64,000 nt of DNA from Polaribacter atrinae (GTDB lineage Bacteria; Bacteroidota; Bacteroidia; Flavobacteriales; Flavobacteriaceae). Below the pieces are notes generated by a model. That model ran no database searches. It was not told the DNA's origin and saw nothing but the letters and a program-made list of their open reading frames with translations. Position numbers and translations under genes: made by a program. Below, one piece after another: positions 1 through 64,000 of this stretch (the first letter of the stretch is position 1; every line of letters begins with the position of its first letter). The stretch lies in contig NZ_CP150660.1 of NCBI RefSeq assembly GCF_038023995.1, positions 25,001 to 89,000 of the forward strand. The letters are read 5' to 3'.

Positions 1-200
1 GTGTACCTGTTGTTTCGCCAGAAGCATAGCAGGGTAGCTACGTCGGGAAGGGATAAGCGCTGAAAGCATATAAGCGCGAAACCCACCACAAGATGAGATT
101 TCTTTAAAGGGTCGTTGGAGATTACAACGTTGATAGGTCATAGGTGTAAAGGCAGTAATGTCATAGCCAAGTGATACTAATAACCCATAGACTTATGTAC
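1..200 (+). rRNA. 23S ribosomal RNA, 3' end (partial)
   Basis: The first 200 bases match the conserved 3' end of bacterial 23S rRNA: the GTACCTGTTGTTTCGCC-type segment, the CTGAAAGCATATAAGCGCGAAACCC stretch (split here by memory of the family, positions about 58-84) and the terminal AGTGATACTAATAACCCATAG typical of flavobacteria (about 170-190). The gene enters from the left edge. The exact 3' end is uncertain by some ten bases. A GC-rich hairpin (201-223) follows and marks the spacer to 5S. Confidence 0.93.
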
Positions 201-223
201 GCTTCCCGCCGAAAGGCGGGAGC
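201..223 (+). other. Hairpin in the 23S-5S spacer
   Basis: The arm GCTTCCCGCC (201-210), a GAAA tetraloop and GGCGGGAGC (215-223) form a strong stem between 23S and 5S. It is probably an rRNA processing structure, since transcription has to continue into the 5S gene. No T-run follows, so it is not read as a terminator. Confidence 0.6.
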
Positions 224-309
224 ATAGACTCTTTATTTATTAGACGATTTAGATATTATTTTACCATATGTTAACTTATACAGTTAAATAAATTTAGCTG
301 AAAATTTTA

Positions 310-416
310 GGGTGGTTATAGCATTGGGGCTCACCTCTTCCCATCTCGAACAGAGAAGTTAAGCCCAATCGCGCCGATGGTACTGCATTTATGTGGGAGA
401 GTAGGTCGCCGCCTTT
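310..416 (+). rRNA. 5S ribosomal RNA
   Basis: The segment shows the typical bacterial 5S layout: a 5' GGGTGGT arm pairing with the 3' GCCGCCT arm, the CACCTCTTCCCATCTCGAAC loop B/C region, AGAAGTTAAGCCC, GCGCCGATGGTACTGC and TGGGAGAGTAGGTCGCCGCC. It lies about 110 bases behind 23S, as expected for the last gene of the rrn operon. Ends are estimated to within a few bases. Confidence 0.95.
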
Positions 417-443
417 CTTTAATCTTGAGAAATCAAGATCTTA

Positions 444-476
444 AACCTCAATTCTTACGAATTGAGGTTTTTTTTT
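444..476 (+). terminator. rRNA operon intrinsic terminator
   Basis: The arms AACCTCAATT (444-453) and AATTGAGGTT (460-469) are perfectly complementary and are followed by a long T-run (to 476). It lies about 28 bases behind the 5S gene and ends the rrn operon. Confidence 0.9.
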
Positions 477-1168
477 GCTCTAAATTTAAATGGTTTATTT
501 GCATTAGACATACTGCAAAAAGGTATCATTAATATCTGCTGTTTTTTGACCTTATAATCTTAATTGGCTGGTGTTATTGTTAAGCCTGTTCTAATATATT
601 TCTGATAAAATTTATCAAGTATAGGTTTAGTAATAGATAAAAAAAATCAATTGAAATCTATTTTAAATATATGTTTACGAAGTGTTTTTTTTAGTTTGGT
701 TAATGTATAAGGATATTTGTCTATTGTTAACTTGAATCTCTAATTTTTTATGAAGTATTAATTTTACATTCTTTTTGATTTTAATAAATAAAACAAGTTT
801 AGTTTTTTTTCTATTTTTTTGATGTACTGTTAACTTTATAATATTGTTATAGGTATTAATCGCTTAGGATATAAAAGGTATGCTCTTGTTATAAGAATAC
901 CTTTAATTATTAAGTAATATTTCTTTTTGATGGATTAAGTTAATTAAGGATCTTATCGATTATTTATGATAACGATTACATCACTGATTTTTGATCGTAT
1001 ATATAGAGTCTCTTACCAATTTCACGTATAACCTTATAAGTTTTCTGCTATTTATTGATTCAATGAGAATGTTTTATAAGGCATAATTTTAGTATAAGCA
1101 GTTTAAACAACTTCTAGTAATAGTATGTAAACGTTAAAAGGTAAATACGTCTTTAACTTGTTGTTTTT

Positions 1169-1236
1169 GCGTGAAGGATAGTAGGGGAAAGCCCACAGTG
1201 AGGCACGAACGAGGACTTGTAACGGATAGCCTGACC
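1169..1236 (+). repeat. Dispersed intergenic repeat, divergent short copy
   Basis: It begins GCGTGAAGGATAGTAGGGG, continues into AAAGCCC and closes with ACGGATAGCCTGACC. The start and the AAAGCCC or ATAGCC elements match the family at 7953-8030, 44458-44530 and 54870-54942, but the central hairpin is replaced by a GAGGCACGAACGAGGAC stretch. It is GC-richer than the surrounding DNA. Function unknown. Confidence 0.5.
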
Positions 1237-1387
1237 ATTTATATTCTATTTTTTATAATTTACTTATTTTGTAGAAAATGGGCACGCCCTAAATATTAAT
1301 TAAAAGAAGAGTAACTCTAATTTCGAACATATTTTTAAAGTTTAAGGCTACAAACTATAACCGATATAATAGTTATTTGGTTAAACT

Positions 1388-1429
1388 AAAAATGAGCGTA
1401 AAGTTTTATTATTAAACTTACGCTCATTT
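1388..1429 (-). terminator. Terminator of the acyl-CoA synthetase gene, displaced by the IS
   Basis: The arms 1390-1406 and 1414-1429 (AATGAGCGTAA against TTACGCTCATT) form a stem with one bulge. Read on the minus strand it is followed by TTTTT. The nearest upstream minus-strand gene is the acyl-CoA synthetase ending at 2798, but the IS element now lies between them. Without the IS the hairpin would sit about 30 bases behind that stop codon. Confidence 0.7.
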
Positions 1430-1442
1430 CAATGAAATTAAA

Positions 1443-1450
1443 ATATAGAA
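1443..1450. repeat. IS target site duplication, left copy
   Basis: ATATAGAA, identical to 2790-2797 on the other side of the IS element. The right copy abuts the stop codon of the acyl-CoA synthetase gene. Confidence 0.9.
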
Positions 1451-2789
1451 GGCAGTATCTCATAAACTGTGTAAGTTTTAAAATCTCAGGTTAAATATTA
1501 ATCTGAGATTTTTTTATTCATTAATTTTAACTTTTACACACTTATGAAACCAGAAGATTTATTAAACGAAGACTTTTTAAAACAATTCAAGAATGCACCA
1601 GAGCTAACATCCTTTTTAGAACAGTTGCACAAACGTGGTATTGAGAAGTTACTAGAAGGGGAACTAGATGCCCATTTAGACTACGATAAGCACAAAAAAA
1701 GTAAAGCAGCCAACCTTCGAAATGGTTACACTAAAAAGAAATTAAAATCCGTTTTAGGAGAAACAGAGATTCAAGTTCCTCGAGACCGTGATAGTTCTTT
1801 TAATCCTTTAATTGTAAAGAAAAGAGAAAGTACAACAGAAGGCATCGAAAATATTATTATATCGCTTTATGCCAAAGGCATGAGTAACAGTGATATTGAA
1901 GAACAAATACGTGAGCTGTACGATTTTAATATTTCTACATCCACTATTTCAAGGATTACAGATAAGATTACAGAAGATGTTATTGCTTGGCGGAACAGGC
2001 CTTTGGAGGCCACTTACCTAATTGTTTGGATGGATGGCATCGTATTTAAAGTTAGGGAAAACTCTAAAGTCATAAACAAGACTATTTATATTGCAGTAGG
2101 CCTGAGAACAGATGGCAAAAAGGAAGTCCTAGGATTATGGTTAGGTAAAAATGAATCTTCAGCCTTTTGGATGAGTGTTTTAACCGATATTAAAGCTCGA
2201 GGAACTCAAGATATACTTATCACAGCTACCGATAATTTAAATGGATTTACGGATACTATTAAAACTATTTTTCCGAAATCAACGACTCAAATTTGTGTTG
2301 TGCATCAAATAAGAAATTCGTGTCGTTACGTGGTCTGGAAGGACAAAAAGGAATTTACTCGTGACATGAAGCAAATCTATACTGCTCCTACAAAAGAAGC
2401 TGCCAAAGCTGCTTTAAATGACTTCAAAACTAAATGGGATTCTAAATATTCTTACGCCATTAAAAGTTGGGAAAATAATTGGGATGAGCTTACAGTATTC
2501 TTTGATTTTCCTATTGAAATAAGAACCATAATCTACACCACAAATCTTATAGAAAACCTAAATGGAAAGATACGGAAATACACAAAAAACAAACTCTCGT
2601 TTCCAACCGATGAAGCAGTTATGAAATCCGTGTTTTTAGCTTTGAGAGAAAGCACTAAAAAATGGACCATGCCAATCAGAAATTGGGGAGTGATACTAAA
2701 TCAATTTTTAGCTATATTTGAAAACAGGATTAAGTTATAAATAACCTAACCCTGAAATTTTGAACTTACACACTTTTTAGGATAGTGTC
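1451..2789 (+). mobile_element. Complete IS256-family insertion sequence (1339 bp)
   Basis: Imperfect terminal inverted repeats of 27 bases (1451-1477 and 2763-2789, 21 of 27 matching, sharing GTGTAAGTT at the inner end) enclose one transposase gene. The 8-base sequence ATATAGAA occurs directly outside both ends (1443-1450 and 2790-2797), a perfect target duplication of the size that IS256 elements make. Intact ends, intact transposase and an unmutated duplication suggest a recent insertion that may still be mobile. Confidence 0.95.
1544..2740 (+). CDS. IS256-family transposase
   Basis: This 398-residue protein has the usual IS256/MutA-type (transposase_mut) length and layout. It carries an N-terminal region with HLDYDKHKK and NLRNGYTKK typical of the family, then a DDE catalytic core. 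The first acidic residue is in [12 protein letters not shown] (about 160), the second in ATDNLNGF, followed by the conserved [11 protein letters not shown] segment, and the glutamate is in [14 protein letters not shown]. It cuts and joins the ends of its own element. It is the only gene of the IS and reads away from the rRNA operon. An AT-rich hairpin (AATCTCAGGTTAAATATTAATCTGAGATT-like, about 1482-1510) lies between the left end and the start codon; such structures can limit read-in transcription from outside, which is an inference here. No frameshift or stop is seen, so it is probably functional. Confidence 0.95.
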
Positions 2790-2797
2790 ATATAGAA
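2790..2797. repeat. IS target site duplication, right copy
   Basis: ATATAGAA, identical to 1443-1450. It ends one base before the minus-strand stop codon at 2798-2800, so the insertion spared the coding sequence. Confidence 0.9.
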
Positions 2798-4573
2798 TTA
2801 AGATTTATAAATTTTATCAAATAATTCTTTATAGATTTCTTTAATAATTGCACGTTTCATTTTCATGGTTGGTGTTAAATGTCCGTCTTCAATTGACCAT
2901 ACGTCTGGTGTAAGTTCAAAACGTTTTATTTGTTCCCATTTACCAAAGTTTAAGTTACACTTATCTACTTCTTTCTGAATACGGTCAATAACAATTTGCG
3001 AATTAGCTATTTCTTTATTACTTGTACCAATATTTAAGTTTTTATGCTTAATCCATTCTTTTATAAAATCAAAATTTGGTTGTATAAAAGCAGCTGGCAT
3101 TTTTTCTCCTTCTCCAATAACCATTACTTGCTCTATAAATAAAGATTGCTTTAATTCTCCTTCTAATAATGGTGGAACAACATATTTACCTCCAGAAGTT
3201 TTAAACATTTCTTTAGTTCTACCGGTAATTTTTAAGAAGCCTTCGCTATCTAGCTCACCTTTATCTCCAGTGTAAAAATATCCTCCTTTTAAAACACTTT
3301 CTGTTCTCTCTGAATCTTTATAATATCCTAACATTACATTAGGTCCTTTTACTAAAATTTCACCGTTTTCAGCAATTTTTACTTCAACTTTATCTATTAT
3401 TTTACCAACGGTACCTACTTTAAAGCCTTTATTTCTTTGGTCATTTACAGAGATTACAGGAGATGTTTCTGTTAAACCATATCCTTCCATTATTGGCATT
3501 CCTGCTGCTGCAAATACTCTTGTTAATCTCGGTTGAAGTGCTGCACTTCCGGAAACCATTAATTTTAATTCTCCGCCTAAAGCAGCTTGCCATTTAGAAA
3601 AAATTAGTTTTCTAGCTAATTTTAGTTGAGTTTCATACCACCAACCATTTGCTCCATTTGGTTCGTATTTTAAACCTAAATTTACAGCCCAAAAGAACAA
3701 TCCTTTTTTTATGCCTGTTAATGCTTCTCCTTTTAAAATTATTTTGTCGTAAATTTTTTCATACAAACGAGGAACCGCAGTCATTACTGTTGGTTTTATT
3801 TCTTGTGCATTTTCAGATAATTTTTCAATTGATTCTGCAAAATAAATAGAAACTCCACAATATTGATATAGATATAAAATCATGCGTTCAAAAATGTGAC
3901 AAATAGGTAAAAAACTTAATCCTTTAGATTTTCCATAATCAAAGGGTACCCGTTTTTCTGAACTTAAAACATTGCTAACAATATTTCTATGAGATAACAT
4001 TACTCCTTTAGGTTTACCTGTTGTACCAGATGTATAAATTAAGGTAGCTAGATCATCTGTTTTTACATTATTTTTTCTTTCTTCAACAACATTTTGATTA
4101 CTTGTGTCTTTTCCAGATTCTAAAATCTCATTCCAACTTTTTTCACCTTTTATATCATCAAAAGTAAAAACAGCCTTTAAACTTGTGTTACTCTTTATCT
4201 TATTAATTTTTTTTAACACTTCTATATCTGAAACAAAGCAATAAATAGACTCTGAATGATTTAGAACATATTCATAATCATCTTCTGAAATAGTTGGATA
4301 TATTGGTACATTTTGTGCACCAGTTTGTAGTACTCCAATATCACAAATGTTCCATTCTGTTCTATTTGTAGATGAAATTACGGCTATTTTGTCGTTTGGT
4401 TTTACACCTAGATTAATTAAGCCTCTACTTATTTGATTGGCTTGATCAATATATTGTTGCGTAGTAATAGATTGCCAATTACCACTTGCCTTAGAAATAA
4501 ATGCTTTTTCTAAATTATAGGTTTCTAATTGGTAATAAGGGAAATCGAATAATCTTGTAACTTCTATTGCCAT
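2798..4573 (-). CDS. Long-chain fatty-acid-CoA ligase (AMP-forming)
   Basis: A 591-residue member of the adenylate-forming (ANL) superfamily. It activates long-chain fatty acids with ATP and CoA, for membrane lipid reuse or beta-oxidation. Seen in the sequence: the phosphate-binding motif YTSGTTGKPKG (about 180-190), the family motif GYGLTETSP (about 364-372), the hinge region YTGDKGELDSEGF with ITGRTKEMFKTSGGKYV (about 434-465), and the C-terminal cap. Length and the FERM-like SFLPICHIFERM segment fit the FadD15/Faa-type long-chain group. It is monocistronic. The IS256 element sits directly behind its stop codon and separates it from its likely terminator at 1388-1429. Expression may therefore now end inside the IS or run antisense through the transposase. 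The exact substrate length cannot be told. Confidence 0.9.
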   Translation of the reverse strand: MAIEVTRLFDFPYYQLETYNLEKAFISKASGNWQSITTQQYIDQANQISRGLINLGVKPNDKIAVISSTNRTEWNICDIGVLQTGAQNVPIYPTISEDDYEYVLNHSESIYCFVSDIEVLKKINKIKSNTSLKAVFTFDDIKGEKSWNEILESGKDTSNQNVVEERKNNVKTDDLATLIYTSGTTGKPKGVMLSHRNIVSNVLSSEKRVPFDYGKSKGLSFLPICHIFERMILYLYQYCGVSIYFAESIEKLSENAQEIKPTVMTAVPRLYEKIYDKIILKGEALTGIKKGLFFWAVNLGLKYEPNGANGWWYETQLKLARKLIFSKWQAALGGELKLMVSGSAALQPRLTRVFAAAGMPIMEGYGLTETSPVISVNDQRNKGFKVGTVGKIIDKVEVKIAENGEILVKGPNVMLGYYKDSERTESVLKGGYFYTGDKGELDSEGFLKITGRTKEMFKTSGGKYVVPPLLEGELKQSLFIEQVMVIGEGEKMPAAFIQPNFDFIKEWIKHKNLNIGTSNKEIANSQIVIDRIQKEVDKCNLNFGKWEQIKRFELTPDVWSIEDGHLTPTMKMKRAIIKEIYKELFDKIYKS

Positions 4574-4943
4574 ATATTCATATTATAATTGAAGTAGGCA
4601 AATTAGCAATTTTAGATTGATTTAACAAATACTTATTATAAGAGTTTTTTATTAAGAATAATATAAAATTTATATAACAATATATTCATATTATTAATGA
4701 ATAGATTATTTACTTATGAGTATTCTATTTTAAGTTGTTTTTTGTTTTTTCTGTATTCTATTATTTATCATAAAAACCTATATTACTGATATTTATAATA
4801 AATATTTGGTTTTTTTACAAAAAAAAGCTAGCTTTTGTTTAAAAGCTAGCTATATACGGTTTTGGTTAGCCCCCTAATTCCAACCTCTTCCATTACGAGT
4901 GCAATTTAGAATTAATTGTAGATATTAATGCAGGTATAAATAC
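4574..4943. other. Intergenic region upstream of the acyl-CoA synthetase
   Basis: These 370 bases hold the upstream region of the acyl-CoA synthetase gene and, at 4821-4852, the terminator of the pentapeptide-repeat gene. No coding region or RNA gene is evident in the remainder. Confidence 0.5.
4821..4852 (-). terminator. Terminator of the pentapeptide-repeat gene
   Basis: Arms AGCTAGCTTTT (4827-4837) and AAAAGCTAGCT (4842-4852) are perfect, with a 4-base loop. On the minus strand a T-run follows (4821-4826 and beyond). It lies about 90 bases behind the stop codon at 4944. Confidence 0.85.
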
Positions 4944-5738
4944 CTATTTTTTATCTAATATGGATTTATTGAAGCTTTTTCCGTTTATTTTGGTGTATTT
5001 AGAATCAATTTCATAGCCTACTTTTATATTTGTAATATCAAATTTACCAGAAACTTTCATGTATTTAATATTTAAGTTTTCTTTAAAAATTGTGTTTTTG
5101 AAATTTACACCATCTAAAAATTGTGAATATTTAAAAGTAGCATCATCTTTAAATAGGACATCATTAAAACTTGTTGAATTTTTGAACTTTGCATATTTAA
5201 AAGTAGCTATTTCATGAAAGGTGGTATTAGCAAAACTAATTTCTCTATCAAATTTAGCATATTTAAACGTGCTATCATCTTTAAAATTACTTCCAGAGAA
5301 ATCTGTGTTTTTTTCGAAACGAGAGTATTTAAACATTGCTTTACTTTCAAATAGGCAGTTTTTAAAAATTGTTTCATTCTCAAAGCTAGCAGTAAAAGTT
5401 AATCCAGTGTCTTCATCTGGTATATATGCTAAAACATCATCTATAAAAGTACAGTTTGTAAATGATACATTTACATCTATAATTTTTTTGATTTCGTTGG
5501 TAGAACTATTAGAATTCCAATTAAACCAACTACTTTTCTTTTTATGAGATGTTTTTTTAAGAGCTTCCTTCATATAAGTGAAATCTAACACTCCAATAAT
5601 AGTTGCATTATTAATTGAAATTGATTTTCCTGTTTTTATGTCTTCCATAATTTTAGAAGCATCTATTTTTTTCTGTGCAACTGTAACAGTAGAGATTAGT
5701 AATAAAGTGAAAGCAAGTAGTAGTTTTTTATTTTTCAT
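4944..5738 (-). CDS. Exported pentapeptide-repeat-like protein
   Basis: The start is placed at the ATG at 5738, giving 264 residues. It directly begins a signal peptide (MKNKKLLLAFTLLLISTVTVAQ), whereas the longer frame would add twenty polar residues in front of it. After cleavage the protein contains a run of pentapeptide-type repeats with phenylalanine at regular spacing: FKYSRF, FSGSNF, FKYAKF, FANTTF, FKYAKF, FNDVLF, FKYSQF, FKNTIF. Such repeats fold as a right-handed quadrilateral beta-helix. Export to the periplasm or cell envelope is inferred from the signal peptide. Function is unknown; pentapeptide proteins often act as binding scaffolds. It is monocistronic with its own terminator. 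Confidence 0.75.
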   Translation of the reverse strand: MKNKKLLLAFTLLLISTVTVAQKKIDASKIMEDIKTGKSISINNATIIGVLDFTYMKEALKKTSHKKKSSWFNWNSNSSTNEIKKIIDVNVSFTNCTFIDDVLAYIPDEDTGLTFTASFENETIFKNCLFESKAMFKYSRFEKNTDFSGSNFKDDSTFKYAKFDREISFANTTFHEIATFKYAKFKNSTSFNDVLFKDDATFKYSQFLDGVNFKNTIFKENLNIKYMKVSGKFDITNIKVGYEIDSKYTKINGKSFNKSILDKK

Positions 5739-5852
5739 ATCTTTAATATTAGATGGTTTACATATAAGAGACCTTTTTTTTTTTAAGTTGTGACACATTA
5801 TGAAAAATAAATAGTAGTTTAATTACGTATATATTAAAGTGTTTTTAAAATG

Positions 5853-5886
5853 CAAAAAAGACCAAATAATTAAATTTGATCTTTTT
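5853..5886 (-). terminator. Probable terminator of the AraC-type regulator gene
   Basis: Arms AAAAAGACCAAAT (5855-5867) and ATTTGATCTTTTT (5874-5886) pair with one mismatch. The stem is flanked by A and T runs, so it can end transcription in both directions. It lies about 110 bases behind the regulator's stop codon. Confidence 0.55.
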
Positions 5887-5993
5887 AAACTCCATAGCAA
5901 ATATACTTTGTATTACAATTGTAAAATACTTCCCCCAAAATATTTTATAATTGTATAAATAGAAAGACAAATATAGTTCTAGTAATAATTAGT

Positions 5994-6821
5994 CTATTGT
6001 AAAAAATCGTAACTGTTATTTTTTAAAGCTTTTTTTACAAGAATGTAATCTTCTTGAAAATAATTTTTGAAGGATTTTGAAGTAAATAATTTAAAGTCTT
6101 TAGCAAAGTGTGATTCATCATAGTAATCATACATATATATTAAGTCTTTTAAATCTATTTGCTCCTTTTCATATTTTCGCATTAAATTTACAAAACGTTT
6201 TATCTGAATATATTTTCCAGGTGTTAAACCAACCATTTTTTTAAATTTTGTTTCTAATGTTTTTTGGCCAAAAGGAACAGTCTTTAAAATTTCATTTACA
6301 GATAACAACCCTTCTCTTTTATTAATTTCATTAATAACGCTATCAATGATTATAGTATCTTTATTTTCTAGAATAGGTAGATAGTTTAAACAAATAGAAA
6401 TTTCTTTAAATAGCTTTTCAGAATCATCTGCATTGTTTAAAAAAATAGTTTTTAATTTTTTTGATACATCTCGTTCTACAGATTCTAATGAAGCATGATC
6501 GTTTGTTAATAGAGAAAGATCAATATTGGTTAATTTAAAGAGTGTTGTAGGTTTAAAACTAATTCCGCAACAGAACCCTAAGTTGTCAATAAAAAGCGGG
6601 AAAGATTTAATAAATTGACCAAATATGGTAAGACCATTTAATTCTTTTTTATTTTTATTCTGAATGGTATATTGGTTTCCAGAATAGAAAAAAGCAATGC
6701 TAGAAAATGCCATAGGAATTATGGTTGTTTTTAGAGGCGTAACTTTTTCTGAGTATTCAACACTATAAAATTCGTCCACTAAATGAGAAGTAGTTTCAGT
6801 ATTATAATATTTTAAATTCAT
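5994..6821 (-). CDS. AraC-family transcriptional regulator
   Basis: A 275-residue protein with an N-terminal sensing region (about 1-150, resembling the DUF6597-type domain found in such regulators) and a C-terminal AraC/XylS DNA-binding domain. The latter is shown by the two helix-turn-helix units around EILKTVPFGQKTLETKFKK, then VGLTPGKYIQIKRFVNLM, and DLIYMYDYYDESHFAKDFK (about 190-260), followed by FTSKSFKNYF in the position of the usual TPSxYR motif. It is transcribed away from the DUF2807 gene at 7200, separated by a 378-base divergent region, and could control that gene or itself. The ligand is unknown. Confidence 0.85.
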   Translation of the reverse strand: MNLKYYNTETTSHLVDEFYSVEYSEKVTPLKTTIIPMAFSSIAFFYSGNQYTIQNKNKKELNGLTIFGQFIKSFPLFIDNLGFCCGISFKPTTLFKLTNIDLSLLTNDHASLESVERDVSKKLKTIFLNNADDSEKLFKEISICLNYLPILENKDTIIIDSVINEINKREGLLSVNEILKTVPFGQKTLETKFKKMVGLTPGKYIQIKRFVNLMRKYEKEQIDLKDLIYMYDYYDESHFAKDFKLFTSKSFKNYFQEDYILVKKALKNNSYDFLQ

Positions 6822-7199
6822 AGGGATTAATTTCTTAAATATAAATAATTATTTTAACCTAAATTTATTTATGATCAGTTATGTTTTTGACTCATATAGA
6901 TAGATTTCAATAATTATTTTAGTAACCACTTTCTATTATTGGGGGGAATTATGCTTAAAAAATAAGAGTGAAATTATTTTTTAAGGTTCTTTTAGAATGA
7001 GTTATTTTTAATTTGTTATACAGCAATAAACAACAGATTTGTTGCCTAATACTTTACTTGTTTTTTCTTTTGTAATAAATAATATCAGTAAAAATATAAA
7101 AAAGAGTAACATATTAAAAACCGATTAGTCTTTTACGTAGTAATAGCGTAGTTATAAAATGATAAATTACGTGTAACCGTCAATTTTAAAATAAAAATT
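6822..7199. other. Divergent regulatory region, AraC gene / DUF2807 gene
   Basis: These 378 AT-rich bases separate two divergent genes. No reading frame is visible. The promoters of both must lie here, but I could not find a convincing TTG plus TAnnTTTG pair, and no clear operator palindrome stands out. Confidence 0.45.
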
Positions 7200-7946
7200 A
7201 TGAAATTTAAATTTATTACTTTCTTTTTAAGCCTGCTATTTTTAAACAATAATGCAAATGCACAAGAAACGATTCCGCTAAGTACTAATTTTAATAAAAT
7301 TATTGTGAGTCCACATATAGAAGCTGTTTTTATAAAAGGGACTAAAGCCAGTATTGTAATAGAAGCTATAAGCGTTCCTGTAAAGAAGTTTAAGTACGAA
7401 TTAAATAAAGGAACATTACAAGTCTATTTAGAAGGCGCTAAAACTTATACAAAAAACAAAAAAAGAGTGACTAAAAATTACGAAAAGAAAGTTCCTTTAT
7501 ATAATAATAGAGTAGTAAGTTTAATTATTACTTATGTAGATGTAGACCTCTTTTCTATAAGAGGTGAAGAAAAAATCACATTCCAAACTCCATTAAATCA
7601 AAATAAATGTATTTTAAGATTATATGGAAAATCAGAAGTTACCATTCCTACAATTGAAGTTGATAACTTAGATATTTCTATTTATGGTGATAGTTTTTTA
7701 AAGATGGAAAAAGGGAATGTTAATAAGCAAAAAATTAAAGCCTACGGTGCAAGTAAAGTCATGGCAACAGAAGTTCTAACCAGAGAAACCAAAATTACAG
7801 CCTATGGAAACGGTATATTTCAGTTACATGCATCAGAACTAATTAAAGTAAATTCTTATGGAGAAGCAACTATTTTATATAAGGGAAATGGGCAACTAAA
7901 AAAGGGAATTGTTATTGGAGAATCTACCATTAGAAAATTGATTTAG
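7200..7946 (+). CDS. DUF2807 (head GIN domain) exported protein
   Basis: A 248-residue protein with a signal peptide (MKFKFITFFLSLLFLNNNANAQ, shown here as family-typical, cleavage about residue 21). The mature part fits the DUF2807 putative auto-transporter adhesin family, common in Bacteroidetes: an N-terminal stretch starting IPLSTNFNKIIVSPHIEAVFIKG, then a right-handed beta-helix-like region with repeats LRLYGKSEVTIP, ISIYGDSFLKME, IKAYGASKVMATE, ITAYGNGIFQLH and VNSYGEATILYKG. The spaced YG motifs are visible about every 20 residues. Surface or periplasmic location is inferred. The name adhesin comes from the family and is not shown by this sequence. The gene ends just before a dispersed repeat and a terminator. 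Confidence 0.8.
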   Translation: MKFKFITFFLSLLFLNNNANAQETIPLSTNFNKIIVSPHIEAVFIKGTKASIVIEAISVPVKKFKYELNKGTLQVYLEGAKTYTKNKKRVTKNYEKKVPLYNNRVVSLIITYVDVDLFSIRGEEKITFQTPLNQNKCILRLYGKSEVTIPTIEVDNLDISIYGDSFLKMEKGNVNKQKIKAYGASKVMATEVLTRETKITAYGNGIFQLHASELIKVNSYGEATILYKGNGQLKKGIVIGESTIRKLI

Positions 7947-7952
7947 CATTAT

Positions 7953-8030
7953 GGCGTTCCCAAAGGTCGGGCTTTCCGCTATATCTTTTTACTGAAAAAG
8001 TAAAAAGGATATCGCTGCAATCCCTAACGC
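7953..8030 (-). repeat. Dispersed intergenic hairpin repeat (78 bp)
   Basis: Read on the minus strand it starts GCGTTAGGGATTGCAGCG, has a central hairpin (CTTTTTACT / AGTAAAAAG) and ends GGAAAGCCCGACC plus AACGCC. It matches the copies at 44458-44530 and 54870-54942 in order, start, hairpin and end. It lies between a stop codon and its terminator. Confidence 0.75.
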
Positions 8031-8031
8031 A

Positions 8032-8067
8032 AAACAGCTTTTAGAGTTTTCTAAAAGCTGTTTTTTT
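8032..8067 (+). terminator. Terminator of the DUF2807 gene
   Basis: Arms AAACAGCTTTTAG (8032-8044) and CTAAAAGCTGTTT (8051-8063) are perfect, and a T-run follows to 8067. The dispersed repeat at 7953-8030 is thus inside the transcribed 3' region of the gene. Confidence 0.9.
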
Positions 8068-8206
8068 ATGTAAGATGTTATTGTTTTTTTACTTGTTAAA
8101 AACAATGATATTCTGCAATACACTTTAAACTTAATTGGTTTATATAAGTTACTCAAAAATTTATTAAAATGCTCTTAAATAAGAAAGCTTACACAAGTAA
8201 TTTAAG

Positions 8207-8214
8207 TATTTTTG
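8207..8214 (+). promoter_or_regulatory. Promoter -7 box of the tandem membrane protein pair
   Basis: TATTTTTG fits the Bacteroidetes consensus TAnnTTTG and lies 24 bases before the ATG at 8239. Its last three bases form the TTG of a longer but false reading frame start. No TTG at the right distance for a -33 box is seen. Confidence 0.55.
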
Positions 8215-8238
8215 CAGCTTATAAATTTAATACATTTT

Positions 8239-8802
8239 ATGCTTAAAAAGCACGTAAAACAGCTTTCATTCAGTTTAATATTATTAAGCCATTTAGGTTT
8301 TTTAGCAGCAATATTATATGAAAAACAACAGAACATTTATGTTTCTGTATTTGTTGTTTTGGTAATTGTTTTGCTTTTAATTAGGTATAAGAAAACATCG
8401 TTAAAAGCTAAAAATCATGATTTAGAACATGTGCTAACTGTCGCATTTGTTTTTTTTGGAGCAATTATTACCTACGTTTTAAGTGTTTCATTTAAATTAA
8501 GTAGTGTTTTAGCAGCAAGTTTAGTAGGTTTAGTTGTTAGTTTTGTTCCTACCTTTTTTAAAAAGAATAACTTTATTAAAGGAATGCCTACGGCTGTTTA
8601 TTGTGGTGCTTTTGTAGGAATGACAAATGTTAATATTGCTCCGGATTATATATTTATAGCCCTAGCAAGTGTTATAACTGGTTTTCTGTTAGTAGGTACA
8701 AAAGATGCTTTTCATGGTTTTGGCGGAAAATTAGGGACCTTAGCTTTTGGAGGAGTTACCCTTGCATTTTTTATCACATTTATAATTTCTAGATGGCTAT
8801 AG
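8239..8802 (+). CDS. Multi-pass membrane protein of unknown function (first of a pair)
   Basis: The start is taken at the ATG at 8239 (187 residues, MLKKHVKQLSFS...). The longer frame begins with a TTG inside the promoter box and is unlikely. I do not recognise a named family. It has about six hydrophobic segments. The C-terminal part carries YCGAFVGMTNVNIAPDYIF followed by HGFGGKLGTLAFGG. The same pattern (CFGASFIGM..SDYILIGFSG, FSGFGGGLGSAA) is present in the next gene, so the two are related. The stop codon overlaps the next start by ten bases, so they are translationally coupled. A ThrE-type exporter gene is convergent downstream. An inner-membrane transport role is a guess from this context. 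Confidence 0.6.
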   Translation: MLKKHVKQLSFSLILLSHLGFLAAILYEKQQNIYVSVFVVLVIVLLLIRYKKTSLKAKNHDLEHVLTVAFVFFGAIITYVLSVSFKLSSVLAASLVGLVVSFVPTFFKKNNFIKGMPTAVYCGAFVGMTNVNIAPDYIFIALASVITGFLLVGTKDAFHGFGGKLGTLAFGGVTLAFFITFIISRWL

Positions 8803-9254
8803 ATTATTTTATATTATTAATAATAGGAGGGCTTTCTTCTATCATCACTTTTCTTTTACAAATAAAATATAAACAAGGACCCGTTAGGTCCTCTTCTTTA
8901 GTTGGTGTTTTTGTAGGAGTTTTTGTTTTAGTATTTCCTAATTTATTATCTACATACTTAACAGAAAATTTACCATTAGTTTGTTTTGGAGCTTCTTTTA
9001 TAGGTATGGTATCTTCTAAAATTATGTCTGATTATATATTAATCGGGTTTTCAGGTGTTGTTTTTACGATTATTTATTTTAATACAAGCACCTATTTCAG
9101 TGGCTTTGGAGGTGGATTAGGCTCTGCAGCTTGTATTGCTCTATTAGTTACTTTAAGTATTCCCGTATTAAAGAAAAAAAGAAAATTAAGCAACGGATTT
9201 TTGTTGTTAAGAAGGCAAATGCGCTCTAGAATGAAAAAGAAAAACTACAAATAG
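8793..9254 (+). CDS. Multi-pass membrane protein of unknown function (second of a pair)
   Basis: A 153-residue protein with about four membrane segments and a basic C-terminal tail (KKKRKLSNGF..RRQMRSRMKKKNYK). Its start overlaps the end of the previous gene by ten bases. Residues about 55-120 align by eye with the C-terminal half of the upstream protein: GASFIGM against GAFVGMT, SDYILIGFSG against PDYIFIALAS, and FSGFGGGLGS against FHGFGGKLGT. The two proteins may form a heteromeric membrane complex, which is an inference from the coupling and the shared motif. No function is known to me. Confidence 0.6.
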   Translation: MAIDYFILLIIGGLSSIITFLLQIKYKQGPVRSSSLVGVFVGVFVLVFPNLLSTYLTENLPLVCFGASFIGMVSSKIMSDYILIGFSGVVFTIIYFNTSTYFSGFGGGLGSAACIALLVTLSIPVLKKKRKLSNGFLLLRRQMRSRMKKKNYK

Positions 9255-9294
9255 ATTTCTAAGATTTTTTTAGTTTTAACGTAAAAAAAAGATC

Positions 9295-10524
9295 TTAATT
9301 ATTAGTTTCAATTAATTTTTTTCTAGGTTTTCTTTCTCTAAAAGTACCTGCAAAAAGTAATCCACCAATGATAGCCATTAATATAAAAGCGACCTCTTCA
9401 AAAATGTTTGCAGAAGCAGTAATAGAAGGATTAAAAAAAGAATTACTTAAGCCCATAAAAGACTTGCTTCCTGGTACAAGCATAATAATACCTTGTGTTA
9501 AATATACAGATTTTGGTGTTTTAGAAATTCTGCCGAACAGTCTACTAATACCAACAACGGCTAACGTACCAACAAAAGTACTTACTAATATCCCTAAAAC
9601 CGATGATAAAAATACCGTAATAAAAAAAGCGAGGACTCCTGTTAAAACTCCAAAAAATATATCTTTTTTACGGACTTGAAATATCGGTAAAACCGTGATA
9701 GAAAATATAGGAATGGCACAAAATAAAGTCCATTTTGGCATATCAGACACATAGTGAGTTAGATCAATATCAATTAAAGAAGTCATTAAGCCTAATCCAA
9801 GAATTACTCCAAAAAATTGTTTAAACAGTACAATCATAGCATCAAAAAGCTTTGCGCTTCCCGACACTAAACTTTTAGAAGTTATTTCTTCTAATGCGGT
9901 TGTAATTGCCAATCCTGGAATAAAAATAATGATGGAGGCTAATATTGTCAAACCTAAATTAAAGTCAGGAAAAACTAAGGATAAAAGGCAACAGATAACA
10001 GTTATTACTAAAGCAGATAAAGACTCGAATACATTTTCTACATACTTAGATTTTGTAGCTAAGTAAACGAGTAGGTAAGTGATAGAACCTAATAATAAAG
10101 AAAAAATAAAAGACACCCAATTGGTACCAATCATCAAACTAAATGAACCTGCAGCAAAAGTATATGCGAGAAATAAATAAAAATGATTTATTTCTTTGGT
10201 TTTAGCATGAATAATATTTAATTCTTCATTAATGGCACTTTCATCAATTTTAGAATCAATAACTTTATTAGTCAGTTCGTCAATTCGAGAAAAAGCCCCT
10301 AAATTTAAAGATCCAGGAGGAATACATTCTACATAATTATAAGAATTTTTCTCATCATAAAAAACATAATTTATCCATGTAGGTAAATCCATAAAACTAC
10401 CTGTTATACCTTTGTTTTGTGCAACTTCTGTTAGGTAAGACTGAATTTTATAGGATGGAATACCATAAGTGTGTAGGGCTTTACCTAATTCAACTATAAA
10501 CTGATATTTTTTTGGAACTCTCAT
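9295..10524 (-). CDS. Threonine/serine exporter family protein (ThrE-type)
   Basis: A 409-residue protein of the ThrE family. The hydrophilic N-terminal domain (about 1-130) holds the family features LGKALHTYGIPSYKIQSYL and FMDLPTWI. About ten transmembrane segments follow in two groups (about 135-265 and 275-395), so both halves that are split proteins in some bacteria are fused here. Known members export threonine and serine, driven by the proton gradient. Motifs visible include PGLAITTALEEITSKSLVSGSAKL in the first half and GIIMLVPGSKSFMGL in the second. The gene is convergent with the small membrane pair, 40 bases apart. The substrate is inferred from the family only. Confidence 0.85.
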   Translation of the reverse strand: MRVPKKYQFIVELGKALHTYGIPSYKIQSYLTEVAQNKGITGSFMDLPTWINYVFYDEKNSYNYVECIPPGSLNLGAFSRIDELTNKVIDSKIDESAINEELNIIHAKTKEINHFYLFLAYTFAAGSFSLMIGTNWVSFIFSLLLGSITYLLVYLATKSKYVENVFESLSALVITVICCLLSLVFPDFNLGLTILASIIIFIPGLAITTALEEITSKSLVSGSAKLFDAMIVLFKQFFGVILGLGLMTSLIDIDLTHYVSDMPKWTLFCAIPIFSITVLPIFQVRKKDIFFGVLTGVLAFFITVFLSSVLGILVSTFVGTLAVVGISRLFGRISKTPKSVYLTQGIIMLVPGSKSFMGLSNSFFNPSITASANIFEEVAFILMAIIGGLLFAGTFRERKPRKKLIETNN

Positions 10525-10553
10525 TGTACTTAATTAAATAGACTTGTTTTTAA

Positions 10554-10585
10554 AGCCAAAAAAAGGGCTTAAAAAAAGCCCTTTT
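10554..10585 (-). terminator. Terminator of purL
   Basis: Arms AAAAGGGCTT (10561-10570) and AAGCCCTTTT (10576-10585) are perfect. On the minus strand the stem is followed by a T-run. It lies about 20 bases behind the purL stop codon. Confidence 0.9.
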
Positions 10586-10605
10586 AGATATACTTTTTTA
10601 CTCAA

Positions 10606-13600
10606 TTATTTTGTTAACCAGTTTTTAGCATTTACAAATGCTTCTAACCAAGGAGAAACTTCATCTTTTCTGTCTGTTGGGTAATTCGCCCAATTCCATT
10701 GAAAAGTAGAACGCTCAATATGAGGCATTGTAACTAAATGTCTTCCAGACTTATCACACATCATTGCAGTGTTAAAGTCAGAACCATTTGGGTTATTTGG
10801 GTATCCTGCATAACCATATTTAGCAACGATGCTATAATTTTCTTCAGCTTCTGGTAAGTTAAATTTTCCTTCTCCATGAGAAATCCAAACCCCTAATTCT
10901 GTTCCTGCTAAACTAGATAACATTACAGAGTTGTTTTCTTGAATTTTTACAGAAGTAAAAGAACTTTCGTGCTTATGAGAATCATTATGACCTAATTTAC
11001 CATGTACTTTATGGTCTGGATTAATCAATTCTAATTCCATCCATAATTGTGCACCATTACAAATACCAACAGACAATGTATCTTCTCTTTTAAAGAAGTT
11101 TTTTAAAGCAGTGTTTGCTTTTTCGTTGTATTTAAATGCTCCTGCCCAACCTTTAGCAGAACCTAAAACATCAGAATTAGAGAAACCACCAACAGCACCA
11201 ATAAACTGAATGTCTTCTAATGTTTCACGACCGGAAATTAAATCTGTCATGTGTACATCTTTTACATCAAAACCAGCTAAATACATTGCATTTGCCATTT
11301 CACGTTCAGAATTAGAACCTTTTTCACGAATGATTGCAGCTTTTGGTTTGTCTTTTCCTATTACAGGTAATTTACCTGTAAAATTCTCTGGGAATTTATA
11401 CGTTAAAGGCTGATTTTTATAATTATCAAAACGATCTTGTGCTAAATTATTAGCAGTTTGTTTTTGATCTAATAAGAAAGAAGTCTTATACCAAACGTCT
11501 CTCATTTCTGTAACATCAAAAGAGAATGCATCTTCATTATTTTGAATATTTACTTTTCCTGTATTATTTGCAGTACCAATATTGAAAAATTCAATGTTAT
11601 TTTCTGATAAAATTGTTTCTACAGAAGCATCTGCTTGAAAAACAATTCCTGAATTTTCTGAGAATAATACTTTTATAGCATCTTCTTCATTTAAAGCAGA
11701 TATATTAAAATCTGCTCCTAAATTTACATCAGCAAAACACATTTCTAATAAAGTAGTAATTAAACCACCAGAAGCAACATCGTGTCCTGCGTTAATTCTA
11801 TCAGCTTTAATTAAATCTTGAATGGTGTTAAAAACCGTTTTTACATACGCTACATCTGTAACATCTGGCGCTTCGTTTCCAATCGCATTTAATGTTTGAT
11901 TAAATGAACTTCCACCTAATTTAAATTCGTCTTGAGAAATATTAATATAATAGATATTTCCACCATCAACTTGTAAAAGAGGCTCTACCACTTTACTAAT
12001 TGCATTACAGTTTCCTGCTGCAGAAATAATTACAGTTCCTGGAGCAATTACTTCTCCATCTGTATATTTTTGTTTCATTGATAAAGAATCTTTTCCTGTA
12101 GGAACATTGATTCCTAAACCAATAGAAAATTCTGAAACGGCTTTTACAGCTTTGTATAAACGAGCATCTTCACCTTCATTTTTACAAGGCCACATCCAAT
12201 TTGCAGAAAGAGAAACACTTTTTAAGTTATCTTTTAAAGGTGCCCAAATTAAGTTGGTTAAAGATTCTGTAATTGCATTTCTAGAACCAGCTTCTGGACT
12301 AATTAAAGCAGAAATAGGAGAGTGCCCAATACTTGTTGCAACACCTTCTTTTCCTTTATAATCTAATGCCATTACACCAACGTTGTTCAATGGAATTTGT
12401 AACGGTCCAACACATTGTTGTTTGGCAACTTTACCACCAACACAACGGTCTACTTTATTTGTTAACCAATCTTTACAAGCAACAGCTTCTAACTGCAACA
12501 CTTGTTTTAAATAGATTTCTAAATTTTTGGTTTTATAACGTGGATTTTTATATTTTCTGATCACTGTTTTGTCTGTTAAAACAGTTTTAGGAGAAGAACC
12601 AAACATATCTTCTAAGGCTAAGTCCATTGGTTTTACACCAGTAGATTTAGATTCGAAAGTAAAACGATTATCACCAGTAACTACACCAACATCGTAAATA
12701 GGAGAACGCTCTCTATCTGCAATTTTATGTAAAGTTTCTAAATGTTTATCAGCAATTACTAATCCCATTCTTTCTTGAGACTCGTTACCAATAATTTCTT
12801 TAGCTGATAGTGTAGGATCTCCAACCGGTAAAGCATCTAAATCGATTTTTCCACCTGTATCTTCTACCAATTCTGATAAACAATTTAAATGTCCACCAGC
12901 ACCATGATCGTGAATAGAAACAATAAAGTTTTCTTCACTTTCTACCATTCCACGAACTGCATTAGCAGCACGTTTTTGCATTTCTGGATTAGAACGTTGT
13001 ACAGCGTTTAACTCAATTCCTGATGCAAACTCACCAGTATCTGCAGAAGAAACTGCTGCTCCACCCATTCCAATTCTGTAGTTTTCACCACCAAGAATTA
13101 CAATTTTATCGCCTTCTTTTGGCGTGTCTTTTAAAGCTTGATCTGCTTTTCCGTATCCAATTCCACCAGCTTGCATGATTACTTTGTCGAAACCAAGTTT
13201 TCTTGCAGGAGAATCACTTACAGAAGAATTTTCTTCGTGTTCAAAAGTTAAAACAGAACCTGTAATTAAAGGTTGACCGAATTTGTTTCCAAAATCTGAT
13301 GCTCCGTTTGATGCTTTTATTAAAATATCCATTGGAGTTTGGTACAACCAATCTCTAGCTTCAAATTTGTTTTCCCAATATCTAGAATTCTTAACGGAGT
13401 CGATAGAAGCTTCTAAACGAGAATAAGAAGTCATATAAACCGCTGTTCCTGCTAGAGGTAAAGATCCTTTTCCTCCTGCTAATCTATCTCTAATTTCTCC
13501 ACCAGAACCTGTTGCAGCTCCGTTAAAAGGCTCTACAGTTGTTGGGAAATTATGTGTTTCTGCTTTTAAAGATATTACAGATTCAAAATCTTGTGTTTGA

Positions 13601-14298
13601 TAAAAGTCTGGTTTATCCGCCGTTTTAGGTGCAAATTGTTCCACTTTTGGCCCTTTTACAAAAGCAACATTGTCTTTATATGCAGAAACAATATCGTTAG
13701 GAAATTGTTTAGAGGTTTCTTTAATCATATTGAATAGGGAAGTAGGTTGTTCTTCTCCATCAATAACAAATGTTCCGCCAAATATTTTATGTCTACAGTG
13801 TTCTGAGTTTACTTGGCTAAAACCAAATACTTCAGAATCTGTTAATTTTCTTCCTATTTTAGTAGCAACACTTTCTAGGTATGCTACTTCTTCATCACTT
13901 AAAGATAAACCTTCTTGATTGTTGTAAGCAGCAATATCTTCGATATCTAAGATTGCTTCAGGTTGAATTTCTATGGTAAATGAATCTTGATTTAAGCCAT
14001 TAAATTTCTCAGAAATCATTGGGTCAAAGTCAGAAAACTCTTCTGTAGAAGCTGTAAATTCTTCTATTCTGATGATGTCTGAAATACCCATATTTTGAGT
14101 GATCTCTACAGCATTGGTACTCCAAGGCGTAATCATTGCTGCTCTTGGCCCTACAAAAAAAGCATCAATTGAAGTTTCTTCTATTTTTGGTTGATCTGCA
14201 AATAACCAAGTTAATTTAGCAGTCGTTTCTGTACTTAATTTTTTTGTTGTTTGAACAGCGAATATTTTACTGTCTATATTTCCAAAGAAATGAATCAT
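10606..14298 (-). CDS. purL: Phosphoribosylformylglycinamidine synthase (large, single-chain PurL)
   Basis: A 1230-residue enzyme of de novo purine synthesis that converts FGAR, ATP and glutamine to FGAM. Seen in order: the N-terminal FGAR-AT domain (about 1-150), a helical linker with SEHCRHKIFGG, the first AIR-synthase-like half (LKAETHNFPTTVEPFNGAATG, about 240-265), the second half (NVPTGKDSLSMKQ, about 755-770) and a C-terminal glutamine amidotransferase. The amidotransferase nucleophile cysteine lies in VGICNGAQLWMEL, and the later histidine and glutamate lie around SHGEGKF. Length matches the large gamma-proteobacterial and Bacteroidetes form, which needs no separate PurQ or PurS. It is a single-gene unit with its own terminator. 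A -7 promoter box lies at 14332-14339. Confidence 0.97.
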   Translation of the reverse strand: MIHFFGNIDSKIFAVQTTKKLSTETTAKLTWLFADQPKIEETSIDAFFVGPRAAMITPWSTNAVEITQNMGISDIIRIEEFTASTEEFSDFDPMISEKFNGLNQDSFTIEIQPEAILDIEDIAAYNNQEGLSLSDEEVAYLESVATKIGRKLTDSEVFGFSQVNSEHCRHKIFGGTFVIDGEEQPTSLFNMIKETSKQFPNDIVSAYKDNVAFVKGPKVEQFAPKTADKPDFYQTQDFESVISLKAETHNFPTTVEPFNGAATGSGGEIRDRLAGGKGSLPLAGTAVYMTSYSRLEASIDSVKNSRYWENKFEARDWLYQTPMDILIKASNGASDFGNKFGQPLITGSVLTFEHEENSSVSDSPARKLGFDKVIMQAGGIGYGKADQALKDTPKEGDKIVILGGENYRIGMGGAAVSSADTGEFASGIELNAVQRSNPEMQKRAANAVRGMVESEENFIVSIHDHGAGGHLNCLSELVEDTGGKIDLDALPVGDPTLSAKEIIGNESQERMGLVIADKHLETLHKIADRERSPIYDVGVVTGDNRFTFESKSTGVKPMDLALEDMFGSSPKTVLTDKTVIRKYKNPRYKTKNLEIYLKQVLQLEAVACKDWLTNKVDRCVGGKVAKQQCVGPLQIPLNNVGVMALDYKGKEGVATSIGHSPISALISPEAGSRNAITESLTNLIWAPLKDNLKSVSLSANWMWPCKNEGEDARLYKAVKAVSEFSIGLGINVPTGKDSLSMKQKYTDGEVIAPGTVIISAAGNCNAISKVVEPLLQVDGGNIYYINISQDEFKLGGSSFNQTLNAIGNEAPDVTDVAYVKTVFNTIQDLIKADRINAGHDVASGGLITTLLEMCFADVNLGADFNISALNEEDAIKVLFSENSGIVFQADASVETILSENNIEFFNIGTANNTGKVNIQNNEDAFSFDVTEMRDVWYKTSFLLDQKQTANNLAQDRFDNYKNQPLTYKFPENFTGKLPVIGKDKPKAAIIREKGSNSEREMANAMYLAGFDVKDVHMTDLISGRETLEDIQFIGAVGGFSNSDVLGSAKGWAGAFKYNEKANTALKNFFKREDTLSVGICNGAQLWMELELINPDHKVHGKLGHNDSHKHESSFTSVKIQENNSVMLSSLAGTELGVWISHGEGKFNLPEAEENYSIVAKYGYAGYPNNPNGSDFNTAMMCDKSGRHLVTMPHIERSTFQWNWANYPTDRKDEVSPWLEAFVNAKNWLTK

Positions 14299-14331
14299 TA
14301 TTGTGTTTTATTTGGGTGTTGTTGTAAAATG

Positions 14332-14339
14332 CAAATTTA
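14332..14339 (-). promoter_or_regulatory. Promoter -7 box of purL
   Basis: On the minus strand TAAATTTG matches TAnnTTTG and ends 33 bases before the purL ATG. No TTG is seen at standard -33 spacing. No PurR box or riboswitch is visible in the short leader. Confidence 0.45.
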
Positions 14340-14409
14340 CTTTTTTTCAATTTAATACTAATGATTTAATTTACTGAAATTTAAGAGTTATTCACGAGGT
14401 TATAAACCA

Positions 14410-14441
14410 AAAAAAAAGACCGCCGAAGCAGTCTTTTTTTT
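14410..14441 (-). terminator. Terminator of the endonuclease pair
   Basis: Runs AAAAAAAAGAC (14410-14420) and GTCTTTTTTTT (14431-14441) enclose a small GC(CGAA)GC cap. On the minus strand it ends the unit closing at 14457. Confidence 0.85.
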
Positions 14442-14456
14442 AAGATAATGTAGTAA

Positions 14457-16487
14457 TTAATTCTTTATCAATTTTTTTGTTATCGATTGATTTTCAGATT
14501 TTATTTTCACTAAGTATATTCCTTTCGTTAAGTTAGAAGTATCTATGCTATTGTTGTTAGAGTTAATAGTCGCTTTTTTAATCAACTTTCCTAAAACATT
14601 GTAAACCTTAAGCTCTGCACTTTCTGTTATTTTAAAATAAACCTTATTACCGTCTGTTGGGTTTGGGTACATTTTAAAAGAGTTAAATAGATCTTCGCCT
14701 GTACTTAAAGTAGAAAAACAAGTCCAAGTTAAATCGTCTATGATTACACGATCACCTCCAGAGCTAGATTCATTTAGAACAACAGTTACATCACCAGAAA
14801 TATTAATATCTGAAATTGTTGTTGTTTGAATTTCATCACCATAAGGTAATGTACCTACTATATTTCCGTTCACTAAAACATCTAATGTACCAGAACCTCC
14901 TGTAAAAGCACGTAAAGTTGAAGCTGTTAAACTTCCTATTCCGCCTGCAAATGTAGATGAAGTAAGTGAACCCGTTTTACTGTCTCTAACATCAAAAGCA
15001 ATTGCTCTACCATTTAACTCTTGATCTGTTCTAGCCAAAGTAGCAGTCCATTCTAGTCCATTATCACCCGTCCAAGTTCTGGTAGAATATGAACTATCGT
15101 TAGTTGGCATCAATTCAAAAGTTTCTTCACCACAAGATGTTCCAGTATTTTCTGTTCCTGTTATCGCTTGTACAGTTTCTGATTGTTCAGAAACATTGCC
15201 TGCAATATCTTTTGCAGAAATAGTTACATTATATGTAGTTGATGCCGTTAAGCCTGTAACTTGGTATTCTGTACTTTGTACTGTCTCTTTTAAAGATCCA
15301 TCTATAAAAATATCATAACTAGCTACACCTGAATCATCGGTAGAAGCTGTCCAGTTTATTTTAAAACCAGAACTAATTTGATTAGAAATAGTAATATCTG
15401 TAGGTACTGATGGAGCTGTAACATCTGATAATGTGGTCGCATTTTCAGCTACAGATTGAGCTGATTTATTATCTGCAATATCTTTAGCTAAAACAGTAAT
15501 ACTATAAGATGTATTTGGTGTTAAACCCGTTAAGGTGTATGTTGTTGTTGCTGTGTTACCTTGTAATACACCATTAGCAAAAACTTCATATCTTGTTACA
15601 GCTTCATTATCTGTAGATGCCGTCCAAGAGGCGTCTATAGTTGAAGTGGTAATATTGCTAAGAGAAATATCTGTAGGTACTGTAGGAGCTTCTGTATCTG
15701 GAGTTAAATAGATTCCCCAAGAATCTAAAGCATTATCTCCTCCCCAAATTCTAGTAGCTAAGTATGCATTGTCTATAAAAGGATTTCTATTTCCTTGTGC
15801 ATACGTTTCATTAGAATCATGATACGTATTTCTTTGTCTTTCAAAATCTGATACAGGATCTTCTACGTTCCATTCTAAGAATAAATCGATCATTTCATCG
15901 TCTGGTCCAACAAGATTTCCAACACCAACACCGGTTGGTTTACATTGGTCAGCATAACGAATGTACATGTACATCATCATTCTAGCAACATCACCTTTCC
16001 ATTCGTCTCCAGGATACCATCCTCCAGAAACTGGACCAGCATTACCAGAACCATCTGCAAATCTTAGACTACTTCTTTGAGCATTAAAACCAACATCAGA
16101 TGGACGTAAATGATGTGCATCTGCACCAGGTCCAGCAGTACCTAGATTAGGCGTTCCTAAAGACTTTGCATAGGTGTGTTCTCTATTCCAATCATTAGAA
16201 CCACTTCCGTTTTCATAAATACCTCTTGTTCTGGCAGTTGTGCCAGATGTAGAATATCCATAAATTAATAATACTTCTTGGTCATTTTCTGGGTTGACAT
16301 CTGTTGCTTGTAAAGCTGGCCAACCATAAGATAGTATGTTTGTATGTGCTGCTATTGTTTTAACTGCTAACGCTTCTTTTAGTTCTAGTTCAGATTTTGT
16401 TAAATCTACATCGTCATAATAAGATTCTGCTTGCGCATTCATTAAGAATGAAGAGAATAATAAAAGTATAAGTAATGTTTTTTTCAT
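14457..16487 (-). CDS. Secreted endonuclease I family nuclease with FN3 and T9SS sorting domains
   Basis: A 676-residue protein. After a signal peptide (about 1-20) comes an endonuclease I (EndA/NucM-type) domain, about 25-255. Visible active-site parts are NREHTYAKS, ADAHHLRPSDVGFNAQRS and WYPGDEWKGDVARMMMYMY. Then come two fibronectin III domains (about 270-450, each with the ITVLAKD or VTISAKD motif), a beta-rich region (about 455-600) and a T9SS type-A sorting domain (about 608-676: FKMYPNPTDG, VYNVLGKLI, LTKGIYLVKI, KKLIKN). It should be exported by Sec and then across the outer membrane by T9SS, to degrade extracellular DNA or RNA for nutrients. The gene follows its paralogue by 33 bases, so the two form an operon. 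Confidence 0.92.
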   Translation of the reverse strand: MKKTLLILLLFSSFLMNAQAESYYDDVDLTKSELELKEALAVKTIAAHTNILSYGWPALQATDVNPENDQEVLLIYGYSTSGTTARTRGIYENGSGSNDWNREHTYAKSLGTPNLGTAGPGADAHHLRPSDVGFNAQRSSLRFADGSGNAGPVSGGWYPGDEWKGDVARMMMYMYIRYADQCKPTGVGVGNLVGPDDEMIDLFLEWNVEDPVSDFERQRNTYHDSNETYAQGNRNPFIDNAYLATRIWGGDNALDSWGIYLTPDTEAPTVPTDISLSNITTSTIDASWTASTDNEAVTRYEVFANGVLQGNTATTTYTLTGLTPNTSYSITVLAKDIADNKSAQSVAENATTLSDVTAPSVPTDITISNQISSGFKINWTASTDDSGVASYDIFIDGSLKETVQSTEYQVTGLTASTTYNVTISAKDIAGNVSEQSETVQAITGTENTGTSCGEETFELMPTNDSSYSTRTWTGDNGLEWTATLARTDQELNGRAIAFDVRDSKTGSLTSSTFAGGIGSLTASTLRAFTGGSGTLDVLVNGNIVGTLPYGDEIQTTTISDINISGDVTVVLNESSSGGDRVIIDDLTWTCFSTLSTGEDLFNSFKMYPNPTDGNKVYFKITESAELKVYNVLGKLIKKATINSNNNSIDTSNLTKGIYLVKIKSENQSITKKLIKN

Positions 16488-16520
16488 GGGGTTTGTGTTT
16501 GTTAAGTTTAAAAAAATGTA

Positions 16521-18731
16521 TTATTTTTTAATTAATTTTTTAGTGATAAATTGTTCTTCAGAATTAATTTTAAGGATATAAACTCCTTTTGATAAATCTG
16601 AAATATCAATAGAGTTTTTACTTTTAGTAATTTCTGAGGTTGATATCAATTTACCTAATACATTGTAAATAGTAATTTTTGCCTCTTTTGTAACACTAAA
16701 GTAAATGGTACTTCCATTTGTTGGATTCGGAAACATTTTAAAACTTTCAAAAGTGTTTTTAGTAGTTGTTAAAGTACTAGTATGGCTACCCAAACCGTCT
16801 GCAGTATTTGCAGGGAAAGGTGTCCATTCACCTTGTAAATCAAAAGTTGTATTTGGTGCACTGATATCACCATTTCTTCTTAATGTTTTGTTTACTGCAA
16901 AATTAGCGCCGTTACCAAATTCTCCTATAATATCTATTAATACGTTATCTTTAAATAAACCAATGGCGTCATTACCTGTAAAGTTTACAGGTTGCCCCCA
17001 GTTCGTTTCTTCAATAACTGGTTGTACTAAATCTACCTGACCAATGGTATTTGTTTCTGAATAAGTTTGTAATTCAGGAATTGAGTTCTTTCCATTTCCA
17101 ATTACAAAAACATCTCCGGGAACAATATTTTTAACAGTTCCGCTATCTAGTGCTAGTGGAGATACCCATTCGCCAGTATCATTTCTATCTAGTTTTATTA
17201 CATAACCAGATAAACTTACTGTACCTCCAGTTAAATTAACAATTTCTAATGCTTTGTTTGTTCCTCCGTCACCTTCAAAATATTCAGAGAAAAATAATTC
17301 TGAAGCAGAACCTCCAGATGCTCCATCTGTTGTTGTTGCATTTACGGCAGTACTTTGTGCCGATTTATTATCATCTTTATCTTTTGCTAAAACCGTTATA
17401 CTATAAGTAGTAGATGTTGCTAAACCAATAACAGCATAAGTAGTTGTAGTAGAAGTTTCTTTAAAGGTTCCATCAATAAAAATATCATAACCAGCTACTT
17501 CGTTGTTATCGGAAGATGCAGACCAGTTTATATTAAAAGAACTATCTGTGATGTCTGTAATGGTAACGTTTGTAGGAATTGATGGTGCTGTAGTATCTGC
17601 TAAGGTTGTACCGACCACTTCATTACTTGCTTCAGATTTGTTAATTAAATCTTTAGCAATTACCTTAAAATTATAAGTTGTATTTGTTTCTAAACCTGTA
17701 ATAGAGGCAGAGGTAGCTGTTGTTGTTTGTTTGGTTAAAACATCATTAACATACACTTGATATTGTGCAACGCCAATATTATCTGTAGAAGCAGTCCAGG
17801 AAATATCTATAGAAGTTAAGGTTTGGTTGCTTAAAGTAACATTAGTTGGTGCAGTAGGAGCTTCTGTATCACTACTTGTATAAATTCCCCAAGTATCTTC
17901 TGCGTTTTCTCCTCCCCAAATTCTAGTAGCTAAAAAAGGGTTGTCTATAAATGGATTTCTGTTTCCTTGTGCATAGGTATTTGAAGTATTTTCATGATAG
18001 TTGTTTCTTTCTTTTTCAATATCAGAAACAGGATCTTCTCTGTTCCATTTTAAGAACAAGTCAATCATATCATCAGGCGTAAATTGAGAATCTCCAACAC
18101 CAACATTTGTTGGTAAACATTGGCTACCATAACGCAAGTACATATACATTATAATTCTAGAAACATCTCCTTTCCATTCATCTCCAGGATACCAACCTCT
18201 TGTGTCTGCACCATCAGGACCATTGTAAGTAATAGAAGAACGCCCTGAGTTTCCACTATCTAATGCAAATTTGTAGTTGTTTCTTTCTGAGTTTCTATTT
18301 TTGTCTGCGGGTCTTAAATTATGTGCATCTGTTCCCGCACCTGGGTTGTCTGTAATTAAACTTGGGTTAGCAAGCGATTTAGAGAATACATGTTCTCTAT
18401 TCCATACAAAAGTAGCACCTGTACCGGCATCTTGTAAAGAATTATCTCTAGTTCTGTCATTAGTAATATCACTATCAGAACCATTTTCCCAACCGTAAAT
18501 TAAAACAACAGAGTCTGGCTCATCAATAACTCTATCTGTAATTTTAGAAGCAGCCCAAACACCAGGAGTATAGCTTAACATATTGGAATGTGTGCTAATA
18601 ATCTTGGTTGCTAAAGCATCTTTTAAATTGATGCCTGTTAATTGTAAATTTACATCATCGTAATAATCTTCTTGAGTGTAGGAAGTTAAAGATGTAATTG
18701 TTAAAATAAAAAGAAGTAGTTTTTTTACCAT
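16521..18731 (-). CDS. Secreted endonuclease I family nuclease with FN3, lamin-tail and T9SS domains
   Basis: The start is set at the ATG at 18731 (736 residues), which begins the signal peptide (MVKKLLLFILTITSLTSYTQ). The longer frame would add a second hydrophobic stretch in front of it. Domain order: endonuclease I (NREHVFSKS, DAHNLRPADKNRNSERN, WYPGDEWKGDVSRIIMYMY), two FN3 domains, a lamin-tail-like domain (about 470-620, ELFFSEYFEGDGGTNKALEIVN) and a T9SS type-A sorting domain (FKMFPNPTNG, YNVLGKLIS, LSKGVYILKI, KKLIKK). It is a tandem duplicate of the next gene, but the region before the sorting signal differs. Role as for its neighbour: extracellular nucleic acid degradation. It is the first gene of the two-gene operon. 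Confidence 0.92.
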   Translation of the reverse strand: MVKKLLLFILTITSLTSYTQEDYYDDVNLQLTGINLKDALATKIISTHSNMLSYTPGVWAASKITDRVIDEPDSVVLIYGWENGSDSDITNDRTRDNSLQDAGTGATFVWNREHVFSKSLANPSLITDNPGAGTDAHNLRPADKNRNSERNNYKFALDSGNSGRSSITYNGPDGADTRGWYPGDEWKGDVSRIIMYMYLRYGSQCLPTNVGVGDSQFTPDDMIDLFLKWNREDPVSDIEKERNNYHENTSNTYAQGNRNPFIDNPFLATRIWGGENAEDTWGIYTSSDTEAPTAPTNVTLSNQTLTSIDISWTASTDNIGVAQYQVYVNDVLTKQTTTATSASITGLETNTTYNFKVIAKDLINKSEASNEVVGTTLADTTAPSIPTNVTITDITDSSFNINWSASSDNNEVAGYDIFIDGTFKETSTTTTYAVIGLATSTTYSITVLAKDKDDNKSAQSTAVNATTTDGASGGSASELFFSEYFEGDGGTNKALEIVNLTGGTVSLSGYVIKLDRNDTGEWVSPLALDSGTVKNIVPGDVFVIGNGKNSIPELQTYSETNTIGQVDLVQPVIEETNWGQPVNFTGNDAIGLFKDNVLIDIIGEFGNGANFAVNKTLRRNGDISAPNTTFDLQGEWTPFPANTADGLGSHTSTLTTTKNTFESFKMFPNPTNGSTIYFSVTKEAKITIYNVLGKLISTSEITKSKNSIDISDLSKGVYILKINSEEQFITKKLIKK

Positions 18732-18778
18732 AGATAATAAAATTAAGTTAAAAATAAGTACTTTCTTTTTCAGCAATT

Positions 18779-18809
18779 AAGGACTATATCAGCAATAAAT
18801 ATAGTCCTT
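18779..18809. terminator. Hairpin between the rRNA methyltransferase and endonuclease genes
   Basis: Arms AAGGACTATA (18779-18788) and TATAGTCCTT (18800-18809) are perfect. The T-run lies on the plus-strand side, whereas the gene ending here reads on the minus strand, where the sequence after the stem is not T-rich. It may act as an RNA end-stabilising stem or a weak terminator. Confidence 0.5.
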
Positions 18810-18817
18810 TGTTTTTT

Positions 18818-20029
18818 TTATTTTCTTTCTAAAAGTGCCATGTAAAATCCGTCGAAACCAGAAATATGTGCAAGTACTTTTTTATCGGATACAAATGTAA
18901 AGTCTTTTCCTGCATCGGATGTTAAGAAATGATTAACTTGTTCTTGGTTTTCTGATGGTAATACAGAACAAGTAGCATACACCATTTTTCCGCCTGGTTT
19001 TACCATTGTAGAATATTGTTGTAAAACATCTTGTTGTATTTTCTTTATGTTTTCTATAAACTCTGGCTGTAATTTCCATTTAGAATCTGGGTTTCTACGG
19101 ATAACACCTAAACCAGAACAAGGAGCATCAATTAAAACTCTGTCTGCTTTACCTTGTAATTTCTTAATAGGTTTTGTAGAATCTATAACACGCATATCTA
19201 TGTTGTGTGCTTTATTTCTTTTTGCTCTAACTTTTAATTTACGCAATTTACTTTCGTAAATATCCATGGCAATAATTTGACCTTTATTTTCCATTAAAGC
19301 AGATAAATGCAATGTTTTACCTCCTGCACCTGCACAAGTATCAATTACTTTCATACCTGGTTTAACGTCTAAATAAGCAGCAACAAGTTGTGATGATGCA
19401 TCTTGAACTTCAAAATAACCAGCATGAAAAGCTTCTGTTTTAAATACATTTGCTCTTTCAGGTAAAATTAAAGCATCAGGATGGTTTGGTACAAATTCTG
19501 TAAGTACATTTTCTGCTCTTAATTTCTTTTGAAGTGCGCCTCTAGTAATGTTTAGCGTGTTTGTTCTTAAAATTACACTTGCTTGTACATTTAAAGCTGC
19601 AATTTCTTTAGTCCAAACTTCTTCACCTAATTCTTTAGAACACATTTCATCCATCCAATCAGGTATAGATTCCCTATACTTTCTTGTTTTAGATAATTCA
19701 GCAAAACGCCCTTTTATTCTTCTTTCTGGTACATCACCAATTTGATTCCAATCTGGTAATGCAATTCCTCTTAGAATACACCATACAGAGAATAATCTCC
19801 AGATATTGTCTCTATCATAAGGCGTTTTTACTTCTGCAATTTCGCTATATAAACGATTCCAACGAACAATGTCGTATATGGTTTCTGCTACAAATTTACG
19901 GTCTCTTGCTCCCCAACGTTTATCTCGCTTTAAAGCTTTTTCTACTGCTTTATCAGCATAAACACCTTCATTAAATATATCTCTTATGCTGTCAATAACT
20001 GCAAAAGTTAAGTTTCTGTGTAATCTCAT
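18818..20029 (-). CDS. RsmB/NOP-family rRNA (cytosine-C5) methyltransferase
   Basis: The start is taken at the ATG at 20029 (403 residues, MRLHRNLTFAVIDSI...); the longer frame adds an unlikely MYICALYSKEI. The N-terminal part (about 1-120) resembles the NusB-like RNA-binding domain of RsmB. The C-terminal SAM domain has the AdoMet loop DTCAGAGGKTLHLSA, then MDIYESKLRKLKVRAKR, the catalytic motif IDAPCSGLGVIRRNPDSKW and the second cysteine in YATCSVLPSENQEQV. It methylates a cytosine of 16S rRNA (C967 in E. coli RsmB). The exact target in this lineage is an inference. It is probably a single-gene unit with a -7 box at 20052-20059. Confidence 0.9.
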   Translation of the reverse strand: MRLHRNLTFAVIDSIRDIFNEGVYADKAVEKALKRDKRWGARDRKFVAETIYDIVRWNRLYSEIAEVKTPYDRDNIWRLFSVWCILRGIALPDWNQIGDVPERRIKGRFAELSKTRKYRESIPDWMDEMCSKELGEEVWTKEIAALNVQASVILRTNTLNITRGALQKKLRAENVLTEFVPNHPDALILPERANVFKTEAFHAGYFEVQDASSQLVAAYLDVKPGMKVIDTCAGAGGKTLHLSALMENKGQIIAMDIYESKLRKLKVRAKRNKAHNIDMRVIDSTKPIKKLQGKADRVLIDAPCSGLGVIRRNPDSKWKLQPEFIENIKKIQQDVLQQYSTMVKPGGKMVYATCSVLPSENQEQVNHFLTSDAGKDFTFVSDKKVLAHISGFDGFYMALLERK

Positions 20030-20051
20030 TATTTCTTTTGAATATAATGCA

Positions 20052-20059
20052 CAAATGTA
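20052..20059 (-). promoter_or_regulatory. Promoter -7 box of the rRNA methyltransferase gene
   Basis: The minus-strand TACATTTG fits TAnnTTTG and ends 22 bases before the ATG at 20029, which supports that start codon. Confidence 0.45.
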
Positions 20060-20188
20060 CAAAATCTGCCTTACGAATCATTAGTTTTGATTCATTTTTA
20101 ACTTTAGATAGGTTTTAATAAGATTCAGTATTATTTATAGTGTTTTGTGTTTTCTTTTATTAATGGTAATTGTTGTCATAAATGAATC

Positions 20189-20242
20189 TGTTTTAAATAA
20201 AACAAAGGAAAGTTAAATAGATATCGATCTAACTTTCCTTTG
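20189..20242 (-). terminator. Terminator of the short type-C surface protein unit
   Basis: Arms CAAAGGAAAGTTA (20203-20215) and TAACTTTCCTTTG (20230-20242) are perfect, with a self-complementary inner part. On the minus strand a T-rich stretch follows. It lies 11 bases behind the stop codon of the relic frame 20253-20435, not behind the preceding full gene. Confidence 0.8.
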
Positions 20243-20252
20243 CTATAAGCAA

Positions 20253-20435
20253 TTATTTAATGACTAATTTTTTTGTACTTTTTATGGTATAAATACCATA
20301 TGATACGGCTAAGATAATTAGTGTTAAAATGCCAGTTCTATCTCTAGACCTGGAGGTGGGTTGATTGGGGGAGTTTGGATGAGTGCAATCATGAGTTGAG
20401 TTAGGTTGTTTAGTTATTGGTTGTGTGTCATTTAT
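20253..20435 (-). pseudogene. Relic of a small surface-anchored protein (C-terminal tail only)
   Basis: A minus-strand frame of about 60 codons has no ATG, GTG or TTG at its beginning. It opens right after a stop at 20436-20438 and ends at 20253. It reads as a proline/asparagine/serine-rich linker, then SRSRDRTG, one hydrophobic segment (ILTLIILAVSYGIYTI) and the basic tail KSTKKLVIK. Linker plus single membrane segment plus short basic tail is the layout of small exported flavobacterial proteins with a C-terminal anchor. The missing N-terminus suggests a broken gene left behind the T9SS protein at 20443. It is followed at once by the transcription terminator. A chance frame cannot be excluded. 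Confidence 0.4.
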
Positions 20436-20442
20436 TTATTTA

Positions 20443-21396
20443 TCAAAATAGCACTTTCTTATTTATGATGCCTTTATCTGTATTTAACCTTACAATGTAA
20501 ATACCCGTTGGTATTTGATTATTAATTGCTAATTGGTAAGAGTTTTTTAGTTCTTTAATTTCCCAAAAATTGGTTTTTTTACCAAGAATATTATATAAGG
20601 CTACTTTATATATTGTTACTTCTGGGTTTTTAGAAATAATTACGTTTTGATTTTTATTATCAGCATATATAATTGTTTCTTTCATTAGTGTATTTCTATC
20701 TACACTTAGTGCTTCAGATTCTTTAAAAGCTAAAACAAAACGTTCTGTGCAGACCCCTTTATCTAAGGTTATATTGATTTTTCCGTTTTCTAAGTTATAG
20801 GTGTTTCCTGTAAGTTTATCTTTTATATAAATGTCTCTAGAAACATTTTGAATTTGATCTAGCATTAAATTTACTTCTCCAGAATAGCCCATCGTTATTT
20901 CTAAAGGAACTTCTAAATCGTCAGATATTTCTTGTACACCAGTAATTACATATTTTCTATGATCATCAGAAAATTTCCAATAGATATGCGTGTCATTTGT
21001 TTCAAAAGATTCAGAGTCATATCCTTTCTCATAATCAAATGAATTTGATTCTTGAAAAGAAACTGCTATTTGACTATGTAATAATAAGTCATCTGTATTT
21101 TTATACTCAAATCCTAACTTAATAATTGGTAATAATTCTGCAGTGTTTGTTGTTTTTAATTTATTAGTCCTGTAATTTTTTAAAGGACTTTCTATTGTAC
21201 TTAAAATAGGAACGCTTTCTTCACACAGTAAAGATGCTGTTTTTATAGGTGTTGTGTTCGCATAAGTTTGTGGAATGAACAACAATGATAGGGTTAAGGT
21301 TAAAAACAAGATTTCTTTTTTGTTTGTGAAGTATTGAGTTTTAAAAAAATCAGATACTTGAAAAATTAATTCTAATAGGTTTTTATCTTTATTCAT
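20443..21396 (-). CDS. Short T9SS type-C sorting domain protein
   Basis: A 317-residue protein. It has a long polar N-region, a hydrophobic segment at about 28-45 (EILFLTLTLSLLFIPQTYA) ending in a signal-peptidase-like site, and then almost only the C-terminal module of the large surface proteins encoded next to it. Shared blocks are LPIIKLGFEY, FDYEKGYDSE, YWKFSDDHRKYVITGVQEIS, LEVPLEI, DIYIKDKLTG, ERFVLAF, ADNKNQNVIISKN, VALYNILGKK and PTGIYIVRLNTDKG..NKKVLF. It looks like a surface protein stripped of its functional part, or a short carrier of the sorting module. No catalytic domain is visible. It should pass the outer membrane by T9SS if the signal peptide works. Confidence 0.7.
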   Translation of the reverse strand: MNKDKNLLELIFQVSDFFKTQYFTNKKEILFLTLTLSLLFIPQTYANTTPIKTASLLCEESVPILSTIESPLKNYRTNKLKTTNTAELLPIIKLGFEYKNTDDLLLHSQIAVSFQESNSFDYEKGYDSESFETNDTHIYWKFSDDHRKYVITGVQEISDDLEVPLEITMGYSGEVNLMLDQIQNVSRDIYIKDKLTGNTYNLENGKINITLDKGVCTERFVLAFKESEALSVDRNTLMKETIIYADNKNQNVIISKNPEVTIYKVALYNILGKKTNFWEIKELKNSYQLAINNQIPTGIYIVRLNTDKGIINKKVLF

Positions 21397-21643
21397 TTTT
21401 TTGGGGGATTAAATTAAATAAATATTGTTTAAATATAATAAAATAATGTTTATTCTGGTTGATTTTTTGAGTATAAATCATTAAATATTGTGTAATTATT
21501 GTATATTCTTTTAAAAAATAGATTTTTGTTGAGAATTTAATAATAAAAAATATTGGTTTAAAAAAATGCATAAACACTTGAAGTATTCAGTGTATACTTT
21601 AAGAATTAACTATTTATTTGAAAGGAAATTTTAAACAAAAAAT
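21397..21643. other. Upstream region of the short type-C gene
   Basis: About 250 very AT-rich bases lie between the short type-C gene and the terminator of the large one. Frames seen here are low-complexity and I do not call a gene. No clear -7 box was found. Confidence 0.4.
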
Positions 21644-21671
21644 AGCTGAATAATGATAACATTATTCAGCT
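21633..21671 (-). terminator. Terminator of the 1500-residue type-C surface protein
   Basis: Arms AGCTGAATAATG (21644-21655) and CATTATTCAGCT (21660-21671) are perfect, with a 4-base loop. A T-run follows on the minus strand. It lies 30 bases behind the stop codon. Confidence 0.9.
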
Positions 21672-21701
21672 TTAATTGATAGACTTTATTCTTTTTAATG
21701 C

Positions 21702-24700
21702 TTATTCTATAATTACTTTTTTATTTATGTTACCTTTATTAGTGTCCATTTTTACAACATAGATACCTGTTGGTAATTGTTTGTAGATGTCTAGTTGGTA
21801 ATCATTTTTTTGTTCTTTAATATTCCAAAGGCTTATTTTTTTACCTAAAATATTAAATAACGCTACGTTATTAATTTCTATGTCACTGTTTTTAGAAATT
21901 ACAATCTGGTTGTTTTTATTGTCTGTGTAGATGTTTGTGTTTTTTGCTAGTATATCGTTTTCAACATCTAATACAGTGCCTGTTTCGTTCGTAAAGGTCA
22001 AAACAAACCTATCAATGTAAGTGCCTTTTTGTAGTTGAAATGCAGCGCTAGCATTATTTATTTTTTGTGTTTTACCCGTAAGTTTGTCTTTAATGAATAC
22101 ATTTTGATTGATGTTACTCTTTTCATCGATACGAATAGTGATTACACTATTTTTACTAACAACAATTTCTAAAGGTATTTCTAATTCATTAGATATTTCT
22201 TGTACACCAGCAATTACATAATTACGTTGATCATTCGGAAACTTCCAATAGAAGTCTGTAGAATTCATATCGTACATTTCAGAATCGGAGCCTTTGTCAT
22301 AGTCAAAAGAGTTTTCTTGATTAAAAGAGATTCCTATTTGACGATGATAATTGTTTCCTACCTCATTAGAGTAGTTCATGCCTAGTTTTAAGATAGGCAG
22401 GCTAGAGTTATCAGTTTTTTCTGTTGTTTTCTTTTTATCACTTTTAAAAAATACAGATTCTTCAGATTCTTTTGTAATATATGCTCTTTGACTATTGTTA
22501 AAAATAATTTTACCTTTCGTGTTACTACCTTCTACAAAAAAACCTTGTCCTATTGCAATATAAGGCTCTGGAGCTTTGTACTTGTCTGCATAGCTAGTTC
22601 CTCCTGTACTAGGAACACAATCAATTTCACCATTCTTATTTATAAGTGTTATTTTGTCTATTTTAACACTAGATTGATCATTTGTAGAGGTTAGTGTAAT
22701 ATCACTACCTGCTGCTACACATAAAGTTAATACTTTATCAACATAATTATTATTTGTATTCGTAAAAGTAATATCACCTTTCTCGATGTCATTTACTTTT
22801 AGTTTTAAAACTTTGTCGTTAGTACTAGCATAGGTTATTATTAAAGTATCTATTCCGTTAGAAATATTATTAATTTTTAGGTAGTCATATTCATTTAGTG
22901 AAACTGCACTAATAGTCCCCGAATTAATTATAAGTCCATTATGTTCTGCTTCTTCTGCTTCTAGTAATATCTCTACAGGATCATTTGAATTAGCAACATA
23001 TGCATTTGTAGCCATATCTTTATTTTGAGACGCATATCCACCTATATACCCTCCAAAGTTATGACCAGCTGTTCCATTGGTAGACTCTTCACCAACGTGT
23101 TGCCAAAAATATAACGTACCTGTGGTAGTATTTATATTGTCTTGAATAAATTTTCTAGCATTCATGGCGGACGGAAAAGGGTTTCCAATTAAATAAGATT
23201 CTCCGCTATTAATTTCATTTACGGTAGTAAAACTACCATCATTAGGTGTACCTACAAATGTGTAGTTTTGTATTTGTCCGGGCCCCTTAAATATATATCC
23301 ATCACCTTTATTTATGGTTCCGTTTTTATATTTATGTTCCCAGTTAGATCTTCCGTTGCTTCCAGCAGCGTATGTATAAATCCAATAATCTGCTAGTTTA
23401 AGAAGCCCTTCGTTATAAGAACCATCATAACCAGAAACAAAATCAATTTCTTTAGGCTCATTGGCATTGGTACCATCTTTAAAAACTGTTTCTAGTGTAT
23501 AAGTATTTTCACCTATGGTAGTAACAGGAGAACTCATATAATTATAACGATATTTACTAGGGACTTCAGATTCTTGATTTACAAATAGTTTTCCGTTACC
23601 AGTAATTTTAGTCGAATTGGTATGAGTTTGTACTAGTTGTGAGTTACCTAGTAAACGAATGTTTCCGTCTAATTTTATGTTGTTATTCACAACGAGTAAA
23701 TTATCTGTTATTGTTAATTCTTTACTAAGATCTACTTCTAGTTTTCTAGCGCTTAGTTTATTATTTATGTGATTATAATTTTCATCTATTTGTACATAAC
23801 GAGATCTATCCGGATATCCATTATCCCAAAGAGGTAGGGTTTCAGTAGAGTTTGTAGTTGTTTTACCAATTCTATGTAAGCCTAGTAAGGTATTTGCTTC
23901 TTTAGAAGAATTAAATACCTCTGAAATTAATGGAGCTTGTGGATGTCTGCTTATACTGATAATATCTGCACCAGATCCAGATTGATAGGTGGCGATATCA
24001 TCATCTATAAAAGTTACCCATTCTTCGGAATCGTAATTTTTGTTTGGCTTTAATACTTCGTCTATTCTTACTAAAGAGGTGTTGTCTTTAATTGAAGTGA
24101 CAACATCATACCTATTTTCCCAGGCTGTTGCATCAATTTTTTTTGTAGTTATTATAATATCTTTACTATCACTAAAATCTGTAATTGCAGCTTGTTCTAT
24201 TGCTAAGCCATTTATAGCAGTAATTTTAGAACTTGGTTTTTTTATCAATACTGATGCTCCTGGAGCTATTTCTGCATTTATGTAAAAAGTTGAAGAAGGT
24301 TTAACATCTGTTAGGTCTCCTGACACATTTTTAAATAATGCCAAAGCAATTTTGTTTGCAGGTATTGTTTCTGTGGTGTTTGTATTTGTAACTTCTATCC
24401 ATCTGTCTGTTGTATCATAATGAAGCACTTGCGTAATCATAGCAGATTCAAAAGCGGTGTTATCAGTAGGACCAATGTAAATGTCGTAATCTTCAATTTC
24501 TCCTCTTTGACTACCAAAATTACATGCAGAAGTTGGAGCTGAAGTGTGTTTAATACTTACACGTAATCTTGTTTTACCAAGGGTAGCAGTTTCTGGTACT
24601 AAAATATCTGTAAGTGCTATATTAAAAACACTATTAGAATTTCCTGAACCAGGATTGGATGTGCTAAAAACTTTATCCTCAGAGTCAGAAAAATCACCAT

Positions 24701-26204
24701 TATTATTATAGTCTATCCAAACTGTAACAAATGTATCATTATTAGGGTCTCTAGTATACGTTATTTCTCCAGAAAAAGTTTCTCCTGCAACAATATTTGT
24801 TGAGACATTTTTATAATATTTGTATACATCAGCATTTTTATCACTAGAATTATTAATGTTACCAATCTTAACATTAGAAATGTAGTATCTGGAGTCCTTA
24901 TTCACATCTACGTCGTCATTACAATATTGTACTTCTACTGTTGTAAAAGTGATAATACCTGTAAAATCATTACTACAAGTAGTAGCTGTTTTAACTTGTA
25001 CGTCATATTCTAAACCATCATCTAAACCAGTAATCTTTTTATATTTTAAGCTAGAAGTAGTTTCGTTCCAATCAGTAGTTCCTTTTAGGCGATGTTGTAT
25101 TATAAAAGGGCCTTCATCTTCAGATTCCCAGCGAACTATAGCTGTGGTTTCACTAATATTTGTTATTGAAATGGTAGGTGTTGCTGGATTTTTTATTGTA
25201 ATATTTTGTGTACTAATTTTAGTAGTTGTTCCATTATTAAATATCCAATCTATTTTATAAGTACCTGGTGTTTTAAAAGAGATAGGATCTGTAGTTGTAG
25301 CTGTAATTTCTTGATTACAATTAAGGTTCATTACAGGTGTAATTGCTGTATAAGAACAATATTCTGTTATATCTTCTAGAGTAGGAGTAACAAAGTTTCC
25401 AGTATAAGGTTTTACGTTTACAGTAGTTGTAGACGTAGCTTTTAATCCATCTGAATCTGTTACAGTTAAAGTAACTGTAGATGGTGTTGAAATATCGTTA
25501 CAATCAAAAATATACTTATCTAATGAGAATATTAAATCTAATCCATTTGAACTGTCAAAAGCATCATAGGAACCATTGTTAATGTCTTCTGTAGTTATAG
25601 TTGCATTTCCAAGAACATCTAAATTAAGATCTATATTGTTAATGCTTTTTGCAATTGGAGCTTCTGCAACATCTTTTATATAAATATCGTAATCTTCTGT
25701 TTCTCCAACTTGGTTTTCTGCATTACAGGCATCACTTAAATTATTTCTATTGATAGCAATACGCATTCTAGTTTTACCTGTTTTAGCAGTTGAAGGTATG
25801 TTTATTTGAAAATTTTTTATGATACCGTCTGAACTGTAAGGTTCGGAAACGGTGTTAACATAAACGACTTCTCCTTTGTCTGAGAAATCACCATCGCTAT
25901 TGAAATCAATCCATATCTTTAGTGTACTTTGATTGTTGTTTTGTACATTATACCTAACAGAAGCAGCATAATTTTGCCCTAGATACACATCTGTAGATGT
26001 AGACAAAGTATTGTAATATTCATATACTTTGGCAGTATTATTAGAGTCTTGAAATAGGTCCCCAAAACTGACCTTACTTATAAAGAACTCTTTATTGTTA
26101 TCTGTTTTAGTAGGTATACAATATGAAGATTGAGCGTTGCTATTATTGATTATAGCGCTTAGTAGTACAATACTAAAAAGGATATGTTTTTTTAGATTAG
26201 GCAT
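21702..26204 (-). CDS. Large T9SS surface protein (GEVED, FN3, CBM6-like, type-C sorting)
   Basis: The start is set at the ATG at 26204 (1500 residues), which begins the signal peptide MPNLKKHILFSIVLLSAIIN; the longer frame adds 36 residues that would bury it. Approximate order: GEVED domain (to about 175, ending VGETEDYDIYI), an HYR/cadherin-like region with DSDGLKATSTTTVNV, an FN3 domain, a second GEVED domain (ending GEIEDYDIYI, near 585), a lamin-tail-like region, and then a long C-terminal module. That module begins near IRLLGNSQLVQTHT and YNYMSSPVTT, is interrupted by a CBM6-like domain (VEILLEAEEAEHNG ... VKIDKITLI), resumes at PEPYIAIGQGFFVEG and ends in the type-C sorting domain (NVALFNILGKK, PTGIYVVKMDTNKG, KKVIIE). 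It is predicted to be secreted and surface-bound, with an adhesion or glycan-binding role. Palindromes upstream suggest control by a repressor or activator. Confidence 0.85.
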   Translation of the reverse strand: MPNLKKHILFSIVLLSAIINNSNAQSSYCIPTKTDNNKEFFISKVSFGDLFQDSNNTAKVYEYYNTLSTSTDVYLGQNYAASVRYNVQNNNQSTLKIWIDFNSDGDFSDKGEVVYVNTVSEPYSSDGIIKNFQINIPSTAKTGKTRMRIAINRNNLSDACNAENQVGETEDYDIYIKDVAEAPIAKSINNIDLNLDVLGNATITTEDINNGSYDAFDSSNGLDLIFSLDKYIFDCNDISTPSTVTLTVTDSDGLKATSTTTVNVKPYTGNFVTPTLEDITEYCSYTAITPVMNLNCNQEITATTTDPISFKTPGTYKIDWIFNNGTTTKISTQNITIKNPATPTISITNISETTAIVRWESEDEGPFIIQHRLKGTTDWNETTSSLKYKKITGLDDGLEYDVQVKTATTCSNDFTGIITFTTVEVQYCNDDVDVNKDSRYYISNVKIGNINNSSDKNADVYKYYKNVSTNIVAGETFSGEITYTRDPNNDTFVTVWIDYNNNGDFSDSEDKVFSTSNPGSGNSNSVFNIALTDILVPETATLGKTRLRVSIKHTSAPTSACNFGSQRGEIEDYDIYIGPTDNTAFESAMITQVLHYDTTDRWIEVTNTNTTETIPANKIALALFKNVSGDLTDVKPSSTFYINAEIAPGASVLIKKPSSKITAINGLAIEQAAITDFSDSKDIIITTKKIDATAWENRYDVVTSIKDNTSLVRIDEVLKPNKNYDSEEWVTFIDDDIATYQSGSGADIISISRHPQAPLISEVFNSSKEANTLLGLHRIGKTTTNSTETLPLWDNGYPDRSRYVQIDENYNHINNKLSARKLEVDLSKELTITDNLLVVNNNIKLDGNIRLLGNSQLVQTHTNSTKITGNGKLFVNQESEVPSKYRYNYMSSPVTTIGENTYTLETVFKDGTNANEPKEIDFVSGYDGSYNEGLLKLADYWIYTYAAGSNGRSNWEHKYKNGTINKGDGYIFKGPGQIQNYTFVGTPNDGSFTTVNEINSGESYLIGNPFPSAMNARKFIQDNINTTTGTLYFWQHVGEESTNGTAGHNFGGYIGGYASQNKDMATNAYVANSNDPVEILLEAEEAEHNGLIINSGTISAVSLNEYDYLKINNISNGIDTLIITYASTNDKVLKLKVNDIEKGDITFTNTNNNYVDKVLTLCVAAGSDITLTSTNDQSSVKIDKITLINKNGEIDCVPSTGGTSYADKYKAPEPYIAIGQGFFVEGSNTKGKIIFNNSQRAYITKESEESVFFKSDKKKTTEKTDNSSLPILKLGMNYSNEVGNNYHRQIGISFNQENSFDYDKGSDSEMYDMNSTDFYWKFPNDQRNYVIAGVQEISNELEIPLEIVVSKNSVITIRIDEKSNINQNVFIKDKLTGKTQKINNASAAFQLQKGTYIDRFVLTFTNETGTVLDVENDILAKNTNIYTDNKNNQIVISKNSDIEINNVALFNILGKKISLWNIKEQKNDYQLDIYKQLPTGIYVVKMDTNKGNINKKVIIE

Positions 26205-26243
26205 TTTTATATGTGATAAACGAAAGTTATTTTTATTTTTTGT

Positions 26244-26264
26244 AGAATAGAATTGTTCTATTCT
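26244..26264. promoter_or_regulatory. 21-bp palindrome with a third half-site, candidate operator
   Basis: AGAATAGAA (26244-26252) and TTCTATTCT (26256-26264) form a perfect inverted repeat with a 3-base centre. A further half-site GGAATAGAA lies at 26272-26280. The set is 40 to 76 bases upstream of the ATG at 26204, a typical operator position. The regulator is unknown. Confidence 0.5.
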
Positions 26265-26388
26265 AAATTTTGGAATAGAACATGTGTTGTTAATAACCTT
26301 ATAGCAAAACAATACTTTAGTAGTACTGATTGTGCGTTGTAAAATTTTTAAAAACTTTTAAAAGAGTAGTTGCTTTCTGTTGTTAACT

Positions 26389-26407
26389 ATAAGTTACTGT
26401 AACTTAT
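26389..26407. promoter_or_regulatory. 19-bp perfect palindrome, candidate regulator site
   Basis: ATAAGTTAC, a single central T, then GTAACTTAT. It lies about 185 bases upstream of the large surface protein gene. Its half-sites differ from those of the 26244 palindrome, so a second regulator would be needed. There is no T-run, so it is not a terminator. Confidence 0.4.
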
Positions 26408-26734
26408 AAAATAATTTTAAATTATTTCATGTTAAGCAGATTTTCTTGTTAACGATAAATACTTTTGCTATTTTAAATCTTAGCAGTAAGAGGAAATTGT
26501 CATTTAATATAGAACGAGTTATTTCCCTAAATAAGTACGTTCCTTTTAAATGTAATAACATAAAAGAAAAATTTGAAATGCAAAATTAGTTGTTTTTTTA
26601 TAAATAGAGTTACTAATAATTGTTAAAATATATAAAAAAAAACATACTCACAATATTGTTTTATAGAGGTTTAATTATTTTTCTTTTTATAAAATTAAAT
26701 TAGTATTGCAGAGTATTATTTTGATATATTTTAT

Positions 26735-26772
26735 AAAAAAAAACACCCTATTAAAATTATTTTAATAGGGTG
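26735..26772 (-). terminator. Terminator of the truncated type-C gene
   Basis: Arms CACCCTATTAAAA (26744-26756) and TTTTAATAGGGTG (26760-26772) are perfect. A long T-run follows on the minus strand. It lies about 50 bases behind the stop codon at 26822. Confidence 0.92.
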
Positions 26773-26821
26773 AAATTAATTTACTCTTTAAGTATAAAGT
26801 GCAAGTAATAAATTGGTGCTA

Positions 26822-29215
26822 CTACTCAAAAAGTACTTTTTTATTTATGTTACCTTTATCTGTATTCACTTTTACAATGTAGACGCCTGTTGGTAATTGT
26901 TTATAGATGTCTAGTTGGTAATCACTTTTTTGTTCTTTAATATTCCAAAGAATTACTTTTTTACCAAGAATATTAAATAACGCTATGTTATTAATTTCTA
27001 CATCATTGTTTTTAGAAATTACAATTTGGTTATTTTTATTGTCGGCATATACATTTGTATAGGTAGACAATAATTCGTCTTCAATACTAAGAACCGCGTC
27101 TTGTGCAGTGGTAAATGCTAAAACAAATCTATCTGTATAAGTACCTTTTTTTAATTGGTATGTAGCACTAACATCATTTATTTTTTGTGTTTTACCTGTT
27201 AATTTATCTTTTATATATATGTCTTGATTGATGTTTTTTATTTCATCAACATTTATAGTAATTATACTATTTTGGTTGACAACAATCTCTAAAGAAACTT
27301 CTAAATCATTAGAGATTTGTTGTACACCAGCAATAACATAGGTACTGTTGTTGTTAGGGAATTTCCAATAGAAGTCTGTAGCACTCATGTTATTCATTTC
27401 AGAATCATATCCTTTTTCATAATCAAAAGAGTTTGCTTTATCAAAAGAAATACCTATTTGACGATGTAAATTATTTCCTTCGTTATTAGAATAATTCATA
27501 CCTAATTTTAAGATTGGTAAGCCAGAATTTGATGTTTTTTCCGTTGTTTTCTTTTCACTTTTAAAGAAAACAGATTCACCAGATTCTTTTGTAATGTATT
27601 CTCTTTGACTATTGTTAAAAACAACTTTTCCATTTGTTGTATTCCCTTCAATGAAAAAACCTTGTCCAACAGCAATATATGGTTCTGGAGTTTTGTATTT
27701 GTCAGTGTATTCTTCACCACCTGTATTCGGAGCGCAAGAGATTTGTCCGTCTTCATCTTTAAAAACTACTTTGTCAACAAAAATACTATGGCCATCACTA
27801 CTAGAAGTCAATGTAACATTACTACCAGCTTCTATACATAAAGCAATTTTAATTTCTTTATATAATAAGCCAGTGTTAGGAAATGTAATTTCTCTTCTGT
27901 CTGTATTGTTAATTTTAATTTTTAATGTTTTATCATAAAAAGATGCATAAGTTATTCTTAATGAGTCTACACCTCTAGAAATATTAGGAAACGTAATATG
28001 GTCTTCATTATTTAAAGAAATTACAGAGAAACCAATCATTGGTATTGATATTTCAAATCCATCTCCTTCAAGGGCATCTTCTGCTTCTAAGGTATAATTT
28101 ACAGGTTCATTTTGGCTAGTAGCATTTGCTGCAGTAGCCATTGTTTTGTTTTGAGTAGCATAACCACCAATGTAACCTGCAAAATTATGCCCTGCAGTAC
28201 CTTCATCCTCATCTTCTCCTACATGTTGCCAAAAGTATAGCGTTCCTGTTATTGAATCTTCGTTATCTTCTATAAATTTTCTAGCATTCATTGCAGAAGG
28301 AAAAGGATTACCAATTAAGTAAGATTGTCCTGCGTTTATTTCATTAATAGTATTAAACTCACCATCATTTGGTGTCCCTACAAATGTGTAGTTTTGTTCT
28401 TGTCCTGGTCCTTTAAATATGTAACCATCTCCTTTATTTATAGCTCCGTCTTTATATTTGTGCTCCCAATTAGATCTACCGTTACTGCCTGCAGCATATG
28501 TATATACCCAATAATCTGCTAAAGAAATATCAGTACCATTCACTGCACCATCATATCCAGAAACAAAAGTAATTTCTTTTGGAGTATTAGTTATTGTTCC
28601 GTTTCTAAGAACAGTTTCTAAAGTATAGGTACTTTCCCCTAAAGTAGTTACTGGAGAACTCATATAGTTGTAACGATATATACTTGGTACTTCAGATTTT
28701 TGATCAACAAAAAGTAAACCAGAACCCGATACTGTACTTAAACTTGTATGTGTTTGTACTAATTGAGAAGTACCAGATAAACGTATGTTTCCGTTTAATT
28801 CGATATTATTAGTAACTACTAATAAATTATTTGTGACTAATAATTCTTTAGAAGTGTCTATTTTTAGTTTTCTAGCACTTAATATATCTGTTGTATGGTT
28901 GTAATCTTCATCTATTATAACATAACGAGATCTGTCTGGAAAACCATTATCCCAAGTTCCATCTAAATTTCTAGTAGTTTCTTTAATTCTGTGTAAACCA
29001 AGTAATGTGTTTGCATCGGTATTAGAGCTTAGTATTTCTGATATTAATAATTCTTGCGGATGTCTTCTTTGGATAATAGCTGTAGATATTGCACTATTTA
29101 CTACATCATAAGTAGCTATTGCATCATCTATAAATACACCCCACTCAGCAGCGTCATAATCTTTATTAGTATTAGTCGTTTCATCTATTCTTACAAATGA
29201 TGTTTTGTTGGTCAT
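26822..29215 (-). pseudogene. T9SS type-C surface protein, 5'-truncated
   Basis: The 797-residue frame begins inside a domain, at MTNKTSFVRIDE, and has no signal peptide. Homology to the 1500-residue neighbour starts even before this methionine: codons upstream read TNRYDVISN, matching ENRYDVVTS there. It then follows the neighbour through HPQELLISEI, TLLGLHRI, NGFPDRSRYV, IRLSGTSQLVQTHT, YNYMSSPVTT, the nested CBM6-like domain (YTLEAEDALEGDGF ... IFVDKVVFKD), PEPYIAVGQGFFIEG and the type-C sorting domain (NIALFNILGKK, PTGVYIVKVNTDKG, KKVLFE). About the first 800 residues of a full gene are missing. Homology stops around 29250-29275, where an inverted T9SS relic begins. Without a signal peptide the product could not be exported, so it is probably a pseudogene. 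Confidence 0.8.
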
Positions 29216-29252
29216 ATTTGAAATAACATCGTATCTGTTTGTCCATGAATAA

Positions 29253-29456
29253 GTTCCTGATAAAAATGAGCATGATTTAGAGCTAAAGAATGTGAAATTA
29301 TATAATCTTTTAGGACAGAAAATTGGTCAATGGAATAACTTAGATCAAAAAGCGAAACAACAAAGATTAAAAACAACTAAATTATCTGATGCTATCTACA
29401 TTATTAATATAGAAACAGATAAAGGTAAACTTTCAAAGAAAGTTGTATTAGAATAA
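29253..29456 (+). pseudogene. Inverted relic of a T9SS type-C sorting domain
   Basis: A plus-strand frame of 67 codons, opening right after a TAA at 29250-29252, reads as the very end of a type-C protein: VKLYNLLGQKIGQWNNL, then LSDAIYIINIETDKGKLSKK and VVLE before the stop. It aligns with the neighbours' NVALFNILGKKI..W, PTGIYVVKMDTNKGNINKK and VIIE. No start codon or body precedes it. Directly upstream lies the truncated gene in the opposite direction. A strong terminator (29483-29532) still follows. It is the 3' tail of a lost fourth family member. Confidence 0.8.
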
Positions 29457-29482
29457 ATTGTTGAGGTTTATTAGTTATTTTT

Positions 29483-29532
29483 AAATAGTTCTATTAATTT
29501 TTATTATAAAAATTAATAGAACTATTTTTTTT
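29483..29532 (+). terminator. Terminator behind the inverted sorting-domain relic
   Basis: A 20-base-class perfect stem: AAATAGTTCTATTAA (from 29483) pairs with TTAATAGAACTATTT (to 29527), with a minimal loop, followed by a T-run. It is preserved although its gene is gone. Confidence 0.88.
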
Positions 29533-29645
29533 AGAAGAGTTTGGTTATTAATTAAAAAAAAAAGACCATTCTTATCTTCAAAAATGATGAATTTCTCCAT
29601 TATTAATATGGATTTCTGTATTTTCGTTTTTTATATTTTTTAAAA

Positions 29646-31742
29646 TTGAATTTAAACTACCCAATAACATATATTAAAGGAATTAGTGTACAAAGAGCAT
29701 CGCTTATGTATACAGAATTGGGTATAAAAACGTGTAACGATTTACTCAATTTTTTTCCCAATAGATATATCGATAAAACTACTTTTTACGCAATAAAAGA
29801 CTTGCAGCCAAATTCTTCAGAGGTTCAAATTGTAGGTAAAATTACACGCGTAAAATCGGTAGCTCAAAAAAGAGGTAGTAGATTGGTGGCCACCTTTCAG
29901 GATGCTACTGGAAGCATGGAGTTGGTTTGGTTTAAAGGACAAAAATGGATTAAAGATGCGCTAAAAATTAATGAACCTTACGTGGTTTATGGTAAGCTGA
30001 ATCATTATAATGGTAATTTTAGTATTCCGCACCCAGAGTTAGAGTTGGTGGTAGAATACAAAAAAAAGTTGCAAACCAAAATGCAACCTGTGTACCCGTC
30101 TACAGAAAGACTTGTGAACTCTGGTGTTTCTAATAAATTAATGAGAACGTATGTTCAGCATTTATTACAACAGTTTTTCGAAGTAATTACAGAAACATTA
30201 TCACAAGAAATAATAGACAATTTTAAATTGATGTCTAAACGAGATGCTTTGCTAAATGCACATTTTCCTAAAAGTCAAGAAAATTTAGCGAAGGCTCAAA
30301 ATCGATTAAAATTTGAAGAATTATTTTTTATTCAATTACAATTATTACGAAAAAAACTCATTAACAAAACAAAAATAAAAGGCTTTGTTTTTGAAAACGT
30401 GAGCGATTATTTTAATACATTTTATAAAGACCATTTACCATTCAACCTAACGAATGCTCAAAAAAGAGTATTAAAAGAAATTCGAAAAGATGTGGCTTCT
30501 GGTGCTCACATGAATCGCCTTTTACAAGGAGATGTTGGTTCCGGAAAAACCATTGCAGCCCTATTAACCATGCTTATGGCAATAGATAATGGTTACCAGG
30601 CAACCATTATGGCACCAACAGAAATTTTAGCAACGCAACATTACCACGCAATTTCAGAAATGTTGAAAGACATGGATATAAATGTAGATTTATTAACAGG
30701 ATCTGTTAGGGTAAAAAAACGAAGAGAAATTCATGCGAATTTAGAAGATGGAACTTTACATATTTTGATAGGAACACACGCTTTGTTAGAAGATAAAGTA
30801 AAGTTTAAAAACCTAGGAATTGCAATTATTGATGAGCAACACAGATTTGGAGTTGCACAAAGAGCTAAATTGTGGACCAAAAATATTTTGCCGCCCCATA
30901 TTTTAGTAATGACGGCAACACCAATACCAAGAACATTGGCTATGTCTGTATATGGAGATTTAGATATTTCTGTGATAGATGAATTACCTCCAGGAAGAAA
31001 AGAAGTGAAAACGGTACATAGATATGATAGCAACCGTTTGGCTGTTTTTAAATTTATGAGAGATGAAATTGAAAAAGGACGACAAGTATATGTTGTGTAT
31101 CCTTTAATTCAAGAGTCTGAAGCCATGGATTATAAAGATTTAATGGATGGTTATGAAAGTATTTCAAGAGATTTTCCAACGCCAAAATATCAAATAAGTA
31201 TTGTACACGGTAAAATGAAACCTGCAGATAAAGAACATGAGATGCAGCGTTTTGTAAAAGGAGAAACACAAATTATGGTGGCTACAACCGTAATAGAAGT
31301 TGGAGTAAATGTGCCTAATGCAAGTGTTATGATTATTGAGAGTTCAGAACGATTTGGGCTTTCTCAATTACATCAATTAAGAGGAAGAGTAGGACGTGGA
31401 GGAGACCAAAGTTATTGTATTTTACTTTCTAGTTATAAATTGTCTGAAGAAGGGAAAACACGATTAAAAACCATGGTAGATACTACCGATGGTTTCAAAA
31501 TTGCTGAAGTAGATTTAAAATTACGTGGTCCAGGTAACTTAATGGGTACGCAACAAAGTGGTGTTTTAAACCTTAAAATTGCTGACGTTGTAAAGGATTC
31601 TAAAATTTTAGTTGCCGCAAGAAATACGGCAATTAGTGTTTTACAAGAGGATTCTAATTTATCGCAACCAGCAAACATCAATATTAAAAAAGCATATGTA
31701 GAATTGTCTAAAAATTCTAAAATTTGGAGCGAGATTAGTTAG
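29646..31742 (+). CDS. recG: ATP-dependent DNA helicase RecG
   Basis: A 698-residue protein of normal RecG length. The start is a TTG at 29646, since the next in-frame methionine (MYTELG) would remove the conserved N-terminal YPITYIKGISV. It has a wedge/OB-fold domain (about 50-150: VGKITRVKSVAQKRGSRLVATFQD), the Walker A motif GDVGSGKT, a DEAH-like box IDEQHRFGV, MTATPIPRTLA, and helicase C motifs (VATTVIEVGVNVPNASVMII, QLHQLRGRVGRG). It ends with the RecG-specific segment DLKLRGPGNLMGTQQSG. It reverses stalled replication forks and processes Holliday junctions. Its stop lies 8 bases inside the convergent MFS gene. Confidence 0.97.
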   Translation: MNLNYPITYIKGISVQRASLMYTELGIKTCNDLLNFFPNRYIDKTTFYAIKDLQPNSSEVQIVGKITRVKSVAQKRGSRLVATFQDATGSMELVWFKGQKWIKDALKINEPYVVYGKLNHYNGNFSIPHPELELVVEYKKKLQTKMQPVYPSTERLVNSGVSNKLMRTYVQHLLQQFFEVITETLSQEIIDNFKLMSKRDALLNAHFPKSQENLAKAQNRLKFEELFFIQLQLLRKKLINKTKIKGFVFENVSDYFNTFYKDHLPFNLTNAQKRVLKEIRKDVASGAHMNRLLQGDVGSGKTIAALLTMLMAIDNGYQATIMAPTEILATQHYHAISEMLKDMDINVDLLTGSVRVKKRREIHANLEDGTLHILIGTHALLEDKVKFKNLGIAIIDEQHRFGVAQRAKLWTKNILPPHILVMTATPIPRTLAMSVYGDLDISVIDELPPGRKEVKTVHRYDSNRLAVFKFMRDEIEKGRQVYVVYPLIQESEAMDYKDLMDGYESISRDFPTPKYQISIVHGKMKPADKEHEMQRFVKGETQIMVATTVIEVGVNVPNASVMIIESSERFGLSQLHQLRGRVGRGGDQSYCILLSSYKLSEEGKTRLKTMVDTTDGFKIAEVDLKLRGPGNLMGTQQSGVLNLKIADVVKDSKILVAARNTAISVLQEDSNLSQPANINIKKAYVELSKNSKIWSEIS

Positions 31743-32889
31743 ATTTCTTTAGTAAAACCAAGTAGTAATAAGAAAAGCAAATACCTATTGCTACCATACC
31801 AACTCCAATAAGTAGTGGCGAATTGTAGGCATAACCATACGTAATTGGTAATCCGCCAAAAAAAGCACCCATAGTATTTCCTAAATTAAAACTAGACTGA
31901 CCGCCTGCAGCAGCAATACTTTCTGATCCTTCCGCAGAATCTATTAAAAGCATTTGTATTGGTGATGAACAACTAAAAGCAGCAACGCCAGTAATAAATG
32001 CCATTGCATAACTCATAAACGGAATGTGGGCGGTAAAATAGATGATAATTAAACAGAGCATCATAAATATAAAAGAAACCGTAACTGTTTTTTGAGGGGT
32101 AATTTTATCTGCTAACTTTCCTCCTAAAAGGTTTCCTATAATCATTCCCAAGCCAACTAAAACCATAACAAACGGAATTCCGTCTTCATGAACTTTGGTA
32201 ATTTCCGTCATTAAAGGTGCTATATAACTTAACCAAGCAAATAACCCACCAGTTCCTATAGAAACCATACCAATAATAACCCAAGCTTTTTTTGTTTTAA
32301 AATACCCCAATTGACTTTTTTTACTAACTTGTGATAAAGGTTGCATTTTAGGAATCCATAAATAAATAGAAAGCATCGATAATAAACCGAATAGACTTAT
32401 TATTAAATAGGTGTATCTCCAAGAAAAATGATGCCCTATATAAGTACCTAAAGGAACACCAATAAGGTTTGCAATGGTCATACCAGTAACCATTATTGCA
32501 ATTGCTTGTGCTTTTTTACCTTTATCTGCAAATTTTGCGGCAACTACAGAACCAACTCCAAAAAATGCACCATGTGGCAAACCTGCCATAAACCTTGATA
32601 TTAATAAAACAGAATAAATAGGTGAAACAGCAAATAATCCGTTAAAAACAGCAAACAATAACATTAGAAAAATTAATACTTTTCTAGGTGAATATTTAGC
32701 AGTGAATAAGACTAAAATAGGAGAACCAATAACAACGCCTAAAGCGTATAAAGAAATTAAATGTCCTGCAGACGGAATATCAATATTTAAGTCTTTAGCA
32801 ATATCAGGTAGAATTCCCATCATTGTAAACTCTGTCATTCCTATAGCAAAAGTTCCTAATGCTAATGATAATAAACTTTTCTTAATCAT
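31735..32889 (-). CDS. MFS transporter, DHA1/AraJ-like
   Basis: A 384-residue, 12-segment major facilitator. Near the start is LGTFAIGMTEFTMMGILPDIA, typical of the sugar-efflux and drug-efflux AraJ/YdhP group. The loop motif between segments 2 and 3 is TAKYSPRKVLIF (motif A like), and VTGMTIANLIGVPLGTYIG corresponds to the segment 5 antiporter motif. It most likely exports small molecules or drugs by proton antiport. The substrate cannot be told. It is monocistronic and convergent with recG, with an 8-base overlap and no terminator between them. A -7 box lies at 32924-32931. Confidence 0.85.
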   Translation of the reverse strand: MIKKSLLSLALGTFAIGMTEFTMMGILPDIAKDLNIDIPSAGHLISLYALGVVIGSPILVLFTAKYSPRKVLIFLMLLFAVFNGLFAVSPIYSVLLISRFMAGLPHGAFFGVGSVVAAKFADKGKKAQAIAIMVTGMTIANLIGVPLGTYIGHHFSWRYTYLIISLFGLLSMLSIYLWIPKMQPLSQVSKKSQLGYFKTKKAWVIIGMVSIGTGGLFAWLSYIAPLMTEITKVHEDGIPFVMVLVGLGMIIGNLLGGKLADKITPQKTVTVSFIFMMLCLIIIYFTAHIPFMSYAMAFITGVAAFSCSSPIQMLLIDSAEGSESIAAAGGQSSFNLGNTMGAFFGGLPITYGYAYNSPLLIGVGMVAIGICFSYYYLVLLKKSN

Positions 32890-32923
32890 ATAATTTTTTT
32901 GACACCCTTTTATAAAAGTATGG

Positions 32924-32931
32924 CAAAAGTA
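32924..32931 (-). promoter_or_regulatory. Promoter -7 box of the MFS transporter
   Basis: The minus-strand TACTTTTG fits TAnnTTTG and ends 34 bases before the ATG at 32889. Confidence 0.4.
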
Positions 32932-33192
32932 CTACATGTTATGTTCCTAAGAAGAATCTAATCTGATAGATTTATAAACTTTTTAATGTTAGTTATTAAT
33001 CTTAAAAAAGTATAATATTTGGCTATAATTACTAAGATTTAACTCTATTTATAAGGTGTTTACGTAACAGCTATTTCTCTTGATAGAGAATTTAATTATA
33101 TTTTTAAAATCTTAGCAAACTTCTAACAAATTCCATTTCGTCATTCTCTTTAAAGTGTCTATCTTTATCGGCTGTAAATAGTCACTTATTTA
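32932..33192. other. Divergent region between MFS gene and cysS
   Basis: Intergenic DNA that must hold the cysS promoter. No T-box leader, riboswitch or coding frame is recognised. Confidence 0.4.
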
Positions 33193-34671
33193 ATGGAACT
33201 GTACAAAGAAAATCAACTAAAAGTATACAACTCTTTAACCAAATCTAAAGAGGATTTTAAAACCATAACAGACGGATACGTAGGTATGTATGTTTGTGGT
33301 CCAACCGTTTATAGCAACGCACATTTAGGTAATGTTAGAACCTTTATGTTTTTTGATGTTGTGTATAGATACTTATTGCATTTAGGGTATAAAGTGCGTT
33401 ATGTACGTAATATTACCGATGCAGGTCATTTAGAAAACGATGCAGATGAAGGCGAAGATAAAATTGCAAGAAAAGCACGTTTAGAACAAATTGAGCCGAT
33501 GGAAGTTGTACAAAGGTACACGGTAGACTTTCATGACGTTTTAAAAAATTACAATTTTTTACCACCAAGCATAGAACCAACTGCAACAGGACATATTGTT
33601 GAGCAGATAGAAATGATTAAAGAAATCATAGAAAAAGGTTTTGCTTATGAGGTAAATGGATCTGTATATTTTGATGTACATGAGTACAATAAAAAAGAGA
33701 ATTATGGTATTCTATCCGGAAGAAAAGTAGAGGATTTATTACATAATTCAAGAACTTTAGATGGGCAATCAGATAAGAAAAACCCACAAGATTTTGCCCT
33801 TTGGAAAAAAGCGGATGAAAAACATATTATGCGTTGGCCTTCTCCTTGGAGCGATGGTTTTCCGGGGTGGCATTTAGAATGTTCTGTAATGAGTACAAAA
33901 TATTTAGGCGAAAGTTTTGATATTCACGGTGGTGGAATGGATTTAAAATTTCCGCACCACGAATGTGAAATTGCACAATCTAAAACATGTAGTGGAGTTA
34001 CTCCTGTAAATTATTGGATGCACACAAATATGCTTTCTTTAAATGGACAAAGAATGGCAAAATCTACAGGGAATTTTATTTTACCAAATGAAATTTTATC
34101 TGGAGAAAATACGATTTTACCAAAACCATTTTCTGCAAGTGTAGTTCGTTTCTTTAACATGCAAGCCAATTATAGAAGTATTTTAGACTTTTCTGGAGAT
34201 GCATTAGAAGCATCAGAAAAAGGACATTCTAAATTGATGGAAGCGGTTAATTTCTTAGATAAGATAGAAGCAGGAAAAACATCTACGTTTGATGTGCAAA
34301 AATGGAAGAAGGATTGTTATGCTGCAATGAATGACGATTTTAATACACCAATGTTAATTCCTCAATTATTTGAAGCTGTAAAGGTTGTAAATCAAATTAA
34401 AGAACATAAAGCAAGTTTAACGGCAGATGATTTAGCTGAATTTAAAACAACAATTAACGCATTTGTTTTTGATGTTTTAGGGTTGATGAATGAAAATTCT
34501 CAAGACAATTCAGAAAAAATAAATGGCGTAGTAGAATTGTTGATTAAATTAAGAAAAGAAGCAAGAGAAAATAAAGATTGGGCCTTGTCAGATCAGATTA
34601 GAGATGAATTAATTGCATTAGGAATTCAACTAAAAGATGGTAAAGAAGGAACCACTTTTTTAATCAATTAA
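33193..34671 (+). CDS. cysS: Cysteine-tRNA ligase
   Basis: A 492-residue class I aminoacyl-tRNA synthetase. Visible: the zinc and active-site start [19 protein letters not shown] (about 29-48, with HLGN as the HIGH motif), further zinc ligands in WHLECSVMS and [23 protein letters not shown], and the KMSKS-type loop RMAKSTGNF (about 295-303). The C-terminal DALR and anticodon-binding parts follow ([22 protein letters not shown]). It charges tRNA-Cys. Length is in the usual range. The gene precedes yidD and lgt on the same strand, with short gaps holding dispersed repeats. Confidence 0.97.
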
Positions 34672-34714
34672 GAGGTAATTACGAATTATGAATTTCAAGT
34701 TTTTGAGTGTGATT

Positions 34715-34749
34715 GTCATTTCGAAATAAGAACGATTGAGAAATCTCAT
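34715..34749 (+). repeat. Dispersed repeat, GTCATTTCGAAA family, single copy
   Basis: It begins GTCATTTCGAAATAAGAACG and ends GATTGAGAAATCTCAT. Related units occur at 50037-50073, 50105-50138 and 50183-50224. Function unknown; such units are common between flavobacterial genes. Confidence 0.6.
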
Positions 34750-34787
34750 AATCAGGATGTATTCATTTAATTCTTAAAGTTTAATCA

Positions 34788-35021
34788 TTGAAAAAAATAC
34801 TGTCTTTTCCATTTATATTGCTAGTTCGTTTTTATCAAACCGCAATTTCACCATTTACACCAGCAACTTGTAGATACAGTCCTACGTGTTCACACTACAC
34901 AATTGAGGCTTTGCAAAAACATGGTTTGTTTTCTGGGGGATGGTTAGCATTAAAAAGAATTTTTAGTTGTCACCCTTGGGGAGGAAGTGGTTATGATCCT
35001 GTTCCAGAAAAGAAAGAATAA
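34788..35021 (+). CDS. yidD: Membrane protein insertion efficiency factor YidD
   Basis: A 77-residue protein of the YidD (DUF37) family. The body is [19 protein letters not shown], the family signature [19 protein letters not shown] with its conserved cysteines, then [25 protein letters not shown]. It helps YidC insert proteins into the inner membrane. The start is a TTG at 34788; no ATG is available near the N-terminus. The next gene is lgt, which also serves envelope biogenesis. Confidence 0.95.
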
Positions 35022-35030
35022 TAATTGTTA

Positions 35031-35097
35031 CCTCGAGCGCAGTCGAGAGGTTTTTTATAAATTGTAGTTAATAATGAGGTCTCGACTGCGCTCGACC
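35031..35097. repeat. Inverted pair of CTCGAGCGCAGTCGAG units
   Basis: TCGAGCGCAGTCGAGA (35033-35048) is repeated in perfect inverse as TCTCGACTGCGCTCGA (35080-35095), 31 bases apart. Each arm is itself a small hairpin (CTCGA...TCGAG). The first is followed by TTTTTT and could end the yidD transcript. The units are much GC-richer than their surroundings. This is a dispersed intergenic repeat type, of unknown function. Confidence 0.7.
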
Positions 35098-35117
35098 AGA
35101 CTTAGAATAAGAAAAAT

Positions 35118-35963
35118 ATGAGCTTTTTAGCAATTACATGGAATCCTTCTATAGGAATAGATTTAGGTTTTTTTACCGTTCGTTGGTACAGTTTAATGTT
35201 TGTAGCCGCATTTTTATTAGGTTTACGACTAATGAAAAAAATCTATGTAGAAGATAAAATTCCGCAAGAGAAATTAGATGTGTTATTTATGTATGTCTTT
35301 GTTTCTATGCTTGTTGGTATGCGTTTAGGAGATGTGTTTTTCTATAGTTGGTCTTATTATCAGAATCATTTATTAGAAATATTTTTACCGATAAAAGAAA
35401 GTGCAAACGACTCTTTATTTGGTATTATTAAAGGATGGAAATTTACTGGTTTTACTGGTTTTGCAAGTCATGGAGCAGCAATTGGTATTCCTATTGCTAT
35501 GTTCTTTTATGCAAAAAAACACTTACAAAAACCTTGGTTATTTATCTTAGATAGATTGGCTATAATGGTTGCCTTGGCTGGTTTTTTTATCCGTTTAGGT
35601 AATTTTTTCAATTCAGAAATTTATGGAAAAGCAACAGGTTCTAGTTTTGGAGTAATTTTTAAAGCAGCAGGAGAAACAGTACCAAGACACCCTACACAAT
35701 TGTATGAAGCATTTAGTTACTTAGCATTGTTTTTTGTGATGTGGCATTTATTCTGGAAAACAGACAAAAAAGAACAAACAGGATACCTTTTTGGTCTTTT
35801 TATGATAGTACTTTGGTCTTTAAGATTCTTTATAGAATTCTTAAAAGAGGCACAAGTAGATGGAAGAGAAGATTGGATTTTAAACTCTTTAAATACGGGG
35901 CAAGTTTTAAGTATACCTCTAGTTTTAATAGGTTTATGGTTGATGCTAAGGAAGAAAAAATAG
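35118..35963 (+). CDS. lgt: Prolipoprotein diacylglyceryl transferase
   Basis: A 281-residue, seven-segment inner-membrane enzyme. It transfers diacylglycerol from phosphatidylglycerol to the lipobox cysteine of prolipoproteins. Visible: the N-terminal VRWYSLMF, GMRLGDVFFYSW, the region FTGFASHGAAIGI, the Lgt signature RLGNFFNSEIYG (about 172-183) and RHPTQLYEAFSYL. Length is normal. At least three lipoproteins in this window (57654, 62309, 63301) would be its substrates. Confidence 0.96.
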   Translation: MSFLAITWNPSIGIDLGFFTVRWYSLMFVAAFLLGLRLMKKIYVEDKIPQEKLDVLFMYVFVSMLVGMRLGDVFFYSWSYYQNHLLEIFLPIKESANDSLFGIIKGWKFTGFTGFASHGAAIGIPIAMFFYAKKHLQKPWLFILDRLAIMVALAGFFIRLGNFFNSEIYGKATGSSFGVIFKAAGETVPRHPTQLYEAFSYLALFFVMWHLFWKTDKKEQTGYLFGLFMIVLWSLRFFIEFLKEAQVDGREDWILNSLNTGQVLSIPLVLIGLWLMLRKKK

Positions 35964-36043
35964 TTTGATTATCTAAAAAATTAACATTTTTTTTGTAGAT
36001 TTATTGTTAAGCTCTTCAAATCCTTAATAGATTTAGTTCAACT

Positions 36044-39000
36044 ATGAAATTTACAACTCCTTTATTTTTTGTTTTTGCACTTCTGCAAATGACAGTAATG
36101 GCCCAAAGTTTAAAATATAGCGGCCCTAATTATTTTGATATTACAGAAGTCGATTTTGTAGGAGCTACAAATGGTATTATTTCTTATGAAACAACTCCTA
36201 ATGGGATGGCATTTGGAGATGGAGGAACAAAATTTTATGTGGTTGGTTCTAGTGCAAATTTTATTAGTCAATTTAACTTAACCACACCTTACGATTTATC
36301 TACAATGTCTCATTTAGATAAAAACTATTTTATAGAATCTAGTGTAGATAATAATCCAGAAGATGTAACTTTTAATACATCTGGCTCTAAAATGTACATT
36401 ACAGGAGAAAGTAATATTAATATTACAGAATTTGATTTACCTATAAATTGGGATGTTTCTTCTGCCATAATTAATGATACTTTTGATATTTCTGCAGCTA
36501 TATTTTCTTATGATGGGTCTTCAGCAACAAGGCCTCATGGTATTACTTTTAATAATGACGGTTCTAAACTATATGTATTAGAGAGAGATACCGATAAAGT
36601 TTACGCATTTAATCTAACTACTGTTTATGATGTTTCTACAGCAAGTTCAACGGGTGTTGTAGATTTAGATGTTTCTAGTCAAGAAGGCAATCCAAGAGGA
36701 CTTGCTTTTAATAATGATGGAAGTGAACTATATGTTATTGGGACGACCGGTGATGATATAAATACTTACACTTTTCCGTCAGGGAGTGAATTTAATTTAT
36801 CACTAGCTAGTTACTCTTCTAATTTTTCCATTCAAACGCATGAAAAAGAACCCCAAGAAGTTATTTTTAATGATATAGGTTCTAAATTTTACGTTCTTGG
36901 AACAGATGGAATAGACGTAGATGAATATACATTATCTACTAATTTCGATTTTACATCTACCGTAACATATTTAGATAGCTATAAAATAGAAACAATAGAA
37001 AAAACAACACATGATGTATTGTTTAATGCAGATGGTACTAAAATGTATGTTGCAGGAGATATTTTAAATTCGGTATCACAATTTTCTTTATCTACTCCGT
37101 ATGACATTTCAACAATAACTTTCGAAGATGCTTTATCCATTAGTAGTCGAGAAACATTTATTAGAGGTATACAATTTAATAATATTGGAGATCGGTTTTA
37201 TATTACTGGATCACAATCTGATGACATAGAAGAGTATTCTGTTTCTACTCCATTTGATTTATCTTCTAGTGTTAATCATTTAGGTAGTTATAATATAAAT
37301 TCAGAAGATTCAAATCCATCTAGTTTTACTTTTAATAATGATGGAAGTTTGTTATTTCTTTTAGGAAACAATACCGATAGAATAATTGTATATTCCCTTT
37401 CTACTAATTTCGATTTATCTGGTATTGCATCTGGTTCTATAGGTAGTTTTTCTGTTAATACAGATGATGATTCACCAACAGGTTTAGCTTTTAATAATGA
37501 TGGTACAAAGTTTTTTATTACAGGTAATGAATTTACAAAAGTTTTAGAGTATACATTAATTACTCCATTCGATTTAATTAGCAGGACACCAATTTTAACA
37601 AATGAATATTCGGTTAATGATACTGAAGTAAGGCCAACAGGGATTACTTTTAATAATTCAGGTTCTAAAATGTATGTAGTTGGTTTCCGTAATGATAATG
37701 TTAATGAGTATAATTTAAAAAAAGGTTTTTTACCCGAAGTAGCAGCAACAAATACCGGAACAATAAGTACTTCTAATCCATTAGTTGTAACTATAAGCGG
37801 AGATACTTTTGCAGATATTGATGGAGATGATTTACTTGATGAAAATACCGAGTTTACAATCACTAATTTACCAGAAGGACTAACACCTGTTTTTACGTTG
37901 TCTGACGCAGATACAGTAGCAACACTCTCTTTTACAGGAGTAGCAAAATCTCATTTAGATACAGATGATGTAGCAGATTTAGTTTTTAATTTTACAGATG
38001 CAGCCTTTACATCATCCACGGCAATAATGGTTACTAATGCGGTAGCTTTTTCAGACTTTGTAGGTATAAACTTTATAAATTGTTATGATGATATTATTTA
38101 TAATGGAAGTTGGTCTGGTGGAAGTGGAGTTAGTGGACAACCAACAGTAGCAGATGTAACAAAAGGAATTCGCATTCAATCTGATGTAACTTTAAATGAA
38201 GATGTAGATTGTTTTTGTTTAAATGTAGAATCTGGAAATACTTTATCAGTAACAACAGGTTTAGAGTTAAACGTTTCTAACTCTTTAGAATTAATAGGAG
38301 ATATCCGTTTATTGGGGACTTCTCAATTAAAGCAAACACATACAGGTGTTAAAAATGCATCAGGTTCAGGAAACCTTTATAAAGATGTAAAAGGAAATTT
38401 ATCTAACGTTTATCAAACAAGTTATTGGTCTTCTCCAGTAACAACAAATGGAGAAACATACAATATAAAAGGTGTTTTAAAAGACGGTACAATTCCGTTA
38501 GCAGCAACGGGTACACCTTTAGATATTTCTTTTACAGATAATTATAATGGAGATAATAGTACTTCTCCTATAAGATTAAGTAGAAGGTGGTTGGCTAAAC
38601 TTGTAAATAGTAATGATTGGACAAGGCAAATAAATGAATCTACAACGTTATTAAACCCTTCAGAAGGTTTTACTAAAAAAAGTACAGGAAATACAACTGG
38701 GCAAAATTATACTTTTGTAGGGAGACCTAATGATGGAGATTACACAAGTGAAATAGCTGCTTATGGTTCTGGTACATGGAGTGTTTTAGGTAATCCTTAT
38801 GCTTCTCCTATAAATGCAGATACCTTTATAGCTGATAATGCAGGAGTTATTGTTGGGTCATTATATTTTTATGATTCTGGTGATGATACTTCTCATGTAA
38901 GAGGAGAATATTTAGGAGGTTACGCAACAAGAACTTCCGGTATAGGAACTCCGGAATCTGGCATTGGAGGAACAGGAACGAAGACTCCAAGTCAGAATAT

Positions 39001-39568
39001 AGATATAGGTCAAGGTTTCTTTGTAGAAGCATCTGCTTCTGGAGGTTCTGTAAATTTTAATAACGCACAAAGAGTTTTTGATGTTTCTGGTGCTGCAACA
39101 GAAGTATTTCATAAAAGTAGTTTAATTACAAAGAAATCGGCTTTTCCTATTTTAAGAATAGGTTATGAGTTTTTGTTAACCGACCAAACGTATCATAGAC
39201 AAGTATCTGTTGGTTTTAGAGGATTAACAAATGAGTATGAAGATGGTTATGAAGCAGAAATGTGGGATTATAAATCCACAGATTTGTCTTTAAAAATTGA
39301 AGAAAAAGATTTTCCTTATGCTATTACGGGGATAGAAGATTTTAATAAATCTTTAGTAATACCTCTTAAAGTTCAAACCGATTTAAATAGAGATGTTACT
39401 TTTAAGATAGATGACATGACAGATATCGATTCTGAAGTCTATTTATATGATAGTGTCACTGAAAACTACGTTGATATAACTGTTACTAATGCAACAGTAA
39501 ATCTAGATTCTGGTGTTTATGATGATCGTTTTTTTATTACTTTTAATCAAACTGTTCTTGGTTTATAG
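36044..39568 (+). CDS. Large ten-repeat T9SS-type surface protein ending at a premature stop
   Basis: A 1174-residue product as written. Signal peptide MKFTTPLFFVFALLQMTVMAQ-like (cleavage about residue 20; first 20 residues hydrophobic). Residues about 45-560 hold ten repeats of roughly 50 residues, each with a core such as ITFNNDGSKLYVLER or LAFNNDGTKFFITGN, followed by DVYEFNL-TP-DLST-like strands. They probably form a beta-propeller or solenoid. Then comes a cadherin-like region (DIDGDDLLDENTEFTI) and the type-C family module (IRLLGTSQLKQTHTG, TSYWSSPVTTNGE, VGRPNDGDYT, NIDIGQGFFVEA, ILRIGYEF), without the CBM6-like insertion. The frame ends with FNQTVLGL and TAG, exactly before the sorting domain (39569-39808). 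As written, the protein would be exported to the periplasm but lack its T9SS signal. Confidence 0.8.
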   Translation: MKFTTPLFFVFALLQMTVMAQSLKYSGPNYFDITEVDFVGATNGIISYETTPNGMAFGDGGTKFYVVGSSANFISQFNLTTPYDLSTMSHLDKNYFIESSVDNNPEDVTFNTSGSKMYITGESNINITEFDLPINWDVSSAIINDTFDISAAIFSYDGSSATRPHGITFNNDGSKLYVLERDTDKVYAFNLTTVYDVSTASSTGVVDLDVSSQEGNPRGLAFNNDGSELYVIGTTGDDINTYTFPSGSEFNLSLASYSSNFSIQTHEKEPQEVIFNDIGSKFYVLGTDGIDVDEYTLSTNFDFTSTVTYLDSYKIETIEKTTHDVLFNADGTKMYVAGDILNSVSQFSLSTPYDISTITFEDALSISSRETFIRGIQFNNIGDRFYITGSQSDDIEEYSVSTPFDLSSSVNHLGSYNINSEDSNPSSFTFNNDGSLLFLLGNNTDRIIVYSLSTNFDLSGIASGSIGSFSVNTDDDSPTGLAFNNDGTKFFITGNEFTKVLEYTLITPFDLISRTPILTNEYSVNDTEVRPTGITFNNSGSKMYVVGFRNDNVNEYNLKKGFLPEVAATNTGTISTSNPLVVTISGDTFADIDGDDLLDENTEFTITNLPEGLTPVFTLSDADTVATLSFTGVAKSHLDTDDVADLVFNFTDAAFTSSTAIMVTNAVAFSDFVGINFINCYDDIIYNGSWSGGSGVSGQPTVADVTKGIRIQSDVTLNEDVDCFCLNVESGNTLSVTTGLELNVSNSLELIGDIRLLGTSQLKQTHTGVKNASGSGNLYKDVKGNLSNVYQTSYWSSPVTTNGETYNIKGVLKDGTIPLAATGTPLDISFTDNYNGDNSTSPIRLSRRWLAKLVNSNDWTRQINESTTLLNPSEGFTKKSTGNTTGQNYTFVGRPNDGDYTSEIAAYGSGTWSVLGNPYASPINADTFIADNAGVIVGSLYFYDSGDDTSHVRGEYLGGYATRTSGIGTPESGIGGTGTKTPSQNIDIGQGFFVEASASGGSVNFNNAQRVFDVSGAATEVFHKSSLITKKSAFPILRIGYEFLLTDQTYHRQVSVGFRGLTNEYEDGYEAEMWDYKSTDLSLKIEEKDFPYAITGIEDFNKSLVIPLKVQTDLNRDVTFKIDDMTDIDSEVYLYDSVTENYVDITVTNATVNLDSGVYDDRFFITFNQTVLGL

Positions 39569-39808
39569 CTTAATAAAATCAATAATTTTACAATTAAGAG
39601 TAAAGAAAAAGAACTCATAATTTCATCAAAAGAAGTAATAGAGAAAGTACAGATCTATAATTTGTTAGGGCAAAATGTTACTACTAAAATAAATTTATTA
39701 AAACAGCCTGAAGTAAAAGTTAATACAGCTAGTTTTAATAAGGGAATTTACATCGTTAGAGTAAAAAATTCAAACGGGAGTTTTACTAAGAAAATTAATA
39801 TCAACTAA
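39569..39808 (+). pseudogene. T9SS C-terminal sorting domain cut off by an in-frame TAG
   Basis: Directly after the TAG at 39566-39568, in the same frame, 79 codons run open to a TAA at 39806-39808. They encode IKSKEKELIISSKEVIEKV, then QIYNLLGQNV, FNKGIYIVRVKNSNGSF and TKKININ, a typical type IX sorting domain. No start codon or new promoter fits it as a separate gene. It belongs to the gene at 36044 and is separated only by one stop codon. Confidence 0.9.
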
Positions 39809-39833
39809 ATTTCCTTAATTGGTTTCCTAATTG

Positions 39834-39841
39834 TAGTTTTG
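39834..39841 (+). promoter_or_regulatory. Promoter -7 box very close to the DUF6787 start codon
   Basis: TAGTTTTG fits TAnnTTTG and ends 7 bases before the ATG at 39849, so the mRNA leader would be nearly absent. Confidence 0.45.
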
Positions 39842-39848
39842 TCGAAAT

Positions 39849-40160
39849 ATGGAAAAATTAAAACAACGTTGGGGAGTAAAAAATAATTGGTCTATTGTAG
39901 CAATTATTTTGGTGTTTTCTATAAACGGTTCTTTTGCTACTTGGGTAGCTAAACCTATTACTAGTTTTATAGGACTGTCTCAAGACACAACAAACCCTTG
40001 GGTATTTTGGCCTTTAAGAATTATGTTAATTTTTCCTATTTATCAAGCAACATTGCCTATTGTAGGTTGGTTTTTTGGTCAGTTTAAATTCTTTTGGGCT
40101 TTCGAGAAAAAGTTTTTAAGTAGATTGGGGTTAGGTTTTTTATTCAAAAAAGAAGATTAA
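39849..40160 (+). CDS. DUF6787-like small membrane protein
   Basis: A 103-residue protein with two to three membrane segments. The segments VKNNWSIVAIILVFSINGSFATWVAKP and NPWVFWPLRIMLIFPIYQATLP are conserved in a small Bacteroidetes membrane family (DUF6787 as I recall it). Function unknown. The stop codon overlaps that of the convergent gene at 40157 within the tetramer TTAA. Confidence 0.65.
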   Translation: MEKLKQRWGVKNNWSIVAIILVFSINGSFATWVAKPITSFIGLSQDTTNPWVFWPLRIMLIFPIYQATLPIVGWFFGQFKFFWAFEKKFLSRLGLGFLFKKED

Positions 40161-40426
40161 AACATTATAATTTCTTCTACTTCTTCCTTTTTAATGACAT
40201 GGCTGTAAAACCACATTATTGTAAATGTTGGTATGATATCTAAAAAAGGGATGGCTTCTTCAATAAAACTGATTATAGCAGCAACTTTTCCCTGTTTTCC
40301 TTTGTACATTTTGGATATTAAATAACTAGATAATGGAGCCCAAAGAACATCTATAAAAGGTATTGGAATAATACCAATAAGATCTAGTAGAATGCTTAGA
40401 ATTAGTTTTTTGTATTTTTTAGTCAT
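40157..40426 (-). CDS. Small membrane protein of unknown function
   Basis: An 89-residue hydrophobic protein with two likely membrane helices (about 8-35 and 50-75), a basic N-terminus (MTKKYKKL) and an acidic end (KKEEVEEIIMF). It contains two proline-rich turns, IIPIPFIDVLWAPLS and EAIPFLDIIPT, which suggest an internal repeat. I do not recognise the family. The gene is convergent with the DUF6787-like gene and shares its stop codon bases. Confidence 0.55.
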   Translation of the reverse strand: MTKKYKKLILSILLDLIGIIPIPFIDVLWAPLSSYLISKMYKGKQGKVAAIISFIEEAIPFLDIIPTFTIMWFYSHVIKKEEVEEIIMF

Positions 40427-40491
40427 AGTTGTGTTTTATAGTGTCATTCAAAATTCTTGCCAAATACTGCTTATTTAAAGTCGAAAAAGAA

Positions 40492-40499
40492 TAATTTTG
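40492..40499 (+). promoter_or_regulatory. Promoter -7 box of the Nudix gene
   Basis: TAATTTTG fits TAnnTTTG and ends 20 bases before the GTG start at 40520. Confidence 0.45.
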
Positions 40500-40519
40500 T
40501 TAAAATTAAATTTTTCTAA

Positions 40520-41146
40520 GTGAATTTTAACGATTTTAAAAATAAAATAGCGCAATTAAAAACAACTGAGTTAGGAGGTTTATCTGCACAATTTAAATTA
40601 GCACCTAAAATTAGACTAAAATATGATGCTGATAAAATTACTGCAAATAATCCAAAAAAAGCGGCAGTATTAGCATTGTTTTATCCAAATTTAAAAAATG
40701 AAACTTGTTTTTTACTCACACAAAGAGCTAGCTATAAAGGAATACATTCTGCACAAATAAGTTTTCCAGGAGGTAAGAAGGATCAAACGGATACAAATCT
40801 TCTAAAAACAGCGTTAAGAGAAACCTTTGAAGAAGTTGGTGTTGTTGAGGAATCTATTGAAATAATTAGAGAATTAACAGATGTATATATTCCGCCAAGT
40901 AATTTCTTGGCAACCCCTTTTTTAGGATATGCAAATCAAAGACCAAATTTTAATTTAAACTACGAAGTAGCGCAAACAATTGAGGTTCTACTAAGAGATT
41001 TGTTAAGTGAAACAAATTTTACTTCTATAAAAATGAATACTTCTTATATGAATAACGTAGAAGTACCGTGCTTTAATCTAGATGGTTATGTTGTTTGGGG
41101 GGCAACAGCCATGATGCTTTCTGAAATTAAAGAACTCTTAAAATAG
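40520..41146 (+). CDS. Nudix hydrolase, CoA pyrophosphatase type (NudL-like)
   Basis: A 208-residue protein with a GTG start. The segment LTQRASYKGIHSAQISFPGG, then GGKKDQTDTNLLKTALRETF and EEVGV, is the pattern of the NudL/NUDT7 group. The spacing between the glycines and the REx2EE core differs slightly from the plain Nudix box but fits coenzyme A diphosphatases. It would cleave CoA or its oxidised forms into phosphopantetheine and 3',5'-ADP. The gene is followed 53 bases later by a plsC-like gene on the same strand. The substrate is inferred from the subfamily. Confidence 0.85.
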   Translation: MNFNDFKNKIAQLKTTELGGLSAQFKLAPKIRLKYDADKITANNPKKAAVLALFYPNLKNETCFLLTQRASYKGIHSAQISFPGGKKDQTDTNLLKTALRETFEEVGVVEESIEIIRELTDVYIPPSNFLATPFLGYANQRPNFNLNYEVAQTIEVLLRDLLSETNFTSIKMNTSYMNNVEVPCFNLDGYVVWGATAMMLSEIKELLK

Positions 41147-41166
41147 CATCTTTCTTAATTGTTTTG

Positions 41167-41174
41167 TAAGTTTG
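41167..41174 (+). promoter_or_regulatory. Promoter -7 box of the acyltransferase gene
   Basis: TAAGTTTG fits TAnnTTTG and ends 25 bases before the ATG at 41200. Confidence 0.4.
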
Positions 41175-41199
41175 TTAAAATAACTAAAACTAATTTAGA

Positions 41200-42015
41200 A
41201 TGCCTTTATTTAAAAGGAACCCATTTGGTCATATTTTATTCCTAAAAAAATGGCTTATAAGAATTTTTGGAATTGTTTCTCACGGTAGATATCGTAAATT
41301 CAATAACCTACAGATTGAAGGTTCAGAAAATCTTAAAAACTTACCAGATTCAGGAGTCTTATTTATTGCCAATCACCAAACTTATTTTGCTGATGTAGCG
41401 GCAATGTATCACGTTTTTAATGCTTCTTTAAGTGGTAGAGATGATTCTATTAAAAATATTGGATATATCTGGAAACCCAAATTGAATGTTTATTTTGTTG
41501 CTGCAGGAGAAACAATGAGAGCGGGATTATTACCTAAAATATTTGCTTATATGGGATCTGTTTCTATAGAAAGAACCTGGAGAAGTGGTGGTAAAGATGT
41601 AAAAAGACAAGTTAAAAATTCTGATATTTCTAATATTGGAAAAGCAATAAAAGATGGTTGGGTAATTACTTTTCCACAAGGTACAACAACCCCTTTTAGA
41701 CCAATTAGAAGAGGTACAGCTCATATTATTAAAACCTATAAACCAGTTGTAGTACCAATTGTAATAGATGGTTTTAGACGTTCTTTTGATAAAAAAGGAT
41801 TAAATATTAAGAAACGTAATGTTTTACAATCTATGGTTATTAAAGAACCGTTAGATATAGATTATGAAAATGAAACCGTTGCAGAAATAGTAACTAAGAT
41901 AGAGTATGCTATAGAGCAACATCCTTCATTTTTAAAAGTTTTATCTGTAAAACAATTAGAAGAACTTACAAAAGAAGAAGAAGAATTGAATAAGAAAAGA
42001 GAGTTTTGGAGCTAA
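41200..42015 (+). CDS. 1-acyl-sn-glycerol-3-phosphate acyltransferase-like protein
   Basis: A 271-residue PlsC-domain protein of glycerophospholipid synthesis. The catalytic block is NHQTYFADVAAMYHVF (about 63-78). Here histidine and aspartate are five residues apart, against four in the textbook HX4D motif. A second block is ITFPQGTTTPFRPIRRGTAH (about 157-176, the FPEGTR-like motif with Q for E), and PVVVPIVIDGFRRSF follows. This variant motif set appears to be a Bacteroidetes subgroup. It may acylate lysophosphatidate or another lipid such as an aminolipid; that is uncertain. A terminator follows at 42046. Confidence 0.8.
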   Translation: MPLFKRNPFGHILFLKKWLIRIFGIVSHGRYRKFNNLQIEGSENLKNLPDSGVLFIANHQTYFADVAAMYHVFNASLSGRDDSIKNIGYIWKPKLNVYFVAAGETMRAGLLPKIFAYMGSVSIERTWRSGGKDVKRQVKNSDISNIGKAIKDGWVITFPQGTTTPFRPIRRGTAHIIKTYKPVVVPIVIDGFRRSFDKKGLNIKKRNVLQSMVIKEPLDIDYENETVAEIVTKIEYAIEQHPSFLKVLSVKQLEELTKEEEELNKKREFWS

Positions 42016-42045
42016 TTATTCAATTTGAAATATACTACTTAAAAG

Positions 42046-42068
42046 CCTCGAAATTTCGAGGTTTTTTT
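42046..42068 (+). terminator. Terminator of the acyltransferase gene
   Basis: CCTCGAAA and TTTCGAGG (42046-42061) form a perfect palindrome, followed by a T-run to 42068. Confidence 0.85.
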
Positions 42069-42186
42069 ATGCAATAAAATTAGATTTAAGAACTTCATCA
42101 ATAGGTAAACAACCAACTTTTGTACAATCTATATTTGTTTATAATAACCATATTAAAAACTATATAGATATACCCTAATTAAGCTG

Positions 42187-42194
42187 TATATTTG
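42187..42194 (+). promoter_or_regulatory. Promoter -7 box of rimO
   Basis: TATATTTG fits TAnnTTTG exactly and ends 18 bases before the ATG at 42213. The TTG inside it is also the false start of a longer frame. Confidence 0.55.
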
Positions 42195-42212
42195 CAGTCT
42201 GAAAAAAATGAT

Positions 42213-43565
42213 ATGCGTACAAAAACCATCAAAAAAAATAAGATTAACGTAGTTACTTTAGGGTGTTCTAAAAATGTTTACGATTCTGAGGTGTTAATGG
42301 GACAATTAAAGGCCAACGGAAAAGAGGTTGTTCACGAAGATGAAAACGATGATGGAAATATTGTCGTAATCAATACTTGTGGATTTATTGGTAAAGCCAA
42401 AGAAGAATCTATTGATACAATTTTACATTATGCAAAAAGAAAAGAAGCTGGTGAAATTGATAAAGTTTTTGTTTCTGGTTGTTTAAGTGAACGTTATAAA
42501 CCAGATTTAGAAGCAGAAATTACCAATGTAGATCAATATTTTGGTACGCACGATTTACCGAATCTTTTACAAGCATTAGAAGCAGATTATAAGCACGAAT
42601 TAATTGGTGAACGTTTAACTACAACACCTAAACATTATGCGTATTTAAAAATAGCAGAAGGTTGTGATAGACCTTGTTCGTTTTGTGCAATTCCTTTAAT
42701 GAGAGGAAAACACGTTTCTACACCTATTGAAGATATTGTTACAGAAGCAACAAAACTTGCAGAAAAAGGAATTAAAGAAGTAATGTTAATCGCGCAAGAT
42801 TTAACGTATTACGGATTAGATATTTACAAAAAAAGAGCATTAGCAGATTTATTAGAAGCTTTGGCTAAGGTAGAAGGAATTGAATGGATTAGAATGCATT
42901 ATGCTTTTCCAACAGGTTTCCCTATGGATGTTTTAGAGGTAATGAAACGTGAACCTAAAGTGTGTAATTATTTAGATATTCCTTTACAACACATTAATAC
43001 AGAGTTGTTAAAGTCGATGAAACGTGGTACAACGCACGAAAAAACAACGGCATTAATTCATAAATTTAGAGAAGTTGTCCCAGAAATGGCTATTAGAACA
43101 ACTTTGATTGTTGGTTATCCTGGAGAAACAGAAGAAATGTTTCAAGAGTTAAAAGATTGGATCGAAGAAATGCGTTTTGAACGTATGGGCGCTTTTGAGT
43201 ATTCTCATGAAGAAAATACTGGAGCATATGTTTTAGAAGATGATGTACCTGCAGAAGTAAAGTTTAGAAGAGTAAATGAGATTATGGAAATTCAATCTCA
43301 AATTTCTTGGGAATTAAATCAAGAGAAAATAGGAAAAACATTTAGATGTTTATTCGACAGAAAAGATGGAGAGTTTTTCTACGGAAGAACAGAATCTGAT
43401 TCGCCAGATGTAGATAATGATGTTATTGTAGATGCAAAAGAACATTATATTAAAATAGGTGAATTTATAGATATTAAAATCCACGAAGCAGGAGATTATG
43501 ATCTATACGGTACACCAACTGTTAAGCAAGAAAAACCAGTTTCTTTAAATCAAAAAAGAAAATAA
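42213..43565 (+). CDS. rimO: Ribosomal protein S12 methylthiotransferase RimO
   Basis: The start is the ATG at 42213 (450 residues, MRTKTIKKNKINVVTLGCSKN...). The seven codons before it begin inside the promoter box. Domain order: the N-terminal UPF0004 domain with three cluster cysteines (TLGCSKNVYDSEV, INTCGFI, VSGCLSERY), a radical SAM domain with CDRPCSFCAIP (CX3CX2C, about 145-155), and a C-terminal TRAM domain with FYGRTESDSPDVDNDVIV. It adds a methylthio group to an aspartate of ribosomal protein S12, and needs two iron-sulfur clusters and AdoMet. The DSPDVDN element separates RimO from MiaB. A terminator follows directly. Confidence 0.96.
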   Translation: MRTKTIKKNKINVVTLGCSKNVYDSEVLMGQLKANGKEVVHEDENDDGNIVVINTCGFIGKAKEESIDTILHYAKRKEAGEIDKVFVSGCLSERYKPDLEAEITNVDQYFGTHDLPNLLQALEADYKHELIGERLTTTPKHYAYLKIAEGCDRPCSFCAIPLMRGKHVSTPIEDIVTEATKLAEKGIKEVMLIAQDLTYYGLDIYKKRALADLLEALAKVEGIEWIRMHYAFPTGFPMDVLEVMKREPKVCNYLDIPLQHINTELLKSMKRGTTHEKTTALIHKFREVVPEMAIRTTLIVGYPGETEEMFQELKDWIEEMRFERMGAFEYSHEENTGAYVLEDDVPAEVKFRRVNEIMEIQSQISWELNQEKIGKTFRCLFDRKDGEFFYGRTESDSPDVDNDVIVDAKEHYIKIGEFIDIKIHEAGDYDLYGTPTVKQEKPVSLNQKRK

Positions 43566-43572
43566 ATAATCA

Positions 43573-43599
43573 AAATCCTACTTTATGTAGGATTTTTTT
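43573..43599 (+). terminator. Terminator of rimO
   Basis: Arms AAATCCTAC (43573-43581) and GTAGGATTT (43587-43595), with a T-run to 43599. It ends one base before a possible upstream ATG of the next gene, which argues for the later start of that gene. Confidence 0.88.
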
Positions 43600-43614
43600 A
43601 TGCAAATTGTTCGT

Positions 43615-44340
43615 ATGAAAAAAACGTATTTTAATTGGAGTTCTGGTAAAGATTCTGCTTTGGCACTTTATAAAATTTTACAAGATCCAACTTACAATTT
43701 AGATTTATTAGTAACCACAATTAATAAAGATTTTAATAGAGTTTCTATGCACGGTCTTAGAAATGATTTATTATTAAAGCAAGCAGCATCTATAGGAATC
43801 GATTTAAAAACAATAGAATTTCCTGCGGATGTTACGATGGATTTGTATGCTGAAATAATGAAAGAGGCGATGGATTCTTTAGTAGAAAAAAAATATTCAC
43901 ATACTATTTTTGGTGATATTTTTCTGGAAGATTTAAAAGCATACAGAGATACTAAATTAGCTGAGGTAAATATCACAGGAGTGTATCCGCTTTGGAAAAA
44001 AGATACTAAAGAAGTCTTGCAAGAATTTTTAGCTTTAGGCTTTAAGGCAATTACAGTTTGTGTAAATGCAAAGTTACTAGGCGAAGAATTTGTGGGACGA
44101 GTTATCGATGAACAGTTTATAAAGGATTTACCAGAAAATGTAGATGTTTGCGGAGAAAATGGTGAGTTTCATACTTTTGTTTTTGACGGACCTATCTTTA
44201 AAAACCCAATTGATTTTTCTATAGGAGAAAAAGTTCTTCGTTCTTATACGTTACATGATAATGAAGATGATAATTGTTATCAAGCTAAAAAAGAAGAAGC
44301 TAACCACGATACTAGTTTTTGGTATTGTGATTTGAGTTGA
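43615..44340 (+). CDS. Dph6-like ATP pyrophosphatase (diphthine-ammonia ligase family)
   Basis: The start is set at the ATG at 43615 (241 residues, MKKTYFNWSSGKDSALALYK...). The ATG at 43600 lies in the terminator tail of rimO. The PP-loop SSGKDSALAL (about 8-17) is plain. The rest, with MHGLRNDLLLKQAASIGI, YSHTIFGDIFLEDLKAYRD and CGENGEFHTFVFDGPIF, is the Dph6-related family of N-type ATP pyrophosphatases. In eukaryotes and archaea these amidate diphthine on EF2. Bacteria lack diphthamide, so the substrate here is unknown. A terminator follows. Confidence 0.88.
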   Translation: MKKTYFNWSSGKDSALALYKILQDPTYNLDLLVTTINKDFNRVSMHGLRNDLLLKQAASIGIDLKTIEFPADVTMDLYAEIMKEAMDSLVEKKYSHTIFGDIFLEDLKAYRDTKLAEVNITGVYPLWKKDTKEVLQEFLALGFKAITVCVNAKLLGEEFVGRVIDEQFIKDLPENVDVCGENGEFHTFVFDGPIFKNPIDFSIGEKVLRSYTLHDNEDDNCYQAKKEEANHDTSFWYCDLS

Positions 44341-44360
44341 TTCTACTTTTTATAAAATAT

Positions 44361-44389
44361 AAAAACCCGATCTATTGATCGGGTTTTTA
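44361..44389 (+). terminator. Terminator of the Dph6-like gene
   Basis: Arms AAAAACCCGATC (44361-44372) and GATCGGGTTTTT (44377-44388) are perfect, with a 4-base loop. Confidence 0.92.
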
Positions 44390-44457
44390 AGTTTTAATAT
44401 TGTTTGATGATAAATATTAATTGAGCTCTTAAGATAACTTGTTTTAAGTAACTGCTT

Positions 44458-44530
44458 GCGTTAAGGATTGAAATGGCATCCTTTTTACTTTTTTGTAAAA
44501 AGATATAATGGAAAGCCTGTTAAAACGCCC
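44458..44530 (+). repeat. Dispersed intergenic hairpin repeat (73 bp)
   Basis: It starts GCGTTAAGGATTGAAATGGC, has a central hairpin (TTTTTAC / GTAAAAA) and ends GGAAAGCCTGTTAAAACGCC. The inverse of 54870-54942 has the same length and differs at only a limited number of positions. It lies between two convergent genes. Confidence 0.8.
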
Positions 44531-44541
44531 AAATTAAAAAT

Positions 44542-47019
44542 CTATTTCAATTTATCTGAATTTAATAAGAAAACAGCATTGGCAACAAATAGTTTTCCGT
44601 TTTGCCAGAAAGATCTAAACAAAGGGTTGTCTACCATATAAATGATGCTTCCGCTACCCATTTTTTCCTCGGCAAATAAAACAGATTTTGGTACTTTTTT
44701 TATGGCTTTACTACCTGCGTAACCAGATACATTTTTAACATTTTCATCAAAGTAAGCAACGTTATTTCCGTCTTTTAAATACTCATACGTAGTTCCACCC
44801 AATTTTAAAGAAAAATAGGTTTTTCCATAACCAAAAGCTAATGGATGCGTATTGTCTAAAGTACTTTTAAAAATACTACCGGTAATTAAATGGGCTACAC
44901 TTTTGCGTTCTCTATCTGCAAAAGGAATTAAATTTGCTTCTTTAATTATTTCTTCGGATACTTTCTTTTTTAAAGAGAATTCCTTTTTATCTGCAAAACT
45001 ATTTAAAGCGTTTCCAATAGCAATTAAAGTACCACCAGAACGCGTCCAAGTTTTTAATTTCTCTAAAGTAGTTTTTGTTAAAACTGAATTATATCGTCCG
45101 TCAGGAATAATAATAACATCGTATTTTGAATAATCTAAATAGCTAAAATTGTCTGAGTTTACATTGGTTATTGGGTATTGTAATTGTGTTTCAAAGAAAT
45201 GCCAAATTTCACCAAAGCTTAAAGAAGATGTTCCCTTACCAGATAAAACCGCAACTTTTTGTTGGTTGATTGGTTTTACAGAATACGAACCAAAGTCTGC
45301 ACCAGAAGAAACAAAACCTGTAGAAACATTTGCTAATTCTCTTTGGTGCTTGTTTGCAATGGTTATTAAATTCGTATCAAAATCATCATTTCTGTTGTCA
45401 TTTCTTAAAATAATTAAAGTTCCTCTTTCATACGATTTACCCGCAATAGAAAAAGGTTTTTCTGAGAAACGAGGCGTAATATTTGCTTGTAACAAAGCTC
45501 CTAAAAAAGTGGCATCCTTTAAACTATTCCACTTAGAGATGTAAGCATACGCACTTTTATCAATTAAATTAGTAATAGGTTTTGTGGCTTTGCTAGCGCT
45601 AGAACTTACTTTTGTTTTAGAAGCAATTGCTTTAAATCCGTGGGCATAAGGTAAAGACCAAGCAGTAATATCATAGGTTAAAGAATCTACTATTTTTGCT
45701 TTAGGCTCAAAAAGTACTTTTACCATTTTTCCTTTTGGCTGATTGGTGTGTATTACTAAATCAGATGAAGAAACATTCATTTTAGCTTCTTTTTGAGTAC
45801 TATAATCATACCCTTTTACAGTACCTGTATTTGTGTTTTCATAGGTAATTTCATGCGTGTCTAACAATGCTTTTAAACGATTTGTCTTGTCTTCATTTTC
45901 ATTTTTTAACACATAACTTTTGAATTCTATAGCATCATTTTTAAAGAACTTTCTAAATTCGGTATTTAATTTTTCTGCATTTTTAGAGGAAACTTCTACA
46001 GTAGACAAACCTGTTGTAAGATGATGTGTAGCTCTATCTTTTAAGGTTAAAACTTCTCCTTGATCTGTATTGATGCCTAAACCAGCCATTCCATGACCAG
46101 CTTGTTCATAGGTCATTCCAATGGCACCCATATAAGTTGGGTAGGTGTCTCCGTAACTTGGGTATAATAAATCGAAACTTTCTTTTGTAAAATACAACCA
46201 ACCTTCTTTATCAAAGTAACTCGCATGATTTTTTCCTATTTCAGTTTGAAATTCTCTTTGCCAATCAGAAATAATTTCATGAAAAGGTTCTGCCGCTGGT
46301 GCAAAATAATAAGGATTATTGATATATTGTTCGTGGAAATCTACATGTACATGAGGCATCCATTTGTTATACATTTTTATACGTTGTGCAGATTCTACTT
46401 GTGTAACCCAAGCCCAATCTCTATTTAAATCGAATAAATAATGATTTGGTCTTCCAGAAGGCCAAGGTTCTGCATGTTCTTTTGCATCTTGGTTGCTATT
46501 ATAAGGAGTGCTTTTTACTTGGTTGTACCAATTCACATATCTATCTCGTCCGTCTGGATTTACAGAAGGATCTATAATTACCACTGTGTTTTCTAACCAA
46601 GCAGCTTTTTTAGTAACCAATTCATACAAAGTTAACATGGCTGCTTCTGTACTAGAAGCCTCGTTTCCATGTACGTTGTAACTTAACCAAACAATGGCTT
46701 TATTGTTTTTAGAATTTCCAGAAAGAATACCTGTTTGCGTAAGGTTGTTTTTTCTAATAGTTTCTAAATTATTGATGTTTTCTTGCGAAGAAATATAACT
46801 TAAATACAAAGGTCTGTGTTCATTAGTTTCTCCGTATTTTTCTAATTTTACATTAGATAAAGTGTTGCTAACATATTTAAAATAGTCTACAACTTTATGA
46901 TTTCGGGTAAAACGAGTACCAATTTCATAACCTAAAAATTGAGAAGGAGATTGTAGTGTTTGAGAAAAAATGCTTCCAACCGTTAAGAAAGCAGTGATAA
47001 AAAGGATTTTAATTTTCAT
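44542..47019 (-). CDS. M14-family zinc carboxypeptidase, exported
   Basis: The start is the ATG at 47019 (825 residues), directly at the signal peptide MKIKILFITAFLTVGSIFSQ. The longer frame adds MASKPIF. The M14 peptidase domain (about 45-350) shows the zinc site in NVHGNEASSTEAAML (H and E), arginine and NPDGRDRY, then DLNRDWAW, the third ligand in HVDFHEQYINNPYYF and the general base glutamate near MTYEQAGHG. After it comes a long C-terminal part (about 400-825) with VIIPDGRYNSVLTKTTLEKL and GGTLIAIGNAL, which resembles a class I glutamine-amidotransferase-like fold as seen in other large Bacteroidetes M14 proteins. Periplasmic or surface protein degradation is likely. No T9SS signal is seen. 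Confidence 0.88.
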   Translation of the reverse strand: MKIKILFITAFLTVGSIFSQTLQSPSQFLGYEIGTRFTRNHKVVDYFKYVSNTLSNVKLEKYGETNEHRPLYLSYISSQENINNLETIRKNNLTQTGILSGNSKNNKAIVWLSYNVHGNEASSTEAAMLTLYELVTKKAAWLENTVVIIDPSVNPDGRDRYVNWYNQVKSTPYNSNQDAKEHAEPWPSGRPNHYLFDLNRDWAWVTQVESAQRIKMYNKWMPHVHVDFHEQYINNPYYFAPAAEPFHEIISDWQREFQTEIGKNHASYFDKEGWLYFTKESFDLLYPSYGDTYPTYMGAIGMTYEQAGHGMAGLGINTDQGEVLTLKDRATHHLTTGLSTVEVSSKNAEKLNTEFRKFFKNDAIEFKSYVLKNENEDKTNRLKALLDTHEITYENTNTGTVKGYDYSTQKEAKMNVSSSDLVIHTNQPKGKMVKVLFEPKAKIVDSLTYDITAWSLPYAHGFKAIASKTKVSSSASKATKPITNLIDKSAYAYISKWNSLKDATFLGALLQANITPRFSEKPFSIAGKSYERGTLIILRNDNRNDDFDTNLITIANKHQRELANVSTGFVSSGADFGSYSVKPINQQKVAVLSGKGTSSLSFGEIWHFFETQLQYPITNVNSDNFSYLDYSKYDVIIIPDGRYNSVLTKTTLEKLKTWTRSGGTLIAIGNALNSFADKKEFSLKKKVSEEIIKEANLIPFADRERKSVAHLITGSIFKSTLDNTHPLAFGYGKTYFSLKLGGTTYEYLKDGNNVAYFDENVKNVSGYAGSKAIKKVPKSVLFAEEKMGSGSIIYMVDNPLFRSFWQNGKLFVANAVFLLNSDKLK

Positions 47020-47037
47020 AAAGATGGGTTTGGAAGC

Positions 47038-47045
47038 CAAAAGTA
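47038..47045 (-). promoter_or_regulatory. Promoter -7 box of the M14 peptidase gene
   Basis: The minus-strand TACTTTTG fits TAnnTTTG and ends 18 bases before the ATG at 47019, which supports that start. Confidence 0.4.
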
Positions 47046-47218
47046 AGAATATATTTTTTTGTTTATCAGAAGATTGATTCTTTATGTTGTTAAAACTTTG
47101 TTAGATTGAAAGAAGCCTTTCGACAAAGGATAAATAATTCGTATTTTTATCAAAAATTAATCAAACTAAATGAATTCTACCACAGAATCTGATTGTTGCA
47201 AAAACCGTGTTATTTAAG

Positions 47219-48811
47219 ATGAAAGTAACACAGATACCATTTCAAAAAACAGGATTTTTTTCTAATATAATGCTAGATTATTTAGAGAAAAAAGAGTCTA
47301 TACAACCATTTTATAATAATTTTCCGGATATTTCTGGTTTTCATAATCAGATAGAAGAGAAGCAAAAATCGTTTAGATTGCAATCTAGATTGGTGCTAGT
47401 AGATGCTTTAAAAAATCAATACAAAGGTTTTAACGTTTCTAAAAAAACGGAAGAAAACATTGAAACTCTAAAGTTACAAAATACATTTACAGTGACTACG
47501 GGACATCAATTAAACTTGTTTACGGGTCCTTTATACTTCTTGTATAAAATTCTTTCTACTATTAATTTGTGTGAAGAATTGTCTGAAAAATTTCCAGAAC
47601 AAAATTTTGTTCCAATTTATTGGATGGCAACAGAAGATCATGATTTTGAAGAGATTAATTATTTTAATTTTGATGGAAAAAAAGTACTTTGGAACCGTGA
47701 AGATGGTGGGGCAGTTGGACGTTTTTCTACTGAAGGATTAGCAGCCGTTTTCGATGTTTTTTCTGAACACTTGGGGCATTCTAAAAATGCAGAATTTCTA
47801 AAAAAGTTATTTTTTGATGGGTATTTAAAACATCATAATTTAGCTGATGCTACACGTTATATTGCAAATGAATTATTTAGCGATTATGGTTTGATTATTT
47901 TAGATGGAGATGATGCTAGTCTAAAACAATTGTTTACCCCAATTGTAAAAGACGAACTAGAAAACGAAACTTCGTTTAAAGCTGTTTCAAAAACAATTAT
48001 AGATTTAGAAAAGAATTATAAAATTCAAGTGAACCCAAGAGAAATTAATTTATTTTATTTGGGAGCTGATTTTAGAGAACGTATTATTTTTGAAGAAGGA
48101 GTTTACAAAGTAAACAACACAGATATTACTTTTTCTAAGGCTGAAATTTTAAAAGAAGTAGATGAAAATCCGAAAGCATTTTCTCCAAACGTAATAATGA
48201 GACCTTTATACCAAGAGGTAATTTTACCAAACCTTTGTTATTTAGGTGGAGGAGGAGAGATGGCGTATTGGTTAGAATTAAAAGATTATTTTAAAGAAGT
48301 AGCCATTCCATTTCCTATTTTACTATTGCGTAATTCTGTGCAAGTAGTTTCTGAAAAACAAGCAAAAAAGTTAGAGAAATTAAATATTTCTTTAGAAGAA
48401 CTGTTTTTAAATCAATATGATTTATTGTCTGAAAAGGTGATAGAAAACTCAGAGATTAAGGTGAATTTTAATGAGAAGATTCAGTTTTTACAAAAGCAAT
48501 TTTTAGAACTGAAAGAAGTAGCCAAACAAACAGATGTTTCTTTTGTAAATGCAGTAAATGCACAAGAAAGAAAGCAAGTTAAAGGTTTAGAGAATTTACA
48601 AAAGCGTTTGTTAAAAGCAGAGAAAAAAAGACAAACAGATTTAGTGGAAAGAATTACGCTACTTCAAAATGAAATTTTACCAAATCAGAGTTTAGAAGAG
48701 CGTCAACGTAATTTTTCTGAATATTATTTAGAATATGGTTCAGCATTTACAAAAGCATTAAAAGTTTCATTAAAACCATTGCAATTAGAGTTTACAATTT
48801 TAGAACTGTAA
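47219..48811 (+). CDS. bshC: Putative cysteine ligase BshC of bacillithiol synthesis
   Basis: The start is the ATG at 47219 (530 residues, MKVTQIPFQKTGFFSN...); a GTG four codons earlier is less likely. The whole length fits BshC: TGHQLNLFTGPLYFLYKIL (about 96-115), FVPIYWMATEDHDFEEINYF, and SPNVIMRPLYQEVILPNLCYLGGGGEMAYWLEL towards the middle, then a long C-terminal coiled coil (about 385-500). BshC adds cysteine to glucosaminyl-malate, the last step to the thiol bacillithiol. Bacillithiol genes occur in many Flavobacteriia. The partners BshA and BshB are not in this window. It is a single-gene unit. Confidence 0.93.
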   Translation: MKVTQIPFQKTGFFSNIMLDYLEKKESIQPFYNNFPDISGFHNQIEEKQKSFRLQSRLVLVDALKNQYKGFNVSKKTEENIETLKLQNTFTVTTGHQLNLFTGPLYFLYKILSTINLCEELSEKFPEQNFVPIYWMATEDHDFEEINYFNFDGKKVLWNREDGGAVGRFSTEGLAAVFDVFSEHLGHSKNAEFLKKLFFDGYLKHHNLADATRYIANELFSDYGLIILDGDDASLKQLFTPIVKDELENETSFKAVSKTIIDLEKNYKIQVNPREINLFYLGADFRERIIFEEGVYKVNNTDITFSKAEILKEVDENPKAFSPNVIMRPLYQEVILPNLCYLGGGGEMAYWLELKDYFKEVAIPFPILLLRNSVQVVSEKQAKKLEKLNISLEELFLNQYDLLSEKVIENSEIKVNFNEKIQFLQKQFLELKEVAKQTDVSFVNAVNAQERKQVKGLENLQKRLLKAEKKRQTDLVERITLLQNEILPNQSLEERQRNFSEYYLEYGSAFTKALKVSLKPLQLEFTILEL

Positions 48812-49083
48812 CACAGCTTTTTTTAGAGAGAATATAGCTGTTTACAGCGTTTTCTCTAAAATGTTTACCTCATACATAACGTTCTCTCATTTTGAAATGA
48901 TTTTTTTTGAAGTGAATTATGTGTTTTAAATAGAAAATAAATTATTTTGAACTAACTTTATAAATTCGAGCTAATTCATCTTATTATAAACTACTTTTGA
49001 CCTTTGAAAAAAAGAAACACAAATGGCTGTGACAATCAGTATAATTCGTTTTGTTTTTTTTCAATATAATTACACGAAATACA

Positions 49084-49938
49084 ATGAAAGATAAAGGATT
49101 ACACCCAAAAAATAAATTCAACAAAGGTTATAATTTTGATGAATTAATTATCATAAACCCAGCATTAAAAGAATACGTCGCTAAAAATCAATTTGATACT
49201 GTTACCATAGATTTTTCAAATCCGGATGCAGTAAAAGAATTGAATAAAGCTCTATTATTTTCTTTAGATAAAATTTCTACTTGGAATTTTGGTGACAAAA
49301 ACTTATGTCCTCCAATTCCTGGACGTTTAGATTACATTCACCATTTAGCAGATTTACTTTCTGGAGAAAAAGATATTAAGATATTAGATATTGGTACAGG
49401 TGCAACTGGTATTTATCCTTTATTAGGTATTGCAGAATATGATTGGAATTTTGTAGCTACAGACATCGATTTAGATTCTTTAGATACTGCCCAAGATATT
49501 ATGGACGATAATAATTTTACAAATAAAATTGAATTACGTCAACAATTAAATGAAGAACAAATTTTAAAAGGAATTTTAAAAGACACAGATTCTTTTTCTG
49601 CAACAATGTGTAATCCTCCTTTTTACAAATCGGCAGAAGAAGCACAAGGAGCTAATGGAAGAAAGTCTAGAAACTTAGGCAATAACGCAGTTAGAAACTT
49701 TGCAGGAAACAACAATGAGCTTTGGTACATTGGTGGAGAAAAAGCTTTTTTACATAATTATTTATATGAAAGTTCTTTGTTTCCTAAAAGTAGTAAATGG
49801 TACACAAGTTTAGTTTCTAAGAAAGAAAACGTAAAAAGTTTAGAAAAATCTTCTGCAAAATTAGGGGCTGCTGAGTTTAAAATTATTCCGATGCATCAAG
49901 GAAATAAAGTAACTAGAATTGTTGCTTGGAGGTTTTAA
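49084..49938 (+). CDS. rlmF: 23S rRNA (adenine-N6)-methyltransferase RlmF
   Basis: The start is the ATG at 49084 (284 residues, MKDKGLHPKNKFNKGYNF...), where homology with RlmF begins; the longer frame adds MFFFNIITRNT. The family opening LHPKNKFNKGYNFDELI, the SAM-binding DIGTGATGIYPLLG, TDIDLDSLDTA and the catalytic CNPPFYKSAEEA (NPPF motif of N6-adenine methylases) are all present. The C-terminus VSKKENVKSLEKSSAKLGA also fits. It methylates A1618 of 23S rRNA (E. coli numbering). A terminator follows. Confidence 0.95.
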   Translation: MKDKGLHPKNKFNKGYNFDELIIINPALKEYVAKNQFDTVTIDFSNPDAVKELNKALLFSLDKISTWNFGDKNLCPPIPGRLDYIHHLADLLSGEKDIKILDIGTGATGIYPLLGIAEYDWNFVATDIDLDSLDTAQDIMDDNNFTNKIELRQQLNEEQILKGILKDTDSFSATMCNPPFYKSAEEAQGANGRKSRNLGNNAVRNFAGNNNELWYIGGEKAFLHNYLYESSLFPKSSKWYTSLVSKKENVKSLEKSSAKLGAAEFKIIPMHQGNKVTRIVAWRF

Positions 49939-49977
49939 GAAAACTTCTTTATTTTCTTAATAAGAAAACATATTTAT

Positions 49978-50022
49978 AAAAAAAGGTTCAATCAAATTTC
50001 ATTTTGATTGAACCTTTTTTTA
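49978..50022 (+). terminator. Terminator of rlmF
   Basis: Arms AAAAGGTTCAATCAAA (49981-49996) and TTTGATTGAACCTTTT (50003-50018) are perfect, flanked by A and T runs. Confidence 0.92.
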
Positions 50023-50036
50023 TTTGAAATAATAGA

Positions 50037-50224
50037 TTTCTCAATTGCTAAAAAGCTCATTTGGAAATTACAGTCGGTTTGTTGTTTGAAGTTGAAATTC
50101 AGTCTGTCATTCCGAATGAGGAACGAAGAGGAATCTCATCATGTTTTTAATAATCTTAATAATGTAGGTTTTGTAAAATTTTCATGAGATTTCTCAATCG
50201 CTAAAAAGCTCATTTCGAAATGAC
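50037..50224. repeat. Cluster of GTCATTTCGAAA-family repeat units
   Basis: Three related units: one inverse copy (50037-50073, GATTTCTCAATTGCTAAAAA...), one forward copy (50105-50138, GTCATTCCGAATGAGGAACG...) and one inverse copy (50183-50224, ending CATTTCGAAATGAC). The last two form a long imperfect inverted repeat that could fold as a hairpin between the convergent genes rlmF and the membrane protein at 50235. A fourth unit is at 34715-34749. Confidence 0.65.
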
Positions 50225-50234
50225 AAAAGAAGAC

Positions 50235-50837
50235 TTAGTTAAACACCACATCATTAATTTTATACTTTTTACAAATAAAATGTAACAGCGTATAAACTAA
50301 CATATGTACAAAAACCAAACAGATAAACGCATACAAAGGCACTCCAAAAAGTTGATAAGGCCAATAATAGGTCCAAACTCCTAAATAAATAGTAATTACT
50401 TCTCCAAAAGCAGGGAGAATTAAGGCCAATAAAATTGCCAAAAGAATCTTGTTTTTTTGAGTTTTCTCTTTTAATAAAGGAATTAAATTACGTTCTAATT
50501 TGTACAAATAATGGAAGGCGAGCATCCAAGCAAAAGGTAACCATAAGGGCAATTCTCTTGTAACTTCATGATACTCCCAATATCCATTTGCAACTCCCCA
50601 AGTTTCACCAACAATTCCTCCAAAACCAGTTAATAACATACCTATTAATAACAACCAATTCTTGTTTGTTTTTGGCTGAATTATTTCTTTATAGATATTA
50701 GATACAATTTTTAGCACTAAAATTCCTGCAATTATAGCGTCATATTCTTTTAAAAGACCAATAAAAATTCCTGCAATTATTAATTTTAATAGCGCTTTAA
50801 GCGTTTCTTTTAAGAATAGTTTTTTGTTAGTAATCAA
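50235..50837 (-). CDS. Multi-pass membrane protein of unknown function
   Basis: A 200-residue protein with about six membrane segments. I do not recognise the family. Two stretches resemble each other: GETWGVANGYWEYHEVTREL (about 76-95) and GEVITIYLGVWTYYWPYQLF (about 144-163), each followed by a hydrophobic segment, which suggests an internal duplication with conserved glutamate, tryptophan and tyrosine residues. Such aromatic and acidic patches are seen in membrane enzymes acting on lipids or isoprenoids, but nothing here proves that. It is divergent from the AsmA-like gene. Confidence 0.55.
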   Translation of the reverse strand: MITNKKLFLKETLKALLKLIIAGIFIGLLKEYDAIIAGILVLKIVSNIYKEIIQPKTNKNWLLLIGMLLTGFGGIVGETWGVANGYWEYHEVTRELPLWLPFAWMLAFHYLYKLERNLIPLLKEKTQKNKILLAILLALILPAFGEVITIYLGVWTYYWPYQLFGVPLYAFICLVFVHMLVYTLLHFICKKYKINDVVFN

Positions 50838-50986
50838 TGTGTTATTTCTTTTTTGGCAAAAATAAGGTTCTAAATTGAGTCAACTCTTATTTTTTTATAA
50901 AATTGAACGATATGAGTTCATTCTTTTCTGTATTGAAGTAAGAAAAAATAAATTAGTATGTTAGATTTGTTTTAAAGCTAACTCAC

Positions 50987-52471
50987 ATGAATAAAAAAAC
51001 GTTTAAAATATTTTTACTAGTCGTATCTATTTTATCTATTTATAAAATTGTGGAGTATCGGGTTACAAAAAAATTAGACGCATATTTAATAACCCAAGAA
51101 TTAAATTATGACACGTTATCAATAAATTTATTATTTGGGAATATTACTTTAGAAAATGTTTCTAAGAAAAAAGACAGTCTTCAGCTTAGTGCTGAGAAGT
51201 TAGAAATAAAAGGAGTTTCTTATTATCAATATCTAAAAAATAATTCAATTTATATTCAAGATTTAAAAACGATTAACTCTACAATTACAGGAAAAATTCT
51301 AAAAAAAGGGCATAAAAAAGAGACTCGTAAAGATTCCTCAAAAAAGGCTCCCTTAGATTTAAAAATAGATAATATTGACTTTGAAAATGTAGAAATTGAT
51401 ATTCAAAAGAATGATAATTTTCCTTTAACGGTTAAAAACATTTCTTTTGTAATTAATGATTTTGAGCTGGATACTTCTCAAAACAAGTCGATTCCTTTTT
51501 TATATTCTAATTTAGAGGTATCGGTTATTGATTTTGAAACTCAGTATTCTAAAGTTCAAAAAGTGAAGTTTTCTAAACTGATTTTTGAAAAAGACAATTT
51601 ATCTTTAGACAGTTTAGAGATTGTACCTTTAAAGTCAAGAGAAAAATATATCTATCATGTTTCCGAAGAAAAAGAACTGATGACTTTATTAAGTGAAAAG
51701 GTTGTTATTTCTGATATAAAAATATCCGAAAAAGAAAAATTTAACTTCACGGCAAACCATATTTTATTTGAAGAAGTTTTTTTTAATTTATACTTAGACG
51801 GAACTGTATTAGAACATCCAGATAAAAGAAAAGACTTGTATAGTAAAAGTCTTAGAGAGCTGCCTTTTAATATTGATATCAAGAATGTAGAGATTAAAAA
51901 ATCGAAAATTGTTTATGAAGAGTACACCATAGAAGGGAACAAACCAGGTATTTTAAATTTCGACAATCTAAATGCCCAAATAAGTAATATAAATAATAAT
52001 AGTGTTAGAGAAAACAACGTAACAACAGCAAAGATTCAATCTAACTTTATGAAATATTCTCCTTTAGATATTGAGTGGATATTTGATATCAATAATAAAA
52101 ATGATAATTTTAGAATTAAAGGAAGTTTGTTTGATGTGAATTCAAAAAATATGAGTTCTTTTTTATTGCCAACCATGAATGTGAAAATGGATGGTTATAT
52201 CGATAAAATGTACTTCGATTTTGAAGGCAATGATTATACTTCTAACGGGAAGTTAAATTTAGATTTTAAAAACTTTAATATTAAAGTTTTAGATAAAGAC
52301 AAAAGTAAGAAAAAGGTACTAAGTTGGTTGGCAAATCTATTTATAAAAGATTCTTCTAAAAACGGAATTGTAAAAGTAGCAACTGAAAATGTAGAAAGAG
52401 ATAGAACAAAATCTTTTTGGAATTTCTTTTGGAAGAATGTTGAAAAAGGACTGCAAAACTCGTTAATTTAA
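50987..52471 (+). CDS. AsmA/DUF748-like envelope protein
   Basis: A 494-residue protein with one N-terminal membrane anchor (about 6-24, FKIFLLVVSILSIYKIV) and a long beta-rich periplasmic part. Repeated strands of the kind NYDTLSINLLFGNITLENVS, LDLKIDNIDFENVEIDI and INIDIKNVEIKKSKIVYEEY are typical of AsmA, DUF748 and TamB-like lipid-transfer proteins. A C-terminal glycine-poor segment (GKLNLDFKNFNIKVLDKD) and a final amphipathic stretch (TKSFWNFFWKNVEKGLQNSL) follow. A role in envelope lipid homeostasis is inferred from the fold only. It is convergent with the small gene at 52482, 10 bases apart. Confidence 0.65.
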   Translation: MNKKTFKIFLLVVSILSIYKIVEYRVTKKLDAYLITQELNYDTLSINLLFGNITLENVSKKKDSLQLSAEKLEIKGVSYYQYLKNNSIYIQDLKTINSTITGKILKKGHKKETRKDSSKKAPLDLKIDNIDFENVEIDIQKNDNFPLTVKNISFVINDFELDTSQNKSIPFLYSNLEVSVIDFETQYSKVQKVKFSKLIFEKDNLSLDSLEIVPLKSREKYIYHVSEEKELMTLLSEKVVISDIKISEKEKFNFTANHILFEEVFFNLYLDGTVLEHPDKRKDLYSKSLRELPFNIDIKNVEIKKSKIVYEEYTIEGNKPGILNFDNLNAQISNINNNSVRENNVTTAKIQSNFMKYSPLDIEWIFDINNKNDNFRIKGSLFDVNSKNMSSFLLPTMNVKMDGYIDKMYFDFEGNDYTSNGKLNLDFKNFNIKVLDKDKSKKKVLSWLANLFIKDSSKNGIVKVATENVERDRTKSFWNFFWKNVEKGLQNSLI

Positions 52472-52481
52472 TAGCTTAAAA

Positions 52482-52760
52482 CTATGCCTCTTTTTTTAAT
52501 CTTTGATATTTCTTCTCATAAATAGTAAAAGAAACATAATAGGATAAAAGAAAATATACGCAAAATAAGGTAAGGACTTTAGTTACGAATTGTAAGGTTA
52601 AAAAACCTTGTACACTTTCTATAAATTGAAAAACAATACCAAAGGGAATTGCAAAGTAAAGACTTTGTAATAGGGCGTATTTTACTCTTTGTGTTCTTTT
52701 AGGTTCCCAATATTTTATAAAGTTGTCTTTCTTAGACTTTGCAGATTCTTTAGAACTCAT
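52482..52760 (-). CDS. Small two-helix membrane protein of unknown function
   Basis: A 92-residue protein with a charged N-terminus (MSSKESAKSKKDNF), two membrane helices (about 30-50 and 57-80) and a basic tail (YEKKYQRLKKEA). I do not recognise the family. It is the last gene before the LysM gene on the same strand, but that gene has its own terminator, so the two are separate units. Confidence 0.55.
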   Translation of the reverse strand: MSSKESAKSKKDNFIKYWEPKRTQRVKYALLQSLYFAIPFGIVFQFIESVQGFLTLQFVTKVLTLFCVYFLLSYYVSFTIYEKKYQRLKKEA

Positions 52761-52842
52761 TTTTAGTTTTTAGAATTCAAAGATAAATAAAACGAAATAA
52801 ATTTAGTTTCTAATACAGTTTTTTTGGCAATCAATACAAATA

Positions 52843-52871
52843 AAAAAACCGAAGCAACTTGCTTCGGTTTT
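52843..52871 (-). terminator. Terminator of the BON-LysM gene
   Basis: The stem AAAACCGAAGCAA against TTGCTTCGGTTTT (about 845-857 and 859-871 of the 52-kb block), with a T-run on the minus strand. It lies 20 bases behind the stop codon. Confidence 0.88.
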
Positions 52872-52890
52872 AATATAGTTTTGTTTATGC

Positions 52891-53265
52891 CTAGATATTA
52901 GGGATCACCAATTCTTGTCCTATTTGAATTGCATCTGGGTTATTTAAGATGTTTGTATTTGCTTCAAAAATAATATTGTATTTTCTTGAGTTACCATAAT
53001 ATTTTTTAGATATTTTACTTAAAGTATCTCCGCTTTTTACAGTATGATTTGCAAAAACAGAAGTATCTGCAACTTCTATATTTGCTTTAATATCTGTAGG
53101 ATTGTCTCCACCTACTTCTTTTATTTTATCCCAAAGAAGGTTTTTTTCATATTGGTTTTTTGCCGTACCAGTTACGTGTAAAACACCATTTTCTTCTTTT
53201 ACATCTCCATTTTGAATTGCTAATTGCTCACCTAAATCTAATACACTTTGATATTTTGTTTTCAT
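52891..53265 (-). CDS. BON-LysM protein (Kbp/YgaU-like)
   Basis: A 124-residue protein with a BON-like half (about 1-68, GVLHVTGTAKNQYEKNLLWDKI) and a C-terminal LysM domain (about 73-122, HTVKSGDTLSKISKKYYG ... IQIGQELVIP). This is the layout of E. coli YgaU/Kbp, a potassium-binding protein; here no signal peptide is present, again like Kbp. The exact role is inferred from that likeness. Confidence 0.85.
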   Translation of the reverse strand: MKTKYQSVLDLGEQLAIQNGDVKEENGVLHVTGTAKNQYEKNLLWDKIKEVGGDNPTDIKANIEVADTSVFANHTVKSGDTLSKISKKYYGNSRKYNIIFEANTNILNNPDAIQIGQELVIPNI

Positions 53266-53302
53266 TTTGTTTTTTAGTTATCGTTAATACTTGAAAGATA
53301 CA

Positions 53303-53331
53303 AAAAAACCGAAGCAAGGAGCTTCGGTTTT
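53303..53331 (-). terminator. Terminator of lpd
   Basis: Arms AAAACCGAAGC (about 53305-53315) and GCTTCGGTTTT (53321-53331), with a T-run on the minus strand. The stem sequence is shared with the terminator at 52843-52871. It lies about 115 bases behind the lpd stop codon. Confidence 0.8.
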
Positions 53332-53447
53332 CGTTAAAAGTACTGTTTTTATAGATGAAATTTAACTGTTGTAAGTAGTATCACCTTTTTTATATATTGA
53401 TTTGTGGTTCTAATAAACTACAAACCAAACAGTTTAGTGTTTAAATC

Positions 53448-54836
53448 TTATAAGTGAATTACTTCATCATAAGCATCCGCAACTGCTTCCATAACAGCTT
53501 CACTCATTGTTGGGTGAGGATGAATTGTTTTTAAGACTTCATGACCAGTAGTTTCTAATTTACGTCCTAAAACTGCTTCTGCAATCATATCTGTAACACC
53601 AGCACCAATCATATGGCATCCTAACCATTCACCGTATTTTGCATCAAAAATTACCTTTACAAAACCTTCAGTCGCTCCAGATGCAGTTGCTTTACCAGAT
53701 GCAGAAAAAGGAAATTTACCTACTTTTAAATCGTAACCAGCTTCTTTAGCTTTTGCTTCTGTCATACCCACAGATGCAATTTCTGGAGTAGCATAAGTAC
53801 AACCAGGTACATTTCCGTAATCGATTGGTTCTGTATGTAAACCAGCTAATTTCTCAACACAAGTAATTCCTTCTGCAGAAGCAACGTGTGCTAAAGCTTG
53901 TCCAGGAACCACATCACCAATAGCATAATAACCAGGTATGTTTGTTTGGTAAAAATCGTTTACTAAAATTTTATCTCTATCAACAATAATACCAACATCT
54001 TCTAAACCAATGTTTTCAATGTTAGATTTAATTCCAACTGCAGATAATAAGATATCAGCGGTTAAAGTTTCCTCTCCTTTTTTAGTTTTTACAGTTGCAA
54101 CAACACCTTCACCAGAAGTATCAACAGATTCTACAGAAGAATTTGTCATTACTTTAATACCCGCTTTTTTAATAGATTTTTCAAATTGCTTTGAAACATC
54201 AATATCTTCTACAGGTACTACATTTGGCATAAATTCTACAATAGTAACATCAGTTCCCATAGAATTATAAAAATGAGCAAACTCAACACCAATTGCTCCA
54301 GAACCTACAACAATCATAGATTTTGGTTGCGTTGGTAAACTCATTGCTTGTCTATAACCAATTACTTTTTTACCATCTTGTGGTAAATTAGGTAACTCTC
54401 TAGAACGTGCACCAGTTGCAATAATAATATTGTCTGCGCTATATTCAGTTACGGTACCATCTTCTGCAGTAACATCAACTTTTTTACCCGTTTTAATTTT
54501 ACCAAAACCGTTAATAATATCGATTTTGTTTTTCTTCATTAAAAAGGCAACACCTTTACTCATTCCATTTGCAACACCACGACTTCTTTTAATAACAGCT
54601 TCAAAATCTTTATCAATTGCCTCTGCTTTTAAACCATATTGATCTACATGCTTTAAATAATCATAAACCTGTGCAGATTTTAACAATGCTTTTGTAGGTA
54701 TACATCCCCAGTTTAAGCAAATTCCACCTAAGTTTTCTTTCTCTACAATGGCAACTTTAAAGCCTAATTGAGAAGCTCTAATTCCTGTTACATAACCTCC
54801 AGGTCCACTTCCAATAATAATGATGTCGTATTTCAT
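53448..54836 (-). CDS. lpd: Dihydrolipoyl dehydrogenase
   Basis: A 462-residue flavoprotein, the E3 part of the pyruvate, 2-oxoglutarate or branched-chain dehydrogenase complexes. Visible: the FAD fold GSGPGGYVTGIRASQLG (about 8-24), the redox disulfide GGICLNWGCIPTKALLKS (about 37-54), the NAD-binding GSGAIGVEFAHFYNSMG (about 178-194), the second FAD motif YAIGDVVPGQALAHVAS, and the C-terminal catalytic HPHPTMSEAVMEA with the His-Glu pair. Length is typical. It is a single gene here, with no E1 or E2 beside it. Disulfide-region wording is as in other Bacteroidetes E3 proteins. Confidence 0.96.
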   Translation of the reverse strand: MKYDIIIIGSGPGGYVTGIRASQLGFKVAIVEKENLGGICLNWGCIPTKALLKSAQVYDYLKHVDQYGLKAEAIDKDFEAVIKRSRGVANGMSKGVAFLMKKNKIDIINGFGKIKTGKKVDVTAEDGTVTEYSADNIIIATGARSRELPNLPQDGKKVIGYRQAMSLPTQPKSMIVVGSGAIGVEFAHFYNSMGTDVTIVEFMPNVVPVEDIDVSKQFEKSIKKAGIKVMTNSSVESVDTSGEGVVATVKTKKGEETLTADILLSAVGIKSNIENIGLEDVGIIVDRDKILVNDFYQTNIPGYYAIGDVVPGQALAHVASAEGITCVEKLAGLHTEPIDYGNVPGCTYATPEIASVGMTEAKAKEAGYDLKVGKFPFSASGKATASGATEGFVKVIFDAKYGEWLGCHMIGAGVTDMIAEAVLGRKLETTGHEVLKTIHPHPTMSEAVMEAVADAYDEVIHL

Positions 54837-54869
54837 AATTGTATATTTAACTTTTTATTTCTCTGTTTT

Positions 54870-54942
54870 GGGCGTTTTAACGGGCTTTCCGTTGTATCTT
54901 TTTTGTAAAAACAAAAAAGGATGCCACTTCAATCCCTAACGC
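54870..54942 (-). repeat. Dispersed intergenic hairpin repeat (73 bp)
   Basis: On the minus strand it starts GCGTTAGGGATTGAAGTGGC, has the central hairpin TTTTTTGT / ACAAAAAA and ends GGAAAGCCCGTTAAAACGCC. It is the closest relative of 44458-44530. It lies in the 157-base gap between argS and lpd, which are both on the minus strand. Confidence 0.8.
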
Positions 54943-54993
54943 TTGCTAATTTACTAACTTTTGGTCTTACAGCCAATGTAAGAATCAACTAAT

Positions 54994-56769
54994 TTACATT
55001 CTCTCTGGAACCTGAATTCCTAACAATAAAAATGCAGATTTAATAGTATCAGCTACTTTTTTAGACAATTGTACTCTAAAAGCTTTTTTATCTAAACCTT
55101 GTTCTCCTAAAATATGCACATTCTGATAGAAAGAATTAAATTCTTTTACCAAATCATACGTGTAATTTGCAATAATTGCTGGCGAATAATTAGCAGCAGC
55201 TTGTTGCACCGTTTCTGGATATAACTCTAATTGTTTTAGTAATTCTTTTTCCTTTTCGTGTAACTCTATCTTTACAGGTTCAGAATAATCAAAATCTGCT
55301 TTTCTAATAATAGACTGAATTCTAGCATAGGTATATTGAATAAAAGGACCTGTGTTTCCTTGAAAATCTACAGAAGATTTTGGGTCGAACAAGATTCTCT
55401 TTTTAGGATCTACTTTTAAGATAAAGTATTTTAAAGCACCTAAACCAATCGTTTCATATAACTCGTTTTTTTCAACATCAGAATAGCCATCTAATTTCCC
55501 TAATTCTTCAGAAATTTCTTTTGCAGTTGCTGTCATTTCATCCATCAAATCATCGGCATCTACAACAGTTCCTTCTCTAGATTTCATTTTACCAGAAGGT
55601 AAATCTACCATTCCGTAACTTAAATGATGTAATTGTTTGGCCCAATCAAATCCTAATTTTTTTAAGATTAAAAACAATACTTGAAAATGGTAATCTTGCT
55701 CGTTACCAACCGTATAAACCATTCCACCAACATCTGCATAATCTTTTACACGTTGTATAGCGGTACCAATATCTTGCGTCATATACACTGCTGTTCCGTC
55801 AGAACGCAACACAATCTTTTCATCTAAACCATCTTCTGTTAAATCACACCAAACAGAACCGTCTTCTTTTTTATAGAAAACACTTTTTTCTAAACCTTGT
55901 GCAACTACATCTTTACCTAATAAATACGTGTTACTTTCATAATATAAGGTATCAAAATCTACACCCATACTTTTATAAGTAACCTCAAAACCTTTATAAA
56001 CCCAAGAGTTCATTTCTTTCCAAAGAGCAACAACTTCTTCGTCTCCAGCTTCCCACTTCAACAACATTTGTTGTGCTTCTACAAATAACGGAGCTTCTTT
56101 TTTAGCTTCGTCTTCGGTTTTACCTTCCGCAATTAATTGCGCAATTTCTTTTTTATATTCTTGGTCGAATTTTACATAGTAATTACCAACCAATTTATCA
56201 CCTTTTAAACCTGTAGATTCTGGCGTTTCTCCGTTTCCGAATTTTTCCCAAGCCAACATAGATTTACAGATATGAATACCTCTATCGTTAATAATCTGTG
56301 TTTTATAGACTTTTTTACCAGCAGCTTTTATAATTTCTGCAACAGAATAGCCTAATAAATTGTTACGAACGTGCCCTAAGTGCAAAGGTTTATTTGTATT
56401 TGGAGAAGAGTATTCTACCATCACTGCTTTTTCATCCGCCTTTGGCGAAACGATTCCATATTTAGAATCTGGGTAGATCGAATTGAAAAAGTTAGTATAA
56501 AAACTATCGTCAATGACTAGATTTAAGAAACCTTTTACCACATTATAATTAGTGATTTCGGTAACATTTTCTACTACATATTTACCTAAATCCTCACCAA
56601 TTTGTACCGGATTTCCTTTTTTGTGGCGCAATAAAGGGAATACTACTACCGTAATATCTCCTTCAAATTCTTTTCTTGTTGCCTGAAATTCTACAGTTGG
56701 AATTTCTATATTGTATAGTGCTAAAAACCCTTCTTTTACTTTGGTTTCTATAATGTTTTGAATGCTCAT
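54994..56769 (-). CDS. argS: Arginine-tRNA ligase
   Basis: A 591-residue class I synthetase that charges tRNA-Arg. The N-terminal Add-1 domain (about 1-100) is followed by the HIGH motif in SSPNTNKPLHLGHVRNN (HLGH, about 120-136), TQIINDRGIHICKSMLAW, VYTVGNEQDYHFQVLF, and the degenerate KMSKS loop as LPSGKMKSREGTVVDADDL. The C-terminal DALR domain ends with FLLLGIQVPERM, the usual ArgS ending. Length is normal. A good promoter lies upstream (56791-56821). Confidence 0.97.
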   Translation of the reverse strand: MSIQNIIETKVKEGFLALYNIEIPTVEFQATRKEFEGDITVVVFPLLRHKKGNPVQIGEDLGKYVVENVTEITNYNVVKGFLNLVIDDSFYTNFFNSIYPDSKYGIVSPKADEKAVMVEYSSPNTNKPLHLGHVRNNLLGYSVAEIIKAAGKKVYKTQIINDRGIHICKSMLAWEKFGNGETPESTGLKGDKLVGNYYVKFDQEYKKEIAQLIAEGKTEDEAKKEAPLFVEAQQMLLKWEAGDEEVVALWKEMNSWVYKGFEVTYKSMGVDFDTLYYESNTYLLGKDVVAQGLEKSVFYKKEDGSVWCDLTEDGLDEKIVLRSDGTAVYMTQDIGTAIQRVKDYADVGGMVYTVGNEQDYHFQVLFLILKKLGFDWAKQLHHLSYGMVDLPSGKMKSREGTVVDADDLMDEMTATAKEISEELGKLDGYSDVEKNELYETIGLGALKYFILKVDPKKRILFDPKSSVDFQGNTGPFIQYTYARIQSIIRKADFDYSEPVKIELHEKEKELLKQLELYPETVQQAAANYSPAIIANYTYDLVKEFNSFYQNVHILGEQGLDKKAFRVQLSKKVADTIKSAFLLLGIQVPERM

Positions 56770-56790
56770 TTAGTATCGAAAATTGAAATG

Positions 56791-56821
56791 CAAAATTACG
56801 TTAAAAGATTAAAAGATTCAA
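56791..56821 (-). promoter_or_regulatory. Promoter of argS (TTG-N20-TAATTTTG)
   Basis: On the minus strand TTG (56821-56819), a 20-base spacer and TAATTTTG (56798-56791) match the Bacteroidetes -33/-7 pattern. The box ends 21 bases before the ATG at 56769. Confidence 0.65.
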
Positions 56822-56925
56822 GCCTTCACAATTAAAGATTTACATGTTTAAATTAGATGAATTTTAAGCGATAAAATAGAAGTAATCTATGTCTAAGATA
56901 TTTGTGAAACCTTTTTTTAGAAATC

Positions 56926-56954
56926 TTGTTTTAAACTATTAAATTGTATTTTTG
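56926..56954 (+). promoter_or_regulatory. Promoter of the YkgJ-type gene (TTG-N18-TATTTTTG)
   Basis: TTG (56926-56928), an 18-base spacer and TATTTTTG (56947-56954) are a near-ideal Bacteroidetes promoter. The ATG at 56959 follows only four bases after the box, so the mRNA should start at or next to the start codon. Confidence 0.7.
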
Positions 56955-56958
56955 CACA

Positions 56959-57483
56959 ATGGAAAAACGTCTAGAACAATTACCAAAATTAGCAGAAGAA
57001 GCTAAAAAGGAAAGTCTAAAGTACTTTGCGACGCTTAAGAAAAGAACGCCCAAAAATTTAGATTACGTTGTACAAGAATTGCATGATGCAGAATTTAAAA
57101 AAACAGATTGTTTAACCTGCGGAAATTGTTGTAAAACTACAAGTCCTATTTTTACGGATAAAGATGTAGAACGTATTTCTAAGCATTTAAAAATGAAAGT
57201 GGCCGGTTTTACAGAGCAATATTTAGAAAGAGATGAAGATGATTTTATGGTGTTAAAAACAGCACCTTGTTCTTTCTTTGACGAATCTGATAATACTTGT
57301 TTTATTTATGATGTTCGGCCAAAAGCGTGTTCTGAATATCCGCATACAAATAGAAAAAAGTTTATAAACATATCTGATTTAACGGTTGCAAATACAGCAA
57401 TTTGTCCTGCTGCTTATTCTATTGTAGAAGCATTAAAAAAAGCAGTACCTATGGTTTCTAAAGTGAAAAAAAGAAGGAGTTAA
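56959..57483 (+). CDS. YkgJ-family cysteine-cluster protein
   Basis: The start is the ATG at 56959 (174 residues, MEKRLEQLPKLAEEAKKES...). Five upstream codons would lie inside the promoter. The cysteine set CLTCGNCC (about 45-52), then APCSFFDESDNTCFIYDVRP, KACSEYPHT and AICPAAY, is the zinc/iron-chelating YkgJ (UPF0153) pattern. Members are thought to bind metal or carry out metal-linked modification; function is not settled. The mRNA is predicted to be leaderless. It is a monocistronic gene with a hairpin downstream. Confidence 0.88.
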   Translation: MEKRLEQLPKLAEEAKKESLKYFATLKKRTPKNLDYVVQELHDAEFKKTDCLTCGNCCKTTSPIFTDKDVERISKHLKMKVAGFTEQYLERDEDDFMVLKTAPCSFFDESDNTCFIYDVRPKACSEYPHTNRKKFINISDLTVANTAICPAAYSIVEALKKAVPMVSKVKKRRS

Positions 57484-57613
57484 TTAGGCTAATTGTTAAA
57501 TATATCTAAAAATAAAATTCAAATATATTTTGGCATAGAACTTGCTTTTATAAATATGAAGACAACGTAGTTAACTGTTTTCATTGTGTAGATTATTTGA
57601 ATTAGTTGATTAA

Positions 57614-57643
57614 ACAAACCATCTCTTTGGAGATGGTTTGTTA
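57614..57643. terminator. Hairpin between convergent genes
   Basis: Arms AACAAACCATCTC (57614-57626) and GAGATGGTTTGTT (57631-57643) are perfect, with a TTTG loop. It lies between the convergent YkgJ and DUF255 genes and can serve either strand, although neither side has a clean T-run. Confidence 0.65.
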
Positions 57644-57653
57644 GTTTTATAAA

Positions 57654-59759
57654 TTATTTGTTAATCAACTCAATCGCCTTTATAGTTTCTTTCTGCGGCA
57701 GTTTACAAGTACCTAAATTACAGACGTAAATGAAAGTTTCATCTGTTATAAATTTATCCTTTAATAAAGGAATGGTGTTGTTTTCATTGGTAGAACCTAC
57801 AATGATGGTATTAGGAATGTAATGCTCTTGTAATTCATTTTTAAGGAGCGTTGCTTTTTCTCCAACAATGGCTACTTCATAAAAAGGTCTTGTATAATTA
57901 GTCATCAAGTTTAACCAATTACTATAACCAGATGGAGTTTCTAAAATATGACCAAGCATATTATGAAGCATTTGTTTTGCTATTTTAGTGTAATTTGTAT
58001 CATAATAATACAATCCTAATTTAAACAAACAGTTTGCTAAAATAGAATTTGGAGAAGCAATTACATTATCATCTACTTTTACTTTTCTAGTTATTAATTT
58101 TTGACTTTTATTAGAGGTAAAGTAAAACATATTGTTTTCTTTATTAAAATAGTGTTCTATTGTAAAGTTCATTAAATTTCTAGATTCTTGTAACCATTTT
58201 TCATCAAGAGTTACTTCATACAAATTAATAAAAGCATCTATTAGAGTTGCATAATCTTCTGAATATGCCTCAATTGTACTTTTTTCATTTTTGTAATTAC
58301 GAAATAAGTTTCCGTCTTTATGTAATTGGTTCTTTAAAATAAAATTAGCATTTTTTAGTGCGGCTTTTAAATAGTCTTTATTTTTTAATGCTTTATAAGC
58401 GTCTAGATATCCTTTTATCATTAAGGCATTCCAAGAAGTTAAAACCTTACCATCTAAATTAGGTTTTGCTTTTTCCTTTCTGGCTTTTTTAAGTATTTTT
58501 TTCCAGTTTTTTATGGTTGATGAAAGTACATCCGCATTTATTTTATGTTTTTGAGCAAAAGCAGCATCCGTAGAACTTCTTATTAAAACATATCGGTCTT
58601 TTTCCCATAGGCCAAAATCACTTATATTATAGTACTCTTCAAACAAAGCATAATCATCAGTAATTAAATTTTGTAATTCTTGTTTTGTAAAATAATAATA
58701 TGCACCTTCTTCTAATTCGTTTTTTTTGTTTTTACTATCCGCATCTAAAGAGGAAAAGAAAGTCCCATTTTGGTCTGTTAATTCTTGATTTACAAAATTT
58801 AAAGTTTCTTCAATAACTGTTTTGTACAACTCTTTTTTGTCTTTTTGATACGCTTTTGCATACAAACTAACAAGTTGTGCATTGTCATAAAGCATTTTTT
58901 CAAAATGAGGAATGTGCCATTTTTTATCAGTAGCATATCTAGAAAAACCTCCGTTTATTTGATCATAAATTCCACCAAAAGCCATTTTTGTTAAGGTAGT
59001 TTCTACATGGTTGTTTATGTTAAGATCATTAAATTGATAGCCATATCTCATTAAAAAATCTAAAGAATTTGGCATTGGAAATTTAATATCACTTTGTTCA
59101 CCACCATATATTGTGTCAAAGTTTTGTTTCCATTTTAAAACAGCATTTTCTATTTCGATACCTTTAAATTCATCTTTGTCTTCTTTTAGTGTAATTAATT
59201 CAGATTGCTGTAAACCTTCCGTTAGTTTTGTTGCAAAAGCAATTGCTTTTTCTGGAGTTTCATTATAGAGCGCAGAAATGTTTAATAAAATCTGTTCCCA
59301 TTGTTCTTTAGTAAAATAAGTTCCTCCAAAAATTGGTCTACCATCTGGCAATGCAATGCAGTTAAGCGGCCATCCACCGCTACCGGTCATTAGTTGTACT
59401 GCATTTAAATATACATTATCTATATCTGGTCTTTCTTCTCTATCAACTTTAATATTAATGAAATTTTCGTTCATTATTTTGGCTATTGAATCGTTTTCAA
59501 AACTTTCTTTTTCCATTACATGACACCAGTGGCAAGCAGAATAACCAATAGAAATAATAATTAACTTATTCTGGTCTTTGGCAAGTTGTAATGTTTTATC
59601 ATTCCAAGCTTTCCAATTAACAGGGTTGTTTGCATGTTGTAATAAATAAGGACTCGTTTCGTTGGCTAATTCATTTTGACTTGCTGTTTCTCCGTTTTTA
59701 TTACAACTTAAACAGAGCGTTAAACATAAATAGAATAAGGTTTTAGTAATGAGTCTCAA
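57654..59759 (-). CDS. DUF255 thioredoxin-domain lipoprotein (YyaL/SSP411-like)
   Basis: A 701-residue protein. The start is a TTG at 59759, directly before the lipoprotein signal MRLITKTLFYLCLTLCLSC with lipobox cysteine at about 19. The thioredoxin-like DUF255 domain begins LANETSPYLLQHANNPVNW, has the redox motif SACHWCHVM (CxxC, about 74-82), then KVDREERPDIDNVYL and GSGGWPLNCIALPDGRPIFGGTYF. A six-hairpin (alpha/alpha) glycosidase-like region follows (about 220-620), with GGIYDQINGGFSRYATDKKW and HFEKMLYDNAQLV. Family members are widespread but poorly understood; a thiol-disulfide or carbohydrate-linked role is guessed. Inner- or outer-membrane anchored by lipid. Confidence 0.85.
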   Translation of the reverse strand: MRLITKTLFYLCLTLCLSCNKNGETASQNELANETSPYLLQHANNPVNWKAWNDKTLQLAKDQNKLIIISIGYSACHWCHVMEKESFENDSIAKIMNENFINIKVDREERPDIDNVYLNAVQLMTGSGGWPLNCIALPDGRPIFGGTYFTKEQWEQILLNISALYNETPEKAIAFATKLTEGLQQSELITLKEDKDEFKGIEIENAVLKWKQNFDTIYGGEQSDIKFPMPNSLDFLMRYGYQFNDLNINNHVETTLTKMAFGGIYDQINGGFSRYATDKKWHIPHFEKMLYDNAQLVSLYAKAYQKDKKELYKTVIEETLNFVNQELTDQNGTFFSSLDADSKNKKNELEEGAYYYFTKQELQNLITDDYALFEEYYNISDFGLWEKDRYVLIRSSTDAAFAQKHKINADVLSSTIKNWKKILKKARKEKAKPNLDGKVLTSWNALMIKGYLDAYKALKNKDYLKAALKNANFILKNQLHKDGNLFRNYKNEKSTIEAYSEDYATLIDAFINLYEVTLDEKWLQESRNLMNFTIEHYFNKENNMFYFTSNKSQKLITRKVKVDDNVIASPNSILANCLFKLGLYYYDTNYTKIAKQMLHNMLGHILETPSGYSNWLNLMTNYTRPFYEVAIVGEKATLLKNELQEHYIPNTIIVGSTNENNTIPLLKDKFITDETFIYVCNLGTCKLPQKETIKAIELINK

Positions 59760-60012
59760 GCTTTTATTTTTTATTAAAAATTAAATTCAAATATCAATAG
59801 GACTAAAGTATTATAAAACTCTAATTTAAAAAATTCTTTTGATGCAAAATCTAAAGCATCAAGTAACTCATATGTGTTATTGCCTTATAAAATGAGGTGT
59901 TAAGGGAGTAATTGCAACAAATGTTTTAATCTTAGTTCAAATAGTTTTATTCATATATTTAGTTAAATAGTAGTTTTATCGAAAATAGTAAACAATAAAA
60001 TAAACTTTAACT
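59760..60012. other. Divergent region between DUF255 and GH3 genes
   Basis: AT-rich DNA that separates divergent genes. No convincing TAnnTTTG box or operator palindrome was recognised. Confidence 0.35.
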
Positions 60013-62241
60013 ATGAGACTAGCGTTGAAAAAAAATATCCCTGTACTCGTTTTTGTTTTGTGCTTGCAGATTTCATATACGAAAGCACAAAATAAGATTC
60101 CTAAAATTGAATTAGAGAAAAACCAAATATCTACAGTCTTTATAGAAGCCAAAATAGATAGTATAATTGCTGTTTTAACTTTAGAAGAAAAGGTAGCAAT
60201 GACGCATGCACAATCTAAATTTAGCACAAAAGGTGTTGCTAGATTAGGTATTCCAGAAGTTTGGATGTCTGATGGACCTCATGGAGTGAGAGAAGAAATT
60301 AGTTGGGATGCTTGGGAAAATGCAGGTTGGACAAACGATGCTATCACCGCTTTTCCGGCGCTTACTTGTTTAGTAGCAACTTTTAATCCTCAATTAGCTG
60401 AAAGTTAAGGTTTTAGTTTAGGTGAAGAAGCTAAATATAGAGAAAAAGATGTACTTCTTGGTCCTGGTGTAAATATCTATAGAACACCAATGAATGGTAG
60501 AAATTTTGAGTATTTAGGTGAAGATCCTTTTTTAGCCTCTACCATGGTTGTACCTTATATTAGAGGTGTACAAGAAAACGGAATTGCTGCTTGTGTAAAA
60601 CATTTTGCTTTAAACAACCAAGAACATTGGCGTGATAAAATTAATGTAGAAGTAAGTGATAGAGCATTGCATGAAATTTATTTGCCAGCATTTAAAGCTG
60701 CTGTGCAAAAAGGGAACGTTTGGGCATTAATGGGCGCTTATAATAAATTTAGAGGTCAGTATACAACGCATCATAAAATTCTACATAAAATTTTAAAAAC
60801 AGATTGGGGATTTGATGGAGTTGTTATTAGTGATTGGAGTTCTGTGCACTCTACAGAAGAAGCTGCGTTGTATGGCGTAGATATGGAAATGGGAACAGGA
60901 ACAGATGGTTTAGGAACCACTACAAATAACCATTATCAACATTATTATTTAGCAAATCCATTTTTAAAAGCAATTAAAAATGGAGAGTTAAGTGAAGATT
61001 TAGTAGATGATAAAGTACGTAGAATTTTAAGATTAATGTATCGTACAAACTTAAATCCTAACAGAACTTTAGGTAAACTTAATACTGACGAACATCTTAA
61101 AGTTGCTAGAAAAGTAGCTATAGAAGGAATTGTGTTATTAAAAAATGAAGATAATTTCTTTCCTATTCAGGATAAAAAAGGAGTAACAATTGCCGTTATT
61201 GGAGAAAATGCAACGAGAGATATGACACAAGGTGGAGGATCATCTCAATTAAAACCTCTTTTCGAAATTTCTCCTTTACAAGGGATAAAAGAACGATATA
61301 AAAATGCAACCATTGTTCACACAATGGGATATGAATCTGGCGCTTCTGTGTATGATGAAATTCTACCTGCAAGTTTAAATCAAGATTCTTTGTATGTAAA
61401 AGCAATAGAAGTTGCTAAAAAAGCAGACATCGTTCTTTTTGTAGGAGGATTAAATAAAAGTCATCACCAAGATAGTGAAGGAGATGACAGACAAGTTTAT
61501 GGCTTACCTTACGGACAAGAAAAATTAATAAACGGAATTTATGAGGTTAATAAAAACATAGGATTCTTATTAGTTACAGGAAATGCAGTAAAAATGCCTT
61601 GGGTTTCTAAAACAAAAGGAATTTTACAAACGTGGTATTTAGGTAGTATGGCAGGTCATGCAATTGCAGATATTGTTAGTGGAGATGTAAATCCTTCGGG
61701 GAAACTTCCTTTTTCTTTTCCAAAAGAATTAAATGACAATGCAGCTCATACTTTTGGTAGAATTTCATATCCAGGAGATGGAGTTAATCAAGAATATATA
61801 GAAGATATTTTAGTAGGATATAGATGGTTTGATACTCGAAAAATTAAACCTCAATATGCTTTTGGTTACGGATTGTCTTATGCAGATTTTAAAATTTCTG
61901 ATGTAAAGATAGATCAAGAAAAATATGCTAAAAAAAATCAAATAAAAGTAACTTTTAAGGTTGCTAATACAGGTGATAGAGAAGGAGCAGAAGTGGTACA
62001 AGTATATGTTGGTAAACACAAGTCTAAAGTAAAAAGAGCTTTAAAAGAATTAAAAGGTTTTGCGAAAGTAAATTTAGAGAAAGGAGCAGAAAAAACAGTT
62101 ACAATTTCTATTGACGCAACCTCATTAGCATATTATAATACAGAGATTTCAGATTGGTCTGTAGAAGACGGAACGTATTATTTATACGTAGGCAATGCAT
62201 CTAATAACATTGTGAAAAAGATTAAGTTTAATTTGTTTTAA
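60013..62241 (+). pseudogene. Glycoside hydrolase family 3 beta-glucosidase with an in-frame TAA
   Basis: Two frames in the same phase, 60013-60408 and on to 62241, are one gene of about 742 codons interrupted by TAA at 60406-60408. The first part has a signal peptide (MRLALKKNIPVLVFVLCLQI ..KAQ) and the GH3 start LEEKVAMTHAQSKF, RLGIPEVWMSDGPHGVREE and FPALTCLVATFNPQLAES. After the stop it continues at once with GFSLGEEAKYREKDVLLGPG, then NIYRTPMNGRNFEYLGEDPF, VKHFALNNQEHWRDK and the nucleophile aspartate in GFDGVVISDWSS. The GH3 C-terminal domain and an FN3-like end follow. The stop stands where relatives have an aromatic residue (Tyr, codon TAT or TAC), a one-base change. A downstream ATG (60490) cannot give an active enzyme, because the first part of the barrel is lost. 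Confidence 0.88.
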
Positions 62242-62260
62242 TTTGAGTTGTTAAAAGTGG

Positions 62261-62297
62261 AAAAGCAGTATAAAGTTACTTTGTGCTGCTTTTTTTG
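62261..62297 (+). terminator. Hairpin between the GH3 and SMP-30 genes
   Basis: AAAAGCAGTATAAAGT (62261-62276) pairs with ACTTTGTGCTGCTTTT (62278-62293), with G-U pairs, followed by T's. It lies 20 bases behind the GH3 stop and just before the next start, so it may limit read-through into the downstream sugar genes. Confidence 0.7.
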
Positions 62298-62308
62298 AAT
62301 AAAAAATT

Positions 62309-63292
62309 ATGATAAAAAAGATATTATGTATTAGTTTTTCAATATTACTATTTGCTTGTAATTCTAAAAAAGAATATAGAGAGAAAATTGTAAAAGGTAA
62401 AAATAAAACGGTAACACTAGCTTATCAAATAAAGGCCAAGTTAGGAGAAGGTGCTATATGGAATTATAAAACACAAGAGCTTTATTGGGTAGATATAGAA
62501 GGAAAGAAATTTAACATTTATAATCCGAAATCTAAGGTAAATACAATTTTAAATACAGCATCTAGAATAAGTACTGTTGTTCCTTTTACAGAAAATGAAG
62601 CGATGATTGCTCTTGAGGACGGAGTGCATAAAATGAATTTACAAACCGGAGAAAGTACTTTGTTTACAGACATGAAAAGTGAATTACTTGGCAGTAGATT
62701 AAATGACGGAAAATGTGATCCAGCAGGAAGATTCTGGGTTGGTTCTATGCATTTTAAACAAGAAAAAGGAAAAGCTAATTTGTACACTATTTCATCAGAA
62801 AATATTTTACAAAAGAAAATTGATAGTGTAACAATTTCTAACGGAATTGTTTGGACTTCCGATAAAAAAACGATGTATTATATTGATACGTCAACATCAA
62901 CCGTAAAATCTTTTGATTATAATAATGAAACAGGCGAAATATCAAACGAAAAATTGGCTGTTAAAATTCCGATTTCATTAGGTTTTCCTGATGGAATGAC
63001 AATTGATGAAGAGAATATGCTTTGGGTTGGTATGTGGAATGGTAATGCAGTTATCAGATTTAATCCTGTAACAGGAAAAGTTATTTCTAAAATAGAAGTT
63101 CCTGCTCATAATATTACTTCATGTGCCTTCGGAGGAGAAAATTTAGACATCTTATATATTACTTCTGCAAGTGTAGATATGACGGCTGAAGAAATAGAGA
63201 AATATCCTTTAGCAGGTTCTATATTTAAAGTAAAACCAGGTGTTAAAGGAGTAAATAGTAATTTTTATATCGAAAATAAATCAACCAAATAA
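62309..63292 (+). CDS. SMP-30/gluconolactonase/LRE-family lipoprotein
   Basis: A 327-residue protein with a lipoprotein signal (MIKKILCISFSILLFACNSK, cysteine about 17). The six-bladed propeller of the SMP-30 family is seen in LGEGAIWNYKTQELYWVDIE (about 46-65, with the metal-binding glutamate), RLNDGKCDPAGRFWVGSM (asparagine and aspartate ligands), TISNGIVWTSDKKTMYYIDT and FPDGMTIDEENMLWVGMWNG. It would hydrolyse a sugar lactone such as gluconolactone, using a divalent metal ion. It lies between two GH3 genes, so it probably serves sugar oxidation products of the same pathway. The substrate is inferred. Confidence 0.88.
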   Translation: MIKKILCISFSILLFACNSKKEYREKIVKGKNKTVTLAYQIKAKLGEGAIWNYKTQELYWVDIEGKKFNIYNPKSKVNTILNTASRISTVVPFTENEAMIALEDGVHKMNLQTGESTLFTDMKSELLGSRLNDGKCDPAGRFWVGSMHFKQEKGKANLYTISSENILQKKIDSVTISNGIVWTSDKKTMYYIDTSTSTVKSFDYNNETGEISNEKLAVKIPISLGFPDGMTIDEENMLWVGMWNGNAVIRFNPVTGKVISKIEVPAHNITSCAFGGENLDILYITSASVDMTAEEIEKYPLAGSIFKVKPGVKGVNSNFYIENKSTK

Positions 63293-63300
63293 AAAATATT

Positions 63301-64000
63301 ATGAGAAAATTATTCCTTTTTATACTGTTATTGGTAACAATTATAAGTTGTAAAGAAAATAAAAATACATCTTCTGTAAAAGACACTATGCATGAAGCTA
63401 AGATTCAAGCTTTACTACAAAAAATGTCTTTAGAAGCAAAAATTGGGCAAACCAATTTAAGAGGAATGCACAGCACAGAAAGTGAGCTTCCTGAAAAATT
63501 AATTGCATCTGTTAAAAAGGGAAGTGTAGGTGCTTTTTTAAACATCATGAATTTAGACTATGTAGATGAATTGCAAAGAATAGCGGTAGAAGAAAGTCCG
63601 AATGGAATTCCGTTAATTTTTGGTAGAGACGTAATACATGGTTTCAAAACTATTTTTCCAATTCCTTTGGGATTAGCTGCTACTTGGAATACACAAATAG
63701 TAGAAAAATCTTCTGAAATTGCTGCTTTTGAAGCAACGTCATTTGGCATACGATGGACGTTTGCACCCATGTTAGATATTGCAAGAGATAGCCGATGGGG
63801 GAGAATAGCAGAATCTCCAGGAGAAGATCCTTATTTAGCAAGTGTTTTAGGAGCTGCTTATATCAAAGGTTTTCAAGGAGATAATTTAACAGATCCTTAT
63901 AGAATGGCGGCTTCTGCAAAACACTATATTGCTTATGGAGCTGCCATTGGCGGTAGAGATTACAACACGGTTAATTTAAGTGAACCACTTTTAAGAAATG
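63301..64000 (+). CDS. Glycoside hydrolase family 3 lipoprotein, N-terminal part (runs off the window)
   Basis: An open frame from the ATG at 63301 runs to the window edge without a stop (233 complete codons). It starts with a lipoprotein signal (MRKLFLFILLLVTIISCKEN, cysteine about 17). The GH3 N-terminal domain follows: LLQKMSLEAKIGQTNLRG, LIFGRDVIHGFKTIFPIPLG, FAPMLDIARDSRWGRIAES and PGEDPYLASVLGAAYIKGF, then SAKHYIAYGAAIGGRDYNT. This is closest to the BglX-type periplasmic beta-glucosidases. It begins 8 bases behind the SMP-30 gene, so the two are co-transcribed. It may cover the loss of the broken GH3 gene upstream. The C-terminal half is outside the window. Confidence 0.9.
   Translation, partial: MRKLFLFILLLVTIISCKENKNTSSVKDTMHEAKIQALLQKMSLEAKIGQTNLRGMHSTESELPEKLIASVKKGSVGAFLNIMNLDYVDELQRIAVEESPNGIPLIFGRDVIHGFKTIFPIPLGLAATWNTQIVEKSSEIAAFEATSFGIRWTFAPMLDIARDSRWGRIAESPGEDPYLASVLGAAYIKGFQGDNLTDPYRMAASAKHYIAYGAAIGGRDYNTVNLSEPLLRN

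Follow-up and report, generated by a model that had tools for sequence, protein, structure and literature searches.

Two abutting 3' gene remnants between an rsmB-like gene and recG in Polaribacter atrinae, probably left by a deletion in an accessory slot

Gene content of the rsmB-recG interval

The window is the whole stretch of DNA of the marine bacterium Polaribacter atrinae that was analysed, 64,000 nucleotides long (G000:C1:25001-89000), and it belongs to a single-contig genome of 4.01 Mb. Within it, one interval is bounded on the left by a gene that we take to encode an rsmB-like RNA methyltransferase and on the right by recG. The interval holds a short gene and a long neighbour, N, of one protein family, followed by a third member whose 5' part is gone (truncated gene A) and by the 3' relic of a further member on the opposite strand (gene B). 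The coordinates of all features are collected in Table 1.

Table 1. Features of the rsmB-recG interval and its flanks, in window positions
Feature	Position	Strand	Description and basis
rsmB-like RNA methyltransferase gene (presumed name), conserved left flank	18818..20062	-	in 139/146 genus genomes at E <= 1e-100
Short family gene	20443..21396	-	ORF, 317 aa; leader and C-terminal portion of the module; TIGR04183 30.6 bits (cut-off 23); PF18962 21.1 bits (below cut-off 27); 321-aa ortholog in G133
Neighbour N, family gene with GEVED domains	21702..26312	-	ORF, 1536 aa; GEVED E = 2.2e-32; TIGR04183 27.5 bits (cut-off 23); PF18962 26.7 bits (narrowly under its cut-off of 27)
Terminator-like hairpin 3' of gene A	26744..26772	-	terminator scan
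Truncated gene A	26822..29260	-	C-terminal 812 codons including sorting tail, 5' part gone; 93.0% ungapped to G049 A; 71% protein identity to G091 A
Joint, probably of a deletion	29260..29261	.	no spacer, no detectable microhomology
Gene B relic	29261..29456	+	final 65 codons and stop; B tails of G054 and G091 78% identical in protein; TIGR04183 31.2 bits for 29292-29453
Hairpin and T-run, probable terminator of B	about 29484..29532	+	read by eye
recG, conserved right flank	29646..31742	+	in 138/146 genus genomes at E <= 1e-100; G021 recG has RecG Pfam domains

Extent and homology of truncated gene A

An ORF of 797 aa was present on the minus strand (26822-29215, first ATG at 29215), and the frame of gene A runs for 834 codons without a stop. 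Paralog alignments revealed that homology to the family runs on past the first methionine, upstream in frame. The identity to neighbour N was 66% over 812 aligned columns, with homology reaching 'SWTNRYDV', while a 2298-aa paralog at 1.79 Mb of the same genome showed 65% identity and homology to about 'CSFLSGTYSW' (near 29269). Both matches had E = 0, far beyond chance. A search of the genome revealed 17 places that match family members, and a scan of a collection of genome contigs revealed three distant relatives with 47-52% identity.

The nearest relative is G049, to whose gene A the window aligns from 26823 to 29260 (93.0%, 2438 bp, no indel), the match stopping at 29260. The G049 gene extends 5' into a frame of 1029 aa with a signal-like start and carries a frameshift of its own. 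A search for relatives of truncated A was conducted across 146 Polaribacter genomes, one per species, with up to six candidates scored per genome; among the matches listed, only the G049 gene (92%) was close. A relative with the same truncated arrangement, which the earlier note on this DNA had named as an argument against a scar, was not seen among the listed matches from these 146 genomes.

Residues of about 390-520 of the truncated product are missing in several paralogs, whose alignments stop at about 388 and pick up again near 518. Judged from these alignments, the segment looks like an optional inserted domain; it gave no Pfam match.

The relic of gene B and the joint

The plus-strand relic matched the truncated protein with E = 4.0e-9 and its best counterpart among the other tails of the genome with E = 6.4e-14. 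Protein identity of the relic to the B tails was 78% for G054 and G091, 72% for G133, 66% for G049 and 65% for G052, compared to 31-36% for A tails and 34% for the tail of truncated A. Because the relic is nearest to the B tails and far from the A tails, the truncated gene was assigned to A and the relic to B. The two also belong to different tail subgroups, NILGKK for truncated A and NLLGQ for the relic, and therefore the relic is no near twin of the truncated gene. By eye, the hairpin and T-run 3' of the relic are like those that follow B in G049, G052, G054 and G091, and the G133 hairpin is different. The G000 hairpin, at about 29484-29532, was absent from the output of the terminator scan.

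The blastn matches between G049 and the interval abut at 29260/29261 with a gap of 0 and an overlap of 0, the right-hand match covering the G049 B tail and recG (window 29261-31521, 84.2%). At 29260 the P. atrinae sequence agrees with G049 A and disagrees with all five aligned B sequences, and it is B-like from 29261. The earlier note had described minus-strand homology that continues beyond the first methionine and is ended by the plus-strand tail of another family protein, still with its terminator, and the end of the G049 match at 29260 bears this out. The join, which it had put near 29250-29275, is real and lies exactly between 29260 and 29261. The short homology that it had proposed to look for there was not found: microhomology was sought at 29260/29261, with relatives standing in for the parental sequences of the exact species, and none was detectable.

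The missing sequence amounts to about 9.5 kb by the layout of G091 and to 24.3 kb by that of G049. A and B are complete in G091; in G000 the 5' part of A and nearly all of B are gone and both 3' ends survive, as the earlier note had it. Searches of G000 for the lost parts revealed only partial, paralog-level matches. The N-terminal 1000 residues of A (G091 query) found best pieces of 48% and 58%. For the N-terminal 1400 residues of B (G133 query), a broken paralog gave 62% across residues 1027-1400, and residues 1-762 of the same query gave only a 37% piece. Relocation of the lost halves within the genome was rejected on these results. The locus shares with pseudogenes formed by deletion the intact orthologs in a relative and the loss of an essential part.

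Layouts in related genomes

The order in G091 is rsmB-like gene (-), A (-, 1838 aa), B (+, 1860 aa) and recG (+), which is the intact divergent pair that the earlier note had proposed to seek in relatives. In G049, A (-) is frameshifted into frames of 936 and 1029 aa and is accompanied by a 4099-aa gene (-) and by B (+, 2067 aa). Other minus-strand family genes occupy the rsmB side in G133 and G052, where B (+) adjoins recG (2064 and 2066 aa, respectively), and G054 has B alone (2029 aa). Thus all five genomes have a plus-strand B next to recG, and in G091 and G049 a minus-strand A is found towards the rsmB-like gene. The full-length relatives begin with a hydrophobic leader, as judged by eye. 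Several of the giant proteins have an extended N-terminus, LF(A/G/Q)xIxxFKL, before the hydrophobic core of the leader (G091 L071 from 7516 down; slots of G049, G044, G148 and G122), and this looks, from the sequences, like an extended signal-peptide region.

G049 and G052 contain broken pieces of family tails or of the short gene, and therefore loss that leaves 3' ends behind is not unique to P. atrinae. The copy of the short gene in G049 is about 0.4 kb shorter than that of G000. At the 3' end of G049 A, the last ~100 coding bases switch from resembling A of G000 to resembling N, and the region downstream is 66-100% like that of N and 48-62% like that of A in 60-column blocks. On this pattern, the 3' end of G049 A would be a mosaic from a tail-to-tail crossover between the tandem members A and N, or else the reverse gain would have occurred in G000. 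Gene conversion between truncated A and N was also considered and rejected: by eye there was no long N-like run in G000, and the identity to N differed between G000 A and G049 A by no more than 0.04 per 150-column window.

Sorting-domain assignment

The cut-offs used were 23 bits for TIGR04183 (type A), 40 bits for NF033708 (type C) and 27 bits for PF18962. All four window tails tested passed TIGR04183, truncated A with 32.5 bits and the other three with the scores in Table 1, as did the four proteins tested from relatives (G091 A, 34.3; G091 B, 30.1; G133 B, 31.3; a G013 gene, 27.0 bits). None of eight proteins reached the NF033708 cut-off, the best being G133 B with 23.6 bits, followed among others by the relic (18.9) and truncated A (16.5). 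The type C label that the family had been given was therefore dropped, and the tested tails pass as type A. Pfam agrees with type A for truncated A, but scores N and the short gene under its cut-off. In both A and B, the 800-residue module that precedes the tail hit no Pfam family.

According to the review PMC10202324, a Sec signal peptide is required of T9SS cargo. The proteins resemble the cargo with a type A C-terminal sorting domain treated there (TIGR04183/PF18962) in that the four window tails pass TIGR04183 and the full-length relatives carry leaders. They differ in that truncated A is leaderless, in that N and the short gene miss the Pfam cut-off, and in the 800-residue module outside any Pfam family. 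No hydrophobic leader, as would mark an N-terminal Sec signal peptide, could be seen by eye in truncated A.

Expression and selection of the remnants

The truncated ORF starts MTNKTSFVRIDE and has no leader, and the upstream frame, which is antisense to the B tail, offers none. The element TANNTTTG, which we take to be the promoter motif to be expected for truncated A, was not found on the minus strand between 29200 and 29660. One match to the looser TANNTTNG occurs at 29384 on the strand of truncated A. Sigma-70-like sites were at chance level, with 18 found against 22 expected.

Compared with G049, truncated A contains no stop and no indel over 812 codons, and the pairwise dN/dS is 0.14. The branch leading to G000 carries 27 nonsynonymous and 39 synonymous changes (28 and 38 with another set of columns). 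Under neutrality, about 48 nonsynonymous changes would be expected (37-59 across 2000 simulations under the pooled spectrum; no fewer than 34 under a flat one), together with 2.2 to 3.1 stops, the chance of zero stops being 0.05 or 0.12 depending on the spectrum. Purifying selection is thus still visible on this branch. The G000 and G049 branches did not differ (Fisher p = 0.49), and relaxed selection on truncated A went undetected in the branch counts and simulations.

Because an export signal is lacking, yet the frame has neither stop nor indel and its branch shows purifying selection, the loss of the 5' part of A was probably recent. A recent loss is the simplest account of the undecayed frame, which would also suit continued selection. 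Having neither a signal peptide nor a recognised promoter, truncated A is most likely not exported and a young pseudogene. The B relic would be an inert tail, and we infer that both remnants are silent.

Origin of the joint

The earlier note had left the choice between an inversion and a deletion. Each remnant has the same orientation and flank as its orthologs in relatives, which argues for a deletion and against an inversion, and the intact pair in G091 supports the former. On this reading, a divergent pair of large type IX secretion (T9SS) cargo genes once occupied the slot: minus-strand A towards the rsmB-like gene and plus-strand B next to recG, possibly separated by further genes. One deletion with a non-homologous joint would have taken the 5' part of A, the intergenic promoter region and any intervening genes, along with all of B except the last 65 codons and the probable terminator. 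What the sequences show is the pair of remnants and the orthologs of each in relatives, the joint, an orientation that has not changed, and no copy of the lost parts found elsewhere in G000. We infer that a single event was responsible, and we regard a plain deletion between divergent A and B, with the pieces fused, as the probable explanation. Two observations sit less easily with it: the remaining A frame is not decaying, as the codon comparison above indicates, and the divergence from G049 shifts at the joint (dS of 0.25 in A, 1.77 in the relic and 0.73 in recG), which a plain deletion does not by itself predict.

This shift bears on a different and rather unlikely account, in which related Polaribacter DNA was imported by homologous recombination on the rsmB/A side or the recG side with a non-homologous join on the other, the resident interior being replaced. 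The scar would then be, with the same modest chance, the edge of a transferred segment and not a plain internal deletion. To the left of the joint, dS between G000 and G049 is 0.24-0.37 for five genes (at 10606, 14457, 16521 and 18818, and A), compared to the higher values of the relic and recG on the right. The first 900 bp of recG have an identity of 0.86-0.89 to the group of G049, G133 and G052, whose members share 0.93-0.94 among themselves, and this gap shrinks further into the gene; to the left of the slot, G000 has G049-like alleles that are missing from G133 and G052. However, G000 is also an outgroup to these three genomes at the rsmB-like gene (0.37-0.46 versus 0.19-0.28), so the recG contrast may be ordinary, and the idea of a foreign recG in G000 is weakened accordingly. 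Moreover, dS to G049 ranges from 0.22 (53448-54836) to 0.92 (9295-10524) elsewhere in the window, and N and the short gene are at a dS of ~1.0 from their best matches in G049, matches that are non-orthologous or broken.

That the truncated ORF is a working gene, with a shortened protein or a new start site, is very unlikely. The 812 codons free of stops and indels and the purifying selection on the G000 branch would suit such a gene, but a recent loss would give the same codon pattern. The start at MTNKTSFVRIDE is leaderless and the upstream frame supplies no leader, against the Sec signal peptide that T9SS cargo requires (PMC10202324).

An inversion, in which a segment with its ends inside A and B was flipped, would explain why two 3' ends point away from one joint. 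We consider it extremely unlikely. No flip is needed, since B is found in plus orientation next to recG in G091, G049, G133, G052 and G054, and A in minus orientation towards the rsmB-like gene in G091 and G049; the reciprocal junction, which would unite the two 5' parts, was not found in G000. An assembly artefact joining two family members is just as improbable, for although the family is repeated in the genome (17 matching places) and the joint was judged from the assembled contig, the genome is a single contig of 4.01 Mb and the joined sequences have no homology in that orientation, which makes a repeat-driven mis-join unlikely.

With plain deletion as the preferred reading, the locus corresponds to the pseudogenes and fusion joints left by illegitimate deletion, in which two truncated genes abut without homology and relatives retain the intact order. 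Nothing sets it apart from these except that both victims belong to one family and both kept their 3' ends. It adds one more case to a known process, the ordinary decay of genes, here in a part of the genome that changes fast. What had been a guess from raw sequence is resolved as to the genes hit, the joint, the size of the loss and its probable recency. Isolated sorting tails can thus be debris, which matters when T9SS cargo is counted by C-terminal domains alone.

The slot across the genus

A survey of the rsmB-recG interval covered 146 genomes of the genus, drawn evenly from a larger group with one per species. The interval was scorable, with both flanking genes divergent on one contig, in 126 of them; the other 20 had no rsmB-like hit at threshold (7), no recG (2), the two genes on different contigs (10) or another orientation (1). 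The gap was at most 200 bp in 62 genomes, 201-500 bp in 11, 501-1500 bp in 24, 1501-4000 bp in 2 and above 4 kb in 27 including G000, a few gaps being inflated by partial matches (that of G058, 4150 bp, would drop just under 4 kb if corrected). Twenty slots, chosen partly for looking filled or for having family hits, were compared closely, and within this comparison the family module (E <= 1e-10) was found in 14 of the 16 slots above 4 kb, the other 11 large slots lying outside it. The contents vary, with a different protein of 3.1 thousand residues in G015 and a mixed cluster in G006. The slot of G098 holds a 1426-aa gene of Cas9 type (L082:3806-8083, -) with HNH_4, RuvC_III and Cas9_RuvC.

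The rsmB-recG interval is an accessory slot: its core flanks stay the same, its content varies, and in many genomes it is close to empty. Accessory hotspots flanked by core recombination and repair genes are a published behaviour (Oliveira et al. 2017, PMC5635113), and the slot fits it. As in that paper, a single interval between core genes is near-empty in many genomes and carries varying genes in others. In contrast to the hotspots described there, the slot was measured across the species of one genus and without the paper's statistical definition of a hotspot. A further difference is that 14 of the 16 large slots compared hold one protein family, the slots having been chosen partly for that. 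The open-licence literature searched yielded nothing on the rsmB-recG slot, on T9SS pseudogenes formed by deletion, on type C sorting in Flavobacteria or on GEVED domains in secretion.

These data point to a slot next to recG that repeatedly gains and loses very large secreted proteins across the genus. A more far-reaching idea, which we hold to be quite doubtful, is that the slot serves as a cassette for giant T9SS surface proteins; the conserved tails would be landing points for tail-to-tail swaps, of the kind visible at the end of G049 A. Truncated A and the B relic, as remnants reduced to their tails, would then be more than debris and would serve as docking sites for new genes.

Other observations

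The RecG of G021 (L046:15001-17568) has an in-frame insert of ~150 residues between its two helicase domains, which matches DUF559 and is nuclease-like (E = 1.9e-31). The recG frames are 844-872 aa long instead of ~700 in 33 of 138 rows of the genus, the insert having been identified in one genome, G021. A literature search on the RecG insert returned nothing.

Two secreted-protein genes lie to the left of the slot at 14457-18776 (-), and the one at 16521 has endonuclease I, fn3, lamin-tail and sorting domains. These genes closely resemble G049 alone (0.86-0.97 per 600-bp block) and for the greater part are distant from G133 and G052, a pattern that suggests a recent exchange. Further along the window, a gene at 36044-39568 (+) ends at 39568, and a sorting tail (VQIYNLLGQN...) goes on in the same frame past the stop (39302-39853). 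The secreted-type protein it encodes seems to have lost its T9SS tail through a premature stop.
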